This document shows, piece after piece, positions 1-64,000 of a stretch of DNA of 64,000 nt. The stretch covers positions 1 to 64,000 of the forward strand of contig JAGFBZ010000736.1 of assembly GCA_018398805.1 (NCBI GenBank). The letters run 5' to 3'. Under the pieces are notes generated by a model. That model was not told the DNA's origin and searched no databases. It saw nothing but the letters and a program-made list of their open reading frames with translations. The DNA is from Hirundichthys speculiger. Lineage: Eukaryota; Chordata; Actinopteri; Beloniformes; Exocoetidae. How positions within the stretch are numbered: position 1 is the first letter of the stretch; every line of letters starts with the position of its first letter. A program made the translations under genes and the position numbers.

Positions 1-1904
1 AAGCTGCTCCGTTTCTTATTCAGTCTGCAACGATTACCAAAGACAGATCTGCAGTTAAATACAGCCTCAGATGAACAACACGCATGTCTTTTCAGAGCGC
101 CGTTATTTATTTAACAAAAATTTAGTCTAAGGGAACAAAAAGTGGGCTATACTAAATACACTCTTAATACCATCCGGCATCTTCCGCCTGGCCCTGTGTC
201 ATATCCATGGGCGTAACCACGCATTCTTTCCCAATACTGGGAAAATACCAATCTGTCCCCCCCAATATTATGTATAAACATGTTAAATATTTCCTCCTTT
301 TATGAAACCTGGCTCAACAGTCCGTCTCTTGTTATTTCCGAATATTTACAGATCAATTTATTTCCGTTTATAAGGAACACTAAAGTGTGTGACCACCCCC
401 TCCCAATTGTACACTTGGTTGCGCCCATTTAACACCTCTCGGTTTGAAGCGACAGTGTTGCCAACTTAGCAACTTTTTCGCTATATCTAGCGACTTTCCA
501 GACCCCCCTAGTGACTTAATTTGTAAAAAAGCGACTAGCGACAAATCTAGCGATTTTTTTCTGGTGATTTAGCGACTCACTGGCACTCAAACCGCTAGGT
601 TTGAAGCCATCACTTGGCTGCTTATGGCTGCTGTCTGCCTCGCGAGCCGCGCTTCTCTCTCTCTTTCTCTCTCTCTGTCGGGCACAGTGCACAGCCACAA
701 ACACCCCGCCCCCCCGCGCGAGACAACTCGGATGATCAGGTGAGACACTGGAAGACAAGACTCAACAGCTTGATGACATTTGTTTTAACCTAAGCCTACG
801 TGTCAGCAGTAAATAAAACTAGTAAGAAAAGCAGAATATTCTAAATAAAATTTTCCCCAGGGTCAGTTATTCTTCTGGTACAATAATAATCTTGGTCATA
901 ATGCAGGCAGCACAGAGAGACAGGGAGAGGGATTGTGTAAGGACAGACCACACTATTTTTTTTTTTGTCAAATTAATAAATCTGTATATATATTCAATTA
1001 ACATCAATATTTTACATTTAATTCTTTGTACAAATCTATGATTTCATTCACATTAAACGTTTCAGTGTAAATGTGCAGACATTCATTTTGAGACAAATCA
1101 ACAAAATACAAATTAACTTGGAATTAAAAGTCCATCGTGTGCTATGGACTTTTTGTCGTTCCAATCACAATATTTACATCAACATGCTTTAGGCATGTAA
1201 TTTTTCCCAGCTGGAAGCTATCCTATTTGCTACTATCTCAGAGAAATTGCAGACTATTCCTTTAAATGTGATTTCAGATGGTCAATAATAAAAAATCACA
1301 AAACTGTGGGAAATGCACCTTTAAAAAAAATTCTGGGGGAGGGCTCTCATTTGGACCCCCCCAATGTCTATACCATGGTTACGCCTTTGCCAGCATGCAT
1401 CATTTCCCGATGAAATCCATTTTATTTTTTCTCAAATTCCATTTTAATTTTTGAGAATTCCATTTTAAGCATTTTATGTTAAATTTAACCCCAAGACAGT
1501 ATAGAAAGTAATGAAATATAGACAATTTATGCAATTATAATTTATTTTTATACTTTTAAACATATTGTGTTCAACAAAACATTTTTGTTGACAAACAAAA
1601 AAAAATTCAAAAGTTCTTTTTATGTAATAAATAACTAAGAAAAAAATAAATCTATTTAAAGTGCAAAAAAATAAAGAAATTGCAACAGCAGTAAACTAAT
1701 CATTTCTATCTTGTTTAATTTCTTCTGTTATCAAACACACATATTAGACACATAGATATGACCAAGGGCGTAACCATGGTTACTGTGGGTTCTGAGTTTG
1801 GTCTGCAGCTACAGGACCTGGTCACCTTGCAGTCATTGATGGACCATGAAGTCCTCTGTATACTAGAATATTCTAGAGATAAATTTAAGTCCATCTGTCT
1901 AAAA
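1..1904. other. nfe2l1 intron sequence, relic transposons
   Basis: No exon is recognised. A segment with TTGCCAACTTAGCAAC and repeated TAGCGAC motifs (about 450-590) looks like a fish DNA-transposon relic. GGCGTAACCA(C/T)G occurs at 207 and, inverted, near 1375, a possible inverted pair without a target duplication. The rest is AT-rich. Confidence 0.4.
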
Positions 1905-2165
1905 GTTGAAGGTTGAAAATGGGTCATATGACAGGACGATAATCCAAACACAGCAGCAGATCAATGCCAGAATAGATGAGAAAAAAAAGAATCAAGATTA
2001 TGGAAAGTTTAGTCAAAGTCCAGACCTCAACCTGACTGAGATGCTGTGGTGGACCTTCAGAGAGCTGTGGAGAAGGGAATGTCCAAAAACCTCAATGAAT
2101 TGAGACAACACTGAAGTGAAGAATGGACCAGAACTCCTCCAGAACCATGAGAAAAGACGTATTTA
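1905..2165 (+). pseudogene. Tc1/mariner transposase relic in nfe2l1 intron
   Basis: A plus-strand frame with stops reads SQSPDLNLTEMLWWTFREL, followed after a stop by a remnant of EEW-type helix sequence. This matches the QSPDLNPIE-LW block of Tc1-like transposases. It lies just beyond the donor of the 2212-2715 nfe2l1 exon. Confidence 0.7.
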
Positions 2166-2211
2166 CAAGCTGCCGAATCTCCTACTGTGTATTTGTTCCC
2201 TGTTAAATTAC

Positions 2212-2715
2212 CTTCTTGTTGATCTTGTTGGTCCTGATCGCCCGTCACGTTATCATCTTGGTCTGTTGACTGAAGATATCCCTCCTCCTCCAGCCTGGCT
2301 GCCATCTCAGGACTAAATCCATCCTCCAGGTCCAGGTCCAGGTCCAACAGTCTAACGTCATCCAAGATAGAAATATCCTCAAAGAGGTCACTAAGCAGGT
2401 CAGGAAGGCCATCGACCTCCTCTTGGTCCAGTAGCAGGTCTTCAGGGTCCATTCTCTCTGTAACATCTGGAGTCAGCAGGTTCATGCTGGCGGCAGTCCA
2501 ATCATCGTCCACATCCAGTCCCATGAAGAGATCCGGTGAAGGATCTTCTGTAGGCAGATCTGTGGGGGCTGTTGGAGAAAACAAGGAGTCCAGAACAGAG
2601 TTCCTCAGAGCTGCCTTTGCGGACTGGACTGGACTGTGGTCATCCAGCTGTGAACTGGGAGTGAGGGGAAGCAGGACCGGCTCCAACTCCGACGGGTTCT
2701 GGGTCTCCAACACAT
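2212..2715 (-). CDS. nfe2l1: nfe2l1 acidic-domain exon (last nfe2l1 exon visible)
   Basis: An acceptor GTTTTGTGTCCAG precedes AT GTG TTG GAG, and the exon ends CAAGAAG before the donor GTAATT. It is 504 nt, phase 1 at both ends. The peptide is rich in Asp, Glu and Leu: DLFMGLDVDDDWTAA, DPEDLLLDQEEVDGLPDLL, then LEDGFSPEMAARLEEEGYL. The last segment aligns with EEGFNPVQASQLEEEF of mammalian NFE2L1, just before the Ser-rich region. A (GGTCCA)n stretch at 2326-2344 writes an LD repeat. The following exon, with the serine-rich and CNC-bZIP parts, is off-window. Confidence 0.85.
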
Positions 2716-5700
2716 CTGGACACAAAACAGAGGTTGCTTTTAACGTTTCAGGATGCAACAGAGCATTTGTTGTGATCAGTAAGAGACATTCAGGAAAGAA
2801 TCACAGCTGCGATGATATGATCATATATGATACGATACATGATATTCGACTCACGATACGATATATATCGATATTCATCTTACAATACATTTACATCATT
2901 TTCTGAAAGATTTTAAAGGCACAAAGTGATTTAGGTGACATCTTGTGAGTGTTCCAATGACTTTGCTTTAATTAATTAAACTGAACGCTTCAATTACACA
3001 TTATATGGCTGACAGGCAGCTTGCAAATGCAAAATGAATAAAAGATGTGTTGAGAAAAATAGTTTTATTTATTTTAACAGTGCAAATTGTTGCTGGCAAG
3101 CTTTTAAAGGTGGGACACGGGGGTTTTGGAAGAAGCTTAGAATATTGATACCCGCGGCTGAAAAATCAATACTCGATAAAATATTGGTATATAACGCAGA
3201 ATCGATAAAATCGCTCAGCTCTAGTGCTCATATTAGCATCTTTCTAGTCCAGGCACCACTCAAGGCGCCATGGACGCCGTTGGTACATGGACAATGAAAG
3301 ACTGGAGGAACATCTACGACTGATGAGGTAAGTTCTCCGCAGGTTGGCGACATGACTGGGGAGAAAACGGCAGAAAGTCTCTGACACAGCGGTTTTAAAT
3401 TATGAAGCTGCTGTTTGAACTGAGAGAAAACAAATGTTTCTGGGTTCTGAAGTGTGTGTGGATGTTTCTCCAGAAGACGGGTTCTGCAGTGTCTGTGGAT
3501 GTTCTCTAGAGGTCAGGTTCTGAAGTGTGTGTGGATGTTTTCCAGAAGACGGGTTCTGAAGTGTGTGTGGATGTTCTCCAGAAGACGGGTTCTGCAGTGT
3601 CTGTGGATGTTCTCTCTAGAGGTCAGGTTCTGAAGTGTGTGTGGATGTTCTCCAGGGGTCGGGTTCTGAAGTGTGTGTGGATGTTCTCCAGGGGTCGGGT
3701 TCTGAAGTGTGTGTGGATGTTCTCCAGAGGTCGGCTCTGAAGTGTGTGTGGATGTTCTCCAGAGGTCGGGTTCTGAAATCTGTGTGGATGTTCTCCAGAG
3801 GTCGGGTTCTGAAGTGTCTGTGGATGTTCTCTAGAGGTCGGGTTCTGAAGTGTATGCGGATGTTCTCCAGGGGTCGGGTTCTGAAGGGTGTGTGGATGTT
3901 CTCCAGGGGTCGGGTTCTGAAGTGTGTGTGGATGTTCTCCAGAAGTCGGGTTCTGAAGCGTGTGTGGATGTTCTCCAGAGGTCAGGTTCTGAAGTGTATG
4001 TGAATGTTCTCCAGAAGTCGGGTTCTGGAGTATGTGTGGATGTTCTCCAGGGGGTCGGTTCTGAAGTGTGTGTGGATGTTCTCCAGAGGTCGGGTTCTGA
4101 AGTATGTGTGGATGTTCTCCAGAGATCAGGTTCTGAAGGTGTGTGGATGTTCTCCAGGGGTCGGGTTCTGAAGTATGTGTGGATGTTCTCCAGGGTCGGT
4201 CGGTTCTGAAGGGTGTGTGGATGTTCTCCAGGGTCGGGTTCTGAAGGGTGTGTGGATGTTCTCCAGGGTCGTTCTGAAGGTTCTGAAGGGTGTGTGGATG
4301 TTTCTCCAGGGTCGGGTTCTGAAGGGTGTGTGGATGTTCTCCAGGGGTCAGGTTCTGAAGGGTGTGTGGATGTTCTCCAGGGGTCGGGTTCTGAAGTGTG
4401 TGTGGATGTTCTCCAGAGGTCGGGTTCTGGAGTATGTGTGGATGTTCTCCAGAGGTCGGGTTCTGAAGTATGTGTGGATGTTCTCCAAGGTCGGGTTCTG
4501 AAGGGTGTGTGGATGTTCTCCAGGGGTCGGGTTTTGAAGGGTGTGTGGATGTTCTCCAGGGGTCGGGTTCTGGAGTATGTGTGGATGTTCTCCAGAGGTC
4601 GGGTTCTGAAGTGTGTGTGGATGTTCTCCAGAGGTCTGGTTCTGAAGTGTGTGTGGATGTTCTCCAGGGGTCGGGTTTTGAAGGGTGTGTGGATGTTCTC
4701 CAGGGGTCGGGTTCTGGAGTATGTGTGGATGTTCTCCAGGGGTCGGATTCTAAAGTGTGTGTGGATGTTCTCCAGGGGTGGGGTTCTGAAGTGTGTGTGG
4801 ATGTTCTCCAGGGTCGGGTTCTGAATTACATGTGGATGTTCTCCAGAGGTCGAGTTCTGAAATATATGTGGATGTTCTCCAGAAGTCGGGTTCTGAAGTG
4901 TGTGTGGATGTTCTCCAGGGTCGGGTTCTGAAGGGTGTGTGGATGTTCTCCAGGGGTCGGGTTCTGAAGTGTGTGTGGATGTTCTCCAGAGGTCGGGTTC
5001 TGGAGTATGTGTGGATGTTCTCCAGAGGTCAGGTCCTGAAGTATGTGTGGATGTTCTCCAGGGGTCGGGTTCTGAAGGGTGTGTGCATGTTCTCCAGGGG
5101 TCGGGTTCTGGAGTATGTGTGGATGTTCTCCAGAGGTCGGGTTCTGAAGTGTGTGTGGATGTTCTCCAGAGGTCCGGTTCTGAAGTGTGTGTGGATGTTC
5201 TCCAGAGGTCGGGTTCTGGAGTATGTGTGGATGTTCTCCAGAGGTCGGGTTCTGAAGTATGTGTGGATGTTCTCCAGGGGTCGGGTTCTGAAGTACGTGT
5301 GGATGTTCTCCAGAGGTCGAGTTCTGAAATATATGTGGATGTTCTCCAGAGGTCGGGTTCTGAAGTGTGTGTGGATGTTCTCCAGGGTCGGGTTCTGAAG
5401 GTGTGTGGATGTTCTCCAGGGTCGGGTTCTGAAGTGGGTGGATGTTCTCCAGGGGTCGGGTTCTGAAGTACGTGTGGATGTTCTCCGAGGGTCGGGTTCT
5501 GAAGTATGTGTGGATGTTCTCCAGAGGTCGGCTCTGAAGTGTGTAGTGTGTTTCTCCAGAGGTCGAGTTCTGAAGTACGTGTGGATGTTCTCCAGAGGTC
5601 GAGTTCTGAAATATATGTGGATATTCTCCAGAGGTCGGGTTTTGAAGGGTGTGTGGATGTTCTCCAGAGGTCGGGTTCTGAAGTACGTGTGGATGTTCTC

Positions 5701-8700
5701 CAGAGGTCTAGTTCTGAAATATATGTGGATATTCTCCGGAGGTCGGGTTTTGAAGGGTGTGTGGATGTTCTCCAGGGGTCGGGTTCTGAAGTACGTGTGG
5801 ATGTTCTCCGAGGTCGGGTTCTGAAGTATGTGTGGATGTTCTCCAGAGGTCGGCTCTGAAGTGTGTGTGGATGTTCTCCAGAGGTCGGGTTCTGAAGTGT
5901 GTGTGGATGTTCTCCAGGGGTCGGGTTTTGAAGGGTGTGTGGATGTTCTCCAGGGGTCGGGTTCTGAAGTGTGTGTGTGATGTTCTCCAGGGGTCGGGTT
6001 CTGAAGTACGTGTGTGGATGTTCTCCAGGGGTCGGTTTTGAAGGGTGTGTGGATGTTCTCCAGGGGTCGGGTTCTGAAGTGTGTGTGGATGTTTTCCAGA
6101 AGACGGGTTCTGAAGTGTGTGTGGATGTTCTCCAGAGGACGGGTTCTGCAGTGTCTGTGGATGTTTCTCTAGAGGTCAGGTTCTGAAGTGTGTGTGGATG
6201 TTTTCCAGAAGGTCGGGTTCTGAAGTGTGTGTGGATGTTCTCCCAGAGGTCGAGTTCTGAAATATATGTGGATGTTCTCCAGAGGTCGGGTTCTGAAGTG
6301 TGTGTGGATGTTCTCCAGGGGTCGGGTTCTGAAGTACGTGTGGATGTTCTCCAGAGGTCGAGTTCTGAAGTATGTGTGATGTTCTCCAGAGGTCGGGTTC
6401 TGAAGTGTGTGTGGATGTTCTCCAGGGGGGTTCTGAAGTGTGTGTGTGTTCTCCAGAGGTCGGGTTCTGAAGTGTGTGGGTGTTGTTCTCCAGAGGTCGG
6501 GTTCTGAAGTGTGTGGATGTTTCTCCAGGGTCGGGTTTTGAAGGGTGTGTGGATGTTCTCCAGGGGTCGGGTTCTGAAGTGTGTGTGGATGTTCTCCAGG
6601 GGTCGGGTTCTGAAGTACGTGTGGATGTTCTCCAGAGGTCGGGTTCTGAAGTGTGTGTGGATGTTCTCCAGGGGTCGGGTTCTGAAGTGTGTGTGGATGT
6701 TCTCCAGGGGTCGGGTTCTGAACTGTGTGTGGATGTTCTCCAGAGGTCGGGTTCTGAAGTGAATTACCGTGCTGCAGCAGCATCTCTCTGACGGGCCCAT
6801 CAGTCGGTGTCATGTCGTCAAGGCTGTTGGAGCGTCGCAGCGCAGCTTCAGAACCAACTCCTCCAGCATTTCCTCCAGGTCTGTAATCCAGGTTTTGGTC
6901 CAGTGATGTCATCTCCACATCTGTATTCTGGAGAGGACGGCTAAACATTTTATCTCAGTTTATTGTTTCCGTCCCTTATATAAGCTTGTCTTGGCGTTTT
7001 CCAGGTCTTCTGGTTCTGTTTCTCACCTCAGGCTCCAGGAGGGACATCAGATCCTGCCAGTGGAGGTCCAGGTCCAGGTCCAGGTCCATTGAGCGGTGAT
7101 CAGGGACGGTGGTCAGGAGCGGGAGGCCCTCATGTCTGCCACCATCATCACTGATCTGTAGGACGAGAACGCAGAAGTGAGCCCAGTGAAATCCACCCTG
7201 AAGAATCTGTGATGGCGCCAGATGTTCCTCTGAAGGGAAAAAAAACCCTACCAACGTTAAATCAGCTGCCAACGTTTGATCTTATTCGATTTGCTTGCAT
7301 CTGTTCTAATAGATTTTGCTTGAACCCTTGCTCTTGTTCCACTGAGCTCAATCTCTGTACAGGACAGGTCCAGATAACTGAACTGTTTTCTGTAAATGAC
7401 TCTGTCACCTTGAGTCCAGAGCTTCCTTGCTTCGCCTGCGACCATAATAAATACTCTGTTTCTGAACCGAAGATTTCTCCAGTCTGTTCTTCTCTCTGCT
7501 AACAGTCTTACTTCAGGAAGTGGTGGACTGGACTTACAGTTATTGTATGAACATTGACGAAGACCACCAGACGTCTGAGGTGAAACCTGCAAGTTGATGT
7601 TCCTGACAAGTAGCACAAGATGTTGTCGTCGTTAGACTGAAATGCAGCTGTCATCAAAAGACCAGAACTTTAATGATATATCTATTTTCTGCTTTACACA
7701 ATTTTACCCAGAAGAGGTACCTGAATTCCCCACATACAGTGGTCATGGATGTGAAATCCACCTGTGGAGCCCAAAAGTGTTTTTTTTTTTGTAGCAGTTT
7801 TGTAAAGCTGGACATTTTCCATGGAGACTGACTCATTACTGGAGCCAGACCGTAGTGGTCGGCAGAGGAACTGCAGCCTCTAGTGGTCGGCAGAGGAACT
7901 GCTGCCTCTAGTGGTCAGTAGAGGAACTGCAGCCTCTAGTGGTCGGTAGAGGAACTGCAGCCTCTAGTGGTCAGTAGAGGAACTGCAGCCTCTAGTGGTC
8001 GGTAGAGGAACTGCAGCCTCTCGTGGTCAGTAGAGGAACTGCAGCCTCTAGTGGTCGGTAGAGGAACTGCAGCCTCTAGTGGTCCGTAGAGGAACTGCAG
8101 CCTCTAGTGGTCAGTAGAGGAACTGCAGCCTCTAGTGGTCGGTAGAGGAATTGCGGCCTCTTGTGGTCAGTAGAGGAACTGCAGCCTCTAGTGGTCAGTA
8201 GAGGAACCGCAGCCTCTAGTGGTCAATAGAGGAACTGCAGTCCCTAGTGGTCAGTAGAGGAACTGCAGCCTCTAGTGGTCAGTAGAGGAACTGCAGTCCC
8301 TAGTGGTCAGTAGAGGAACTGCAGCCTCTAGTGGTCAGTAGAGGAACTGCAGCCTCATTTGTTGACTAGTTGTAGATCCTCTGTCCTTTTATGATCCTCA
8401 GAGAGACTTTCATGGACTCTGATCTCTTTGGAATAACATCATTTTTTTTTCCCTTTCATCTCCTCAGTAGCACTAATTTGAAATATTTTTGGAATGTGCT
8501 GCAGGGTTGAAATATAAAAATGGATGTTTCCAAACATTTGAAATGACATTGATGAGAAAAAAAAAAAAAAAAAAAAACGAAGTATAGACGTCTAGTTTAC
8601 ATGGATGGAAACCCTCCCCTGGTGAGGGAGTGTCTAACAGCAGTCAACAGCAGCAGTTGCACAATCATGACTTAAAAGTGTGTCAGGACACTGCAGACCA

Positions 8701-11700
8701 GAGATCAGGTTTCAAAACACCTCAGGGCAGTCACAAGGCCGCTCCGGAAACATCCGTCAGTTACTGGATGTGCCTGTTATTTCATCCATGAGAGGATGAA
8801 GCAGATCAACATGTTGATAGACCTGTGTGTGTGCTCTCCAGCTGGTGAAGCTCTGCCGCCGCGAGGGTGTTGGCGTCCAGACGCACAAAAACATCCTGTC
8901 TGCAGAAACACAACGCTGGCACCGTCAACAGAACGATCAATTCTCTGGAGCAGCAGGGTCTTCCAGCTGTGAACGCCACAGCTGAAACAAATACAGTCTG
9001 AACCAGAGCTTTGTCCCTCCGGGTCTGACAGTGACGTTGAGGAAGCTGTTCCTCACGTTGGTCAGGTAGGAAACACAATGGCCTTGATGCAAGGAATTGT
9101 GGGAAAAATACTAAAAGTAATCCACCAAAAAAATAAATAAAATGAGGAGCAGAATGCTGGACGTTCACCTGGCTGGTTCACACACAAGTAGAAACAGCCA
9201 TCACACCCACATGGGTTCACCAGGTCCTGGTCCTGGTCCAGGTAGGACCCTCATGAAGTTCTGGCATAAACACATCCATCAAAGCGCTCAGGAAGGAGAC
9301 CCTTCTGTGTCCCAGAGACGAACCAGCTTTGATGTGAAATGTGTAAATAAAGCCCAGAACAACAACCAGTTCACTGGACTCAGATGTCCTCCACAGTCTC
9401 CAGATCTCAGTCCAGTAGAACAGTTTTGGGATGTGGTGGAACTGGAGGTTCTGATCATGGAGGAGCACCTGATAAATCTGCAGCAGCTGCTGTCATGAAA
9501 ATATGGACCAAACTCTCTGAGGGATGTTTCCAGAACCTTGTTGCATCTATGACACCAGGGATCAAGGGGCAGCACATGTGACACCAGAGGTCTCCACTAG
9601 GGGGCAGAATACAGACCCAGAGTCAAAAATGCAACCATGTACAAGAAGCGAGACAGAGGAAGTTCTTTTGTTTTTGTTGCAGTCCGAGATGATCTGTTGG
9701 ACCGTTAGATCAGGGTCTTCAGGATAAGAGTTCGTCTCGTTTTACCTGTGCCGATTTACCGAAATCAACGAGAAACACTGACAGTATTTTTTTTGTACAT
9801 CCTCCACGACTTTAACGACTCGTTGCACGAACCTGCAGTTCACCTGCGGTCTGCTGCTGCACCAACCTGCTCTGGCGCCTCCAGCGTTCAGGTGAATATT
9901 ACACTCCAGGTGCACGTTGGGTATTTTTTCAAGGATGTGCACAACCAGCGTGCCAAACGGATGCAGGCTACGCACGGCAGCCATGATGCATTCACGTACG
10001 CACTAAAAAAGGCAGTGTTTTCAGTGGCTCTTCTGTAAACGCAGCAGATGTGTACGCCACCATGTGGTGGCAGCTGGTATTACACCCCAGCACACCTGGC
10101 CTGATGCCCGACGCTGCAGGTGTTAAAGTCAGGACTCATCCGTTTGAAGCAGAGTGAGTGAACAACAACAGCCTGTTGTTTTGGATGTTTGCTCGCTCCT
10201 TCACTAAGAGACACTGAGGCACTAAGATGGCGGTCTGCGTAGCACCTGAACAGCAGCAGACTCATTCATTTCAAACGCTGGAGTCCCGGTTTTCAGACGA
10301 TGAGCAGGTTTGGGTCATGTGACCTCAGAGGATGACCTCAGATCTCCGTGGCCTCCGCGTGTGTTTGTTTTCCTTGTCAGCTGGGTGTTTCCTCTCTTCT
10401 GACTGCACTTCTTCATCTTGCCGCTGACTCACCCGTCTGACTCATCCTGTCACATGACACGAAGCTTTGGCGACACGGAAAAACAGATTTCAGGCTGCGA
10501 TTGAACCACTGGATTATTTATACGCCGCCTTCTGTGACATTTTACTTTTACAATCAGACTGCTGTTGAGCTGCTGAAGCTCCTCCTCCTCACTGCCCAGC
10601 TGGGACTCACAGGAGCACAACTGGTGTTTCAAGAGAACTGATGGGTTGGACTGGTGGAGGCAGCTGGACCTTCATTTAGGGTGATTTATTTTAAAAATGA
10701 GTTTTTTCCAGATCTGACTGAGCTTTTCCTGTAAATTTGTCCCCAACATTTGAGCGACAGCTGAGGAACAGAAAGAATCATCTCCTCTGACCTTCATGTT
10801 TAAACGTTCAGCGTCACAGCAGAAACTGGAGCTTAGAGGACTGATCTGCAGATGGAGTTAATGTTTAGAGTCACAGAAGCTCCTGGTACGACTGCTCTTC
10901 CAAAACCTGTTGACTGCTTAAACAAACCTCCGCCTGAAACCTGACTATGTGACGGATCTGAACCTTTGAGGGAGACCACTGAACGTCGGTGTTTCACCAG
11001 CAGCAGCTTCTGAACGTTGGAGGTCAGATTCAAACATCTCACGTTTATGTTTCCTCCAGGAGAAGCAGAACCTACGTGTGTCCTACCTGTCCGTCCTCGT
11101 CTTCCTGCAGGTCCTCCTCCACCGCTGGGCGGGGGGGCCACTCCCTCTCCACCTGAGCAGGTGTCTGATCTGGACGACCCACAGCAACTGGTTCTGGTTC
11201 CTGCTGGACCAGCCACGTCTGCAGCTCTGCACGAGGCACCTGGAGGAAAGGAGATGGACTTCCAGATGTTTCCTTCCTTACAGACTCTTTACCTGAATAA
11301 ACACACTTTTTTTATTTAATGACGCTCCAATCTAAGTATTAAAGTCTTTCAGGAACATGCAGTTGCACCACACAAATTACTTTAAAATAATAGTGAAGCT
11401 CTGAATTATATTATTGTCATCAAAATTAAAAAAAAACAAACTAATCTGACTGTAATGATTTTAGCCATTTTGTTTTTTTTATTTGTAAAACTAAACTAGT
11501 CTAAAGAAAATAAAACTGTCATTACAGATTTACATGATTCCTCACTTTCATTTCTGTTAAATTAATAATGACATGATGAAAAACTCCTACTAAAATCCAC
11601 CACCGTCCAACAGTTTTTATCGTTTCACACTAAAATATCAGAATAAAAGACTGGTACCAACTGGTACCGCAGTTTATAATCAGCATAATTCTGACCTCCA

Positions 11701-12192
11701 ACAACTTTACAATTCCTAGTTGCTGTTTTTTTATCTCAATATTTCTCAAAACTAAACATATAGTTTTTTTTATTAAATATCTGGACAAAAAGCCGTTATG
11801 GTTCGAATCCAGAACCTCAGAACCAACCTGTGGTTGCTGGTTCCCTACCTGCAGTCTGTCCAGAGACCGGACCCAGCCCAGCAGCCGGCGGGCCGTGAAG
11901 AACCGTTCCACGTCCACGCTCTTGGGGTGCACACCGTCGGGCCGCTCCAGCCGGTTCTGATGCTCGTGGAACTGGGAGTGGGTCAGCGCTGGGGTGGGAC
12001 CCAGGATCATGCTGTGCCATGAGTGAGGCAGGTAGGAGTCCAGATCTACGTCCACCATCACCCCACACAGGCTCAGCAGGACGGCGGTCTGGATCAGACC
12101 CTCGGACAGGTACTTCTTCAGGTACAGCATGGTGGCTGCAGGCCGGGTGGGTCCACCAGCTCTGTGGTTCTGGACCTCTGACGGGCTCTTCA
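2212..12192 (-). CDS. nfe2l1: nfe2l1 (Nrf1/TCF11-type CNC-bZIP transcription factor), partial gene, exons spread over this span
   Basis: Five coding exons on the minus strand read as the N-terminal and central parts of NFE2L1. This is an ER-anchored cap'n'collar bZIP activator that controls proteasome and stress genes after retrotranslocation and cleavage. The N-terminal exon starts MLYLKKYLSEGLIQ, followed by a hydrophobic NHB1-type anchor, and contains GVHPKS and FFTARRLL, all NFE2L1 hallmarks. A later exon carries HWQDLMSLL, matching QQWQDLMSI of mammals. Exon phases join in frame (0,0,0,1,1). The DNA-binding bZIP exon is absent and must lie left of position 1. I could not find an exon carrying the DIDLID/DLG region between 7156 and 11086. 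The a or b teleost paralogue cannot be assigned from this sequence. Gene identity is strong; the exon set may be incomplete. Confidence 0.9.
2795..3225. mobile_element. degenerate hAT-like MITE
   Basis: The right end reads ATCGATAAAATCGCTCAGCTC and the left CAGCTGCGATGATATGATC, a diverged inverted pair, with GATACGATA and ATCGATATTC motifs between. No clear target duplication. Lies next to the 36-bp array in the same nfe2l1 intron. Confidence 0.45.
3441..6761 (+). repeat. 36-bp minisatellite inside nfe2l1
   Basis: About 92 copies of a 36-bp unit containing GTGTGTGGATGTTCTCCAG and GGTCGGGTTCTGAAG. The first units (to about 3640) and a block near 6090-6180 carry a variant with AGAAGACGGGTTCTG. 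The array lies in the intron between the exons at 6768-6927 and 2212-2715 and stops within about 8 nt of the upstream exon's donor. Because 36 is divisible by 3 and the unit lacks stops, long frames run through it in both directions; they are not genes. Confidence 0.96.
6768..6927 (-). CDS. nfe2l1: nfe2l1 exon upstream of the 36-bp satellite intron
   Basis: An acceptor CCTCTCCAG precedes AAT ACA GAT, and the exon ends CAGCACG before the donor GTAATT. It is 160 nt, phase 0 in and phase 1 out. It encodes NTDVEMTSLDQNLDYRPGG, followed by RRSNSLDDMTPTDGPVREML, weakly like the AMEVNTSASEIL region that opens the last exon of mammalian NFE2L1. Its phase-1 end fits the next exon exactly (G + AT = Asp). 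A 36-bp tandem array begins within about 8 nt of its donor, and the reading frame stays open through the donor into the array down to 6169. Confidence 0.75.
7027..7155 (-). CDS. nfe2l1: nfe2l1 central exon with WQDLMSLL motif
   Basis: An acceptor CTCGTCCTACAG precedes ATC AGT GAT, and the exon ends CCTGAG before the donor GTGAGA. It has 43 codons, phase 0 to phase 0. It encodes ISDDGGRHEGLPLLTTV, then a DL dipeptide run and HWQDLMSLLEPE. This aligns with the mammalian segment ending QQWQDLMSIMEMQ. The DL run is written by a GGTCCA hexamer repeat and could vary in length. The 2-phase-0 junctions mean it could splice directly to the 11087-11239 exon without a frameshift. Confidence 0.85.
7852..8353 (+). 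repeat. 28-bp minisatellite in nfe2l1 intron
   Basis: About 18 copies of a 28-bp unit containing CTCTAGTGGTCAGTAGAGG and AACTGCAGC, with G/A variation at GGT(C/A)GG. The same unit occurs at 31.6-32.8 kb and, inverted, at 59.5 kb. Confidence 0.96.
8354..9259. other. nfe2l1 intron, no firm feature
   Basis: A 23-nt poly-A run lies at about 8556-8577. On the minus strand TTTCTGCAG at 8900 precedes an open stretch reading QDVFVRLDANTLAAAELHQL. It lacks a good donor in the right phase, so it is not called an exon. Confidence 0.4.
9260..9590 (+). pseudogene. Tc1/mariner transposase relic in nfe2l1 intron
   Basis: The frame reads RCPPQSPDLSPVEQFWDVVE, then after frameshifts NLQQLL and KIWTKLSEGCFQNLVASM, the C-terminal part of a Tc1-like transposase with the third catalytic residue region. 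It is degraded by stops and shifts. Confidence 0.78.
9591..11086. other. nfe2l1 intron between the Tc1 relic and the second coding exon
   Basis: Unique-looking sequence. No DIDLID, DLG or ECLRLLE-type peptide, which would be expected here from mammalian NFE2L1, could be read on the minus strand. Confidence 0.4.
11087..11239 (-). CDS. nfe2l1: nfe2l1 second coding exon
   Basis: An acceptor TTTCCTCCAG precedes GTG CCT CGT, and the exon ends GGACAG before the donor GTAGGA. It has 51 codons and is phase 0 at both ends. It starts VPRAELQTWLVQQEPEP, matching VPTTEVNAWLVHRDPEG in mammals at exactly the same exon junction. It ends in an acidic run (VEEDLQEDEDGQ), comparable to the acidic stretch that follows in NFE2L1. 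Confidence 0.87.
11849..12192 (-). CDS. nfe2l1: nfe2l1 exon with start codon (N-terminal ER anchor), coding 12130-11849
   Basis: The coding part is 94 codons from the ATG at 12130-12128 to CTGCAG followed by the donor GTAGGG. The start has a good Kozak context (GCAGCCACCATGC). An acceptor (TTTCTGACAG) at about 12193 would give a 5' UTR part of 62 nt. Residues 11-29 form the hydrophobic NHB1 segment ending in VDVD, as in mammalian NFE2L1. Further along are MILGP, SQFHEHQNRL, GVHPKSVDVERFFTARRLL and LDRLQ, aligning closely with the human N-terminal domain. The exon ends in phase 0. Confidence 0.92.
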
Positions 12193-12464
12193 CTGTCAGA
12201 AACCACATAGTTTAGCAACACTGTTTTTATTCTAAAGAAAACAGTCTGTCCTGACCAGAACTCCTTCTGAACCATGTGAGACACTGGTAAAGTCCGGCAG
12301 GAAACCAGAACCTCAGCCCGTACATGAGGTGGTTCTGCAAGCTGTTGAATTATATACTTTTAAAAAATACTGAAGTATTTTACGTGTTAAAAGGATCAGA
12401 GAGTAACGCCTTCAACTCCGTTACTGCAGCGGTTACTGTTCAGACATTTAAAATAACCGTTGAG

Positions 12465-13143
12465 GGTGTCTCTGCTGTCTCTGTCTCTGCTGTCTCCTCC
12501 ATTTCTGTCTCTGCTGTCTCTGCTGTCGTCTCTGCTGTCTCCTCCATCTCTGTCTCTGCTGTCTCTGCTGTCGTCTCTGCTGTCCCCTCCGTCTCTGCTG
12601 TCTCCTCCGTCTCTGCTGTCTCTGTCTCTGCTGTCTCTGCTGTCGTCTCTGCTGTCTCCTCCGTCTCTGTCTCTGCTGTCTCTGCTGTCGTCTCTGCTGT
12701 CTCCTCCGTCTCTGCTGTCTCTGTCTCTGCTGTCATCTCTGCTGTCTCTGCTGTCTCTACTGTCTCTACTGTCTCTACTGTCTCTGCTGTCTCCTCCATC
12801 TCTGCTGTCTCTGCTGTCTCTACTGTCCCTGCTGTCTCTGCTGTCCCTGCTGTCTCTGCTGTCTCTACTGTCCCTGCTGTCTCTGCTGTCCCTGCTGTCT
12901 CTGCTGTCTCTACTGTCCCTGCTGTCTTTGCTGTCTCTGCTGTCCCTGCTGTCTCTACTGTCCCTGCTGTATCTGCTGTCCCTGCTGTCTCTGCTGTCTC
13001 TACTGTCCCTGCTGTCCCTGCTGTCTCTGCTGTCTCTACTGTCTCTGCTGTCTCTGCTGTCTCTACTGTCTCTGCTGTCTTTGCTGTCCCTGCTGTCCCT
13101 GCTGTCTCTGCTGTCTCTGCTGTCTCTACTGTCCCTGCTGTCG
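12465..13143 (+). repeat. 9-bp TCTCTGCTG array upstream of nfe2l1 start exon
   Basis: About 680 bp of TCTCTGCTG-type 9-mers, with TCTCTACTG, TCCCTGCTG and TCCTCC variants. It lies in the probable first intron of nfe2l1. Leu/Ser/Val-rich or Glu/Thr-rich open frames across it are repeat artefacts. Confidence 0.95.
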
Positions 13144-14288
13144 TCTTTAATCTTCCTCTGTCACCGTGGCCTGATCTGAGCGGTTTAGTTTGTGAGCAGA
13201 TAAGGAGACAACAGAGACACCCTGCTGCCTATCTGCACCCCCAGGAGCTTCTAGGAAGGGTTACCCCCCCTCCCCCCATCCTCCTGCTCTGCACACACAT
13301 GATGCAAGTTTGAGACCCCCCCCCCCCCACCCACAGGTTCACGTTTCACGCCAGCGTGTTTACAGGAACGCCCCCCCCCCCGCCAACATCAGGGTGTTTG
13401 TCCCACAGCCAGACTGTCAAGTTCAAAGTCTAAATCTGTCTCTGAGTCCAGGACTTCTCGTTTCTCTTTCATCGTAGGTGACGAGACTGCAGTCTAAGAC
13501 ATCAGCCTCCAACGGAGCTCAGGAAACCTTCACATGGACAAAGTCTGTCCAGCTGTGACGTCCTCCTGTCCCACTGCTATAAAAACTAATCTAATGGTCC
13601 TTATGATAGTTAGATGTGACCTTTATCCTCCTGAGCTTTAAAGCCTCTGATTATCTGCTGATTATTCCTCATAAACTGTTTTTTTTCTATAAATTGTCAT
13701 TGAACTGATTAAACACTTGTTACAAACTCCCACTTTCCTTCTAACAGTCCAGAAGTTAGGACACATAGATATTTTAACCAACTATTGGACTATTTGAAGA
13801 TTATTAGATGAAGCTCTGATGTTTAAGAGTCATGTATTCAACCTGAAACGCTTGTTCAGGGACGTGACTTGGAGATATTAGCCAAGCATTTAATTTATGA
13901 ATGAACAGACTGTGCTTAAAATTAATATATAAAGAAATACATATATTCATATTTCATAGAAATATATATACATATTTAAATAAAATGAAAGAAAAAAATA
14001 TTTGACAAAAACAATAACTAAGGAAAATACAATAAATATAATTCAAATGAAAAAAGGAAAATAAAATCAAAGTGAAATAGCCGTCAGTTCTGAGCCATTT
14101 GTCCTCATTTTAGTTTACTGTGAATGGACTCAGTGTGTAAAAGAAAATCTGCCAAATAAAAGTGTTTCCATCATGAACCAACAACTCTGAGAAACAGCTG
14201 AAACAGCTGAAAGTGAGAAAAACATGTGATCAAACTCTGAGGTCACTGCTGAACATCTGAATAAAGTCACATCCACTGATAACAGAAA
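13144..14288. other. presumed nfe2l1 intron 1, no gene seen
   Basis: C-rich runs (about 13317-13329 and 13371-13381) follow the 9-bp array; 13900-14060 is AT-rich. Nothing else is recognised. Confidence 0.4.
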
Positions 14289-14600
14289 TGACGTCACAGC
14301 CCCGCTAACCAGTAACAGCAGCTGGTCTCACCTGTGCTTGGGCTCTGGTTGGGTTCTGGTTGGGTTCTGGCGGCTCTGCAGCCAGTCTTCTGGGTCTTTC
14401 CCCGCGTCAGCCTCACTTGCTGTCTGACGCGCTCAGACTGTGGAGTGTTTTTAAAGCAACAGCGCTGATGACGTAGCAGCTCCTCCCTGGAAAAACCCAA
14501 ACATTCTCGCTGTGGAGTGACATCACAGCGGCCGTGTGTCAGCGCTGACAGCAGGGGGCGCTGCTGCTGCAGAAAAATTGCAGAAACGTCACAGTATCCC
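14289..14600 (-). promoter_or_regulatory. nfe2l1: probable nfe2l1 5' UTR exon and promoter region
   Basis: Minus-strand sequence ending CAAGCACAG is followed by GTGAGA at 14331-14326, a strong donor, with no long coding frame. This fits a non-coding first exon splicing to the acceptor near 12193. The surroundings are CpG-richer than the flanks. A consensus CRE (TGACGTCA) lies at 14289-14296, a perfect 14-bp palindrome TGTCAGCGCTGACA at 14537-14550, and a CTCF-like ACAGCAGGGGGCGCTG at 14548-14563. No TATA box is obvious. The assignment is inferred from position and strand. Confidence 0.4.
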
Positions 14601-14959
14601 ATGTATCCCCATTGAAAGGTTTGTCTAAGATAAAATAACAATAGATAATCGTTTATTTATCCCACAAACTGGAAAATTTATAGAATCAAAGCAACAGGAA
14701 AGTTCACACAGTGCAAAAGTACAAAATTACACAGGTATTGAAACATATAATATCATAAGAGGTGGACAAGAAAAAACATCATGAACAGAACAATTCAACT
14801 CCAAGGAATATTTACACAAAAATGTTAATTGTGAAAATAAAATATTTTGCTGTCACCTATAAAGTTGGACAAAATTATATCCTAGTTTTTAACAAAAAAA
14901 TTCCAAAGACATTTACAAAAACACCAAAAGGTCAGCAGTTTAATGATAGATCAAGCTAA

Positions 14960-15090
14960 ATATGAAAAAAGTATCGGTATTGGTATCGGTATTAGTATCG
15001 GTATTAGTATCGGTATTGCCAATACTGTAACTGTATTTACTTGGTATCGGATCAATACGAAAATTCCAAGTATCGCCCAGCTCTACTTAA
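14960..15090. mobile_element. hAT-like terminal fragment (GTATCGGTATTGG repeats)
   Basis: Four tandem (T)ATCGGTATTAG/TG units are followed by GGTATCGGATCAATAC and end GTATCGCCCAGCTC. The pattern is typical of a fish hAT element end. The other end was not found. Confidence 0.45.
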
Positions 15091-17222
15091 AGTATCTCTG
15101 AGCGTTGTTCGTGAGTCTCTGTTTATGTTCCCGCCCTCACTTGTGGTTACCAACCGTGGAAAGTGACAGAATGAGGTGGAGGATACAACTGAAATAATGA
15201 AGACATTCCTGGAGACCTAAAGTCTCTTGGACCCATGTTCTCACTCACGCAGGAAGTCTGCCATTTTCAATCAACAGATTTGGTCAGATTGACTCCAAAA
15301 AAATTCTTGCACCATGGCTGACGCTAAATTTCTTACAACTTTTTACCGGAGGGCATTCCCGAAGTGGCGTGGTGAAGTATGATGTAATTTCGAAGACTCA
15401 CCATGAAAGAGAAATGTTAGAACTCTGGCAACAGCGTTCATGAATTGAAGCTGTCAGACAAAAGAGCGTTATAATGCTCAGGTCTGCTGGAGATGAAGTT
15501 TCTGTAAATCTGCTCTGGGCATCCGATCTTCCGCCAGAGCTGCTAAAGCTGCTATCTAGAGATAGCGGGTAGCGGGAGGGGCGTTCCCCCCGCAAAAAAT
15601 GCAATCTTCCACTCTTCCTAAACCCGCTATCCCACCTCCGCTACACGCTACATTATGCATAGGAGTGATTTACTTGTTAAACCAATCAGCGCGTCAGCAG
15701 CTATTGCCTGTAAGAGCAGGTTGCGCTACCCGCTAACCACTTTCCCTATGGTTTAACTGGCGAGCAAGCCATTTAAGACGGTCTCTGCTATTTTCTCAGC
15801 GGTTCAACTGAGGCCAAATCACGCTTTTTATACAAGAGTTAATTCCAGACGTAGAGCCGTTTGCGCTCGTCCACATGTGACCATTGACGACATTTGGATG
15901 TGCTCTTGTAGGTGCTGACAAGGTGTAAGGGAGTCAGCATACGGTGTAGCGGCTATAAAGGGCGGAAGATTGTATTAGCAGTTAGCGGATGTTCCTATAC
16001 ATTTGAGGGTAGCGGCTAGCGGTAACGGGTACGATCAGGGCTCATATCTCTGACTCTTCGTGTTTGTGTGAGATAATAAAAAGCTGTGATAGTTACAGTC
16101 TTTGTCTCAGCTCAGAGTAGATCCCTAACCTGGTTTTTGTCTTCATACCTGTGGTGGTGGACACCTCAGGGTGGTGGGGATGGGGCCAGTCGTCTGAACC
16201 ACGTTGAAAGGTGTGAAACTAGTTAGCGGCCAGAAAAACAAGAGAGAATAATGATGACATTAACTGTGTCTTCAGAACAGTGTTTAGTAGTATTATTGGT
16301 GCTTTTACAGAAATCCCATCAGTTTCCTCTACGGGATGAGAATCGGAGTAGAGTCACTGCTCCTCCGCATGGAGAGGAGATCATCTATGCAGGATGACTC
16401 CTGGAGCTGATTCAGGGATGTCCAACCAGGAGGAGGCCCTGAACCAGACCCAGGACCCTCTGGAGGGACCCTCAGCTGGCCTGGAAACACCTCGGTGTTA
16501 GAGGAAGTGTTTTTAGTTTCATGTCTGTGTGGACTTCTTAATTTTGGCTTTTTTCTGTCTGAAAACCCCTACACAAACACAGCTCAGACTAGAAGAACAA
16601 ATTCTTTTATTGAATATAAATGTTGTAAATGATCAGCATTTGGAATAAACAGTCAAAAAAAACAAACATATAAGTGAATGTAAGGCGGCGCAGACCAACA
16701 GACGTCCAGGAACGTGATCCTCTGGGTTTACATTCAGCTCAGCTCATCAAAGTTTGGATGGAGGATGTTCTGACTGAAGGTCAGAGTCATGTGGTTGAGG
16801 GGTCACATGATCAGGCACACAGATACGATCAGAGAGCAGACGTGATGGTGGAATACTGAAGCAATGCCATTGATGACTGAACTCACACGTGATCATAAAT
16901 AAGAAAATAGAATACAATCATAAACAGAAAACACCACAATGGTGGACAAAGAAAGCATCCTGCTTTAAAAACCTTCAACAGACCTTAGTTTCCTTCACTG
17001 AACCCACAGAGCTGCAGTCCTTCGTCACAGACAGGTCTGCATGTTATTCTGGCCTTTAAATCATATTTCTGACCTTATGGACACTTCATTCCCTCACAAA
17101 CACACACACAAAATTAATTAGGGCAACATTTGTTTCTTCAGCATTCTGCATGTTTGATCCATCATTTTTGGTCCAGATGAGACCGAACAGTTTTGGTCCA
17201 AAGAGAAGAAACCTTTATTTAC
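15090..17222. other. intergenic sequence upstream of nfe2l1
   Basis: Between about 15530 and 16035, TAGCGGGTAGCGGGAGG and, further on, related GTAGCGGCTAGCGG and inverted CCCGCTATCCC motifs suggest an old non-autonomous element, unresolved. A LINE relic lies at 16330-16502. No gene found. Confidence 0.35.
16330..16502 (+). pseudogene. LINE ORF2 3'-end relic
   Basis: A broken frame reads RIGVESLLLRMERRSS, then a proline-, glycine-rich stretch ending LSWPGNTSVL. This resembles the LGVEPLLLRIERS...RRPRGRPRT...LAWERLG tail common to many fish LINE copies. No complete element is present. Confidence 0.5.
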
Positions 17223-17379
17223 TAGGGCTGTCAATTTCTCAAAATAATTAATCAGCTTAATCGCATGACTGTCAATAGTTAATCATGATTAATCGCAAAT
17301 TAATCGCATATTTTTATCTGTTCTAAATCTACCTTATACAGATCTTTTTCAAGTTGTATTACTCTTATTAATACGAGTC

Positions 17380-17926
17380 CTTACTAGAACCAGGAAATAC
17401 GACCATATTAGTCCAGTCCTGAGGTCTCTGGCTTCCTGTCACTCAGAGAATAGACTTTAAAACAGCTCTACTTGTGTTCAAGTCTCTTCATGGCTCCAAA
17501 GTCCATCTCTGACATGTTAGATCCATATGAACCAACCTGGACTCTGAGAACCTCAGGTAGTGGTCTCCTGCTGGTGTCCAGAGTCAGGACTAAACAAGGT
17601 GAAGCTGCATTTCAGTTTTATGCTCCTAAAATCTGGACCAGTCTTCCAGCAGATGTGAGACAGACCTGAACTGTGACAATGTTCAGATCCAGACTGAAAA
17701 CAGTTCTGTTTAGATGTGAAGATGATGACTGGAAGGATTTTATCTGCACTCTTCATTTTTAATTTAATTAATTAATTTCTTTATTAATAAATTTTATTTA
17801 TTATTGATTATTTTTATGCTTGTATGGAATGATTCTATTTGCCTTCTTGTGATTTTATGCATCTGTAAAGCACTTTGAATTGCCTTGTGTACGAATTGTG
17901 CTCTACAAATAAAGTTGCCTTGCCTA
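17380..17926 (+). mobile_element. L2-type LINE 3' end (reverse transcriptase C-terminus and 3' UTR), nested in the hAT element
   Basis: Broken plus-strand frames read SSGSGLLLVSRVRTKQGEAAF-like sequence and FYAPKIWTSLPADVRQT, the C-terminal signature of fish L2-type LINEs. The end has the usual tail (AAGCACTTTGAATTGCCTTG, then AATAAAGTTGCCTTGCC). It is 5'-truncated and dead. Confidence 0.88.
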
Positions 17927-18064
17927 ATATGAGAGTACACAATGCTTGCCTTATGCAAAACAAATGCATGTTTATTTATTGCTACAATGCCAAATCCATT
18001 ATATATATACTCAATATTTTCTCTTATGTTCTTCATACAAAATATTTTCATGGTTTGCTTCAAA

Positions 18065-18065
<1 letters not shown>

Positions 18066-18106
<41 letters not shown>
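18066..18106 (+). repeat. poly-G run, 41 nt
   Basis: An uninterrupted 41-G tract inside the hAT element. Such runs are rare and may reflect slippage, or an assembly or consensus artefact. Confidence 0.9.
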
Positions 18107-18107
<1 letters not shown>

Positions 18108-18640
18108 CTCTGCATCCACGCTCTCATTAGCCGACAAGATATTTGACTGGTCGGACTCTGGTGGTAACTAAATTCACATCGACAGCAAACACAAACAACA
18201 TTTATCTTGTGGAGTTAGCCATCAGGCAAGGTTTTGAAGCTGAACTTACCATTCAAAATAGTATCTTTTGTATCCATTTTTATCCCAGCTACTGCTAACG
18301 GAGGTTTTGTTTAGGTCTGTCTGTCTGCGGCATGGCCGTCGACGTCAGTGCAAGGCTTCCTGTTTTGACAGTACTACGGAGGACTACAGGACTACAACTA
18401 CGGCGGGGCCCGAGGCTCATTAAACCTACTCTCCTCTCTTCTATTGTACATCAACGGCCAGGCTAAGGCTCGCGTTAATTGCACGTTAAAAAAATTAGTT
18501 GCGTTAAAATTATTTTGCGTTAATCACACGTTAACGCGTTAACTTTGACAGCCCTATTATTTACAGCTTCACCACAGATGAATAAAAGGCGTGTTTGTGC
18601 TTCAGGATCACCACTTCCCATGATTCCAGAGCACCATTAA

Positions 18641-19046
18641 AGGTGGGGTAGATGTTGTTTGAAAAACAGTTCCAGCAATCCAACTCAAGTGAGATTTTGA
18701 AAATATACACTCCCTCCCTCCTCCCAAAGGCTCCGCCTCCTCCTCTTCAGCTCACCACTCGAAACCACACCTTCACACGATTCACGACTACATGAACCAT
18801 AGGGAGGGAGGGAGGGGTGGGTGGGAGTGCATTGATATTTGATGGACGTATTATGCAGCCAATCAAAATAGTGATGATCACTATTTTGATTGGTCAGAGT
18901 TTTTCTCTGATTATACCCTCTAGACCGGACCAAAACATTTAGTTTTTTTTGCAAACATTTTATTTCAGTGGGTGCAATGGGAATGTGAAAAGGTTTTCAG
19001 GCAATATTGTAAAAAGTGTTCCAAAAAAACAACACCTACCCCACCT
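18641..19046. mobile_element. 406-bp MITE with TTAA target duplication (piggyBac-like or Kolobok-like)
   Basis: Ends are inverted repeats AGGTGGGGTAGRTGTTGTTT with one mismatch, flanked by TTAA on both sides (18637-18640, 19047-19050). The interior has no coding sequence. TTAA duplication is used by piggyBac and Kolobok elements; which one cannot be settled from a MITE alone. Confidence 0.82.
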
Positions 19047-19705
19047 TTAAAGGAACATTCCAGCGTTTGATCAACTGCAGGCCGAGTTTCAGACGGTCCG
19101 GAGCACAAACCTTCATTCTGGACTAAAACGACATGAATCAGAGCAGCTTTGAGTAAAAAAACAGAATATGGTCATTAACGTTGGCACATGGAAGAGTTAT
19201 GTGAGAATAAACGACTCATAAATGTCTTTCCTCCTCTCCGTGACACTGTGACTGGGTCCCTGCAGACAAACTGGGGACATTTTAACTTCGTATCTGTACA
19301 GAAAGTGGATAAAAAGGACCGTTAGTGCAGGAACCTCCATCCTGTCACATCGGATCGTACGTCTGTACACATCGACACAAAACAGACACAAAGCAGAGAG
19401 TTCATGTCTTTTTGCTCATCAACATCTTAGTTCTGCTCCAAGCAGGAGACATGAACCTGATCATCACACCTGCGGCGCTCAGAGAGGAAATCTGTGAGGA
19501 AGAGTTGATTTCTACCTAAAAAAGTGAGCAAGTGAAAAGAAAAGCTCAGGTGTGTCGGGTGCAGTTTAAACTAATCCTGTTGATCTTTCTGCAAACGGCG
19601 AGAGAAAAAAAAAAACATCTGCAGGAAGTTTCAGGAAAAAGGAAGGAAAACTTACTTTTATTGAAATGAAAACAAGCACCGTTCTGAAACGTGAAACAAA
19701 AAAAT

Positions 19706-20773
19706 TAGGGATGCACGATAACTGTTTTTTAAAACCGATACCAATACAGATAACACACACATATATCTAAGATCATTACATCAATACTATGAACAAAATC
19801 AAAAATAGTTTGGACTTTTTAAATGAACAGATATTTATTTTTTTTTTTCAATGAAAAACTATTGTCAAGCCTCTCAAACATTTTCTTAAAGCTATCAAAC
19901 AAACCTATTTGATATCTCACATTAACTTAAATAAGGTTCATTACTGACTGATATAAAAATAAAGGCTCCTTGAACTGATGGAAATCCATGCATCAAAATT
20001 ACAAACTGAAAAAAAAAACATTTAAAGGATTTTGACTTGTGGTTCCATTTAAATTATTACCTTTAATTAAAGTAAATGAGGTTCAGTAGTTTTTTTTTTT
20101 TTTTTTTAATCTCAAGGAAGCTTTAGATGAGAGGAATGAGGGAGAGGGGAGGAGAGACTGCTGCTGGCTTGCACACGTTAGCATTAGCTTCCGTTAGCTC
20201 ACGTTAGCGTGATTTCAAAACTCCATGGAAGCGATTGTTATGTTGTAGGTGGCTGATCAGGTTTTACGTATCAAAGCTTGTGCTTCCCTCCTCGTAGAAT
20301 TCACTCAGAAGATTCGTCACAAATAACCACCAAACTACATTTTTCTGAAACTTTAACGAAGTTCCACGCCGCCATGTTTGTTGTGATCAGCGCTGTGCTT
20401 CAGGCTGCATTCAAGGTGTAACGTAAATTCCCACGTTCCCTCGTTTGCTAGTCGTTCTTTCAGCCTTTTCTATTTTTTTCTTTTTTTATGTGTAACATGA
20501 GGGAAAATATTGCGAATATGACCAAGTTAGCAAGAGTTGTTTTCTGGCATGAGGGGGTATTCTTGATTTTCCTTATTGAGAATTCGTTTTTCTAATTATG
20601 CCGAAGTTACTTGAACATAACATTCACTGCCAGTCATTTAAGACTCAGAGGGAACGAGGCACTGCCATGTTGACAAAAGTATATGTTATCGGGGCTATTC
20701 GTCATGATATTGGAGTTATCGGGATGACGTCATAATTTCCTGTTATCCGCCCGATAGTTATCGTGCACCCCTA
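19706..20773. mobile_element. hAT-type non-autonomous element, about 1.07 kb
   Basis: Ends are inverted repeats TAGGGRTGCACGATAACT with one difference. Flanks AAAAAAAT and AAAGAAAT form an 8-bp target duplication with one mismatch. The interior is AT-rich and non-coding. Confidence 0.85.
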
Positions 20774-21189
20774 AAAGAAATCAAACGCAAATGCACAATA
20801 AAAAAAAAAACCAACAACAAGCCCACTTTGAGTCCAGATGGGTCCAGACAGCTGGTTCCAACCAGTTACGGGAAGGTAAAGCTCCACCACCACAAGGACG
20901 AACAGCTTTGTCCAAAAGGGACAAAGGACAGAGCAGATCCATGTTTCTACAGAATCTGTCAAAAATCAGGACAAACCTCAGTGTGTCACATGTGCGGTAT
21001 CTGTGATCTGATGGGCAAAGATTAGCAGCTGGTTACATCTCTGATGTAACCCGGTTCAGTACGGATGTTCATCACCACGTTACTGCAAGAAAAAGCTTTT
21101 GGCAAAGAGAAAAAAGCTTTCACGGAGATAACTGAACCCAGGTTTGAGTGGTTCAACCTGGACCTGGACTCAGGCGACTCAGGGGACAG
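20774..21189. other. intergenic sequence between a hAT element and the 21-bp array
   Basis: No gene, RNA or repeat recognised. Confidence 0.4.
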
Positions 21190-23757
21190 ATCTATGGTCA
21201 TCAGGCGGTCTGAACCTGGTGTAGATAGGTCTGAACCTGGTCTACGGAGGTCTGAACCTGGTCTACGGAGGTCTGAACCTGGTCTAGAAAGGTCTGAACC
21301 TGGTCTATGGAGGTCTGAACCTGGTGTTCGGATGTCTGAACATGGTCTAGAAAGGTCTGAAAACTGGTCTAAGGAGGTCTGAACCTGGTCTACGGAGGTC
21401 TGAACCTGGTCAACAGAGGTCTAAACCTGGTCAACAGAGGTCTGAACCTGGTCTATGGAGGTCTGAATCTGGTCTACGGAGATCTGAACCTGGTGTTCAG
21501 AAGTCTGAACCTGGTCTAGGAAGGTCTGAATCTGGTATATGGAGGTCTGAACCTGGTCTACGGAGGTCTGAACCTGGTCTATGGAGGTCTGAACCTGGTC
21601 TACGGAGGTCTGAACCTGGTCTACGGAGGTCTGAATCTGGTCTGCAGAGGTCTGAACCTGGTCAATGGAGGTCTGAACCTGGTCTACGGAGCTCTGAACC
21701 TGGTCTAGAAAGGTCTGAAACTGGTCTACGGAGGTCTGAACCTGGTCTACGGAGGTCTGAACCTGGTCTACGGAGGTCTGAACCTGGTCTAGAAAGGTCT
21801 GAACCTGGTCTATGGAGGTCTGAAACTGGTGTTCGGATGTCTGAATATGGTCTAGAAAGGTCTGAAACTGGTCTATGGAGGTCTGAACCTGGTGTTCGGA
21901 TGTCTGAACATGGTCTAGAAAGGTCTGAAACTGGTCTACGGAGGTCTGAACCTGGTCTACGGAGGTCTGAACCTAGTCAACAGAGGTCTGAACCTGGTCA
22001 ACAGAGGTCTGAACCTGGTCTATGGAGGTCTGAATCTGGTCTATGGAGATCTGAACCTGGTGTTCAGAGGTCTGAACCTGGTCTAGGAAGGTCTGAATCT
22101 GGTATATGGAGGTCTGAACCTGGTCTACGGAGGTTTGAACCTGGTCTATGGAGGTCTGAACCTGGTCTAAGGAGGTCTGAATCTGGTCTATGGAGGTCTG
22201 AACCTGGTCTAAGGAGGTCTGAACCTGGTCTACGGAGGTCTGAACCTGGTCAATGGAGCTCTGAACCTGGTCTACGGAGCTCTGAACCTGATCTAGAAAG
22301 GTCTGAACCTGGTCTACGGAGGTCTGAACCTGGTCTAGAAAGGTCTGAAACTGGTCTACGGTGGTCTGAACCTGGTCTACGGAGGTCTGAACCTGGTCAA
22401 CGGAGGTCTGAACCTGGTCTATGGAGGTCTGAATATGGTCTACAGAGATCTGAACCTGGTGTACGGAGGTCTGAACCTGGTCTTCGGAGGTCTGAATATG
22501 GTCTACAGAGATCTGAACCTGGTCTACGGAGGTCTGAACCTGGTCTACGGAGGTCTGAACCTGGTGTACGGAGGTCTGAACCTGGTCTACGGAGGTCTGA
22601 ACCTGGTCTACGGAGGTCTGAACCTGGTCAACGGAGGTCTGAACCTGGTCTAGAAAGGTCTGAAACTGGTCTACAGTGGTCTGAACCTGGTCTACGGAGG
22701 TCTGAACCTGGTCTACGGAGGTCTGAACCTGGTCTAGAAAGGTCTGAAACTGGTCTACAGTGGTCTGAACCTGGTCTACGGAGGTCTGAACCTGGTCAAC
22801 GGAGGTCTGAACCTGGTCTATGGAGGTCTGAATATGGTCTACAGAGATCTGAACCTGGTGTACGGAGGTCTGAACCTGGTCTACGGAGGTCTGAATATGG
22901 TCTACAGAGATCTGAACCTGGTCTACGGAGGTCTGAACCTGGTCTACGGAGGTCTGAACCTGCTGTACGGAGGTCTGAACCTGGTCTACGGAGGTCTGAA
23001 CCTGGTCTACGGAGGTCTGAACCTGGTCTACGGAGGTCTGAACCTGGTCTACGGAGGTCTGAACCTGGTCTACAGAGGTCTGAACCTGGTCTGCAGAGGT
23101 CTGAACTTGGTCAATGGAGGTCTGAACCTGGTCTAGGGAGATCTGAACCTGGTCTACCGAGGTCTGAACCTGGTCTACGGAGGTCTGAACCTGGTCTACG
23201 GAGGTCTGAACCTGGTCTACGGAGGTCTGAACCTAGTCTAGAAAGGTCTGAACCTGGTCTACGGAGATCTTAACCTGGTCTACAGAGGTCAAAATCTGGT
23301 CTACGGAGCTCTGAACCTGGTCTACAGAGGTCTGAATATGGTCTACGGAGATCTGAACCTGGTCTACGGAGATCTGAACCTGGTCTACGGAGATCTGAAC
23401 CTGGTCTATGGAGGTCTGAACCTGGTCTATGGAGGTCTGAACCTGGTCTACGGTGGTCTGAACCTGGTCTACGGAGGTCTGAACCTGGTCTACGGAGATC
23501 TGAACCTGGTCTACGGAGGTCTGAACCTGGTCTACGGAGGTCTGAACCTGGTCTACGGAGGTCTGAACCTGGTCTACGGAGGTCTGAACCTGGTCTACGG
23601 AGGTCTGAACCTGGTCTACGGAGGTCTGAACCTGGTCTATGGAGATCTGAACCTGGTCTACGAAGGTCTGAACCTGGTCTACGGAGATCTGAACCTGGTC
23701 TACAAAGGTCTGAACCTGGTCTACGGAGGTCTGAACCTGGTCTACAAAGGTCTGAAC
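21190..23757 (+). repeat. 21-bp minisatellite downstream of praf2
   Basis: About 120 copies of a 21-bp unit starting GGTCTGAACCTGGTCTAC, with variants (GAAAGG, CAACAGA, TATGGA, AATATGG). Blocks of several units recur, for example the order ending in GGTCTGAATATGGTCTACAG at about 22430, 22490, 22830 and 22890. The 21-bp period keeps a reading frame open for up to 478 codons, but no start context, splice fit or homology supports a gene. Confidence 0.96.
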
Positions 23758-24329
23758 GTTGAAGGAACTCAAAGATAGAGTCGGGGCTCAGAGATGGAAA
23801 CTATCAGCTGCTGACTGGCCCGGCGCTGGTGCCAGTCTGGGAGCCCACCTGGACCTGGCTGGGTGGAAACCGAAACAAAAGCATCAGTGGACGTTTGGCA
23901 CGAGTCAAAGGCAGAGATGTTCAGAGAGCCGATGTGGAAACAGTCCTAGAGTTGGTGACGTCAGAACTCAGAGCTGGACCGACCCGAGTGGACCGTGGCC
24001 GCCTGGTCTCTGTGGGACGCTGTGACGTCGCTCAGGTTCTTCATCGTTTCAGTGTCTGATCACAGCTTCGTCCCTTCAGGTACGACAACGGGCAAAACGT
24101 GTGATGAGCTACAGGTCAACTCACTTCACCTGCAACACGTCCGGATCAGGATGAAGCACGAACACGACGAGGAAAATGAGCTTAAAGTGCAAAATTTGGC
24201 AAAAACTGATCAGAAAGCACCTCAAACCTGTTGATTTATGAGCATTTAAACTGTTTTTCTTCTGACAAGTTAACAAACTAAAGTCGTCACATCCTGGTCC
24301 TCCCGTCCTGCACACCTCCTCCTCCTCCC
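23758..24329. other. region between the 21-bp array and praf2 3' end
   Basis: A plus-strand open stretch (about 23770-24058) reads RDGNYQLLTGPALVPVWEP and onward, without recognisable homology or splice signals. The praf2 3' UTR must lie here on the minus strand; no canonical AATAAA is seen close to the stop. Confidence 0.4.
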
Positions 24330-24391
24330 CAGTCTAGGACCCAGCCTCCTGCTCCTGTCCCAGTCTAGGACCCGGCCTCCTGCTCCTGTCC
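24330..24391 (-). repeat. 31-bp tandem duplication across the praf2 stop codon
   Basis: Positions 24330-24360 and 24361-24391 match at 30 of 31 bases. The inner copy encodes the last codons and stop of praf2 and the outer copy lies in the 3' UTR. The duplication does not alter the protein. Confidence 0.9.
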
Positions 24392-24504
24392 CAGCGCCTC
24401 CAGCAGCAGTCCCATGGGCGTCCTCTTCAGACCGATGCTCTCCAGTTTGTTCTCCAGCTTGTTCTTCAGGTTTCGCAGCCTCATGGATGCATGGACGAGG
24501 ATCA
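24365..24504 (-). CDS. praf2: praf2 exon 3 with stop codon
   Basis: An acceptor TCGTTGACAG precedes TG ATC CTC GTC, and the exon runs to the stop TAG at 24367-24365. It encodes the conserved helix [16 protein letters not shown] and the tail [11 protein letters not shown]. Just 3' of the stop, the last 31 bp of the gene (24361-24391, including the stop) are tandemly repeated at 24330-24360 with one mismatch. The second copy is untranslated. Confidence 0.95.
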
Positions 24505-25441
24505 CTGTCAACGAGAGATGAAGAGTCTCAGCTAATACGTCTTTTCTCACCTGAACCCAGAATAGCTTCTCAGGTGATGGACTGGTCCATCTGTACTGGC
24601 TAGATTTATGTATGAAGAGATGATGGGGAGTGATTTGTGCACAAGACAAAATGTTTGTTTGTCTACATCTAACACCTGGAAAGAGAAGAATTATCAAACA
24701 AAATAAAAACCTTTAAACTGACATTGAGCCTTTATTGTGAAAAGCCCGATGTCAGGACATCCATCCTAAAAGCATAAATTTCCTTTCCTTTTAAATAAAA
24801 CTGTCTTGGGTTTGTTTGTGTTGGTGTGTCTTCAGTATGTGGACGTATCTCAGGAACAGCTGGATGGATCTGGTTAATTGACACCTCTGTGGGATCCACA
24901 CAGCCAATAGAATCACAGGACAATTCACAATCTCATCATTGTCCTATCAGAACAAAGAAAAACCGGATGTTTTCTAAAGATGGTTCTGTGTATGGTTCTG
25001 AGAGCAATACTGATTCTAATCCATCTCAGTTTCTGGTGATTCCATGAATCTAGTGGAGTTTTTCTCTGGAATCTGATCTCTGATGCTGAAACACCAAAAA
25101 TAAGACTGAGCAGGGCTGCAGAAAGTGAAGTTGTAGGGGTTTTTTTAGGTTTGCTAACAGGCTAGTGTTGGTAGCATGTAGCAGCAGGTCAACAGTAACG
25201 GTTTTACAGGATGAGCCACATTCTTGTCTTTTACAAAGTTCCCACTTCTCTGTTGGGTGTTGGAACTGTTTTGTTTATGCTGAAATGATCTTCAGGCCTT
25301 TTCATGTCGTCAGATCAATATCTGCTATCAGCAGAAGCTGAGCACCAGCTTGTGAATATCCTGAACATGATGAAGTGTGATGTCAACGCCAGTAAAGAAG
25401 ATTTGTGGATGAATAACAAGAAGTCCAGTCCAGCTCTTTTT

Positions 25442-25512
<71 letters not shown>

Positions 25513-28500
25513 AAGGGGGGGTAAATAAAATATAAAATAATAAGCCTACACAGTACCTGGTTGCAGTGACATTTTTTTCCATTACTGTAATTAATTAAAT
25601 TATAAATTTATAAATGGCTCACTGCTGGATCTCCTCCTCTTGTAACATGTTTATGAACACATGAAATTAAGTAAACTTGCAGGCACATATTGGTTATTTA
25701 GTGATAGTTTTTAATCATCTAAGGCTGGATGTATATAATATTCTATGTATATTCTCCAAATAATATTAGCAAATAACACAATAGAGGATACATTATTCAG
25801 TCCTCCATCGCTACACAACAAGGTATACAAGTAACGTGAAGCCGGCCAGGACCGCCGGGCCGGCATCAAACATCGTAAAGTAAAAAAGTAAATGTTACGC
25901 AACAAGGATGTTAATCCATGAAAAAAGTTTCAAACAAGAAAAGAAACAACAAGATGGTTTCGTAACATTTATATCTTTAAGAACTACGAAGATACTTACA
26001 TTTGTAGTTAGCTTTTTTTGTCACCATCCTTTTCAAAGATGTCTTGGCTAAATTACCCAGTGCCTTCTGGGTAGCCCTTACTACCAAGGGTGGTGTCGGA
26101 AAATCTCAATATTGAGGGCGATACAGCCCTCAAACTTGTCCCCTTGACGTTCTTAGAATCGGGACAGCACCTGCACTAAGCGGGAGCACGCATTTTAGAG
26201 ATTGAGGGTTAAGGGAGGAATTGGAACTAACCCTGAATCTATTTCATCATGCTAAATAATTAAATGTCTGTGACCTCACAGCCACAAGCAGCCCCCTGTA
26301 ACATCTGACACCAACCTGATGGTGGACAGAGGTGGGGGACAGGGACAGAGGTGGGGGACAGGGACAGAGGTGGAGGACAGGGAGAGAGGTGGGGGACAGG
26401 GATAGAGGTGGGGGACAGGGACAAGGGTGGGGACAGGGAGAGGTGGGGGACAGGGACAGAGGTGGGGGACAGGGACAGAGATGGAGGACAGGGACAGAGG
26501 TGGGGGACAGGGAGAGAGGTGGGGGACAGGGATAGAGGTGGGGGACAGGGACAGAGGTGGGGGACAGGGACAGAGGTGGAGGACAGAGGTGGGGGACAGG
26601 GACAGAGATGGAGGACAGAGGTGGGGGACAGGGACAGAGGTGGAGGACAGGGAGAGAGGTGGGGGACAGGGATAGAGGTGGGGGACAGGGACAGAGGTGG
26701 GGGACAGGGACAGAGGTGGAGGACAGAGGTGGGGGACAGGGACAGAGGTGGGGGACAGGGACAGAGATGGAGGACAGAGGTGGAGGACGGGGACAGAGGA
26801 AGTCTGCAGGTGGAGCTGAAGAAATGAGAAGAAATAAGAAGCAGTGACATCATGAACAGGGTCAGAAATTCAGGTTAAGGAGGAAGTGGCATAAGCGAAG
26901 TTATTTGGCAATAGTTTTTGTCATTAATTAATCAATTAATTGTCAATAATTAAGAGTTTGAATTTTAGAGTATAGACGTTTTTGTTACTGTTAGTGCGTT
27001 TACATGAGAAGTTTAATTCCTTTTTAATTCAGAATTTAAATTAAATCCGATTTAAAATGATTAAAATTTACCATGTAAACACCTAATTCTGAATGAAAAT
27101 GTCCATTCTGAATTAAACTTAATTCCGAAGTAAGTGGCTGGTTTATTCTGATTTTAAATCTGAATAGAATAATTCTGCGGTCATGTATACACTTATTCCG
27201 GTTTAAATTAATTCCCGTCTTTCTGCGCATGCTCGTTCTCTTGCCCGTCTGTCGTGATGGCGCTTATATTCCACGCTGGGCTTGTTTTAGAAAGAAAATC
27301 ATGGACATGAAGTTGTCGTGCTCCTGCTTCAAAAATAAAATCTAAACAAATCCAAAAAGGATGCTAATAATGTAGTCCTCCATGTTGTTGCTAATCGAGT
27401 AAGTTTGTTTTCTTCCAGTAGACGTAAATACGTCCGCCCCCCCCCCATCCAATCAGAACCCTTCCCAACCCCCAGACCTTAAGCTGAATTGGATAAAGCC
27501 GATCAAACATGTTTTCCATGTAAACCTCAATTTGAATTATTATTTCCATGTAAACTCGAAGGAAAATAGTTTTCTGAATTATTTAAGTCGGAAAAATTAT
27601 TTCTGAATTAAAAAACACCATGTAACCGTGGACGTTATAACTTAAATAAAGGAGAATTTAAGTTCAAATTTTGTTAAAATGTTTATTTGTTACATATAGT
27701 GATCCCTCGCTAATTTGTGCTTTAAGTTCCGCGGTTTTAGTTATTCACGGATTTTTCAGAAATATATAATGTAATAAAAAAATAAAGAAAAAAATCACGG
27801 AAACCTCACAGGATGTTGTGCGCGTTCTCTCACTGCAAAGAAATGCTCTGAGCCAGCCTGGCCCCTTTAAGAAGGTAGCCTTATGGGTAATGGTGTGGCC
27901 TTATGGGTAATGTAGTGTGTGTGTTGGTGTGAGTGTCTTCCTGTCTTACTCAGAATAGGGAACGCTATCCCAAACAGGAACACGGCCACTCCTCCCAGCA
28001 CCGACATGAACAGGTAACTGGCTGCAAGGATGGCCAGCACGGACACCGACGGGTGGTTCCTCCGGAAACGGCGGATGGGAGCTTGGTTCTCTGCCGCACA
28101 GACGAAGCCCAGGAACAACAAGGTGACCACTGTCGCCCCGACGAACATCTGGAACGGCTGGAAATACCTGAAGGAAGACAGGTGAGAGACGCTCACTGGT
28201 TGACCCTTTTCTCCCCAGGATGTTCAGAACCAGAACATTCTGGTCTGTGTGGAGAAGTTTCAGGTTTGTGGATGTGAGCCCGCAGACAGAAGTGGATCTG
28301 AACCGATGCTGCTGCAGCTGAACACCACTCAGACCCTCCACCACTGCTGAAGTACTGAAACTGATCCTTCCCATCTACAAAACCAGGTAACTTCCTGTTA
28401 CCTGGTTTCTGTAGGAACCAGGACGGAGTATGATTTTTATATTCATCATTTTGAAAGTTATTAAGCTGCAGCTATACGTTTTATTTATTTTAAAGTGGGT

Positions 28501-30483
28501 TACTTTTTATTTGATCAATGTTTTGCAAATAAGGGAATGACTCAAATGAACCTGCATGGTTCTTTGTTTTATTTCAAAGTAGCTCTACACATGCCAGTGT
28601 TTTTATCTCCTCATTCAAAAGATTCAAGATTTAATATATTTACTTCCATGTCAACAAGTTGATATGAATCTGTCCTGGTTCTGCTCCCAAACATACAGCA
28701 GCAGCTGTATGAGTTTGAGCTTTTCCTTTGTTATAACAGGTAAAAACAGCAATAAAATGGTTTCTGTTTGTTCCTTCTATAATTTCATAAATGCAACAAA
28801 GTATAGCTCTTTTACAGTGGATAACAAAAAAAAGGGAAATGAAACTTTAATTAGTATCATGTATGACCTTTAGCATTAAAAACTTTAAAAACTGCCAAAC
28901 ATACTGGGAATAAGCTTTTGGGTAGATTTATATGGAGCCCCGTTTGGGTCAATAAATGAGTCTATTATTATGAAATACAGATGTTTATTATTATGAAATA
29001 CGTATCCATTATTATGAAAAAAATGTAATTATTATGAAATATATTTTTATTATCTAATCTTAGTTTAATGCATAATAGTTTATTTCAGAATATTTTTTTT
29101 TTAATCTAAGAATAAGTTTTTACATAACTGCTTCCTTTTTCATAAGAATGAGCTTTTACATAATAATGACATTTTGCCAGTGGGCGGGACCAGTGGTTGA
29201 GCCTGCACGCTCATTGGCTGATCCATCTCCATTCTACGCTCTGACATCGACTAGTTTTGGCCGTGAGGTCCCGTTAGCAGCGGGCCGTGGCGTCATCAAG
29301 GTGCGCTCCTAGTCCGATTGTAGCTATGGCAGCTTGGACTGAGCTACGGGAAACCTTGACCATATTCACTGTTCTGTTGCTTATGCCTGAATGAAAGAGC
29401 AGCCAATCAGATAAATGGCTCCGCCCTCTCTGGTGTGATTGACACACAAATCATTTCTTATGAAAAACGAAACCATTATCATAATAATGGGAAATATTTC
29501 ATAATAATAAACGCCTGTATTTTATAATAATAGACTAATTTATTCATTGAATTATGACCCAAACGGGGCTCCACAGATTTAAATCCCTCTGAATACAGAA
29601 TAACGAGATATAAAACTAGATATAAAAAAGATAAAAATCTTCATTTTACAGGTCAAATAAGTTTTGTGGCTCCAGATGAATTTTATTAATGGGAGAAAGA
29701 GAAAAAATGGCTCTTTTGATAGTAAAGGTTGCCGACCCCTGGACAAGTCAAGTTAGACTATAAAGATGTGGGGATGAGCCAGGCCACTAACGAGCCGTTA
29801 ACGAGAAAACTGGCATCCACTAATAAGAGACAGCTATTCAAATCTAATAATAAACATCTGTGAAGCAGGGAAATATGACGTCATGTATGACAGCGGGAGA
29901 CCAAACAACCTCAGGAAACTGAACCTGTTTCAGCTCCATGAAGGGGAGGAGTCACAGAGAAAGCACACCTGCTCTGGACCAGGTAAAGCTCGGGGAGCCA
30001 GTTACCATGGTGACAGACTCCAAGTATAACAGAAAACTCAGAGTGTCGCTGAGTTCAGAGTTTGAACAGAACCAGAACCAGAACCCTGACCATCATCTTC
30101 CCATCCTGCTCTTTGTTTGGTGACACGCAGAATCATTGATCCGCACCGTGACAGTGAAGATGATGATGATGAAGGTGGAGGCTGCGGTTCTGAAGACCCG
30201 GGTTTCTGGGAGGACCGCAGAAGGATCCAGAACACAGAACTGGCTGAAGTTCTGAGGATGAGCAGCAGGAAGGCTGGCCACGTCACAGGCAGGATGAGAC
30301 TCACCCCATCAGCAGCAGGAAGGCCAGCACGCACAGGAAGTAGTTGCTCTGGTAGTACAGCAGGTTGTTGATCATCCGGTGGTTCCAGCGGTCCAAGTCC
30401 CGCACATCTGGAACCGCAAACCGGGCCGAGCTCAGGACAAAATCATCCAGGTTCCGGAGGGGTGGCGGCTGCACGCCCGCCAT
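24365..30483 (-). CDS. praf2: praf2 (PRA1 family protein 2), complete three-exon gene
   Basis: Three exons join in frame to 537 nt, encoding 178 aa, the length I recall for human PRAF2. PRA1-family proteins are small polytopic membrane proteins of the ER, Golgi and vesicles that bind Rab GTPases and other cargo. The N-terminus reads [16 protein letters not shown], then [16 protein letters not shown]. The hydrophobic core has two hairpin-type regions ([10 protein letters not shown] plus [27 protein letters not shown] plus [17 protein letters not shown]). The C-terminus is [20 protein letters not shown] followed by [17 protein letters not shown], essentially the vertebrate PRAF2 tail. This separates it from ARL6IP5, which has a longer, different tail. 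Intron 1 is 2.1 kb and intron 2 is 3.4 kb; both carry mobile elements and repeats. Confidence 0.95.
24505..26321. other. praf2 intron 2, 3' part
   Basis: Mostly unique AT-rich DNA with the poly-T/poly-G tract. From about 25640 to 26240 the sequence looks like a relic transposon. On the minus strand ATGGTGACAAAAAAAGCTAA followed by TAACTACAAATGTAAGT could be the start of a lost transposase frame. Not assignable. Confidence 0.35.
25437..25511 (+). repeat. poly-T(15) plus poly-G(60) run
   Basis: Fifteen T are followed by 60 uninterrupted G in praf2 intron 2. The G tract is on the plus strand, so the praf2 transcript would carry C60. Confidence 0.9.
26322..26806 (+). repeat. 19-bp G-rich minisatellite in praf2 intron 2
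   Basis: About 25 copies of GGTGGGGGACAGGGACAGA with variants (GATAGAGG, GGAGAGAGG, GTGGAGGACAG). The G-rich strand is the plus strand, so the praf2 pre-mRNA carries the C-rich complement. Confidence 0.95.
26995..27637. mobile_element. MITE-like element with CATGTAAAC subterminal repeats, praf2 intron 2
   Basis: The ends read GTGCGTTTACATGA and, inverted, CACGGTTACATGG. Inside, CCATGTAAAC occurs repeatedly, with GAATTA and TTCTGAATT motifs towards both ends. The target duplication is not clear. Confidence 0.6.
27697..27800 (+). mobile_element. pogo/Tigger-type MITE end
   Basis: TATAGTGATCCCTCGCTAAT is followed by TTCCGCGGTTTTAGTTATTC and ACGGATTTTT, the usual left end of pogo-like elements in vertebrates. 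The other end is not seen, so this is a fragment. Confidence 0.6.
27950..28167 (-). CDS. praf2: praf2 exon 2
   Basis: An acceptor TCTTCCTTCAG precedes G TAT TTC CAG, completing a Gly codon, and the exon ends CCTATTCTGA before the donor GTAAGA. It is 218 nt, phase 2 in and phase 1 out. It encodes [20 protein letters not shown], a short basic loop (RRFRRNHP) and the second hydrophobic region through [11 protein letters not shown]. Confidence 0.94.
28931..29575. mobile_element. about 645-bp MITE with long inverted repeats in praf2 intron 1
   Basis: The ends read T(A/G)TGGAGCCCCGTTTGGGTC on both strands and the similarity continues for about 75 bp (GTCTATTATTATRAAATACA, TTTATTATTATGAAAT). Flanks share GATTTA. 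The middle contains a moderately GC-rich segment with no coding frame. Confidence 0.85.
29700..29742. mobile_element. single hAT-like end (GGTTGCCGACCCCTGG)
   Basis: AAAGGTTGCCGACCCCTGG is the complement of CCAGGGGTCGGCAACC, a common vertebrate hAT terminus. No partner end is seen nearby, so it is probably a truncated relic. Confidence 0.4.
30305..30483 (-). CDS. praf2: praf2 exon 1
   Basis: It starts at ATG 30483-30481 ([16 protein letters not shown]) and ends CTGATGGG before the donor GTGAGT at 30304-30299, phase 2. It carries the conserved cytosolic N-terminus and the start of the first hydrophobic hairpin. The start is supported by alignment to the PRAF2 N-terminus, and the upstream sequence is CpG-rich promoter-like DNA. 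Confidence 0.94.
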
Positions 30484-30720
30484 CTTTGCGCGACGATAAA
30501 CACACTCGGTTTCCCGGCGTGCAACGCGGCGGTTAAAGAAGGAGGGCGCTCGAGCAGCGGGAGCGCGCTTCTGGAGACTGACAGGTCATAGACCTTTACA
30601 GCAGACGCTTTACTGTTCTGAGTAGGGAGGCGAAGCTCCGACCCAGCCGTCGGTAAACGCAGCCACGGTGAAGACGTTTTCAGGCTGGATCTCCCTCTGC
30701 TGCGCGCCCCCGATATACAC
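30484..30720 (-). promoter_or_regulatory. praf2: CpG-rich praf2 5' flank
   Basis: About 240 bp upstream of the praf2 ATG is GC-rich and dense in CpG (for example GCGCGACG and CGGCGTGCAACGCGGCGG), unlike the AT-rich flanks. It probably contains the transcription start. No TATA box is seen. Inferred from composition and position only. Confidence 0.45.
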
Positions 30721-31012
30721 GCACTTCTTCAATAACTTTCAAATCACGTGATCAACCGACTCCAAACGTGTGCCGAATTTTAGTACAGCAAAATTCAAAC
30801 GAGTCACACCTGTTTGTGTTGCTTTTGATGGCTTCTTTCTATTTCATATTTGTATTTTAGATGAAAATTTTAGTATTCCTTTAAATATCAGTTTTCCGGT
30901 TTTCCTTCCACACCATGTGACCCAGAGACTCCAAAACTAAGCAGAAATATAGTATTCAAAAAGAGACTTGAGATACAACTTTTTGTTTTGCACTTGAAGG
31001 AATCCTCTATCT

Positions 31013-31296
31013 CAGTGGTGCGCAAACTGTGGTACGCGTACCACTGGTGGTACATGAGCGCTCTCTGGTGGTACGCGGGGAACATCAGGACTTTCCTCAT
31101 TTTCACTTTTTTTTTTTTAAATTAAATCTGAAACATACAATGCATTATAAATACGTTTTAAACATCTCTCATGTGAATTTAAAGCTAATTCAGAAGGCAT
31201 ATCTAGCTATATTTAAAAATTGGTCATCATGGTGGTACTCAGAGAGCTGAACAGTTTCTCAGGTGGTACGCACTATTAAAAGTTTACGCACCACTG
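31013..31296. mobile_element. 284-bp hAT MITE with perfect 8-bp TSD
   Basis: The ends are CAGTGGTGCGCAAACT and its near-complement (AGTTTACGCACCACTG), flanked by identical CTCTATCT at 31005-31012 and 31297-31304. GGTGGTAC repeats lie near both ends. It lies in the spacer upstream of praf2. Confidence 0.93.
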
Positions 31297-31621
31297 CTCT
31301 ATCTTATCTGAACATTTTACTGAAAATCTGTGTACTTTTAGAAACATTCAACCGAGAAACTTCTAACTTGAGCAGAACTGTTGCAACAAAAGAGACATAT
31401 GGGACTGTTTGACCTGCATTTGAGGGCTTCTTTTGTTTTACATCAATATCTTCATAGAAAAAAAACAATTTATTTAATCTAGCTTTTTTCAAATTTGCTA
31501 TCAAATCACATGACCCAGAGACTCCAAAATTAAGCCGAAAATATAAACTAAGTAAAAAAGTAAGGAAATTAGTGATTGGTAGATAATTTCTTTGTTGCAA
31601 CAATGCTTCTGAGAATTTGGT

Positions 31622-32803
31622 TGAGGAACTGCAGTCTCTAGTGGTCAGTAGAGGAATTGCAGTCTCTAGTGGTCTGTAGAGGCTGCAATTCCTCTACAGA
31701 CCACTAGAGGCTGCACTTCCTCTAGTGGTCTGTAGAGGAATTGCAGTGTCTAGTGGTCAATAGAGGAACTGCAGCCTCTAGTGGTCTGTAGAGGCACTGC
31801 AGCATCTAGTGGTCAGTAGAGGAAGTGCAGCCTCTAGTGGTCAGTAGAGGAATTGCAGCCTCTAGTGGTCTGTAGAGGAAGTGCAGCCTCTAGTGGTCTG
31901 TAGAAGCTGCAATTCCTCTACAGACCACTAGAGGCTGCACTTCCTCTAGTGGTCTGTAGAGGAATTGCAGTCTCTAGTGGTCAGTAGAGGAACTGCAGCC
32001 TCTAGTGGTCTGTAGAGGAACTGCAGCCTCTAGTGGTCAGTAGAGGAACTGCAGCCTCTAGTGGTCAGTAGAGGAAGTGCAGCCTCTAGTGGTCGGTAGA
32101 GGAACTGCAGCCTCTAGTGGTCGGTAGAGGAATTGCAGCCTCTAGTGGTCAGTAGAGGAAGTGCAGCCTCTAGTGGTCAGTAGAGGAACTGCAGCCTCTA
32201 GTGGTCAGTAGAGGAACTGCAGCCTCTAGTGGTCTGTAGAGGAACTGCAGCCTCTAGTGGTCAGTAGAGGAACTGCAGCCTCTAGTGGTCGGTAGAGGAA
32301 CTGCAGCCTCTAGTGGTCGGTAGAGGAACTGCAGCCTCTAGTGGTCGGTAGAGGAACTGCAGCCTCTAGTGGTCGGTAGAGGAATTGCAGCCTCTAGTGG
32401 TCAGTAGAGGAACTGCAGCCTCTAGTGGTCAGTAGAGGAACTGCAGCCTCTAGTGGTCAGTAGAGGAAGTGCAGCCTCTAGTGGTCGGTAGAGGAACTGC
32501 AGCCTCTAGTGGTCGGTAGAGGAATTGCAGCCTCTAGTGGTCAGTAGAGGAACTGCAGCCTCTAGTGGTCAGTAGAGGAACTGCAGCCTCTAGTGGTCAG
32601 TAGAGGAACTGCAGCCTCTAGTGGTCAGTAGAGGAACTGCAGCCTCTAGTGGTCGGTAGAGGAACTGCAGCCTCTAGTGGTCGGTAGAGGAACTGCAGCC
32701 TCTAGTGGTCAGTAGAGGAACTGCAGCCTCTAGTGGTCAGTAGAGGAACTGCAGCCTCTAGTGGTCAGTAGAGGAACTGCAGCCTCTAGTGGTGTGTAGA
32801 GGA
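31622..32803 (+). repeat. 28-bp minisatellite between praf2 and copz2, with inverted units
   Basis: About 42 copies of the CTCTAGTGGTCAGTAGAGG unit. Two places (about 31680-31720 and 31908-31948) hold units in the opposite orientation flanked by direct units, giving perfect local palindromes. These two places lie about 228 bp apart, suggesting a block duplication. Confidence 0.96.
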
Positions 32804-33396
32804 ACTCTGGATGATGAAGACCTGCAACAGCTGGAGACTAAGAGACAACACAGCTGCTGAGTAAAACATCTGTAGACCAGCTGGACGTGGCAGATCACTG
32901 GAAGACTGGGACAAACCTCTGGAACCCTGGACAGAAACATCTAAATCCACAGCAGCTGTGGAGTTCAGGTCCAGGTCTGGAACATCAGGAAGGCTTTCCT
33001 GATGCCCAGGTAGGTACCTGCCCAGGTAGATCTCTGAGTCAGAACCTGGTTCACACCTGGTTAAAGTCTGGAAGTGTTTCATGTCAGTTTGTTCTCTCCT
33101 GAAACACTGAAACAGCCAGGTCATTACTTTAATTATTGAGCCACCAGAGCAAACCATCCCCAAAATGAAGACGTGTTTCTGATTAAGGTGTTTATTTACC
33201 TGAGCTGTTTTAAAGATATTTAAAGATCACTGTTTGATGACTGGGTCCCTCATTAAAGCAGGATTCATCCTGATGTTCGCTGTCTTCAATTTCAGTTTGT
33301 ATTTATTTGATATTAATTTTTGTCTTTCCCAGTTCATCACTGCTGCATGTGGAGGCTGCAGACAACAGACAAACTGGGACTGGTTTCAAGATGTCT
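32804..33396. other. spacer between praf2 and copz2
   Basis: No gene recognised; the sequence beside the 28-bp array looks unique. Confidence 0.4.
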
Positions 33397-33433
33397 CAAC
33401 ATCCATCCATCCATCCATCCATCCATCCATCCA
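33397..33433 (+). repeat. (ATCC)n microsatellite
   Basis: About nine ATCC repeats directly adjoin the SINE that follows; a second ATCC-rich tract lies at about 33720-33775 on the other side. Confidence 0.95.
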
Positions 33434-33705
33434 TAATGGTAAATGGACTGCACTTATATAGCGCTTTCCAGACACCATCAAGGTGCCTCCAAAGCAGTTT
33501 ACATTAGTCTCTCATTCACACACACATTCATCCACCAGTGGGGGGCTGCTGCCATGCAGGGTGCTGCTAGAGCCACTGAGGGCAAGTTAGGGTTCAGTGT
33601 CTTGCCCAAGGACACTTTGGCATGTGGCAATTGGAGCCGGGATCAAACCGCCAACCTTCAAGTGACTGGACGACCCGCTCTACCAACTGAGCTACAGCCA
33701 CCCAT
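33434..33705 (-). mobile_element. tRNA-headed SINE-like repeat
   Basis: On the minus strand it begins GGGTGGCTGTAGCTCAGTTG with GTAGAGC, a Pol III A box, followed by a B box GGTTTGATCCC at 33649-33639. This is tRNA-derived head sequence and not a tRNA gene, because no acceptor stem or cloverleaf closes. The tail reads GCGCTATATAAGTGCAGTCC on the minus strand, a widespread fish repeat end. Confidence 0.75.
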
Positions 33706-33941
33706 TTAGCCACCCATCTATTCATCCATCCATCCATACATACATACATTTATCCATCCATCATCCATCCATCCGTTCAGAAACAGACAGTCAGCTGAGA
33801 CTGAGCTAAACATCTGGATCAGAACCTCCACCAGCAGATGACAGCAGTCCACCTGAGTAACAGTTACCTTCCATCCTGATGAAGAAGTGAAACTGTTGGT
33901 CACAACTGCAGACTAAACACTGACCACCATAGAGTCCTGTT

Positions 33942-34104
33942 TCCAGATGTTTAACCTGGAGCTGCTGTCAGGGTTTCCAGATGTTTAAACCTGAGCTGCT
34001 GGCAGCATTTCCAGATGTTTAAACCTGAGCTGCTGGCAGCATTTCCAGATGTTTAAACCTGAGCTGCTGTCAGGGTTTCCAGATGTTTAAAGAAGAGCTC
34101 CTGT
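33942..34104 (+). repeat. 34-bp tandem repeat, about 5 copies
   Basis: Units start CCAGATGTTTAAACCTGAGC and continue to 34 bp, ending in CAGCATTT or CAGGGTTT. Spacer between praf2 and copz2. Confidence 0.9.
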
Positions 34105-34599
34105 TTAGAACAGCTGCAACTCTAAACCCCTACTGTGGTGTATTTGAAAACAGATGAACTTGTTGTTCCACTGCTGCTGCCAGTTCTGATCGGTACCTCA
34201 GTGTTTGTGAGTCAGTGGACCAGTAGTGAACCACTGACTGGACCAGTACTGGACCACTGCTGCTGGATTCTGATGCCCACCTGTGGTTGTTTCCTTCTCA
34301 TTAAAAAGTTAAAAATCAAATCTGTTTTTCACTTAAAGACAGATCAGTGTATAATTTTATTTCCGTGCAGGATGGTAACAATGACCTTAATGTCTTCTCA
34401 GAAACCTTTGATGCAACATGTCAGTTACTTCCTGCTGTTAGAACAGTCCAGTTCAGTTTAATTTGTCTGTTGTTTTTAGCTGATGTCGGGCTGGTTTAAC
34501 TGGTTTAACTGGTTTATGGAGCTTTGGCTGGACTGACCACCAAAACCATCATCCAGAAAGAAACAGAAGAGAAACATCTAGAAACACAACCAGAAGATG

Positions 34600-35530
34600 A
34601 ACATCTCAGCAGCTGTTTGTCAAAAAAATCTGATTTATTTTTGTCAAAAACTGTGATTTTATTACAGAATGTTGTGATTATAGGACAAGTTGCAATTATG
34701 TGAAATTCACAATGTTTCAAAATGAACTCATATTTTTATGTCAAATCATCAGAAATTTCAAAATATGAGATATTTTGCCTTTATTGACAGACAGGAAATG
34801 TGAGGTTACAAAAATTGCTTTTTTCATTTTCAATTTCATTCAATTTTATTTGTATAGCATCTGTTACAATGTCAATTGTCTCTAGGCGCTTTACAGAAAC
34901 CCAGATCATGACCCCCGAGCAAATATCATTAGCTAAAATTATAATATTAAATCCTAAACAAAGACAATGGCAGGTCAAAAAAACTCCCACAGAGGGAGAA
35001 AAAAATCTTTCAGCCAAACAAAGGCAAGAAAAAACTCCACTTTAAGAGGAATTAAAGTTTAAAGTTGCATTTATGCAAAAGTCGTGATTATGTCACAAAG
35101 CTGCATTATTGAATCACTATTTTATTTTAGTTTTTACTCCAAAAAAGTGCAGTTCTATAAAACTTGTGATTTTGTGAAATTTATGTCAAATTTTTTTTAA
35201 GTTGATTTACAACAAAAATTAGTTGTTTTTTCTGTCAAATTCAATATTATTTTCCAAAATGTTGTAATATTAAGATTAAAAAGTTGTGAGTTTTCAAAAT
35301 TTGTGATTTTCCAACAAAATATTCTGATTAGCACATAAAGTTGTATTTATACAAATTTTGCAACAGAAAGTCTGAATTTATGTCAAAATTCATAATTTTG
35401 CAGAATTTGTGAATTCATGACAAATTTCAAATTTGGAGATTTTACAGCAGAAATTTTTGATTTTTAGGACAGAAAGTTGAAAATTCACAATTTTAAAAGA
35501 AGCTGTAATTTATTGTATTAAAAAAACTGC
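34600..35530 (-). repeat. degenerate AT-rich repeat block left of copz2 exon 1
   Basis: Loose repeats of GTTGTGATTTT, AAATTTGTGATTTT and TGTCAAAA, about 20 bp apart and strongly diverged, interrupted by the interspersed repeat at 34826-35052. The motif is the reverse complement of that in 37745-38800. Confidence 0.6.
34826..35052 (+). repeat. interspersed repeat, copy 1 (TATAGCATCTGTTACAATG family)
   Basis: Starts ATTTTATTTGTATAGCATC and contains AGATCATGACCCCC, AAACTCCCACAGAGGGAG and AAAAAACTCCACTTTAAGAG. A second copy with over 90% similarity by eye lies at 58484-58712, same orientation. No coding potential. Family name not assigned. Confidence 0.8.
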
Positions 35531-35539
35531 AAAAGTCCA

Positions 35540-36262
35540 TAGGAGACCACCACAGAAACCTGAGGAGGATCACAGAGACCTGATGAGGACCACAGAAACC
35601 TGAGGAGGATCACAGAGACCTGAGGAGGATCACAGAGACCTGATGAGGATCACAGAGACCTGATGAGGACCACAGAAACCTGAGGAGGATCACAGAGACC
35701 CGAGGAGGATCACAGAGACCTGATGAGGATCACAGAGACCTGAGAGGATCACAGAGACCAGAGATGAGATCACAGAGACCTGATGAGGATCACAGAGACC
35801 TGAGAGGATCACAGAGAGAGGATCACAGAGACCTGAGGAGGATCACAGAGACCTGAGAGATCACAGAGACCTGATGAGGACCACAGAGACCTGAGGAGGA
35901 TCACAGAGACCTGAGGAGGATCACAGAGACCTGATGAGGATCACAGAGACCTGATGAGGATCACAGAGACCTGAGGAGGATCACAGAGACCTGAGGAGGA
36001 TCACAGAGACCTGAGGAGGATCACAGAGACCTGAGGATCACAGAGAGAGGATCCTGAGGAGGATCACAGAGACCTGAGGAGGATCACAGAGACCTGATGA
36101 GGATCACAGAGACCTGAGGAGGATCACAGAGACCTGAGGAGCATCACAGAGACCTGAGGAGGATCACAGAGACCTGATGAGGATCACAGAGACCTGATGA
36201 GGATCACAGAGACCTGAGGAGGATCACAGAGACCTGAGGAGGATCACAGAGACCTGAGGAGG
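35540..36262 (+). repeat. 20-bp minisatellite upstream of copz2
   Basis: About 36 copies of GATCACAGAGACCTGAGGAG, alternating with CTGATGAG variants and some truncated units (GAGAGGATCACAGAGAGAGG). It ends about 555 bp upstream of the copz2 ATG. Confidence 0.95.
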
Positions 36263-36579
36263 TCTGCGGAGGTCTGTGCTCTCCGAGTGCTTTTCTAGTT
36301 TCTCTTTGCTTTTTTTTTTTTTTTCTTGGTTTATTTATGATTGTCTTTTTTTTTTTTTACTCCTCATTGATTTTTCTTTATCTTTCTTATGATTTTATAT
36401 TATTTCATTTTATAATATCAGAGTAATTTAAGTAAGTGTGCCCTTCTCTCTTGGCTTGGTCAGATAATGAGATCCAAACATGTCCATCATGTCCTCACTG
36501 ACATTATTTTGTCGCCTTGTGGACCAGAAGCAGGTCCACCAGTCCGCTCACATCTGGGATGAACCTAAACCAGTAGCTC

Positions 36580-37450
36580 TCCACTGGAGGCGCGCGGCCG
36601 CTGGAACTGGAAACACCGAGGAGAGGAGGAAGAGGAGGAAGAGGCGTGACCATAGGCGTGACGGCAGCGCGTCCTGCAGGCGGCTCCGTGCTCGTGGACC
36701 TGTTTCTATCCGGTTGGCTGCTGGAGGAGCGGGAGCGCGCATGGGCGGCGCAGACTGATCCCGCGGTGACAGCTCCAGGCAGTCCACGTCAACACAGCAG
36801 CGAGCACGGCAGCAGAGATGGACTCCACGTCCCCGGTGAGACTCTCCGGTCCACGCACACACACGGGTCCGGGTCCGGTTTCGGGGGGGGGCGGGTTAAC
36901 GTGCGCCTGTTACGGACATTTGTTGCACGGTGGAGGTCTGGATGGAGCTGGGGGAAGGTTCGGTTCGGCAGCAGGCTGTAGACACACATAAAACAGGTTT
37001 GGGTTATTCTGGAGCGGACCGAACTGATGAGGTTATTTGACTTCTGGAGCCGCGTGTGATCAGCTGGAGCTGATCCAAACGCGCTTCTGAGGCTGGTTGA
37101 GCTTAAAAACGCGAAGCTGCCAGCGCTGGTCAGGGTGACAACTTCTGGTGGACCAGCTGAGCCACAGATGACACCCCCCCCCCGTCCGGATCCGTGCACA
37201 GTCCGGGTCAGAGAGCCAGGTTTCGGTTCCTGCGCACTAAACTTCCAGAAAACCAGCAAACAGTCCTGCGCTTCAAAGAAATAAAGAAAGAAACCAAACC
37301 AGAACCAGCGCAGTTACAGCGAGCGTGCGTGTTTCAGCTGTTGAGCGTGCGTGCAGTGACGTGTACAGCAGGGTAGGTGCCACGTCCACCATTCTCTCGC
37401 GCGCGCCTCGCTTGCCGTGCGCACCATTTATTCAGGCTCAGTCAGTTTCC
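36580..37450 (+). promoter_or_regulatory. copz2: CpG-rich copz2 promoter and exon 1 region
   Basis: CpG and GC density rise sharply around the copz2 start (GCGCGCGGCCGC, GGGAGCGCGCATGGGCGGCG, CTCGCGCGCGCCTCGC), in contrast to AT-rich DNA on both sides. This looks like a CpG-island promoter. No TATA box is obvious. The transcription start cannot be fixed from sequence. Confidence 0.55.
36818..36835 (+). CDS. copz2: copz2 exon 1 (coding part)
   Basis: ATG GAC TCC ACG TCC CCG (MDSTSP) is followed by GTGAGA, phase 0. The next exon opens with EPSLYTV in the same phase, as in the family. The ATG sits in a CpG-rich block (GCAGAGATGG context). Only six codons, so the start rests on position, phase and splice fit. 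Confidence 0.8.
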
Positions 37451-40400
37451 CACAGTTTTACCTTCCCAGAATCCTCTGCTGGATCTTTCAGGTCTGATAT
37501 CTTCCAGTTTCAGAGTCAGACAACAAAACAGAAGAAAGTAACTAATGTAACTTTACTGAAGAGCCGAGGTGTTTGTGTCTGAGCAGATCCAGGAAGGTTG
37601 AGGGCAGGTGCTCGAGCCCAGAGGAAAGATCACTCAGTCAAATGACTCTTATTTACTCTCTAGAATAAAGGAATTACAGTTCTATTAGTTTTAATTACAG
37701 TCGCTATTCCTAAAACTAAACAGACATGGAGTCACTGTGGAAGTCACAGTTTTCAGACGTCCTGATTTAAATCAACATCTTGTTGTAAAATAGCAAATTC
37801 TCCAAGACTTTTCTTTTCAACTTGAGGCTTTTGTCTTGTAATCCCCAATTTTTAACTTAGTTGTTACCTTTTGTTGTTAAATTTAGTTTCTTGAAAAACA
37901 GTTTTTGACATGAAAACTAAACTTTCAATCATAAAATCAAGAATTTCTACTGTAAAATCAATTTCACGATATTCCAACTTTTTCTCAAAGGAAGCCACTT
38001 TTTGTCAAAAAATCTCAAATTTGGCTAAACTTTGACATTTTGATGTAAAATTTCAACTGCATGTTGCAAAATGTCAAATTAAGCTGTAGCTTTATATCCT
38101 GTATTCGTCACATTTTTTTGGTAAAATTTCACAAAATCAAAACTTTTTCAATTAAATTACAATCAACCATCCTGAAATCATACATTTCTGTTGAAATATT
38201 TCAAATTTCACAATACTACAACTTTGTGAGGTAAAATCACAACTTTCTGTCATAAAATCATGACTAGCAAAACTGCAATATAGCAACTTTTTCTAGTCAA
38301 ATATCGACTTTCATAAAACTGACTTTTGACTGACTTGTATAATTATAACTTTCCACATAAAATCAAGAATTTTGGCTGCAAAATCAAAAATCGTCACAAT
38401 ATCACAACTTTTTGTTGATTAAAGTAAATTTTTGTCACAAAATTATGACTTCTAGTCAGAATTACATTTTTATGCTTAAAAATTTCAAATTTCTCATAAC
38501 TGAAACCATATGTCCTGTAATTTTGACATTTTGTTGTAAAATCACGACTTTTTGATTTAATACAACTTTTTTCTCTAAAACACACACACTAAAACACATA
38601 AAAGTAAAACTTTGTTTGTTAAGCTGCAAATTTCACAATATAGCTGAAAAAAGTTTTCTCACAAAGTAAAAAAAATCACATCTTTTTAACATAAAATGGT
38701 TGGTTGTAAAAACAACAAAATTTACAAAATTGTAACTGTTTGATAAATATGTTCTTTTTTTAATTGAACCACAAATGTTCGTTGTCAAATAACAACTGTC
38801 AGAAAGTGGAAGCTGCTCCTTGTTGACAAATGGCTTTAGACGGTGAAACGATAGTGAAAGGGCTGCTATTTTAGATGGAGAAACGACGGTGAAACGGCTG
38901 CTACTTTAGATGGTGAAGCGGCTGCTACTTTAGATGGTGAATCGGCTGCTACTGTAGACGGTGAAACGACTGCTACTTTAGACGGTTAAACGACGGTGAA
39001 ACGACTGCTACCTTACACTGTGAAACGACGGTGAATCGGCTGCTACTTTACACGGTGAAACGACGGTGAAACGTCTGCTACTTTACACGGTGAAACGACG
39101 GTAAATCGGCTGCTACTTTAGACGGTGAAACGACGGTGAAACAGCTGCTACTGTAGACGGTGAAACGACGGTGAATCGGCTGCTACTTTAGACGGTGAAA
39201 CGTCTGCTACTTTACACGGTGAAACGAGGGTTAAACGGCTGCTACTGTAGGCGGTGAAACAACAGTGAAACGTCTTCTACTTTACACGGTGAAACGACGG
39301 TGAAACGACTGCTACTTTAGATGGTGAAGCGGCTGCTACTTTAGATGATGAAACGGCTGCTATTGTAGTCGGTGAAATGGCTGCTACTTTACACGGTGAA
39401 ACGATGGTGAAGCGACTGCTACTTTAGATGGTGAAACGACGGTGAAACGTCTGCTACTTTACACGGTGAAACGACAGTTAAACGGCTGCTACTGTAGACG
39501 GTGAAACGTCTTCTACTTTACACAGTGAAACAACGGTGAACCGGCTGCTACTTTAGACGGTGAAACGACGGTGAAACAGCTGCTACTGTAGACGGTGAAA
39601 TGACAGTGAAACAGCTGCTACTTTAGATGGTGCAACGACGGTGAAGCGGCTGCTACTGTAGACGGTGAATTGGCTGCTACTTTAGACGTTGAATTGGTTG
39701 CTACTTTAGACGGTGAAGCGGCTGCTACTGTAGACGGTGAAACGGCTGCTACTTTAGATGGAGAAACGACAGTGAAACGGCTGCTACTGTAGACGGTGAA
39801 TTGGCTGCTACTTTAGACGTTGAATTGGTTGCTACTTTAGACGGTGAAGCGGCTGCTACTGTAGACGGTGAAACGGCTGCTACTTTAGATGGAGAAACGA
39901 TGGTGAAACGGCTGCTACTGTAGATGGTGAAACGGCTGCTACTGTAGACGTTGAAACGGCTGCTACTTTAGACGGCAAAACGATGGTGAAGCAGCTGCTA
40001 CTGTAGATGGTGAAACGGCTGCTACTGTAGACGGTGAAACGGCTGCTACTTTAGACGGTGAAACGATGGTGAAGCAGCTGCTACTGTAGACTGTGAAACA
40101 GCTGCTACTGTAGTCGGTGAAACGGCTGCTACTTTAGACGGTGAAACGACGGTCAAGCGGCTGCTACTGTAGATGGTGAAACGGCTGCTACTGTAGACGG
40201 TGAAATGGCTGCTACTTCAGACAGCGAAACAACGGTGAAACGGCTGCTACTTTAGACGGTGAAACGGCTGCTACTTTAGATGGGGAAACAACGCTGAAAC
40301 GGCTGCTACTTTAAACGGTGAAATGACGGTGAAGCGGCTGCTATTTTAGATGGTGAAACGACGGTGAAGCGGCTGCTATTTTAGACGGTGAAACGACGGT

Positions 40401-43400
40401 GAAGCGGCTGCTAATTTAGACGGTGAAACGACGGTGAAGCGGCTGCTAATTTAGACGGTGAAACGACGGTGAAGCGGCTGCTAATTTAGACGGTGAAACG
40501 ACAGTGAAGCGGCTGCTATTTTAGATGGTGAAACGACGGTGAAACAGCTGCTACTGTAGACGGTGAAACGACGGTGAAGCGGCTGCTACTGTAGACGGTG
40601 AAACGACGGTGAAACGACGGTGAAACGACGGTGAAACGGCTGCTACTGTAGACGGTGAAATGACTGCTACTTTAGACGGTGAAATGACGGTAAAACGGCT
40701 ACTACTTAAGACGGTGAAATGACGGTGAAGCGGCTGCTATTTTAGATGGAGAAAAGACGGTGAAACGACAGCTACTTTAGATGGTGAAGCGGCTGCTACT
40801 TTAGATGGTGAAGCGGCTGCTACTTTAGACGGTAAAGCGGCTGCTACTTTAGACGGTAAAGCGGCTGCTACTTTAGACGGTAAAGCGGCTGCTACTTTAG
40901 ACGGTGAAGCGGCTGTTACTTTAGACGGTGAAACGATGGTGAAACGGTGCTACTTTATACAGGGAAACAACTCTGAAACAGCTGCTACTGTAGACGGTGA
41001 AACGGCTGCTACTTTAGACAGGGAAACAATGGTGTAACAGCTGCTGCTTTAGATGGTGAAACGGCAGTCAATTGGTTGCTGCTTTAGAAGGTGAAACAAC
41101 GGTGAAACAGCTGCTACTGTAGACGGTGAAATGACGGTGAAACGGCTGCTACTTTAGACGGCGAAACAACGGTGAAACGGCTGCTACTTTAAATTGTGAA
41201 ATGGCTGCTACTTTAGACGTTGAAACAGGTGCTACTTTAGATGGTGAAACGACTGCTACTTTGGACTGTGAAACGGCTGCTACATTAGATGGTGAAACGG
41301 CTGCTACTTTAGATGGTAAAATGACGGTGAAAAGGCTGCTACTGTAGACGGTGAAACGACGGTGAAAAAGCTGCTACTTTAGACGGTGAAACAACCCTGA
41401 AACAGCTCCTGCTTTAGACGGCGAAACGATGGTAAAACGGTGCTACTTTAGACGGGAAAACAACTCTGAAACAGCTGCTACTGTAGACGGTGAAATGGCT
41501 CCTACTTTATATGGTAAAACAACGGTATAACGGCTGCTGCTTTAGACGGTGAAACGACGGTGAATCGGCTGCTGTTTTAGACGGTAAAACAACAGTGAAA
41601 CAGCTGCTACTGTAGATGGTGAAACGACCGTGAAACGGCTGCTACTTTAGACGGTGAAACGATGGTGAAATGGCAGCGACTTTAGACGGTGAAAAGACAG
41701 TGAATCGGCTGCTATTTTAGATGGTGAAATGGCGGTGAAACAGCTGCTACTTTAGACGGTGAAACAACGGTGAAAGGGCTGCTAGTTTAGACGGTGAAAC
41801 GACAGTGAAGCGGCTGCTACTGTGGACGGTGAATCGGCTGCTAATTTAGACCGTGAAACGACGGTGAAACAGCTGCTACTTTAGATGGTGAAGCGGCTGC
41901 TACTTTAGACGGTAAAGCGGCTGCTACTTTAGATGGTGAAACAACGGTGAAGAGGCTGCTACTGTAGATGGTGAAATGGCTGCTACTGTAGACGGTGAAT
42001 CGGCTGCTACTTTAGACGGTGAAACGACGGTGAAACAGCTGCTACTGTAGACGGTTAAACGACGGTGAAACAGCTGCTACTTTAGATGGTGAAACGATGG
42101 TGAAACGGCTGCTACTGTAGATGGTGAAACGATGGTGAAACGACTGCTACTTTAGACGGTGAAAAGACGGTGAAACGGCTGCTACTGTAGACGGTGAAAC
42201 GATGGTGAAACGATGGTGAAACGGCTGTTACTTTAGACGGTGAAACGACGGTGAAGCGGCTGCTACTGTAGATGGTGAAACAGCTGCTACTGTAGACGGT
42301 GAATCGGCTGCTACTTTAGATGGTGAAACGATGGTGAAACGGCTGCTACTTTAGACGGTGAAACAATGGTGAAATGGCTGCTACTTTAGACGGTGAAACG
42401 AAGGTGAAGCGGCTGCTACTTTAGACGGTGAAACGACGGTGAAACAGCTGCTACTGTAGACGGTGAAACGATGGTGAAGTGGCTGCTACTGTAGATGGTG
42501 AAACGGCTGCTACTTTAGACGGCGAAATGACGGTGAAACGGCTGCTACTGTAAACAGCGAAACGATAGTAAAACGGTTGCTACTTTAGATCGTGAAACGG
42601 CTGCTACATTAGATGGTGAAACGGCTGCTACTGTAGACGGTGAAACGACGGTGAAGTGGCTGCTATTTTAGACGATGAAACGGCTGCTACTGTAGACGGT
42701 GAAACGACGGTGAAACAGCTGCTACTGTAGACGGTTAATCAACGGTGAAACAGCAATTACTTTAGATGGTGAAACGATGGTGAAATGGCTGCTACTGTAG
42801 ACGGTGAAACGATGGTGAAACGGCTGCTACTTTAGAGGGTGAAACGATGGTCAAGCGACTGCTACTGTAGACGGTGAAATGGCTGCTACTTTAGATGGCG
42901 AAACGACTGTGAAATGGCTGCTATTTTAGACGGTGCAACGGCTGCAACGTTAGACAGGGAAACGACGGTGAAATGGCTACTACTTTAGACGGTGAAACAA
43001 CGGTGAAACGGCTGCTACTGTAGACGGTGAAACGATGGTGAAACGGCTGCTACTTTAGACGGTGAAACGGCTGATACGTTAGATGGGGAAACGACTGTGA
43101 AACAGCTGATACTTTAGACTGTGAAACAATGGTGAAACGGCTGCTACTGTAGACGGTGAAACGACGGTGAAACGGCTGCTACTGTAGACGGTGAAACGAC
43201 GGTGAAACGGCTGCTACTGTAGATGGTGAAACGATGGTGAAACGGCTGCTACTGTAGATGGTGAAACGATGGTGAAACGACTGCTACTTTAGACGGTGAA
43301 AAGACGGTGAAACGGCTGCTACTGTAGACGGTGAAACGATGGTGAAACAATGGTGAAACGATGGTGAAACGGCTGTTACTTTAGACGGTGAAACGACGGT

Positions 43401-46400
43401 GAAGCGGCTGCTACTGTAGATGGTGAAACAGCTGCTACTGTAGACGGTGAATCGGCTGCTACTTTAGATGGTGAAACGATGGTGAAACGGCTGCTACTTT
43501 AGATGGTGAAACAATGGTGAAATGGCTGCTACTTTAGACGGTGAAACGAAGGTGAAGCGGCTGCTACTTTAGATGGTGAAACGACGGTGAAACAGCTGCT
43601 ACTGTAGACGGTGAAACGATGGTGAAGTGGCTGCTACTGTAGATGGTGAAACGGCTGCTACTTTAGACGGTGAAACAATGGTGAAATGGCTGCTACTTTA
43701 GACGGTGAAACGAAGGTGAAGCGGCTGCTACTTTAGACGGTGAAACGACGGTGAAACAGCTGCTACTGTAGACGGTGAAACGATGGTGAAGTGGCTGCTA
43801 CTGTAGATGGTGAAACGGCTGCTACTTTAGACGGCGAAATGACGGTGAAACGGCTGCTACTGTAAACAGCGAAACGATAGTAAAACGGTTGCTACTTTAG
43901 ATCGTGAAACGGCTGCTACATTAGATGGTGAAACGGCTGCTACTGTAGACGGTGAAACGACGGTGAAGTGGCTGCTATTTTAGACGATGAAACGGCTGCT
44001 ACTGTAGACGGTGAAACGACGGTGAAACAGCTGCTACTGTAGACGGTTAATCAACGGTGAAACAGCAATTACTTTAGATGGTGAAACGATGGTGAAATGG
44101 CTGCTACTGTAGACGGTGAAACGATGGTGAAACGGCTGCTACTTTAGAGGGTGAAACGATGGTCAAGCGACTGCTACTGTAGACGGTGAAATGGCTGCTA
44201 CTTTAGATGGCGAAACGACTGTGAAATGGCTGCTATTTTAGACGGTGCAACGGCTGCAACGTTAGACAGGGAAACGACGGTGAAATGGCTACTACTTTAG
44301 ACGGTGAAACAACGGTGAAACGGCTGCTACTGTAGACGGTGAAACGATGGTGAAACGGCTGCTACTTTAGACGGTGAAACGGCTGATACGTTAGATGGGG
44401 AAACGACTGTGAAACAGCTGATACTTTAGACTGTGAAACAATGGTGAAACGGCTGCTACTGTAGACGGTGAAACGACGGTGAAACGGCTGCTACTGTAGA
44501 CGGTGAAACGACGGTGAAGTGGCTACTACTTTAGACGGTGAAACAACGGTGAAACGGCTGCTACTGTAGACGGTGAAACGATGGTGAAACGGCTGCTACT
44601 TTAGACGGTGAAACGGCTGATACGTTAGATGGGGAAACGACTGTGAAACAGCTGATACTTTAGACTGTGAAACAATGGTGAAACGGCTGCTACTGTAGAC
44701 GGTGAAACGACGGTGAAACGGCTGCTACTGTAGACGGTGAAACGACGGTGAAACGGCTGCTACTGTAGATGGTGAAACGATGGTGAAACGGCTGCTACTG
44801 TAGATGGTGAAACGATGGTGAAACGACTGCTACTTTAGACGGTGAAAAGACGGTGAAACGGCTGCTACTGTAGACGGTGAAACGATGGTGAAACAATGGT
44901 GAAACGATGGTGAAACGGCTGTTACTTTAGACGGTGAAACGACGGTGAAGCGGCTGCTACTGTAGATGGTGAAACAGCTGCTACTGTAGACGGTGAATCG
45001 GCTGCTACTTTAGACGGTGAAACGGCTGATACGTTAGATGGGGAAACGACTGTGAAACAGCTGATACTTTAGACTGTGAAACAATGGTGAAACGGCTGCT
45101 ACTGTAGACGGCGAAATGACGGTGAAACGGCTGCTACTGTAAACAGAGAAACGATGGTAAAACGGTTGCTACTTTAGATCGTGAAACGGCTGCTACATTA
45201 GATGGTGAAACGGCTGCTACTGTAGATGGTGAAACGACGGTGAAGTGGCTGCTATTTTAGACGATGAAACGGCTGCTACTGTAGACGGTGAAACGACGGT
45301 GAAACAGCTGCTACTGTAGACGGTTAATCAACGGTGAAACAGAAATTACTTTAGATGGTGAAACGATGGTGAAATGGCTGCTACTGTAGACGGTGAAACG
45401 ATGGTGAAACGGCTGCTACATTAGAGGGTGAAACGATGGTCAAGCGACTGCTACTGTAGACGGTGAAATGGCTGCTACTTTAGACGGCGAAACGACTGTG
45501 AAATGGCTGCTACTTTAGACGGTGCAACGGCTGCAACGTTAGACGGTGAAACAACGGTGAAACGGCTGCTACTGTAGACGGTGAAACCGCTGCTACTTTA
45601 GACGGCGAAACGACGGTGAAATGGCTGCTACTTTAGACGGCGAAACGATGGTGAAACGGCTGCTACTTTAGACGGTGAAACGGCTGATACGTTAGATGGG
45701 GAAACGACTGTGAAACAGCTGATACTTTAGACGGTGAAACAACGGTGAAACGGCTGCTACTGTAGACGGTGAAACGACGGTGAAACGGCTGCTACTGTAG
45801 ACGGTGAAACGACGGTGAAACGGCTGCTACTGTAGACGGTGAAACGACGGTGAAACAGCTGCTACTGTAGATGGTGAAATGACGGTGAAACAATGCTACT
45901 ATAGATGGTGAAACGACGGTGAAACGACTGCTACTTTAGACGGTGAAACAACGGTGAAGAGGCTGCTACTGTAGACGGTGAATCGGCTGCTACTTTAGAC
46001 AGTGAAACGATGGTGAAACGGCTGCTACGGTAGACGGTGAAACGACGGTGAAGCGGCTGCTACTGTAGACGGTAAATCGGCTGCTACTTTAGATGGTGAA
46101 ACGATGGTGAAACAGCTGCTACTGTAGATGGTTAAACAACGGTGAAACAGCTGCTACTTTAGATGGTGAAACGGCTGCTACTGTAGATGGTGAAACGATG
46201 GTGAAATGGCTGCTACTTTAGAAGGTGAAACGACTGTGATGCGGCTGCTACTTTAGACGGTGAAAAGACAGTGAAACGGCTGTTACTTTAGACGGTGAAA
46301 CGACGGTGAAGCGGCTTCTACTGTAGATAGTGAAACGGCTGCTACTGTAGACGGTGAATCGGCTGCTACTTTAGACGGTGAAACGATGGTGAAACGGCTG

Positions 46401-49400
46401 CTACGGTAGACGGTGAAACGATGGTGAAACGATGGTGAAACGGCTGCTACTTTAGATGGTGAAATGATGGTGAAACGGCTGCTACTTTAGATGGTGAAAC
46501 GACGGTGAAACAGCTGCTACTTTAGACGGTGAAACGATGGTGAAACGGCTGCTACTTTAGACGGTGAAACGACTGTGACGCGGCTGCTACTTTAGATGGT
46601 GAAACGACGGTGAAACAGCTGCTACTGTAGACGGTGAAACGATGGTGAAACGGCTGCTACTGTAGACGGTGAATCGGCTGCTATTTTAGACGGTGAAACG
46701 ATGGTGAAACGGCTGCTACTGTAGACGGTCAAACGATGGTGAAACAGCTGCTACTTGAGACGAAGAAAAGACGGTGAAGCTGCTGCTACTTTAGACGGTG
46801 AAACGACGATGAAACAGCTGCTACTGTAGACGGTGAAACGATGGTGAAACAGCTGCTACTTTAGAGAATGAAACGACGGTGAAACAGCTGCTACTGTAGA
46901 CGGTGAAACGCCGGTGAAACAGCTGCTACTTTAGATGGTGAAATGATGGTGAAACGGCTGCTATTTTAGACGGTGAAACAACGGTGAAGCGGCTGCTACT
47001 GTAGATGGTGAAACGACTGCTACTTTAGATGGCGAAACGATGGTGAAACGGCTGCTACTTTAGATCGTGAAACGAAACGGCTGCTACATTAGATGGTGAA
47101 ACGGCTGCTACTGTAGACGGTGAAACGACGGTGAAGCGGCTGCTATTTTAGACGGAGAAACGATGGTGAAACGGTTGCTACTTTAGATGGTGAAGCAGCT
47201 GCTACTTTAGACGGTGAAACGGCTGCTACTGTAGACGGTGAATTGGCTGCTACTTTAGATGGTGAAACGACGGTAAAACAGCTGCTGCTGCAGACGGTTA
47301 AACGATGGTGAAACAGCTGCTACTTTAAATGGTGAAACAATGGTGAAATGGCTGCTACTTTAGACGGTGAAACGATGGTGAATCGGCTGCTACTGTAGAC
47401 GGTGAAATGGCTGCTTCTTTAGACGGCGAAATGACGGTGAAACGGCTGAGTCAATATCACCATAAGGTGCCTTTGAGACTTCCCAATTTCCCTCAAAAAA
47501 AGCTGAGATTTTCCATTTAACTTCACAGTTATTGTATTAAGTAGATGTTATGCTGTTAGAAATGCATGTTGGTCAAGCTCCCACACTTTTTATAAATTAA
47601 CTGCAAGCAGACAATGTACACGCAAGCAGCAAAATATGTCAACCCTGTCACGGACAATTTCAAAGTAGAATAAATACTTTATAATTACACAGTGATTATA
47701 AAATGTATATTTTCAGAAAGCCATTTAGTCCCTTTCTCAACACTATGTTTTAGTTAATGGGAAAAGTATTTGAATAGTAATGAAATTAGGGCAAACTATT
47801 TGTTTCTCTATAAAATCAGCGAGAATTGCACTTTCTTTTCTAAATAAAATCTAACAACAAAGATATCTGGTCAAACTTTCAAACAATTCTATTTGGCCCT
47901 CACTTGTTTATAAAGGAATCACAGAAAGAGTTTGCTTACTTGTGAAAATAAATTGTTTATTTTCTTCAAACATGAAAATAACAGGATGGACAGTAACATG
48001 ACAGGGTGGACCTTGGGCATAACAGGGTGGACACATTGTGATAGGTCATTGAAAGGCCTCATTTTGCAATAAATCAAAAAGAAATTATGTAAAAAAAAAA
48101 AAAAATGACAGAGGTCCTTTTCCCATGTAGGGGGAAATTACCAGGTGAACAGACCGGTTTTGATCCACTCTACCTGCAGCAAAACACCAAAAATTAGCCA
48201 TTAATGTGGCATTCCAGAGTAACATCATTCTGCCCAGTTAAAGTCAAACATTCAACTGTAGAACGAGAAGAAAAATGTTTTTTTTAAGTGGAGAACGATT
48301 GATTTGAAAAAACAGAATATCACTGAACATCACTGAGACACATCTCCATACATTCTTCCTTTCTGCAGAGGCATGGCTCAATTCTGCAGTTGCTGTTCCA
48401 CATATTTCCATGCAAACGCTTCAATCTGTACAGAACGTTTGTTCACAGCCTATGGTTCTGGTATTAGGCAAAGTACCTGCCAGTCATGGTACCAACAGAT
48501 GTCATCCTGGAGACTTGGCCAATGGAACTTGTTTATGCCATAGCGGTGCATACACTTAACTTTCACACTGTGCCCTTCAACATCTCTGATAACACCTGGG
48601 TATGCTTCATTGTCGTAATTAACGACGCACCACTCTCCAATGTGCTTTACCTCAATGATTTCTGGTCTCCAAGGATTATCTGGTGTCTTTCCACATGCTG
48701 GGGACTCGTCGGATGAAACAGGAACATTAGCTAGAGTGACTTCTTGAAGGTTATAGCAAGAACAGTCCAAAACACCTTCCTCCCTTTTACACAGACATGA
48801 AATGTCTCTGTATTTCATTTGGCCAGGTTTCAGACTGATAGCTTGGTGGATTCTCATAGTGCCTTTTATGGCAGCTATTGCAGGTACCTCAGTCTTGGAT
48901 TCAATATCCCTCTCTGGGACGTAGAACAGCTCGACGGATGTGTCAAGGCTTTTCAGCTTGTCATACAAGGTCTGGGTATCAGGAATGTCTCCTCCATGGG
49001 CTACAATCCGGTCTGCTGACCTCTTGAGGGCCCCACCCACACCATCTGGTGCCCCCTTGCCATGACTAGCCTCAAAGAAATTCCACGTTATTTCTTTGAA
49101 GCCATACTTGTAGGGTTCTGTTGAGAGGTAGAAGAAATTTCCCTTTTGTCGATACTGCGTTGCAGGCCCGTCACTGAAAAAATGAAGTATGCTGACTTGT
49201 GGGTGTCGTTCTCTCAGTACCTTCAGAACTGGATCGAGGTGGGCCCAGATGGCCACAGGGTCGTGTCTTCTGGAGGGTGATATGGAGCAGAAGGTGTGTG
49301 GCGCTTGTTCACCAGTGGTGTAGAGCACTCCAGTGTGCAGACTGGCCTGCTTGTGTGAACCACCAAAATGCACAGATTGTATTTCTTCACTGTACTTGCA

Positions 49401-52400
49401 TGAGTAATTTTCGCTAAAATCTATATGCAAGAGGGACTCGTTGTGCTTCAGGCTGCTCCTGAGCTCCCTGTAGGCATCAAACTGCCATTTAATGTTGAAA
49501 ACATGGCGCCTAAAATGGAGAAGCCTCTCCTGGAAGTCTGTGTTAAGGTCATGCTCTGTTGTTGTTAGCTCCCTTTTCACTGTGATTGTTGACACCTTCT
49601 CATCCTTCGTGATCTTCTCTGTCATCCACTGAGATAAACGGATCTTCTCTTTCCCAGGAGTTTTCAGCAATGGGTGACAAGTTAGGAAGCATTCCCTGCA
49701 CTCACCGTAAGCACAGACCTTGGCTTTCGGGTCACACATGGTTGCCACAGACATTTCCTCTATGTTTCTTGAGGACAGTAACCCTTGGCTCTGCAAGGCA
49801 TTGGCAATGAATTGCAAGTTCTCATGTTTTTTGCAGAGACATGTGTCACGGTCAGAGGAAGAGGGGGTTACCACCCAAAAGGGTCTGAGACGGCAAAAGG
49901 AGGTGTATGACATGTGGCCAATATGCTCAGAGACAAACCTCCTATGCAAGTTCTTCATTGTATCAGTAAGCAACCTCTTTTGCATCTTTTTCTTCAGCTG
50001 TGTGACTGTTTGTTTGCGGCCAGTCGTCATTCGACTGACATCATCTCGAAGAAAAAATGATGTAACATTCTTTCTTATCTCATTTCGACTGATGCACTTC
50101 CTCCCATGATAGGTAAGATCCACAGGATACTTTGCTCTCTTCTTAGAGTAGCCAAAAGCAGTCTGGGCATGCTTTTGGAGCTTGTACTTCTTCAGAATGT
50201 TTCCACTGACCACTTTTGCTATCAACTGCTTCTCTCTGTTTGTTTTTGCATGTTCATATTTTCTTCTAATATCCTCAATCAAGGATGTATGGAAAAGAAG
50301 AGCTCTCTTGATAGGTGAATTCACTTTTTTACGTGCCAACAAAGCATTCACTTGTGTACGTGGTGATTTGGATGATCTTTCTTTCTTGGCCCTATGGTAC
50401 CTCTTCTTATATTTCTCAGTTTTAGTTTTGTCTTTTTCGAGCTGTGCCTCCAATATTTCGATTTGTTTTTTCAGTTTCCTCTTCGAACTCCTTCGAATGC
50501 TTTCCCCTTGACGCTGTTGCCTGAAACACAAAATATTTGTGAGGATTTTTAGTAAGATTTTAGCAAGTTAGTTGTCAATATGTCATTTCTTGGGGACACT
50601 TGATACTTTAAAATAATTCAAAACTTTCTAATAAGTCTCATCAGCTACACTTCCAATGATCTAACCTGGAGGGCCCTGGCTCACATTGATTTTCAGGAGT
50701 TTCAGCAGCTGCAGGGGAGTTGGGTGGTGTCTCTGCCTGTAGCAAAGCACTGGCCCTGTTTCTGATTCTGGCTCGACTTTTTGCCTCTCTCCATTTCTTT
50801 CTTTTTGCCCTCTTCTCTCTCTCACTGAGCTCATTGACACCCTTCTTCTTTCCAGCCTCTCTGTCTTTTTTCCATTTGTCCCTTTCCTTCTCAAGATACT
50901 TTCTTCTTCTTTCTGGGTCAGCATCACGGCGTTCCCGATATCTCCTTGCTATCTCAGCTCCTTTTGATCTCTTACCTTGAAAAACATTCAAAATCTTTTT
51001 CAAGAGGCTTGCTGATACATTTTACTATGTATAGCATGTCCTGTTATAAAATGTCTGTAATAGCTGTTGTAATATATGTAATTTTATCAGCATGTGGCCT
51101 AAACAAATGCAAATGTACTTCCTGTCATGAACCATGTCCACCCTGCCATGGAAGGCTTGCTGACAGGGTGGACAATGACAGGGTGGACATTTTTGGTTAA
51201 TGTTAGCATTTATTGAGCACATGGTGGACCTTCACTTAGCAACATGATTCAGTTAGCAAGTGGACTGTGTGCTGTTTAACACATATATTTCAAATTTCTG
51301 AAAGGTTTTTATATTAATTGATATTTCACTATGACAGAGTTGACATGTTAAGCTTGACAACATCTAACTACACACCTAATATGATGAAAATTATGAAAAA
51401 TAAGTGTAAATACTTACTCTGCAACCAGCCACTGTTTCAGTCTTCATTGAAGAAAGACAAAATGGTGGTTGTGATGTCACTAAAAACATCAGTGGGTTTC
51501 TTAAAGGGACAGTTAGCCCAAAATGACAGGGTGGACAGCAATTTCAGGAACACATGCAAAATGTTCAATATTATTATGAAAATAGAATATACATGATCAA
51601 AATGACTTGTTTTATCAAATAACTTGTTGTGACAATAAAATCATGTTAAAAAGATTTTGATTTAGTATCATTTAACCACTTATTACACACACTGAAGTTA
51701 GCAGAACAGTGTGTGGGACATGCCAAAATCGTGTAAATCCAAAGAAAAAAATGGTATAAAATGAAGGAAACATATTTTAAGAGACATATTATTGTACTGA
51801 TATGTGTGTAAGTCTTTGGTCACTTATAATAAGACCTCAGAGTTTAATTATTTTGCTACATTTTCATGATGATTGAGTGATTCTGATGAGGACACCAAAG
51901 GCACTTTATAGTGATATTGACTCGGCTGCTACTTTAGATGGCGAAACGACAGTGAAACGGCTGCTACTTTAGATCGTGAAACGGCTGCTACTTTAGACTG
52001 TGAAACGGCTGCTACATTAGATGGTGAAACGGCTGCTACTTTAGACGGTGTAACGGCTTCTTTTTAGATGGTGAAACGATGGTGAAACGGCTGCTACTTT
52101 AGACAGTGAAACGGCTGCTACTGTAGATGGTGAAACGGCTGCTAGTTCAGACGGTGAAATGACGGGGAAATGGCTGCTAGTTTAGATGGGGAAACGACGC
52201 CGAAACAGCTGCTACTTTAGACGGTGTACGGCTTCTTCTTTAGATGGTGAAACGATAGTGAAACGGCTGCTACTTTAGATGGTGAAACGGCTGCTACTGT
52301 AGACGGTGAAATGGCTGCTAGTTTAGAAGCTGAAATGATGCTGAAACGACGCTAAAACGACGCTGAAACGGCTGCTATTTTAGACAGTGAAATGGCTGCT

Positions 52401-55400
52401 ACTTTAGACGGGGAAGCGATGGTGTAACGAAGGTGAAACAACGCTGAAACGACTGCTACTGTAGACAGTGAAACAGCTGCTACTATAGGCGGTGAAACAA
52501 CGGTGAAACGACTGTGAAACGAAGGTGAAACGATGCTGAAATGATGGTGAAACGGCTGCTACTGTAGACGGTTAAAAGACGGGGAAACGACGTAGGAAAC
52601 GATGGGGAAACGACTGCTTCGTTAGACGGTGAAACCGCTGCTACTTTAGACGGTGAAACCGCTGCTACTTTAGACGGTGAGGCTGAAACAGCTGCTACTT
52701 TAGGCAGGAAAACGACGGTGAAACGACGGCGAAATGACAGGGAAACGACGGTCAAACGATGGTGAAACGGCAGTGAAACGACGGTGAAATGACGGGGGAA
52801 ACAATGGGGAAATGACTGCACAGCGCAAATTCTGCTGGAAGGACTCTTTCTGGTCAGTTGAACGACAGCTCATTTATGGATGTTGTCGTCCTCCAGCAGA
52901 AGTCGCAGATTCAACTCTTGTCCTCTGACCCTTTGCTATATGTCTTCCTCTTCTCTCTCTGCCCCACTTTCCTATTTCTCAACTTACAATCATAAAGGCC
53001 AAAAGAGCCGCAAAATCTTTAAAAAGAAAGGACGATTTCAAAGGGGGAGGAGCTTGAGCACCACCTGCTCATACGTGTTTTGTATCAGTGCTGTTGGATT
53101 GCTCATTGCTAAATCGATGTAGATCCATGGATCCTTACAGCGCTACTATTCAGACAGTTCTGTTGGAGGCAGCGTAGCCCACGGGATTTGTGCTCTTCAA
53201 AGATACCACGTTGGGTCACCATTTATGTGTGACAGACAGTAAGACTTTATTGAGAAGTTAGAAGGTTAAGGTCAGACACATTAGTCCTTTCTCTGCAAAA
53301 TCCCATCTTGTGATGCTGTCTGGTCCATGTTTGTATTCATGGTTATCTAGTGACGAGTGTCGTGAGCCTGACCTCACTTCAATATTGTTGCTCAGTAAGT
53401 TCCCTTCTGTGTCACACCAGGATAACTGAAACTTCTGTGTTTAATCCTTTTAATTCTTTACACTGGCAAGAAGCTGATTTTAGCTGGAGCCCGTGTTTAG
53501 CCTCGTTGTTCTGACGCTCCCTCTTTCTCTGCATTTTATATTGTCATTATCACATCTCTGTTGGGTCAAGCAGGATGTTCCCAGTCCTTCTAAAAAATCA
53601 AGGCGATGCTGAAAGAGCTGGTTCTGCTTTGATGGCTTGTATCACAGCATTCAGTCCATTTCCATCCCCGTCTTCTTCGATTCTCTTTGGGCTGAAGCTG
53701 GACTGGACTTCTGGTTCTAAGGCTCTGGTCTAAGTTCTGTGATACACTCTGACTGTGAATCATTGTGAGTCAGTGCATAACAGAACTTTGTCCCGGCTCT
53801 GACAACTCCTCAGATGGACCTGTAGAGATCCAGCTGCACCTCCTCCCTGAGATGAGTGCTCTACCAGGAAGGAGCAGCTTTTTTCTCCTCTGTAAAACAG
53901 GATTTTCAACAGACTGGATATGTCATTCCCATCTTGGAGACCAATCTGGGATATTTTTTCTCCAGTTAAGTTGGGCCATCTTTGGATTATTGTTTTCCTC
54001 CTGATGGCTATTCTCAGTCACCTCAGAGAGCAGGAGCAGAAGAGTATCAGCAGGTGATCAGCAGGATCTGGACACAACGAGAACAAAGCTTCCAACCTCT
54101 GAAACCTTTGGGTGACGTCAAAAGGTCTTTGTCCAGTTCATCTTCTCCAGTCTATGGGAGTCTGTTGGGATAATATGGAACTATATCTAAGATGAGAAGG
54201 AGGTTTAAAACGACCCACTGGTGTTGGAGCTCTGGATGTGACAGGAGCACAGCTAAATTATTGAACATGTCTCTTCCATGTTGTTGCAGGAACCTTCCCT
54301 CTACACAGTAAAAGCCGTTTTTATACTTGACAATGATGGAAACAGACTTCTGTCCAAGGTGAGTTTTAAAGTGATCTTCTCATATTTAATCCCTTTTACC
54401 TCAATTTATATTTACTCCTTTATGTAATCTGTGGTGTCGTTAAACGATCCTGAGAATCATCCTCTGTCACAGTTGAAACACCACTGCTTTTCCCTCTTTG
54501 GTTCCCCCTCGCAAATGAACAATCGAACCAACGCAACGGTTCCCCTCGCAAACGAACAATCGAACCAACGCGACGGTTCCCCTCGCAAACGAACAATCGA
54601 ACCAACACGACGGTTCCCCTCGCAAACGATCCAACGCGACGGTTCCCCTAGCAAACGAAAAATCGAACCAAACCAACGGTTCCCCTCGCAAACAAACAAT
54701 CGAACCAACGCGACGGTTCCCCTTGCAAACGAACGATCGAACCAACGCGACGGTTCCCCTCGCAAACGAACAATCGAACCAACGCGACGGTTCCCCTCGC
54801 AAACGAACAATCAAACCAACATGACGGTTCCCCTCGCAAACGAACCAACGCGACGGTTCCCCCTCGCAAACCAACAAATGAACCAACGCGACGGTTCCCC
54901 TCGCAAACGAACAATCGAACCAACGCGACGGTTCCCCTCGCAAACGAAGAATCGAACCAACGCGACGGTTCCCCTCGCAAACGAAGAATCGAACCAACGC
55001 GACGGTTCCCCTCGCAAACGAAGAATCGAACCAACGCGACGGTTCCCCTCGCAAACGAACAATCGAACCAACGCGACGGTTCCCCTCGCAAACGAACAAT
55101 CAAACCAACATGACGGTTCCCCTCGCAAACGAACCAACGCGACGGTTCCCCCTCGCAAACCAACAAATGAACCAACGCGACGGTTCCCCTCGCAAACGAA
55201 CAATCGAACCAACGCGACGGTTCCCCTCGCAAACGAAGAATCGAACCAACGCGACGGTTCCCCTCGCAAACGAAGAATCGAACCAACGCGACGGTTCCCC
55301 TCGCAAACGAAGAATCGAACCAACGCGACGGTTCCCCTCGCAAACGAAGAATCGAACCAACGCGACGGTTCCCCTCGCAAACGAAGAATCGAACCAACGC

Positions 55401-57597
55401 GACGGTTCCCCTCGCAAACGAACAATCGAACCAACGCGACGGTTCCCCTCGCAAACGAACAATCGAACCAACACGACGGTTCCCCTCGCAAACGAACCAA
55501 CGCGACGGTTCCCCCTCGCAAACCAACAAATGAACCAACTCAACAGTTCCCCTCGCAAACGAACAATCGAACCAACGCGACGGTTCCCCTCGCAAAAGAA
55601 CAATCGAACCAACGGGACGGTTCCCCTCCCAAACGAACAATCGAACCAACGCGACGGTTTCCCTCACAAACGAAGAATCGAACCAACGCGACGGTTCCCC
55701 TAGCAAACGAAGAATCGAACCAACGCGACGGTTCCCCTCGCAAACGAACCAACGCGATGGTTCCCCCTCGCAAACCAACAAATGAACCAATGTGACGGTT
55801 CCCCTCGCAAACGAACAATCGAACCAATGCGACGGTTCCCCTCGCAAACGAAGAATCGAACCAACGCGACGGTTCCCCTCGCAAACGAAGAATCGAACCA
55901 ACGCGACGGTTCCCCCTCGCAAACCAACAAATGAACCAACTTGACGGTTCCCCTCGCAAACGAACAATCGAACCAACGCGACAGTTCCCCTCGCAAAAGA
56001 ACAATCGAACCAACGCGACGGTTCCCCTCGCAAACGAACAATTGAACCAACGCGACGGTTTCCCTCGCAAACGAACAATCGAACCAATGCGACGGTTCCC
56101 CTCACAACGAAGAATCGAACCAACGCTACGGTTCCCCTCGCAAACGAACGATCGAACCAACGCGACGGTCCCCCTCGCAATCGAACCAAAGCGACGGTTC
56201 CCCTCGCAACGAAGAATCGAACCAACGCCACGGTTCCCCTCACAACGAGGAATCGAACCAACGCCACGGTTCCCCTCGCAAACGAACGATCGAACAAACG
56301 CGACGGTTCCCCTCACAACGAGGAATCGAACCAACGCGACGGTTCCCCTCGCAAACGAACGATCGAACAAACGCGAAGGTTCCCCTCGCAACGAAGAATC
56401 GAACCAACGCGACGGTTCCCCTCGCAACGAAGAATCGAACCAGCGCGACGGTTCCCCTCGCAACGAAGAATCGAACCAACGCGACGGTTGCCCTCACAAA
56501 CGAACAAACGAACCAACGCGACGGTTCCCCTCGCAACGAGGAATCGAACCAACGCGACGGTTCCCCTCGCAAACGAATGATCGAACCAACGCGACGGTCC
56601 CCCTCGTAAACGAACAATCGAACCAACGCGACGGTCCCCCTCGCAAACGAACAAACGAACCAACGCGATGGTTCCCCTCGCAACGAACAATAGAACCAAC
56701 GCGACGGTTCCCCTCGCAAACGAACGATCGAACCAACGCGACGGTCCCCCTCGCAAACGAACAATCGAACCAACGCGACGGTCCCCCTCGCAAACGAACG
56801 ATCGAACCAACGCGACGGTTCCCCTCGCAAACGAACGATCGAACCAGCGCGACGGTTCCCCTCGCAAATGAACGATCGAACCAACGCAACGGTTGCCCTC
56901 GCAAATGAACAAATTTCTGCAGAGAAACATGGGACTAATGTCAGGAGAAGAACTAAAGCATTAAAGCCACTGTATGTAGTAATACCACTTCTGACCACAT
57001 GGGGGTGTACAGATCTGTTGCATTGACAAAAGAGCCACTGACAACCAAAAGATGAAAAGGACAAAAAGGAAGAGGCACCTCTGGTCCAGCTGGTGGTTCA
57101 GGAGCATCCCAGCCCCCCAGACATAGAGAGAGATGTTTTACTTCAGTCCTCATTTCTGTTTCAGTACTACGATCCTGAGCTGTACCCCTCCATGAAGGAG
57201 CAGAAGAACTTTGAGAGCAACGTTTTCAACAAAACTCACAAGGCAGACAGTAAGTTCTTGTTTCTGTGCATCTTTCGTGCTTCCTCCCTTCAGTGTTCTC
57301 AGTCCTGAACCTCTGCGATGGTTTTAGCCGTGGAAATTAAAAAGCAGTCCCATCTCTGTTTCTGACCTGGTGGATGCTGGGAGTGTCGAGACAAACCTGC
57401 TCAGCTGCTCCTCCGACACCTGATCCGATCCCGGCATTCTCGTCGCCCTCTCAGTGTTCCTCCTTTTGTTCCAAACTCCTCCTTCATTCCTTCTTTTATA
57501 CACTTCTCATTTTCTCCCTGTTATGCTCTGTCTTCCCGCTCAGCATCTCTTTATTCTTTCTTCTAACCAACTCATTTAATCCTTTTTTGTGTGTAAA

Positions 57598-57643
<46 letters not shown>

Positions 57644-60600
57644 CCGCCGCCGGATAATTTTGATCGTCGCGTCATTAACCGAATCGTCTTTGACTCTGCA
57701 GATGAGATCGCGTTCCTGGAGGGGATGACCATCGTGTACAAGAGCAGCATCGACCTTTTCTTCTACGTGGTGGGAAGCGCTCAGGAGAATGAGGTGCAGT
57801 GAGTTTAGACTTTCCCCTCAGAGCAACATTTTAGCGGGAAATGCAGACGGATCGTGTTTTTAACAGAACAAATGTTTCAACGAAATCACAAATTACAAAT
57901 GAAAGTTTTAATTGTGTTTTATAAAAACTTCGGCAACTGTGCTGCTACATCTCAGTTGGCTGAATTTCATGATGACTGTAAGGGGGCGGAGCTATGTACC
58001 TCATCAGGTAAAACTATATAAACAACGTATGCATAATTGGGGGGGGTGGCCTTTAGACTGATGGTGGACAGAAACAATGGTCACCACTTAGCTGCTTGGC
58101 ACCGCCTTGTGTTGTTTGGACAGATTTGATCAGGACGAATGTAATCCACATCATAGATTAGTATTAGCTAAGCCGACCAAGCTAAGATAACTGACTGTGA
58201 TTGACAGAAGGTGGGCGTGTTCCAGTCAGCCCTGATTGCTTCACTCATTTCCAAAATGGTGCTGCGTACAAACACTAACTCTTCAATACCACTCATCTGG
58301 AAACCAGTGGGTGATGTCATAGGGGGTGTGGCTTAGCTGTGAAACCAATTTCAGAAGATTTCACACCCCACAGGGGAAAGGGGTGGGGCCACGTTGAGGG
58401 GCTGTTCCCCCCTCCTAAAACCAGCTGCTGTGAACTTTGATTCTTTCTGTGTGGTGACCAAACTGTGTAACAAACGTTTCATTAATTCAATTCAATTCAG
58501 TTTTATTTGTATAGCATCTGTTACAATGTCAATTGTCTCCAGGCACTTTACAGAGACCCAGATCATGACCCCCAAGCAAATATCATTAACTAAAATTATA
58601 ATATTAAATCCAATCAAGGATAATGGCAGGTAAAAAACTCCCACAGAGGGAGAAAAAAAACCTTTAAGCCAAACAGAGGCAAGAAAAAACTCCACTTTAA
58701 GAGGAAGAAACCTAAACTCATTAAGAGCCGAGGAAGTCCTGTTGACCTTTGGAAAAGGTTTTAATTTCTCCTTTACACTGAAACAGAGTCTGAACTGGAG
58801 CTCATGTGACTCTGTCTGCTGTCCTCATCCATGTTATTGATCTGAAATCAGTTACAGGTGTTACACTGATCTTATTTCATTTCCTGAATTTTTGTTCTTT
58901 TTCCTTTTCCAGCTGATGCTGATGTCAGTTCTCAACTGTCTGTTTGACTCCCTCAGTCACCTGCTCAGGTGAGTTCCTTCATGGAGGCTTTCAGAGGGTT
59001 TGAGGAGTGAAAACACAGCAGGTTTTATCCAGAAACATGGTGTTTGAAACACTGGATTTGAATGATGAATAAATGAATAATCCAGACAAACAAGGCAGCT
59101 GAATAAACACCTGCAGACGCTTCAGTTATGTTTCGCTTCCGCCTGTTTGAGACTTTCCAAAGCTGTGCGCAGCTCTCTCATCACTGGCACGTTTGTTCCA
59201 CATCATGGTTTTTTTCATGACTGACTGCAACGTTGTCAGACAAACAGCAGCTGATGCGGTTGCCGTGGAAACTGTGAGTGATGGAGGCGGGCAGAGTTTA
59301 TATTTAAGATTTTAGCTGCTCAATGAATTATGTCACAGACCAATGAAGTTTTCAAGAGTCTAATATGTTGACTCTATATGTGATATATATTCAGCTGAGT
59401 GTGTCAAACATTCAGATGCTAAATAACAGAGCTGGAAACCACTACAGATCCAGGTGAGCCCGTAGAAAATCACGTGACACGCCTCTGGCCTCACTTAGTA
59501 CTCTACCGACCGCTAGAGGCCGCGGTTCCTCTACCGACCACTAGAGGCCGCAGTTCCTCTACCGACCGCTAGAGGCCGCAGTTCCTCTACCGCACACATG
59601 ATCTGAGAAGACTGAAGCAGAAAAAAATAAAAAAAATCTGTATCACTTTCAAAAACCTTTGGCTTTTGGCTGTATTCTGGAGCTTGTAGCTATTTCTTTT
59701 TATTTATTTACTTATTACTGAGTTGTCTACTTATATTTACTCATCAGTTTTTTATGATTATAAAAATAATAATTGTCATTTGTTTCTTTCTCGTTGCCTC
59801 GTTGGTTGAGAGGGTCAGAGGATGGGCGGGAGGGTTTGGAACGTTATCACTGAATCTATCAAATTTATCTGTGAATGAAATGAAAAAAAAAAACATTTAA
59901 GCCGTTCTTAAAAGTAACATTCAGACATCTGCAGCAATAGTGAACTGGTGTTAAAATAAATGTGGGTTTGGTGAATATTTGCAGGAAGAATGTGGAGCGG
60001 AGGTGTCTGCTGGACAACATGGATGGAGTGTTCCTCGTAGTGGATGAAATCATCGATGGAGGGTAAGACTCCTTCTGTGTTAATGAGACCTCCTCCCAGC
60101 AGCAGCACAGAGATCATCCAAGTCATGTCTTAATCACACAAATCATGATGCAACAGCACACCAAACAAGAAAAAAATACTCTTTAGTTTAGTCCTGTAAT
60201 GATCACAATAGAGAACCGTCACTAGCGAGCAGCTGCTACGTGCTACAAACATCCTGGTATCAGTTTAAAGATTGTAATGGTGTCAGGATGACCACTCTGA
60301 CTAAAACTCAGTGAACTAGCAGTTTAAGAACTACAAAAAAAAAACAACTTCATTTCCTGCAGCCCAACTCTGAGTCCTGTCTTATCTCTGTTGTTTCAGC
60401 ATCATGAATCAGATTCCAGTAGAAAACTCAACTAGATTAGAGCAAACATACAATATATATTTTTATTCTGCCTGGATGACGCCTGATGCAGTGAGTTTTT
60501 GTGAACTGTCCTTTGATTTTATTGGCTGTGAGGATTCATCCAGAACCATGAATGCGTTGCTGAGATATGTCCTTTTAGGAGCACCCACAGCTCAGCAGCT

Positions 60601-63600
60601 GGTCCACATGGGGGCGCTAGCCCACATACTGAAGAGGTCAGCTGATAGAAACTCAAAACAGTTTTATTTGAAACATCTATGTTTAAAAAAAAAACAGTTT
60701 TAATAGTTTAGTGCCTGAAAAAAACCTCAGATATGACTGATTTAGACAGTCGGTCCAAACGTCTTCTTCAAAAACCTCTAGAAACCTTGTTCTACAACAG
60801 GAAAATCAGTCTTGGTCCAATAAACAGTGAGATGTTCTAGACTGTGGAAGGTCCAGATGTTTGAACAGATGTCATCCAGACAGATGTGAGCTCTAAAAGT
60901 GTCAGATTCATCTTCATTTACTCTGTCCTGCTAATACATGCATTTAATTTTCCACTACTGCTGGACTCTTGTGTGTTACCTTTATTTTGATGCCAGTTTA
61001 ATTCATATAAATGTTCTAGTGGCTGAGATATACTCAACTTCAACTTAAATTAGACGTGTCAGCTTTGAACAGGAGTCTCTAAAATAGTCTTGCAGATCAT
61101 TCTTGAGTCTATAAACGCCCAGAAAGCAGTTTCGTTAGTAACGACAGTCCTGCTGGTTGTTTTTCTCCCTTTGCCAGGGTGATTCTGGAGAGCGACCCCC
61201 AGCAGGTCCTTCAGAAGGTCAACTACAGGGTAGGACATATCTGGTCTTTTTCACTGAAATCACCTGAAAAAAAATCTCTCTGGACCATGTTTCCACTGAG
61301 CTCTCCACAGCTGTTTTCAGCATCTTCCCGCCTCTTCTCACCTGCTTCACCTTTCTGTCTCCCCCTTTCTCCCTCTCTTCTTCTTCTTCTTCTCCTGGTG
61401 CGCGTCAGCTTGTGTCAGAGCAAGCCTACGGCTTCGTCCTGTTTGATTACATCACTGGTAACCTAGAGGCTCAGACAGACAGGAGCCAGCTGCTGTAGAC
61501 AGACAGACAAACGGACGGAGGGTGAGGGGGGGGTTGTGGAGGACAGGGAGGTTGATGGGGGGAGTAATGTGTGAGGCAGATGACGTAAGTGCATGGTGAG
61601 AACATGTGGACTGACCCTCTGGTGGTTGAAGTGGTTGTCGTCCACTGACCCAGCTATGGACGGACTAACAGACTACATCAGCAGCATGGCTCACACCTGC
61701 AGAGTTGTTGGCTAACCTGTCGATGCCTGTCCACACGAAAAGATCTTTAAAATCTCAGTCACCTGTGTGAGCGTACCACTCCAGACCACATGAGGGCAGC
61801 ATGACGGAGACCTCCTGAGTCAGCTCCCCCTACCTTCCTAAGCTTCTGTAGTCACTCCTGTAGTCAAATTACAGTACAATGACCCGAGTTCACTGTTGAT
61901 ATTAGCATTAACACCTACTGTAATAGCTGACGGTGTTGATCACAACGGTCAGTCTCTACACCTCTGTGTGTTTCGGGGCAAACAGCTGAACTATTTAATT
62001 TAGTGTTTTATTGAGGAAGCTTCCAGTAGGTGTGTTTTTATGTTTGTGTGACTTTGAGTGAAATTATCTTTTACAAAGACCCGTCCTTTGACTGCATTAG
62101 CCATTAGCTCACAGGACAGAAAGATACACTCACCCATTCACTCAACTGTTGTGTTGGTTTGCGGGGAAACGTCGTATTCGTTTGTTCAAACAGGGAACCG
62201 TCACTTTCGATTGGTCGTTTGCAAGGGCAACCGTCGCGTTGGTTCGATTGTTCGTTCGTTTGTGGGGAACCGTCGCGTTGGTTCATTGTGTCCGTTTGCG
62301 AGGGGAACCGTCGCGTTGGTTTGATTGTTCATTTGCGGGGAACCGTCGCATTGGTTCGATTTTTCGTTCGTTTGCGGGAAACCGTCACATTGGTTCGATT
62401 GTTCGTTCATTTGAACCGTCGCGTTGGTTCGATTGTTCTTTCGTTTGCGGGGAACCGTCGCGTTGGTTCGATTGTTCGTTCGTTTGCGGGGAACCGTCGC
62501 GTTGGTTCGATTGTTCGTTCGTTTGCGGGGAACCGTCGCGTTGGTTCGATTGTTCGTTCGTTTGCGGGGAACCGTCGCGTTGGTTCGTTGTGTTCGTTTG
62601 CGAGGGGAACCGTCGCGTTGGTTCGATTGTTCGTTTGTTTGCGAGGGGAACCGTCGCATTGGTTCGATTGTTCGTTCGTTTGCGAGGGGAACCGTCGCAT
62701 TGGTTCAATTGTTTGTTCGATTGCGGGGAACAGTCACGTTGGTTCGATTGTTCGTTCGTTTGCGAGGGGAACCGTCGCGTTGGTTCGATTGTTCGTTCGT
62801 TTGCGGGAAACCGTCGCATTGGTTCGATTGTTCGTTCGTTTGAACCGTCGCGTTGGTTCGATTGTTCGTTCGTTTGAACCGTCGCGTTGGTTCGATTGTT
62901 CGTTTGTTTGCGGGGAACCGTCGCGTTGGTTCGATTGTTCGTTCGTTTGCGGGGAACCGTCGCGTTGGTTCGATTGTTCGTTCGTTTGCGGGGAACCGTC
63001 GCGTTGGTTCGATTGTTCGTTCGTTTGCGGGGAACCGTCGCGTTGGTTCGATTGTTCGTTCGTTTGCGGGGAACCGTCACGTTGGTTCGATTGTTCGTTC
63101 GTTTGCGGGGAACCGTCGCGTTGGTTCGTTGTGTTCGTTTGCAGGGGGACCGTCGCGTTGGTTCGATTGTTCGTTCGTTTGCAGGGAACCGTCGCGTTGG
63201 TTCGATTGTTCGTTCGTTTGCGGGGAACCGTCGCGTTGGTTCGATTGTTCGTTCGTTTGCGGGGAACCGTCACGTTGGTTCGTTGTGTTCGTTTGCGGGG
63301 AACCGTCGCGTTGGTTCGATTGTTCGTTCATTTGCGGGGAACCGTCGCGTTGGTTCGATTGTTCGTTCATTTGCGGGGAACCGTCGCGTTGGTTCGTTGT
63401 GTTCAGTTGCAGCAGTTTCTTCACTTTCCATCTGCTGAACTGAACTGTGTGATGACCAGTTGTTTCAGTTAGTGAATCGGTTCAGTTCGTGCACTTTTCC
63501 ATCGGTCTTTGGAACTCATTTCTGGTGACCAACACATCACCATGTAGCTCGAGGGCCCTCTAGTGGTTGTAGGAGCCATATTCACTGATGTGGTCAGACC

Positions 63601-63817
63601 GTCTGATGACGTGTACCTTCCACATGACAACCTTCAGGAGTTTCGTCCTGATGATCTTTTCCTGTGTGGCTGGTCGGCTTTAACAAGTGTTGATTAACAT
63701 TCACCAGGTGGATCTAATGCTGTTGGTCTCTCATACGTCTGTCTTCTACATGTGATGATGTCGTTTTTTTTCTTCCAGGCTGATGAAAACCCGCTATCAG
63801 AACACAGCGTCGCCCAG
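36818..63817 (+). CDS. copz2: copz2 (COPI coatomer subunit zeta-2), eight exons visible, last exon missing
   Basis: Eight plus-strand exons join in frame to 163 codons of a coatomer zeta subunit, a small longin-fold subunit of the COPI coat that pairs with gamma-COP in Golgi-ER retrograde transport. Blocks read [98 protein letters not shown] and [39 protein letters not shown], and VNYRAD followed by VAQ are closer to the vertebrate COPZ2 I recall than to COPZ1. The short N-terminus (MDSTSP) resembles COPZ1 in length. The final exon (expected to encode a peptide like VLQSAKEQIKWSLL) is right of the window. Introns 1, 2 and 7 are filled with minisatellites. Confidence 0.93.
37745..38800 (+). 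repeat. degenerate AT-rich repeat block right of copz2 exon 1
   Basis: Loose repeats of AAAATCACAACTTT, TTTCACAATA and CTTTTTGTCA, about 20-25 bp apart, diverged. Runs up to the start of the composite satellite. No coding sequence. Confidence 0.6.
38831..47447 (+). repeat. composite minisatellite (24-bp core plus 0-4 copies of an 11-mer), left part
   Basis: Units start GGCTGCTACTTTAGACGG and continue GTGAAAC-type sequence to 24 bp, followed by zero to several copies of the 11-mer GACGGTGAAAC, giving units of 24, 35, 46 bp and so on. There are roughly 260 units in 8.6 kb. Most differences between units are CG to TG or CA changes. Higher-order copies are visible: a segment containing GTAAACAGCGAAACGATAG at 42550 recurs at 43862 and, diverged, at 45139. 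The array fills copz2 intron 1. Confidence 0.95.
47448..48449. repeat. left terminal region of the transposon: TIR and subterminal motifs
   Basis: The TIR is 47448-47475. Copies of the subterminal motif TGACAGGGTGGACA, exact or with a few changes, lie at 47638-47651 (inverted, with TT for TG), 47980-47993, 47999-48012 and 48021-48034. The rest is AT-rich 3' flank of the transposase gene, with possible AATAAA signals on the minus strand near 47956. No other gene is seen. Confidence 0.75.
48450..51003 (-). CDS. transposase-like protein, two exons (51003-50666 and 50520-48450), 802 aa
   Basis: Exon 1 (338 nt) ends CCCTCCAG before GTTAGA. Exon 2 follows TTTGTGTTTCAG; the junction makes an Arg codon and the frame is then open to the stop. 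Residues 1-80 are very rich in Arg, Lys and Glu ([20 protein letters not shown]), followed by a coiled coil at about 128-160. Cys/His clusters occur at about 340-394 (CLCKKHE; CX6CX4CX2CX3C) and 688-701 (CLC, CSC), suggesting metal binding. A plausible catalytic triad is D480 (HIDFSENY), D563 ([11 protein letters not shown]) and E596 ([13 protein letters not shown]). The C-terminal 75 residues ([29 protein letters not shown]) look like an SH3/Tudor-type fold. The function is inferred from TIR context and motifs; the family name is uncertain. Confidence 0.85.
51004..51923. repeat. right terminal region of the transposon: TIR and subterminal motifs
   Basis: The TIR is 51896-51923. Copies of TGACAGGGTGGACA lie at 51135-51148 (inverted, variant), 51161-51174, 51176-51189, 51332-51345 (variant) and 51524-51537. 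This region is upstream of the transposase start and probably includes its promoter. No other coding sequence is seen. Confidence 0.75.
51924..52815 (+). repeat. composite minisatellite, right part (beyond the transposon)
   Basis: The same 24+11n-bp repeat continues after the transposon, more degenerate towards 52.4-52.8 kb, where units such as CGACGCTGAAACGACGC and GAAATGACAGGGAAACGACGG dominate. Divergence at the array edge is typical of satellites maintained by unequal exchange. Confidence 0.93.
52816..54289. other. end of copz2 intron 1
   Basis: Unique-looking intronic DNA from the end of the satellite to the exon 2 acceptor. No repeat or gene recognised. Confidence 0.5.
54290..54358 (+). 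CDS. copz2: copz2 exon 2
   Basis: An acceptor GTTGTTGCAG precedes GAA CCT TCC, and the exon ends TCC AAG before GTGAGT. It has 23 codons, phase 0 both ends, [20 protein letters not shown] then LSK. This is the first strand region of the zeta-COP longin fold. Confidence 0.95.
54508..56908 (+). repeat. CpG-dense 37-bp minisatellite in copz2 intron 2
   Basis: About 65 units of 37 bp containing AACCAACGCGACGGTTCCCC, then CGCAAACGAA and an AATCG spacer, with six CpGs per typical unit. Shorter units lack the AATCGAACC part; some have CCCCC for CCCC. All frames are nearly free of stops, so long frames on both strands are artefacts. The same family recurs inverted at 62.2-63.4 kb. Confidence 0.96.
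57165..57249 (+). CDS. copz2: copz2 exon 3
   Basis: An acceptor TTCTGTTTCAG precedes TAC TAC GAT, and the exon ends GCA GAC A before GTAAGT, phase 1. It encodes [20 protein letters not shown], then FNKTHKAD. The split codon becomes AAT (Asn), where human paralogues have Ser. Confidence 0.95.
57601..57642 (+). repeat. poly-C run, 42 nt, just upstream of copz2 exon 4
   Basis: A 42-C tract and a short (CCG)n end about 48-59 nt upstream of the exon 4 acceptor. In RNA this is a long C tract near a 3' splice site. Confidence 0.9.
57702..57793 (+). CDS. copz2: copz2 exon 4
   Basis: An acceptor TTTGACTCTGCAG precedes AT GAG ATC, and the exon ends GAG AAT GAG. The in-frame donor is GTGCAG at 57794, a weak site. 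A stronger GTGAGT lies 5 nt further on and would shift the frame. It encodes [20 protein letters not shown], then [11 protein letters not shown] 42-nt poly-C run ends 59 nt upstream of the exon. Confidence 0.93.
58484..58712 (+). repeat. interspersed repeat, copy 2 (copz2 intron 4)
   Basis: Same sequence as 34826-35052 with scattered substitutions, preceded by ATTCAATTCAATTCAG. Lies in copz2 intron 4. Confidence 0.8.
58913..58968 (+). CDS. copz2: copz2 exon 5
   Basis: An acceptor TTTTCCTTTTCCAG precedes CTG ATG CTG ATG, and the exon ends CTGCTCAG before GTGAGT, phase 2. It encodes [18 protein letters not shown], a highly conserved zeta-COP helix. Confidence 0.95.
59501..59591 (-). repeat. 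short 28-bp array, inverted, in copz2 intron 5
   Basis: About three units reading CTCTACCGACCRCTAGAGG on the plus strand, the reverse complement of the unit in the arrays at 7.85 and 31.6 kb. Extra CpGs (CCGACCGCTAGAGGCCGC) suggest a less decayed version. Confidence 0.9.
59985..60062 (+). CDS. copz2: copz2 exon 6
   Basis: An acceptor GAATATTTGCAG precedes G AAG AAT GTG, and the exon ends GATGGAGG before GTAAGA, phase 2. It encodes (R)[19 protein letters not shown], then DEIIDG(G). Confidence 0.95.
61178..61229 (+). CDS. copz2: copz2 exon 7
   Basis: An acceptor CCCTTTGCCAG precedes G GTG ATT CTG, and the exon ends AACTACAGG before GTAGGA, phase 0. It encodes [17 protein letters not shown], a nearly invariant zeta-COP block. 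Confidence 0.95.
61409..61498 (+). CDS. possible alternative 3' terminal exon of copz2
   Basis: A pyrimidine-rich tract (TTCTTCTTCTTCTCCTGG) and GCGTCAG lie just before a 30-codon frame in the same phase as exon 7, ending in TAG at 61496-61498. It reads [20 protein letters not shown], then [10 protein letters not shown] do not recognise the peptide. It lies 180 bp downstream of exon 7, inside intron 7, and could be an alternative last exon or chance. Confidence 0.2.
   Translation, partial: LVSEQAYGFVLFDYITGNLEAQTDRSQLL
61499..62192. other. copz2 intron 7, left part
   Basis: Unique-looking DNA with no recognised feature up to the 39-bp array. Confidence 0.45.
62193..63405 (-). repeat. 39-bp minisatellite in copz2 intron 7, inverted relative of the 54.5-kb array
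   Basis: About 31 units reading on the plus strand GGTTCGATTGTTCGTTCGTT, then TGCGGGGAACCGTCGCG. The reverse complement contains CGCGACGGTTCCCC and CGAACAATCGAACC, so it is the same sequence family as at 54508-56908 but in opposite orientation, with units about 2 bp longer (an extra GAAC-type step and loss of CT). Confidence 0.95.
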
Positions 63818-64000
63818 GTAACGCATGAACACACAGTTTACCTCACACTGCAGACGCACCAGTCAAAGACTGATGACCTGCTTCACCACACTGTCATTAG
63901 TCTGTGAATTAATTTTTATCTACACCAGGATGTCATTGGATCAAGAACAAAACACATTTACAGATCATTCTTCCATCATATATTACACGCACGTTAACAG
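63406..64000. other. copz2 intron 7 end, exon 8 and start of intron 8
   Basis: Apart from exon 8 (63779-63817) nothing is recognised. The last copz2 exon is not reached. Confidence 0.5.
63779..63817 (+). CDS. copz2: copz2 exon 8
   Basis: An acceptor TTTTTTTCTTCCAG precedes GCT GAT GAA, and the exon ends GCCCAG before GTAACG, phase 0. It encodes [13 protein letters not shown], matching the penultimate segment of COPZ2 (ADDGGLTEQSVAQ in human). The last exon follows outside the window. Confidence 0.92.

Follow-up and report, generated by a model that had tools for sequence, protein, structure and literature searches.

What kind of enzyme moves a transposon caught in satellite DNA of Hirundichthys speculiger, and how might that enzyme recognize the transposon's ends? 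The window, a stretch of 64,000 nucleotides from contig JAGFBZ010000736.1, had been described in an earlier note, from its letters, as carrying an intact DDE-type element of uncertain superfamily. The position and length of the element (4,476 bp) and its 28-bp terminal inverted repeats (TIRs, 26/28 identical) were borne out (Table 1). The element interrupts satellite arrays extending from ~38834 to 52795 of the window, and, as the note had stated, GGCT lies on both flanks: when the element and one GGCT are taken out, the satellite unit ...GGTGAAACGGCTGCTACTTTAGATGG... is whole again. Since annotation in fish treats the homologs as ordinary genes for an 'uncharacterized protein', the locus might be read as a host gene; the TIRs, the duplications, several deleted copies and the insertion in the satellite refute this reading, to which we give virtually no credence. 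The locus is a genuine, fairly young, slightly damaged cut-and-paste DNA transposon.

Table 1 Features of the window element, in window positions. A1, alignment of the element's own protein group (78 rows); A2, alignment of its sister group (49 rows).
Feature	Position	Strand	Basis
Whole DNA transposon	47448..51923	- (transposase gene strand)	TIRs, duplication, second full-length copy C1591
Target duplication GGCT, left copy	47444..47447	.	flank comparison
Target duplication GGCT, right copy	51924..51927	.	flank comparison
Left TIR GAGTCAATATCACCATAAGGTGCCTTTG	47448..47475	+	TIR comparison; genome pattern search
Right TIR, 26/28 identical to left	51896..51923	-	TIR comparison; genome pattern search
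Exon 1, inferred (10 codons, start ATG), donor GTAAGT	51418..51447	-	splice signals only
Exon 2, basic RRDADPERR...SEREKR region	50666..50970	-	same motif in full-length homologs
Exon 3: coiled coil, Cys/His cluster, RNase H core, Cys pairs, C-terminal beta domain	48450..50520	-	
Premature in-frame stop closing exon 3	48450-48452	-	comparison with other copies
Proposed catalytic D479 (HIDFSEN), first strand of predicted RNase H core	49419..49421	-	D in 78/78 A1, 49/49 A2
Proposed catalytic D562 (FFSDG), end of fourth strand	49170..49172	-	D in 77/78 A1, 49/49 A2
Proposed catalytic D604, start of helix after fifth strand	49044..49046	-	D in 78/78 A1, 49/49 A2
Site L1 (2 mismatches to family motif)	47637..47651	-	15-bp motif search
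Site L2	47978..47992	+	15-bp motif search
Site L3	47998..48012	+	15-bp motif search
Site L4	48019..48033	+	15-bp motif search
Site R6 (weak, 3 mismatches)	51114..51128	-	15-bp motif search
Site R5	51135..51149	-	15-bp motif search
Site R4	51160..51174	+	15-bp motif search
Site R3	51175..51189	+	15-bp motif search
Site R2	51331..51345	+	15-bp motif search
Site R1 (ATGACAGGGTGGACA)	51523..51537	+	15-bp motif search

A genome-wide search with the TIR pattern (up to 3 mismatches), a check that the note had named, gave 9 matches in the 1.04-Gb host genome, representing five copies, and the reversed pattern, used as a control, gave 0 matches in the same genome. The second full-length copy (C1591:179449-183923) is flanked by a perfect TGAT duplication and is 98.9% identical to the window element (98.6% counting gaps; K2P 0.011). 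Three copies, C988 (flanks AAAT/TCAT), C1970 (final bases of one end degenerate) and C2730 (flanks AGGT/AGAT), have one common internal deletion, from element position ~1862 to 3716-3739, and have K2P distances of 0.034-0.043 both to the full-length copies and among themselves. The presence of one deletion at three loci with unlike flanks suggests that the deleted derivative itself moved.

The K2P of 0.011 between the full-length copies supports the previously proposed recent activity in the sense of fairly recent movement; the intact open gene, the other part of that proposal, did not stand. What had been read as a two-exon 802-aa gene with no stop, on the minus strand, consists of two long exons lacking a start codon ahead of the conserved region, and its C-terminus is cut by a stop. 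Since neither long exon (exons 2 and 3) has an in-frame start ahead of that region, the model requires a short third exon upstream and then has 801 aa (800 aa with an alternative exon 1 junction). The reading frame of the window element ends 24 codons short of the stop in the C1591 copy. At the codon of the premature stop, the frame stays open in the four other copies (three of these internally deleted, with other damage). Of the other 77 rows in A1, 72 extend at least 15 residues past the stop point; at one position of this tail, Trp makes up 86% of the residues present. The C1591 copy is in turn frameshifted between residues ~548 and ~561, and thus a complete protein is encoded by neither of the full-length copies assembled; the broken frames may be errors of assembly.

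The candidate triad proposed earlier, D480/D563/E596, corresponds to D479/D562/E595 in the revised model; its two Asp residues hold, and its Glu probably does not. E595 is present in 78/78 rows of A1 but is located in a loop, and its column has Ala, Gly or Pro in the deep sister group, while the Asp of D604 is kept. An invariant Lys lies 7 residues after D604, whose helix is listed as 490-507 in the predicted model. Because the Glu is in a loop and replaced in the sister group, and the three Asp are near-invariant in both groups, the triad is, from conservation and the predicted structure, most likely DDD (D479, D562, D604) and not DDE. The core is predicted to be of RNase H type, a fold that the note had named for checking, and resembles retroviral integrases and mariner/Mos1. 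As in integrases, a Cys/His cluster (putatively Zn-binding here) precedes the core and a beta domain follows it; in contrast to integrases and mariner/Mos1, the third acid here would be Asp, 42 residues after the second. The Cys clusters noticed earlier reappeared as an invariant Cys/His cluster in the family alignments, and the SH3/Tudor-like C-terminal segment as a beta domain with weak SH3/KOW/Tudor matches (E about 0.1-0.4). A profile search of the PDB returned no integrase or transposase among the 9 matches at E 1 or better, and no Pfam transposase model matched the protein of the window element or the other family members scanned.

With a cut-off of E 0.01, the family numbers 547 proteins. 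Among the best 120 of these, the named proteins are mostly from fish (Gymnodraco, 88%), plus a chiton and a scallop, with teleosts giving the best named matches; the named fish members are mostly 'uncharacterized' or 'hypothetical', and many other matches are unnamed metagenome proteins. Relatives in the host genome stand at 52-53% (C874, C108), ~35-63% by matched piece (C2324, C932, C828, C2187, C846, C2166, C1260) and 31% (C1224). The C1224 protein opens up another deep group, of 1,332 proteins at E 0.001, which aligns with the first over 595 columns (probability 100, E 2.5e-79, 17% identity).

Two ends were found in 15 of the 22 family loci examined (7 were without two ends), and most two-ended full-length relatives measure 4.4-4.5 kb. 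The TIRs start with GGGTGATTCTCTGAATCCGG in C932 and C2324, GGGTCATTCTACA in C874, C342 and C518, GGGTCAATGAC in C828, C2187, C846, C2166 and C2361, and GGGTCATTCCACCTC in the sister-group element C1224, whose TIR is ~700 bp. Among the 15 two-ended elements, the 4-bp duplication is perfect in 11 (GGCT, TGAT, ATAT twice, ATAA twice, ATTT, TTAT twice, ATAG and TACT), has one mismatch in 3 (C2730, C874, C2166) and two in C988. These counts combine ends defined in different ways: those of the window element were taken from the earlier note, those of C1591, C988, C2730, C2361 and C1224 were set independently of the duplication (3/5 perfect), and in the remaining elements the search for ends gave preference to matching duplications.

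These features narrow the superfamily, previously left uncertain, to a Sola-like kind, with membership of Sola itself a matter of probability. The Sola superfamily, with Sola1, Sola2 and Sola3, was reportedly described by Bao et al. in 2009. In the available portions of the sources, Sola elements have a DDD transposase, 4-bp duplications and lengths of 2-9 kb (PMC10741241), Sola2 duplications in slime moulds are AT-rich, AWWT (PMC3627910), and records of Sola cover zebrafish, medaka and stickleback but not tetraodon (PMC4746887). Given that description, the proposed DDD triad and the 4-bp duplications make Sola the nearest described kind, by likeness to its description, and we consider it reasonably probable that the transposon belongs to Repbase's Sola. 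AWWT fits three of the 11 perfect duplications (ATAT twice, ATTT); ATAA, TTAT, ATAG, TGAT, TACT and GGCT fall outside. Academ, Chapaev/CMC and Ginger, superfamilies with 3-6-bp duplications and hence of similar size, are unlikely homes for the element, as its triad looks DDD. Chapaev/CMC and Academ are DDE superfamilies, and the Glu, invariant in the element's own group, gives way in the sister group as described above. piggyBac and Kolobok duplicate TTAA, which does not occur among the 15 two-ended elements. For Ginger, the accessible part of PMC10741241 gives duplications of similar size, TG...CA ends and 40-270-bp TIRs; the ends here are GRGT, with GAGTC...GACTC at the tips of the window element and a TIR of 28 bp. 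For a large family with no Pfam transposase model for the members scanned, and mostly uncharacterized in fish, a mechanism is provided by 4-bp duplications together with the probable DDD triad.

The element also contains a repeated motif well inside its ends. Its best repeated 13-mer, allowing 2 mismatches, is found 10 times; three shuffles each gave 4. Allowing 3 mismatches, the 15-bp motif ATGACAGGGTGGACA marks ten sites: those on the left lie about 190 and 540-580 bp from the end, those on the right about 390, 585 and 740-800 bp from it. Three more places with 4 mismatches (L690, L1503, L3769) were excluded from the site list; L3769 is among the ten 13-mer matches, and the weak site R6 is not. 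Exact matches to the 14-mer TGACAGGGTGGACA number 42 across the genome, versus 16 for the reversed pattern; the five copies account for 10, two 30-bp minisatellites (C378, C2403) for 17, and other places for 15.

Five further families in the host genome (C874, C2324, C828, C2187, C1260) each carry 7-8 sites whose distances from the ends are close to those in the window element, and every family has its own motif variant. In a common orientation, the motifs are TGACAGGGTGGACA (window element), TGACACCAGTGACA (C874), TGACGGGGTTGAA (C932, C2324), TGACGGAGTTGACA (C1260, C1987, C323), TGGTCGCACCACATGATA (C828) and GGTTGCGCCACCTGACAT (C2187, C846, C2166); those of the window element, C874 and C1260 contain two GAC triplets 9 bp apart, possibly half-sites. 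Measured from the left (L) or right (R) end, the site centres are as follows: window element, L196(-), L538, L558, L578, L696 and R802(-), R782(-), R756, R742, R700, R586, R394; C874, L195(-), L559, L578 and R783(-), R756, R741, R586, R393; C2324, L197(-), L538, L558, L576 and R782(-), R758, R743, R399; C828, L187(-), L525, L545 and R763, R743, R586, R394, R187; C2187, L186(-), L523, L542 and R766, R745, R588, R188; C1260, L197(-), L530 and R810(-), R789(-), R766, R750, R595, R402. The ends of C1260 are degenerate and were set by hand, and its right-side sites are ~8 bp further in; L696 and R700 of the window element (4 mismatches) are not common to the other families. Within +/-6 bp, the window element agrees more weakly with C828, C2187 and C1260 (3, 3 and 2 coincidences), an agreement reached by 2,087, 1,275 and 13,727 of 200,000 random placements, respectively, counts that gauge coincidence and not function since the test assumes independent sites and unrelated families. 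For these three, the agreement is clear only at +/-14 bp, where neighbouring slots can take one site. C1224, with its long TIR, lacks an array of this kind (over its full length the best 13-mer is found 6 times, versus 4 in two shuffles), indicating that the array is not general to the superfamily, and C108 has no 13-mer above shuffles.

We infer that the array represents putative transposase-binding sites with constrained spacing, and, from the sequences compared, a long end complex requiring set distances would be its most economical account. Might the spacing instead reflect descent only, with slow-evolving or indel-poor subterminal DNA carrying old repeats at unselected distances? The similar lengths of most two-ended full-length relatives fit this, and masked global alignments of the flanks, at -1.0 to 7.7 s.d. 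from shuffles in six pairs, leave similarity in some (right sides of window/C874, z 4.1, and C828/C2187, z 7.7), so that part of the distance agreement may be plain descent. However, blastn at 1e-3 found no match between the families' ends, including the DNA between sites, and neutral repeats would diverge inside one element, whereas the sites within one element are 85-93% alike, a value inflated because sites were chosen for matching the motif. The same slot is only 47-74% alike among the window element, C874, C2324 and C1260, with the low values all involving C874; the motifs of the window element, C2324 and C1260, three of the six, are 73-74% alike. Descent as the sole cause thus appears doubtful.

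Binding by a host factor in transcription or silencing, or a role as promoter elements of the transposase gene, would suit the 6/10 sites located on the 5' side of the gene, no more than 0.81 kb from the right end, but not the 4/10 at its 3' end. In addition, the motif varies between families of one genome (C874 is 47-52% like three others in the same slot), where an element-encoded binder is expected and not one common host protein; we regard this explanation as improbable.

Our preferred reading, which we hold with fair confidence, is a Sola-like cut-and-paste transposon whose transposase would bind both the TIR tips and the site array, with distances under selection. A transposase multimer would bring both ends together by binding the tips and the 14-15-bp subterminal sites, probably through the basic region near its N-terminus. 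The DDD core would then cut at the GRGT tips and join the ends across a stagger of 4 bp, AT-rich in most cases. Selection would keep the distances from the ends, while the site sequence would shift together with each family's transposase. More tentatively, and we think it rather unlikely, the putative sites near 190, 390, 585 and 740-800 bp could form a ruler of ~195-bp steps, near one nucleosome repeat, with the enzyme reading the ends as positioned chromatin; the distances would be kept over deep divergence and the marks rewritten together when its DNA preference changes. The connection from such steps to nucleosomes is speculation.

Short subterminal repeats near the ends are also present in Ac/Ds and CACTA elements; to our knowledge, their order and distances are not known to be kept across diverged families. 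The P element and the zebrafish P-like THAP9 transposon have, in the available part of PMC7776569, inverted subterminal sites well inside their ends, as here, with spacers of ~100 bp (fly) and 400 bp (zebrafish); they differ by 8-bp duplications, a THAP domain and one pair of subterminal repeats, versus up to ten sites of family-specific sequence over 0.8 kb here. A fixed-distance subterminal array is not mentioned for Sola in the portions of PMC10741241 and PMC3627910 available, and no description of such an array was found in the accessible parts of the open-access papers searched. The site distances in very different relatives may serve the moving enzyme as an inbuilt ruler, and distances kept while the site sequence is replaced in each family offer a natural experiment in the joint change of specificity by a transposase and its many sites.

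The two differences between the TIRs of the window element, a C-to-T and a G-to-A change, both lie within CACYATAARGTG (CACC-ATAA-GGTG / CACT-ATAA-AGTG), and thus these paired changes retain a small dyad at both ends. The right end of the C988 copy reads CACA-ATAA-AGTG, with the dyad lost.

The 15-bp motif repeated near the ends of the window element, a putative transposase-binding site, also forms the units of two minisatellites on other contigs of the same genome (L038 and L039), in which the sites are arranged as head-to-head pairs. At a further locus, L031 (C1977), a related site is repeated about 60 times inside or adjoining an element. Judging from these sequences, subterminal sites may be a birthplace of satellites.

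The window itself contains four large minisatellites, of which the 37-bp and 39-bp arrays have related units in reverse-complement orientation, and a 28-bp unit, or its complement, that occurs at three distinct places.

Two internal-deletion derivatives of the C874 family, relatives of the window element, were identified (L034 and L036). L034 retains an open frame of 269 aa, in which N-terminal sequence is fused to the C-terminal beta domain and the catalytic core is absent, and its product is a possible repressor.

Coordinates of the deletion derivatives and minisatellites.
Feature	Location	Details
L034	C342:47400-51700	element at 1036-4070; duplication TTAT
L036	C518:62300-66600	element at 457-3482; duplication ATAG
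L038	C2403:141500-143300	30-bp minisatellite of window-element sites
L039	C378:212300-213600	30-bp minisatellite of window-element sites
Large minisatellite	window 3442-6761	36 bp
Large minisatellite	window 21207-23757	21 bp
Large minisatellite	window 54500-56912	37 bp
Large minisatellite	window 62215-63400	39 bp
Minisatellite unit	window 7853-8356, 31623-32806, 59501-59592	28 bp

Some transposase relatives (proteins P0112 and P0116) carry an additional segment with ADGDCLPH..., which may be similar to an OTU-type cysteine protease motif. Among the matches listed, protein identity to the window-element transposase did not obviously track fish kinship: it was 88% for Gymnodraco, 88% for a Coregonus protein spanning 37% of the query, and 67% for Pygocentrus.
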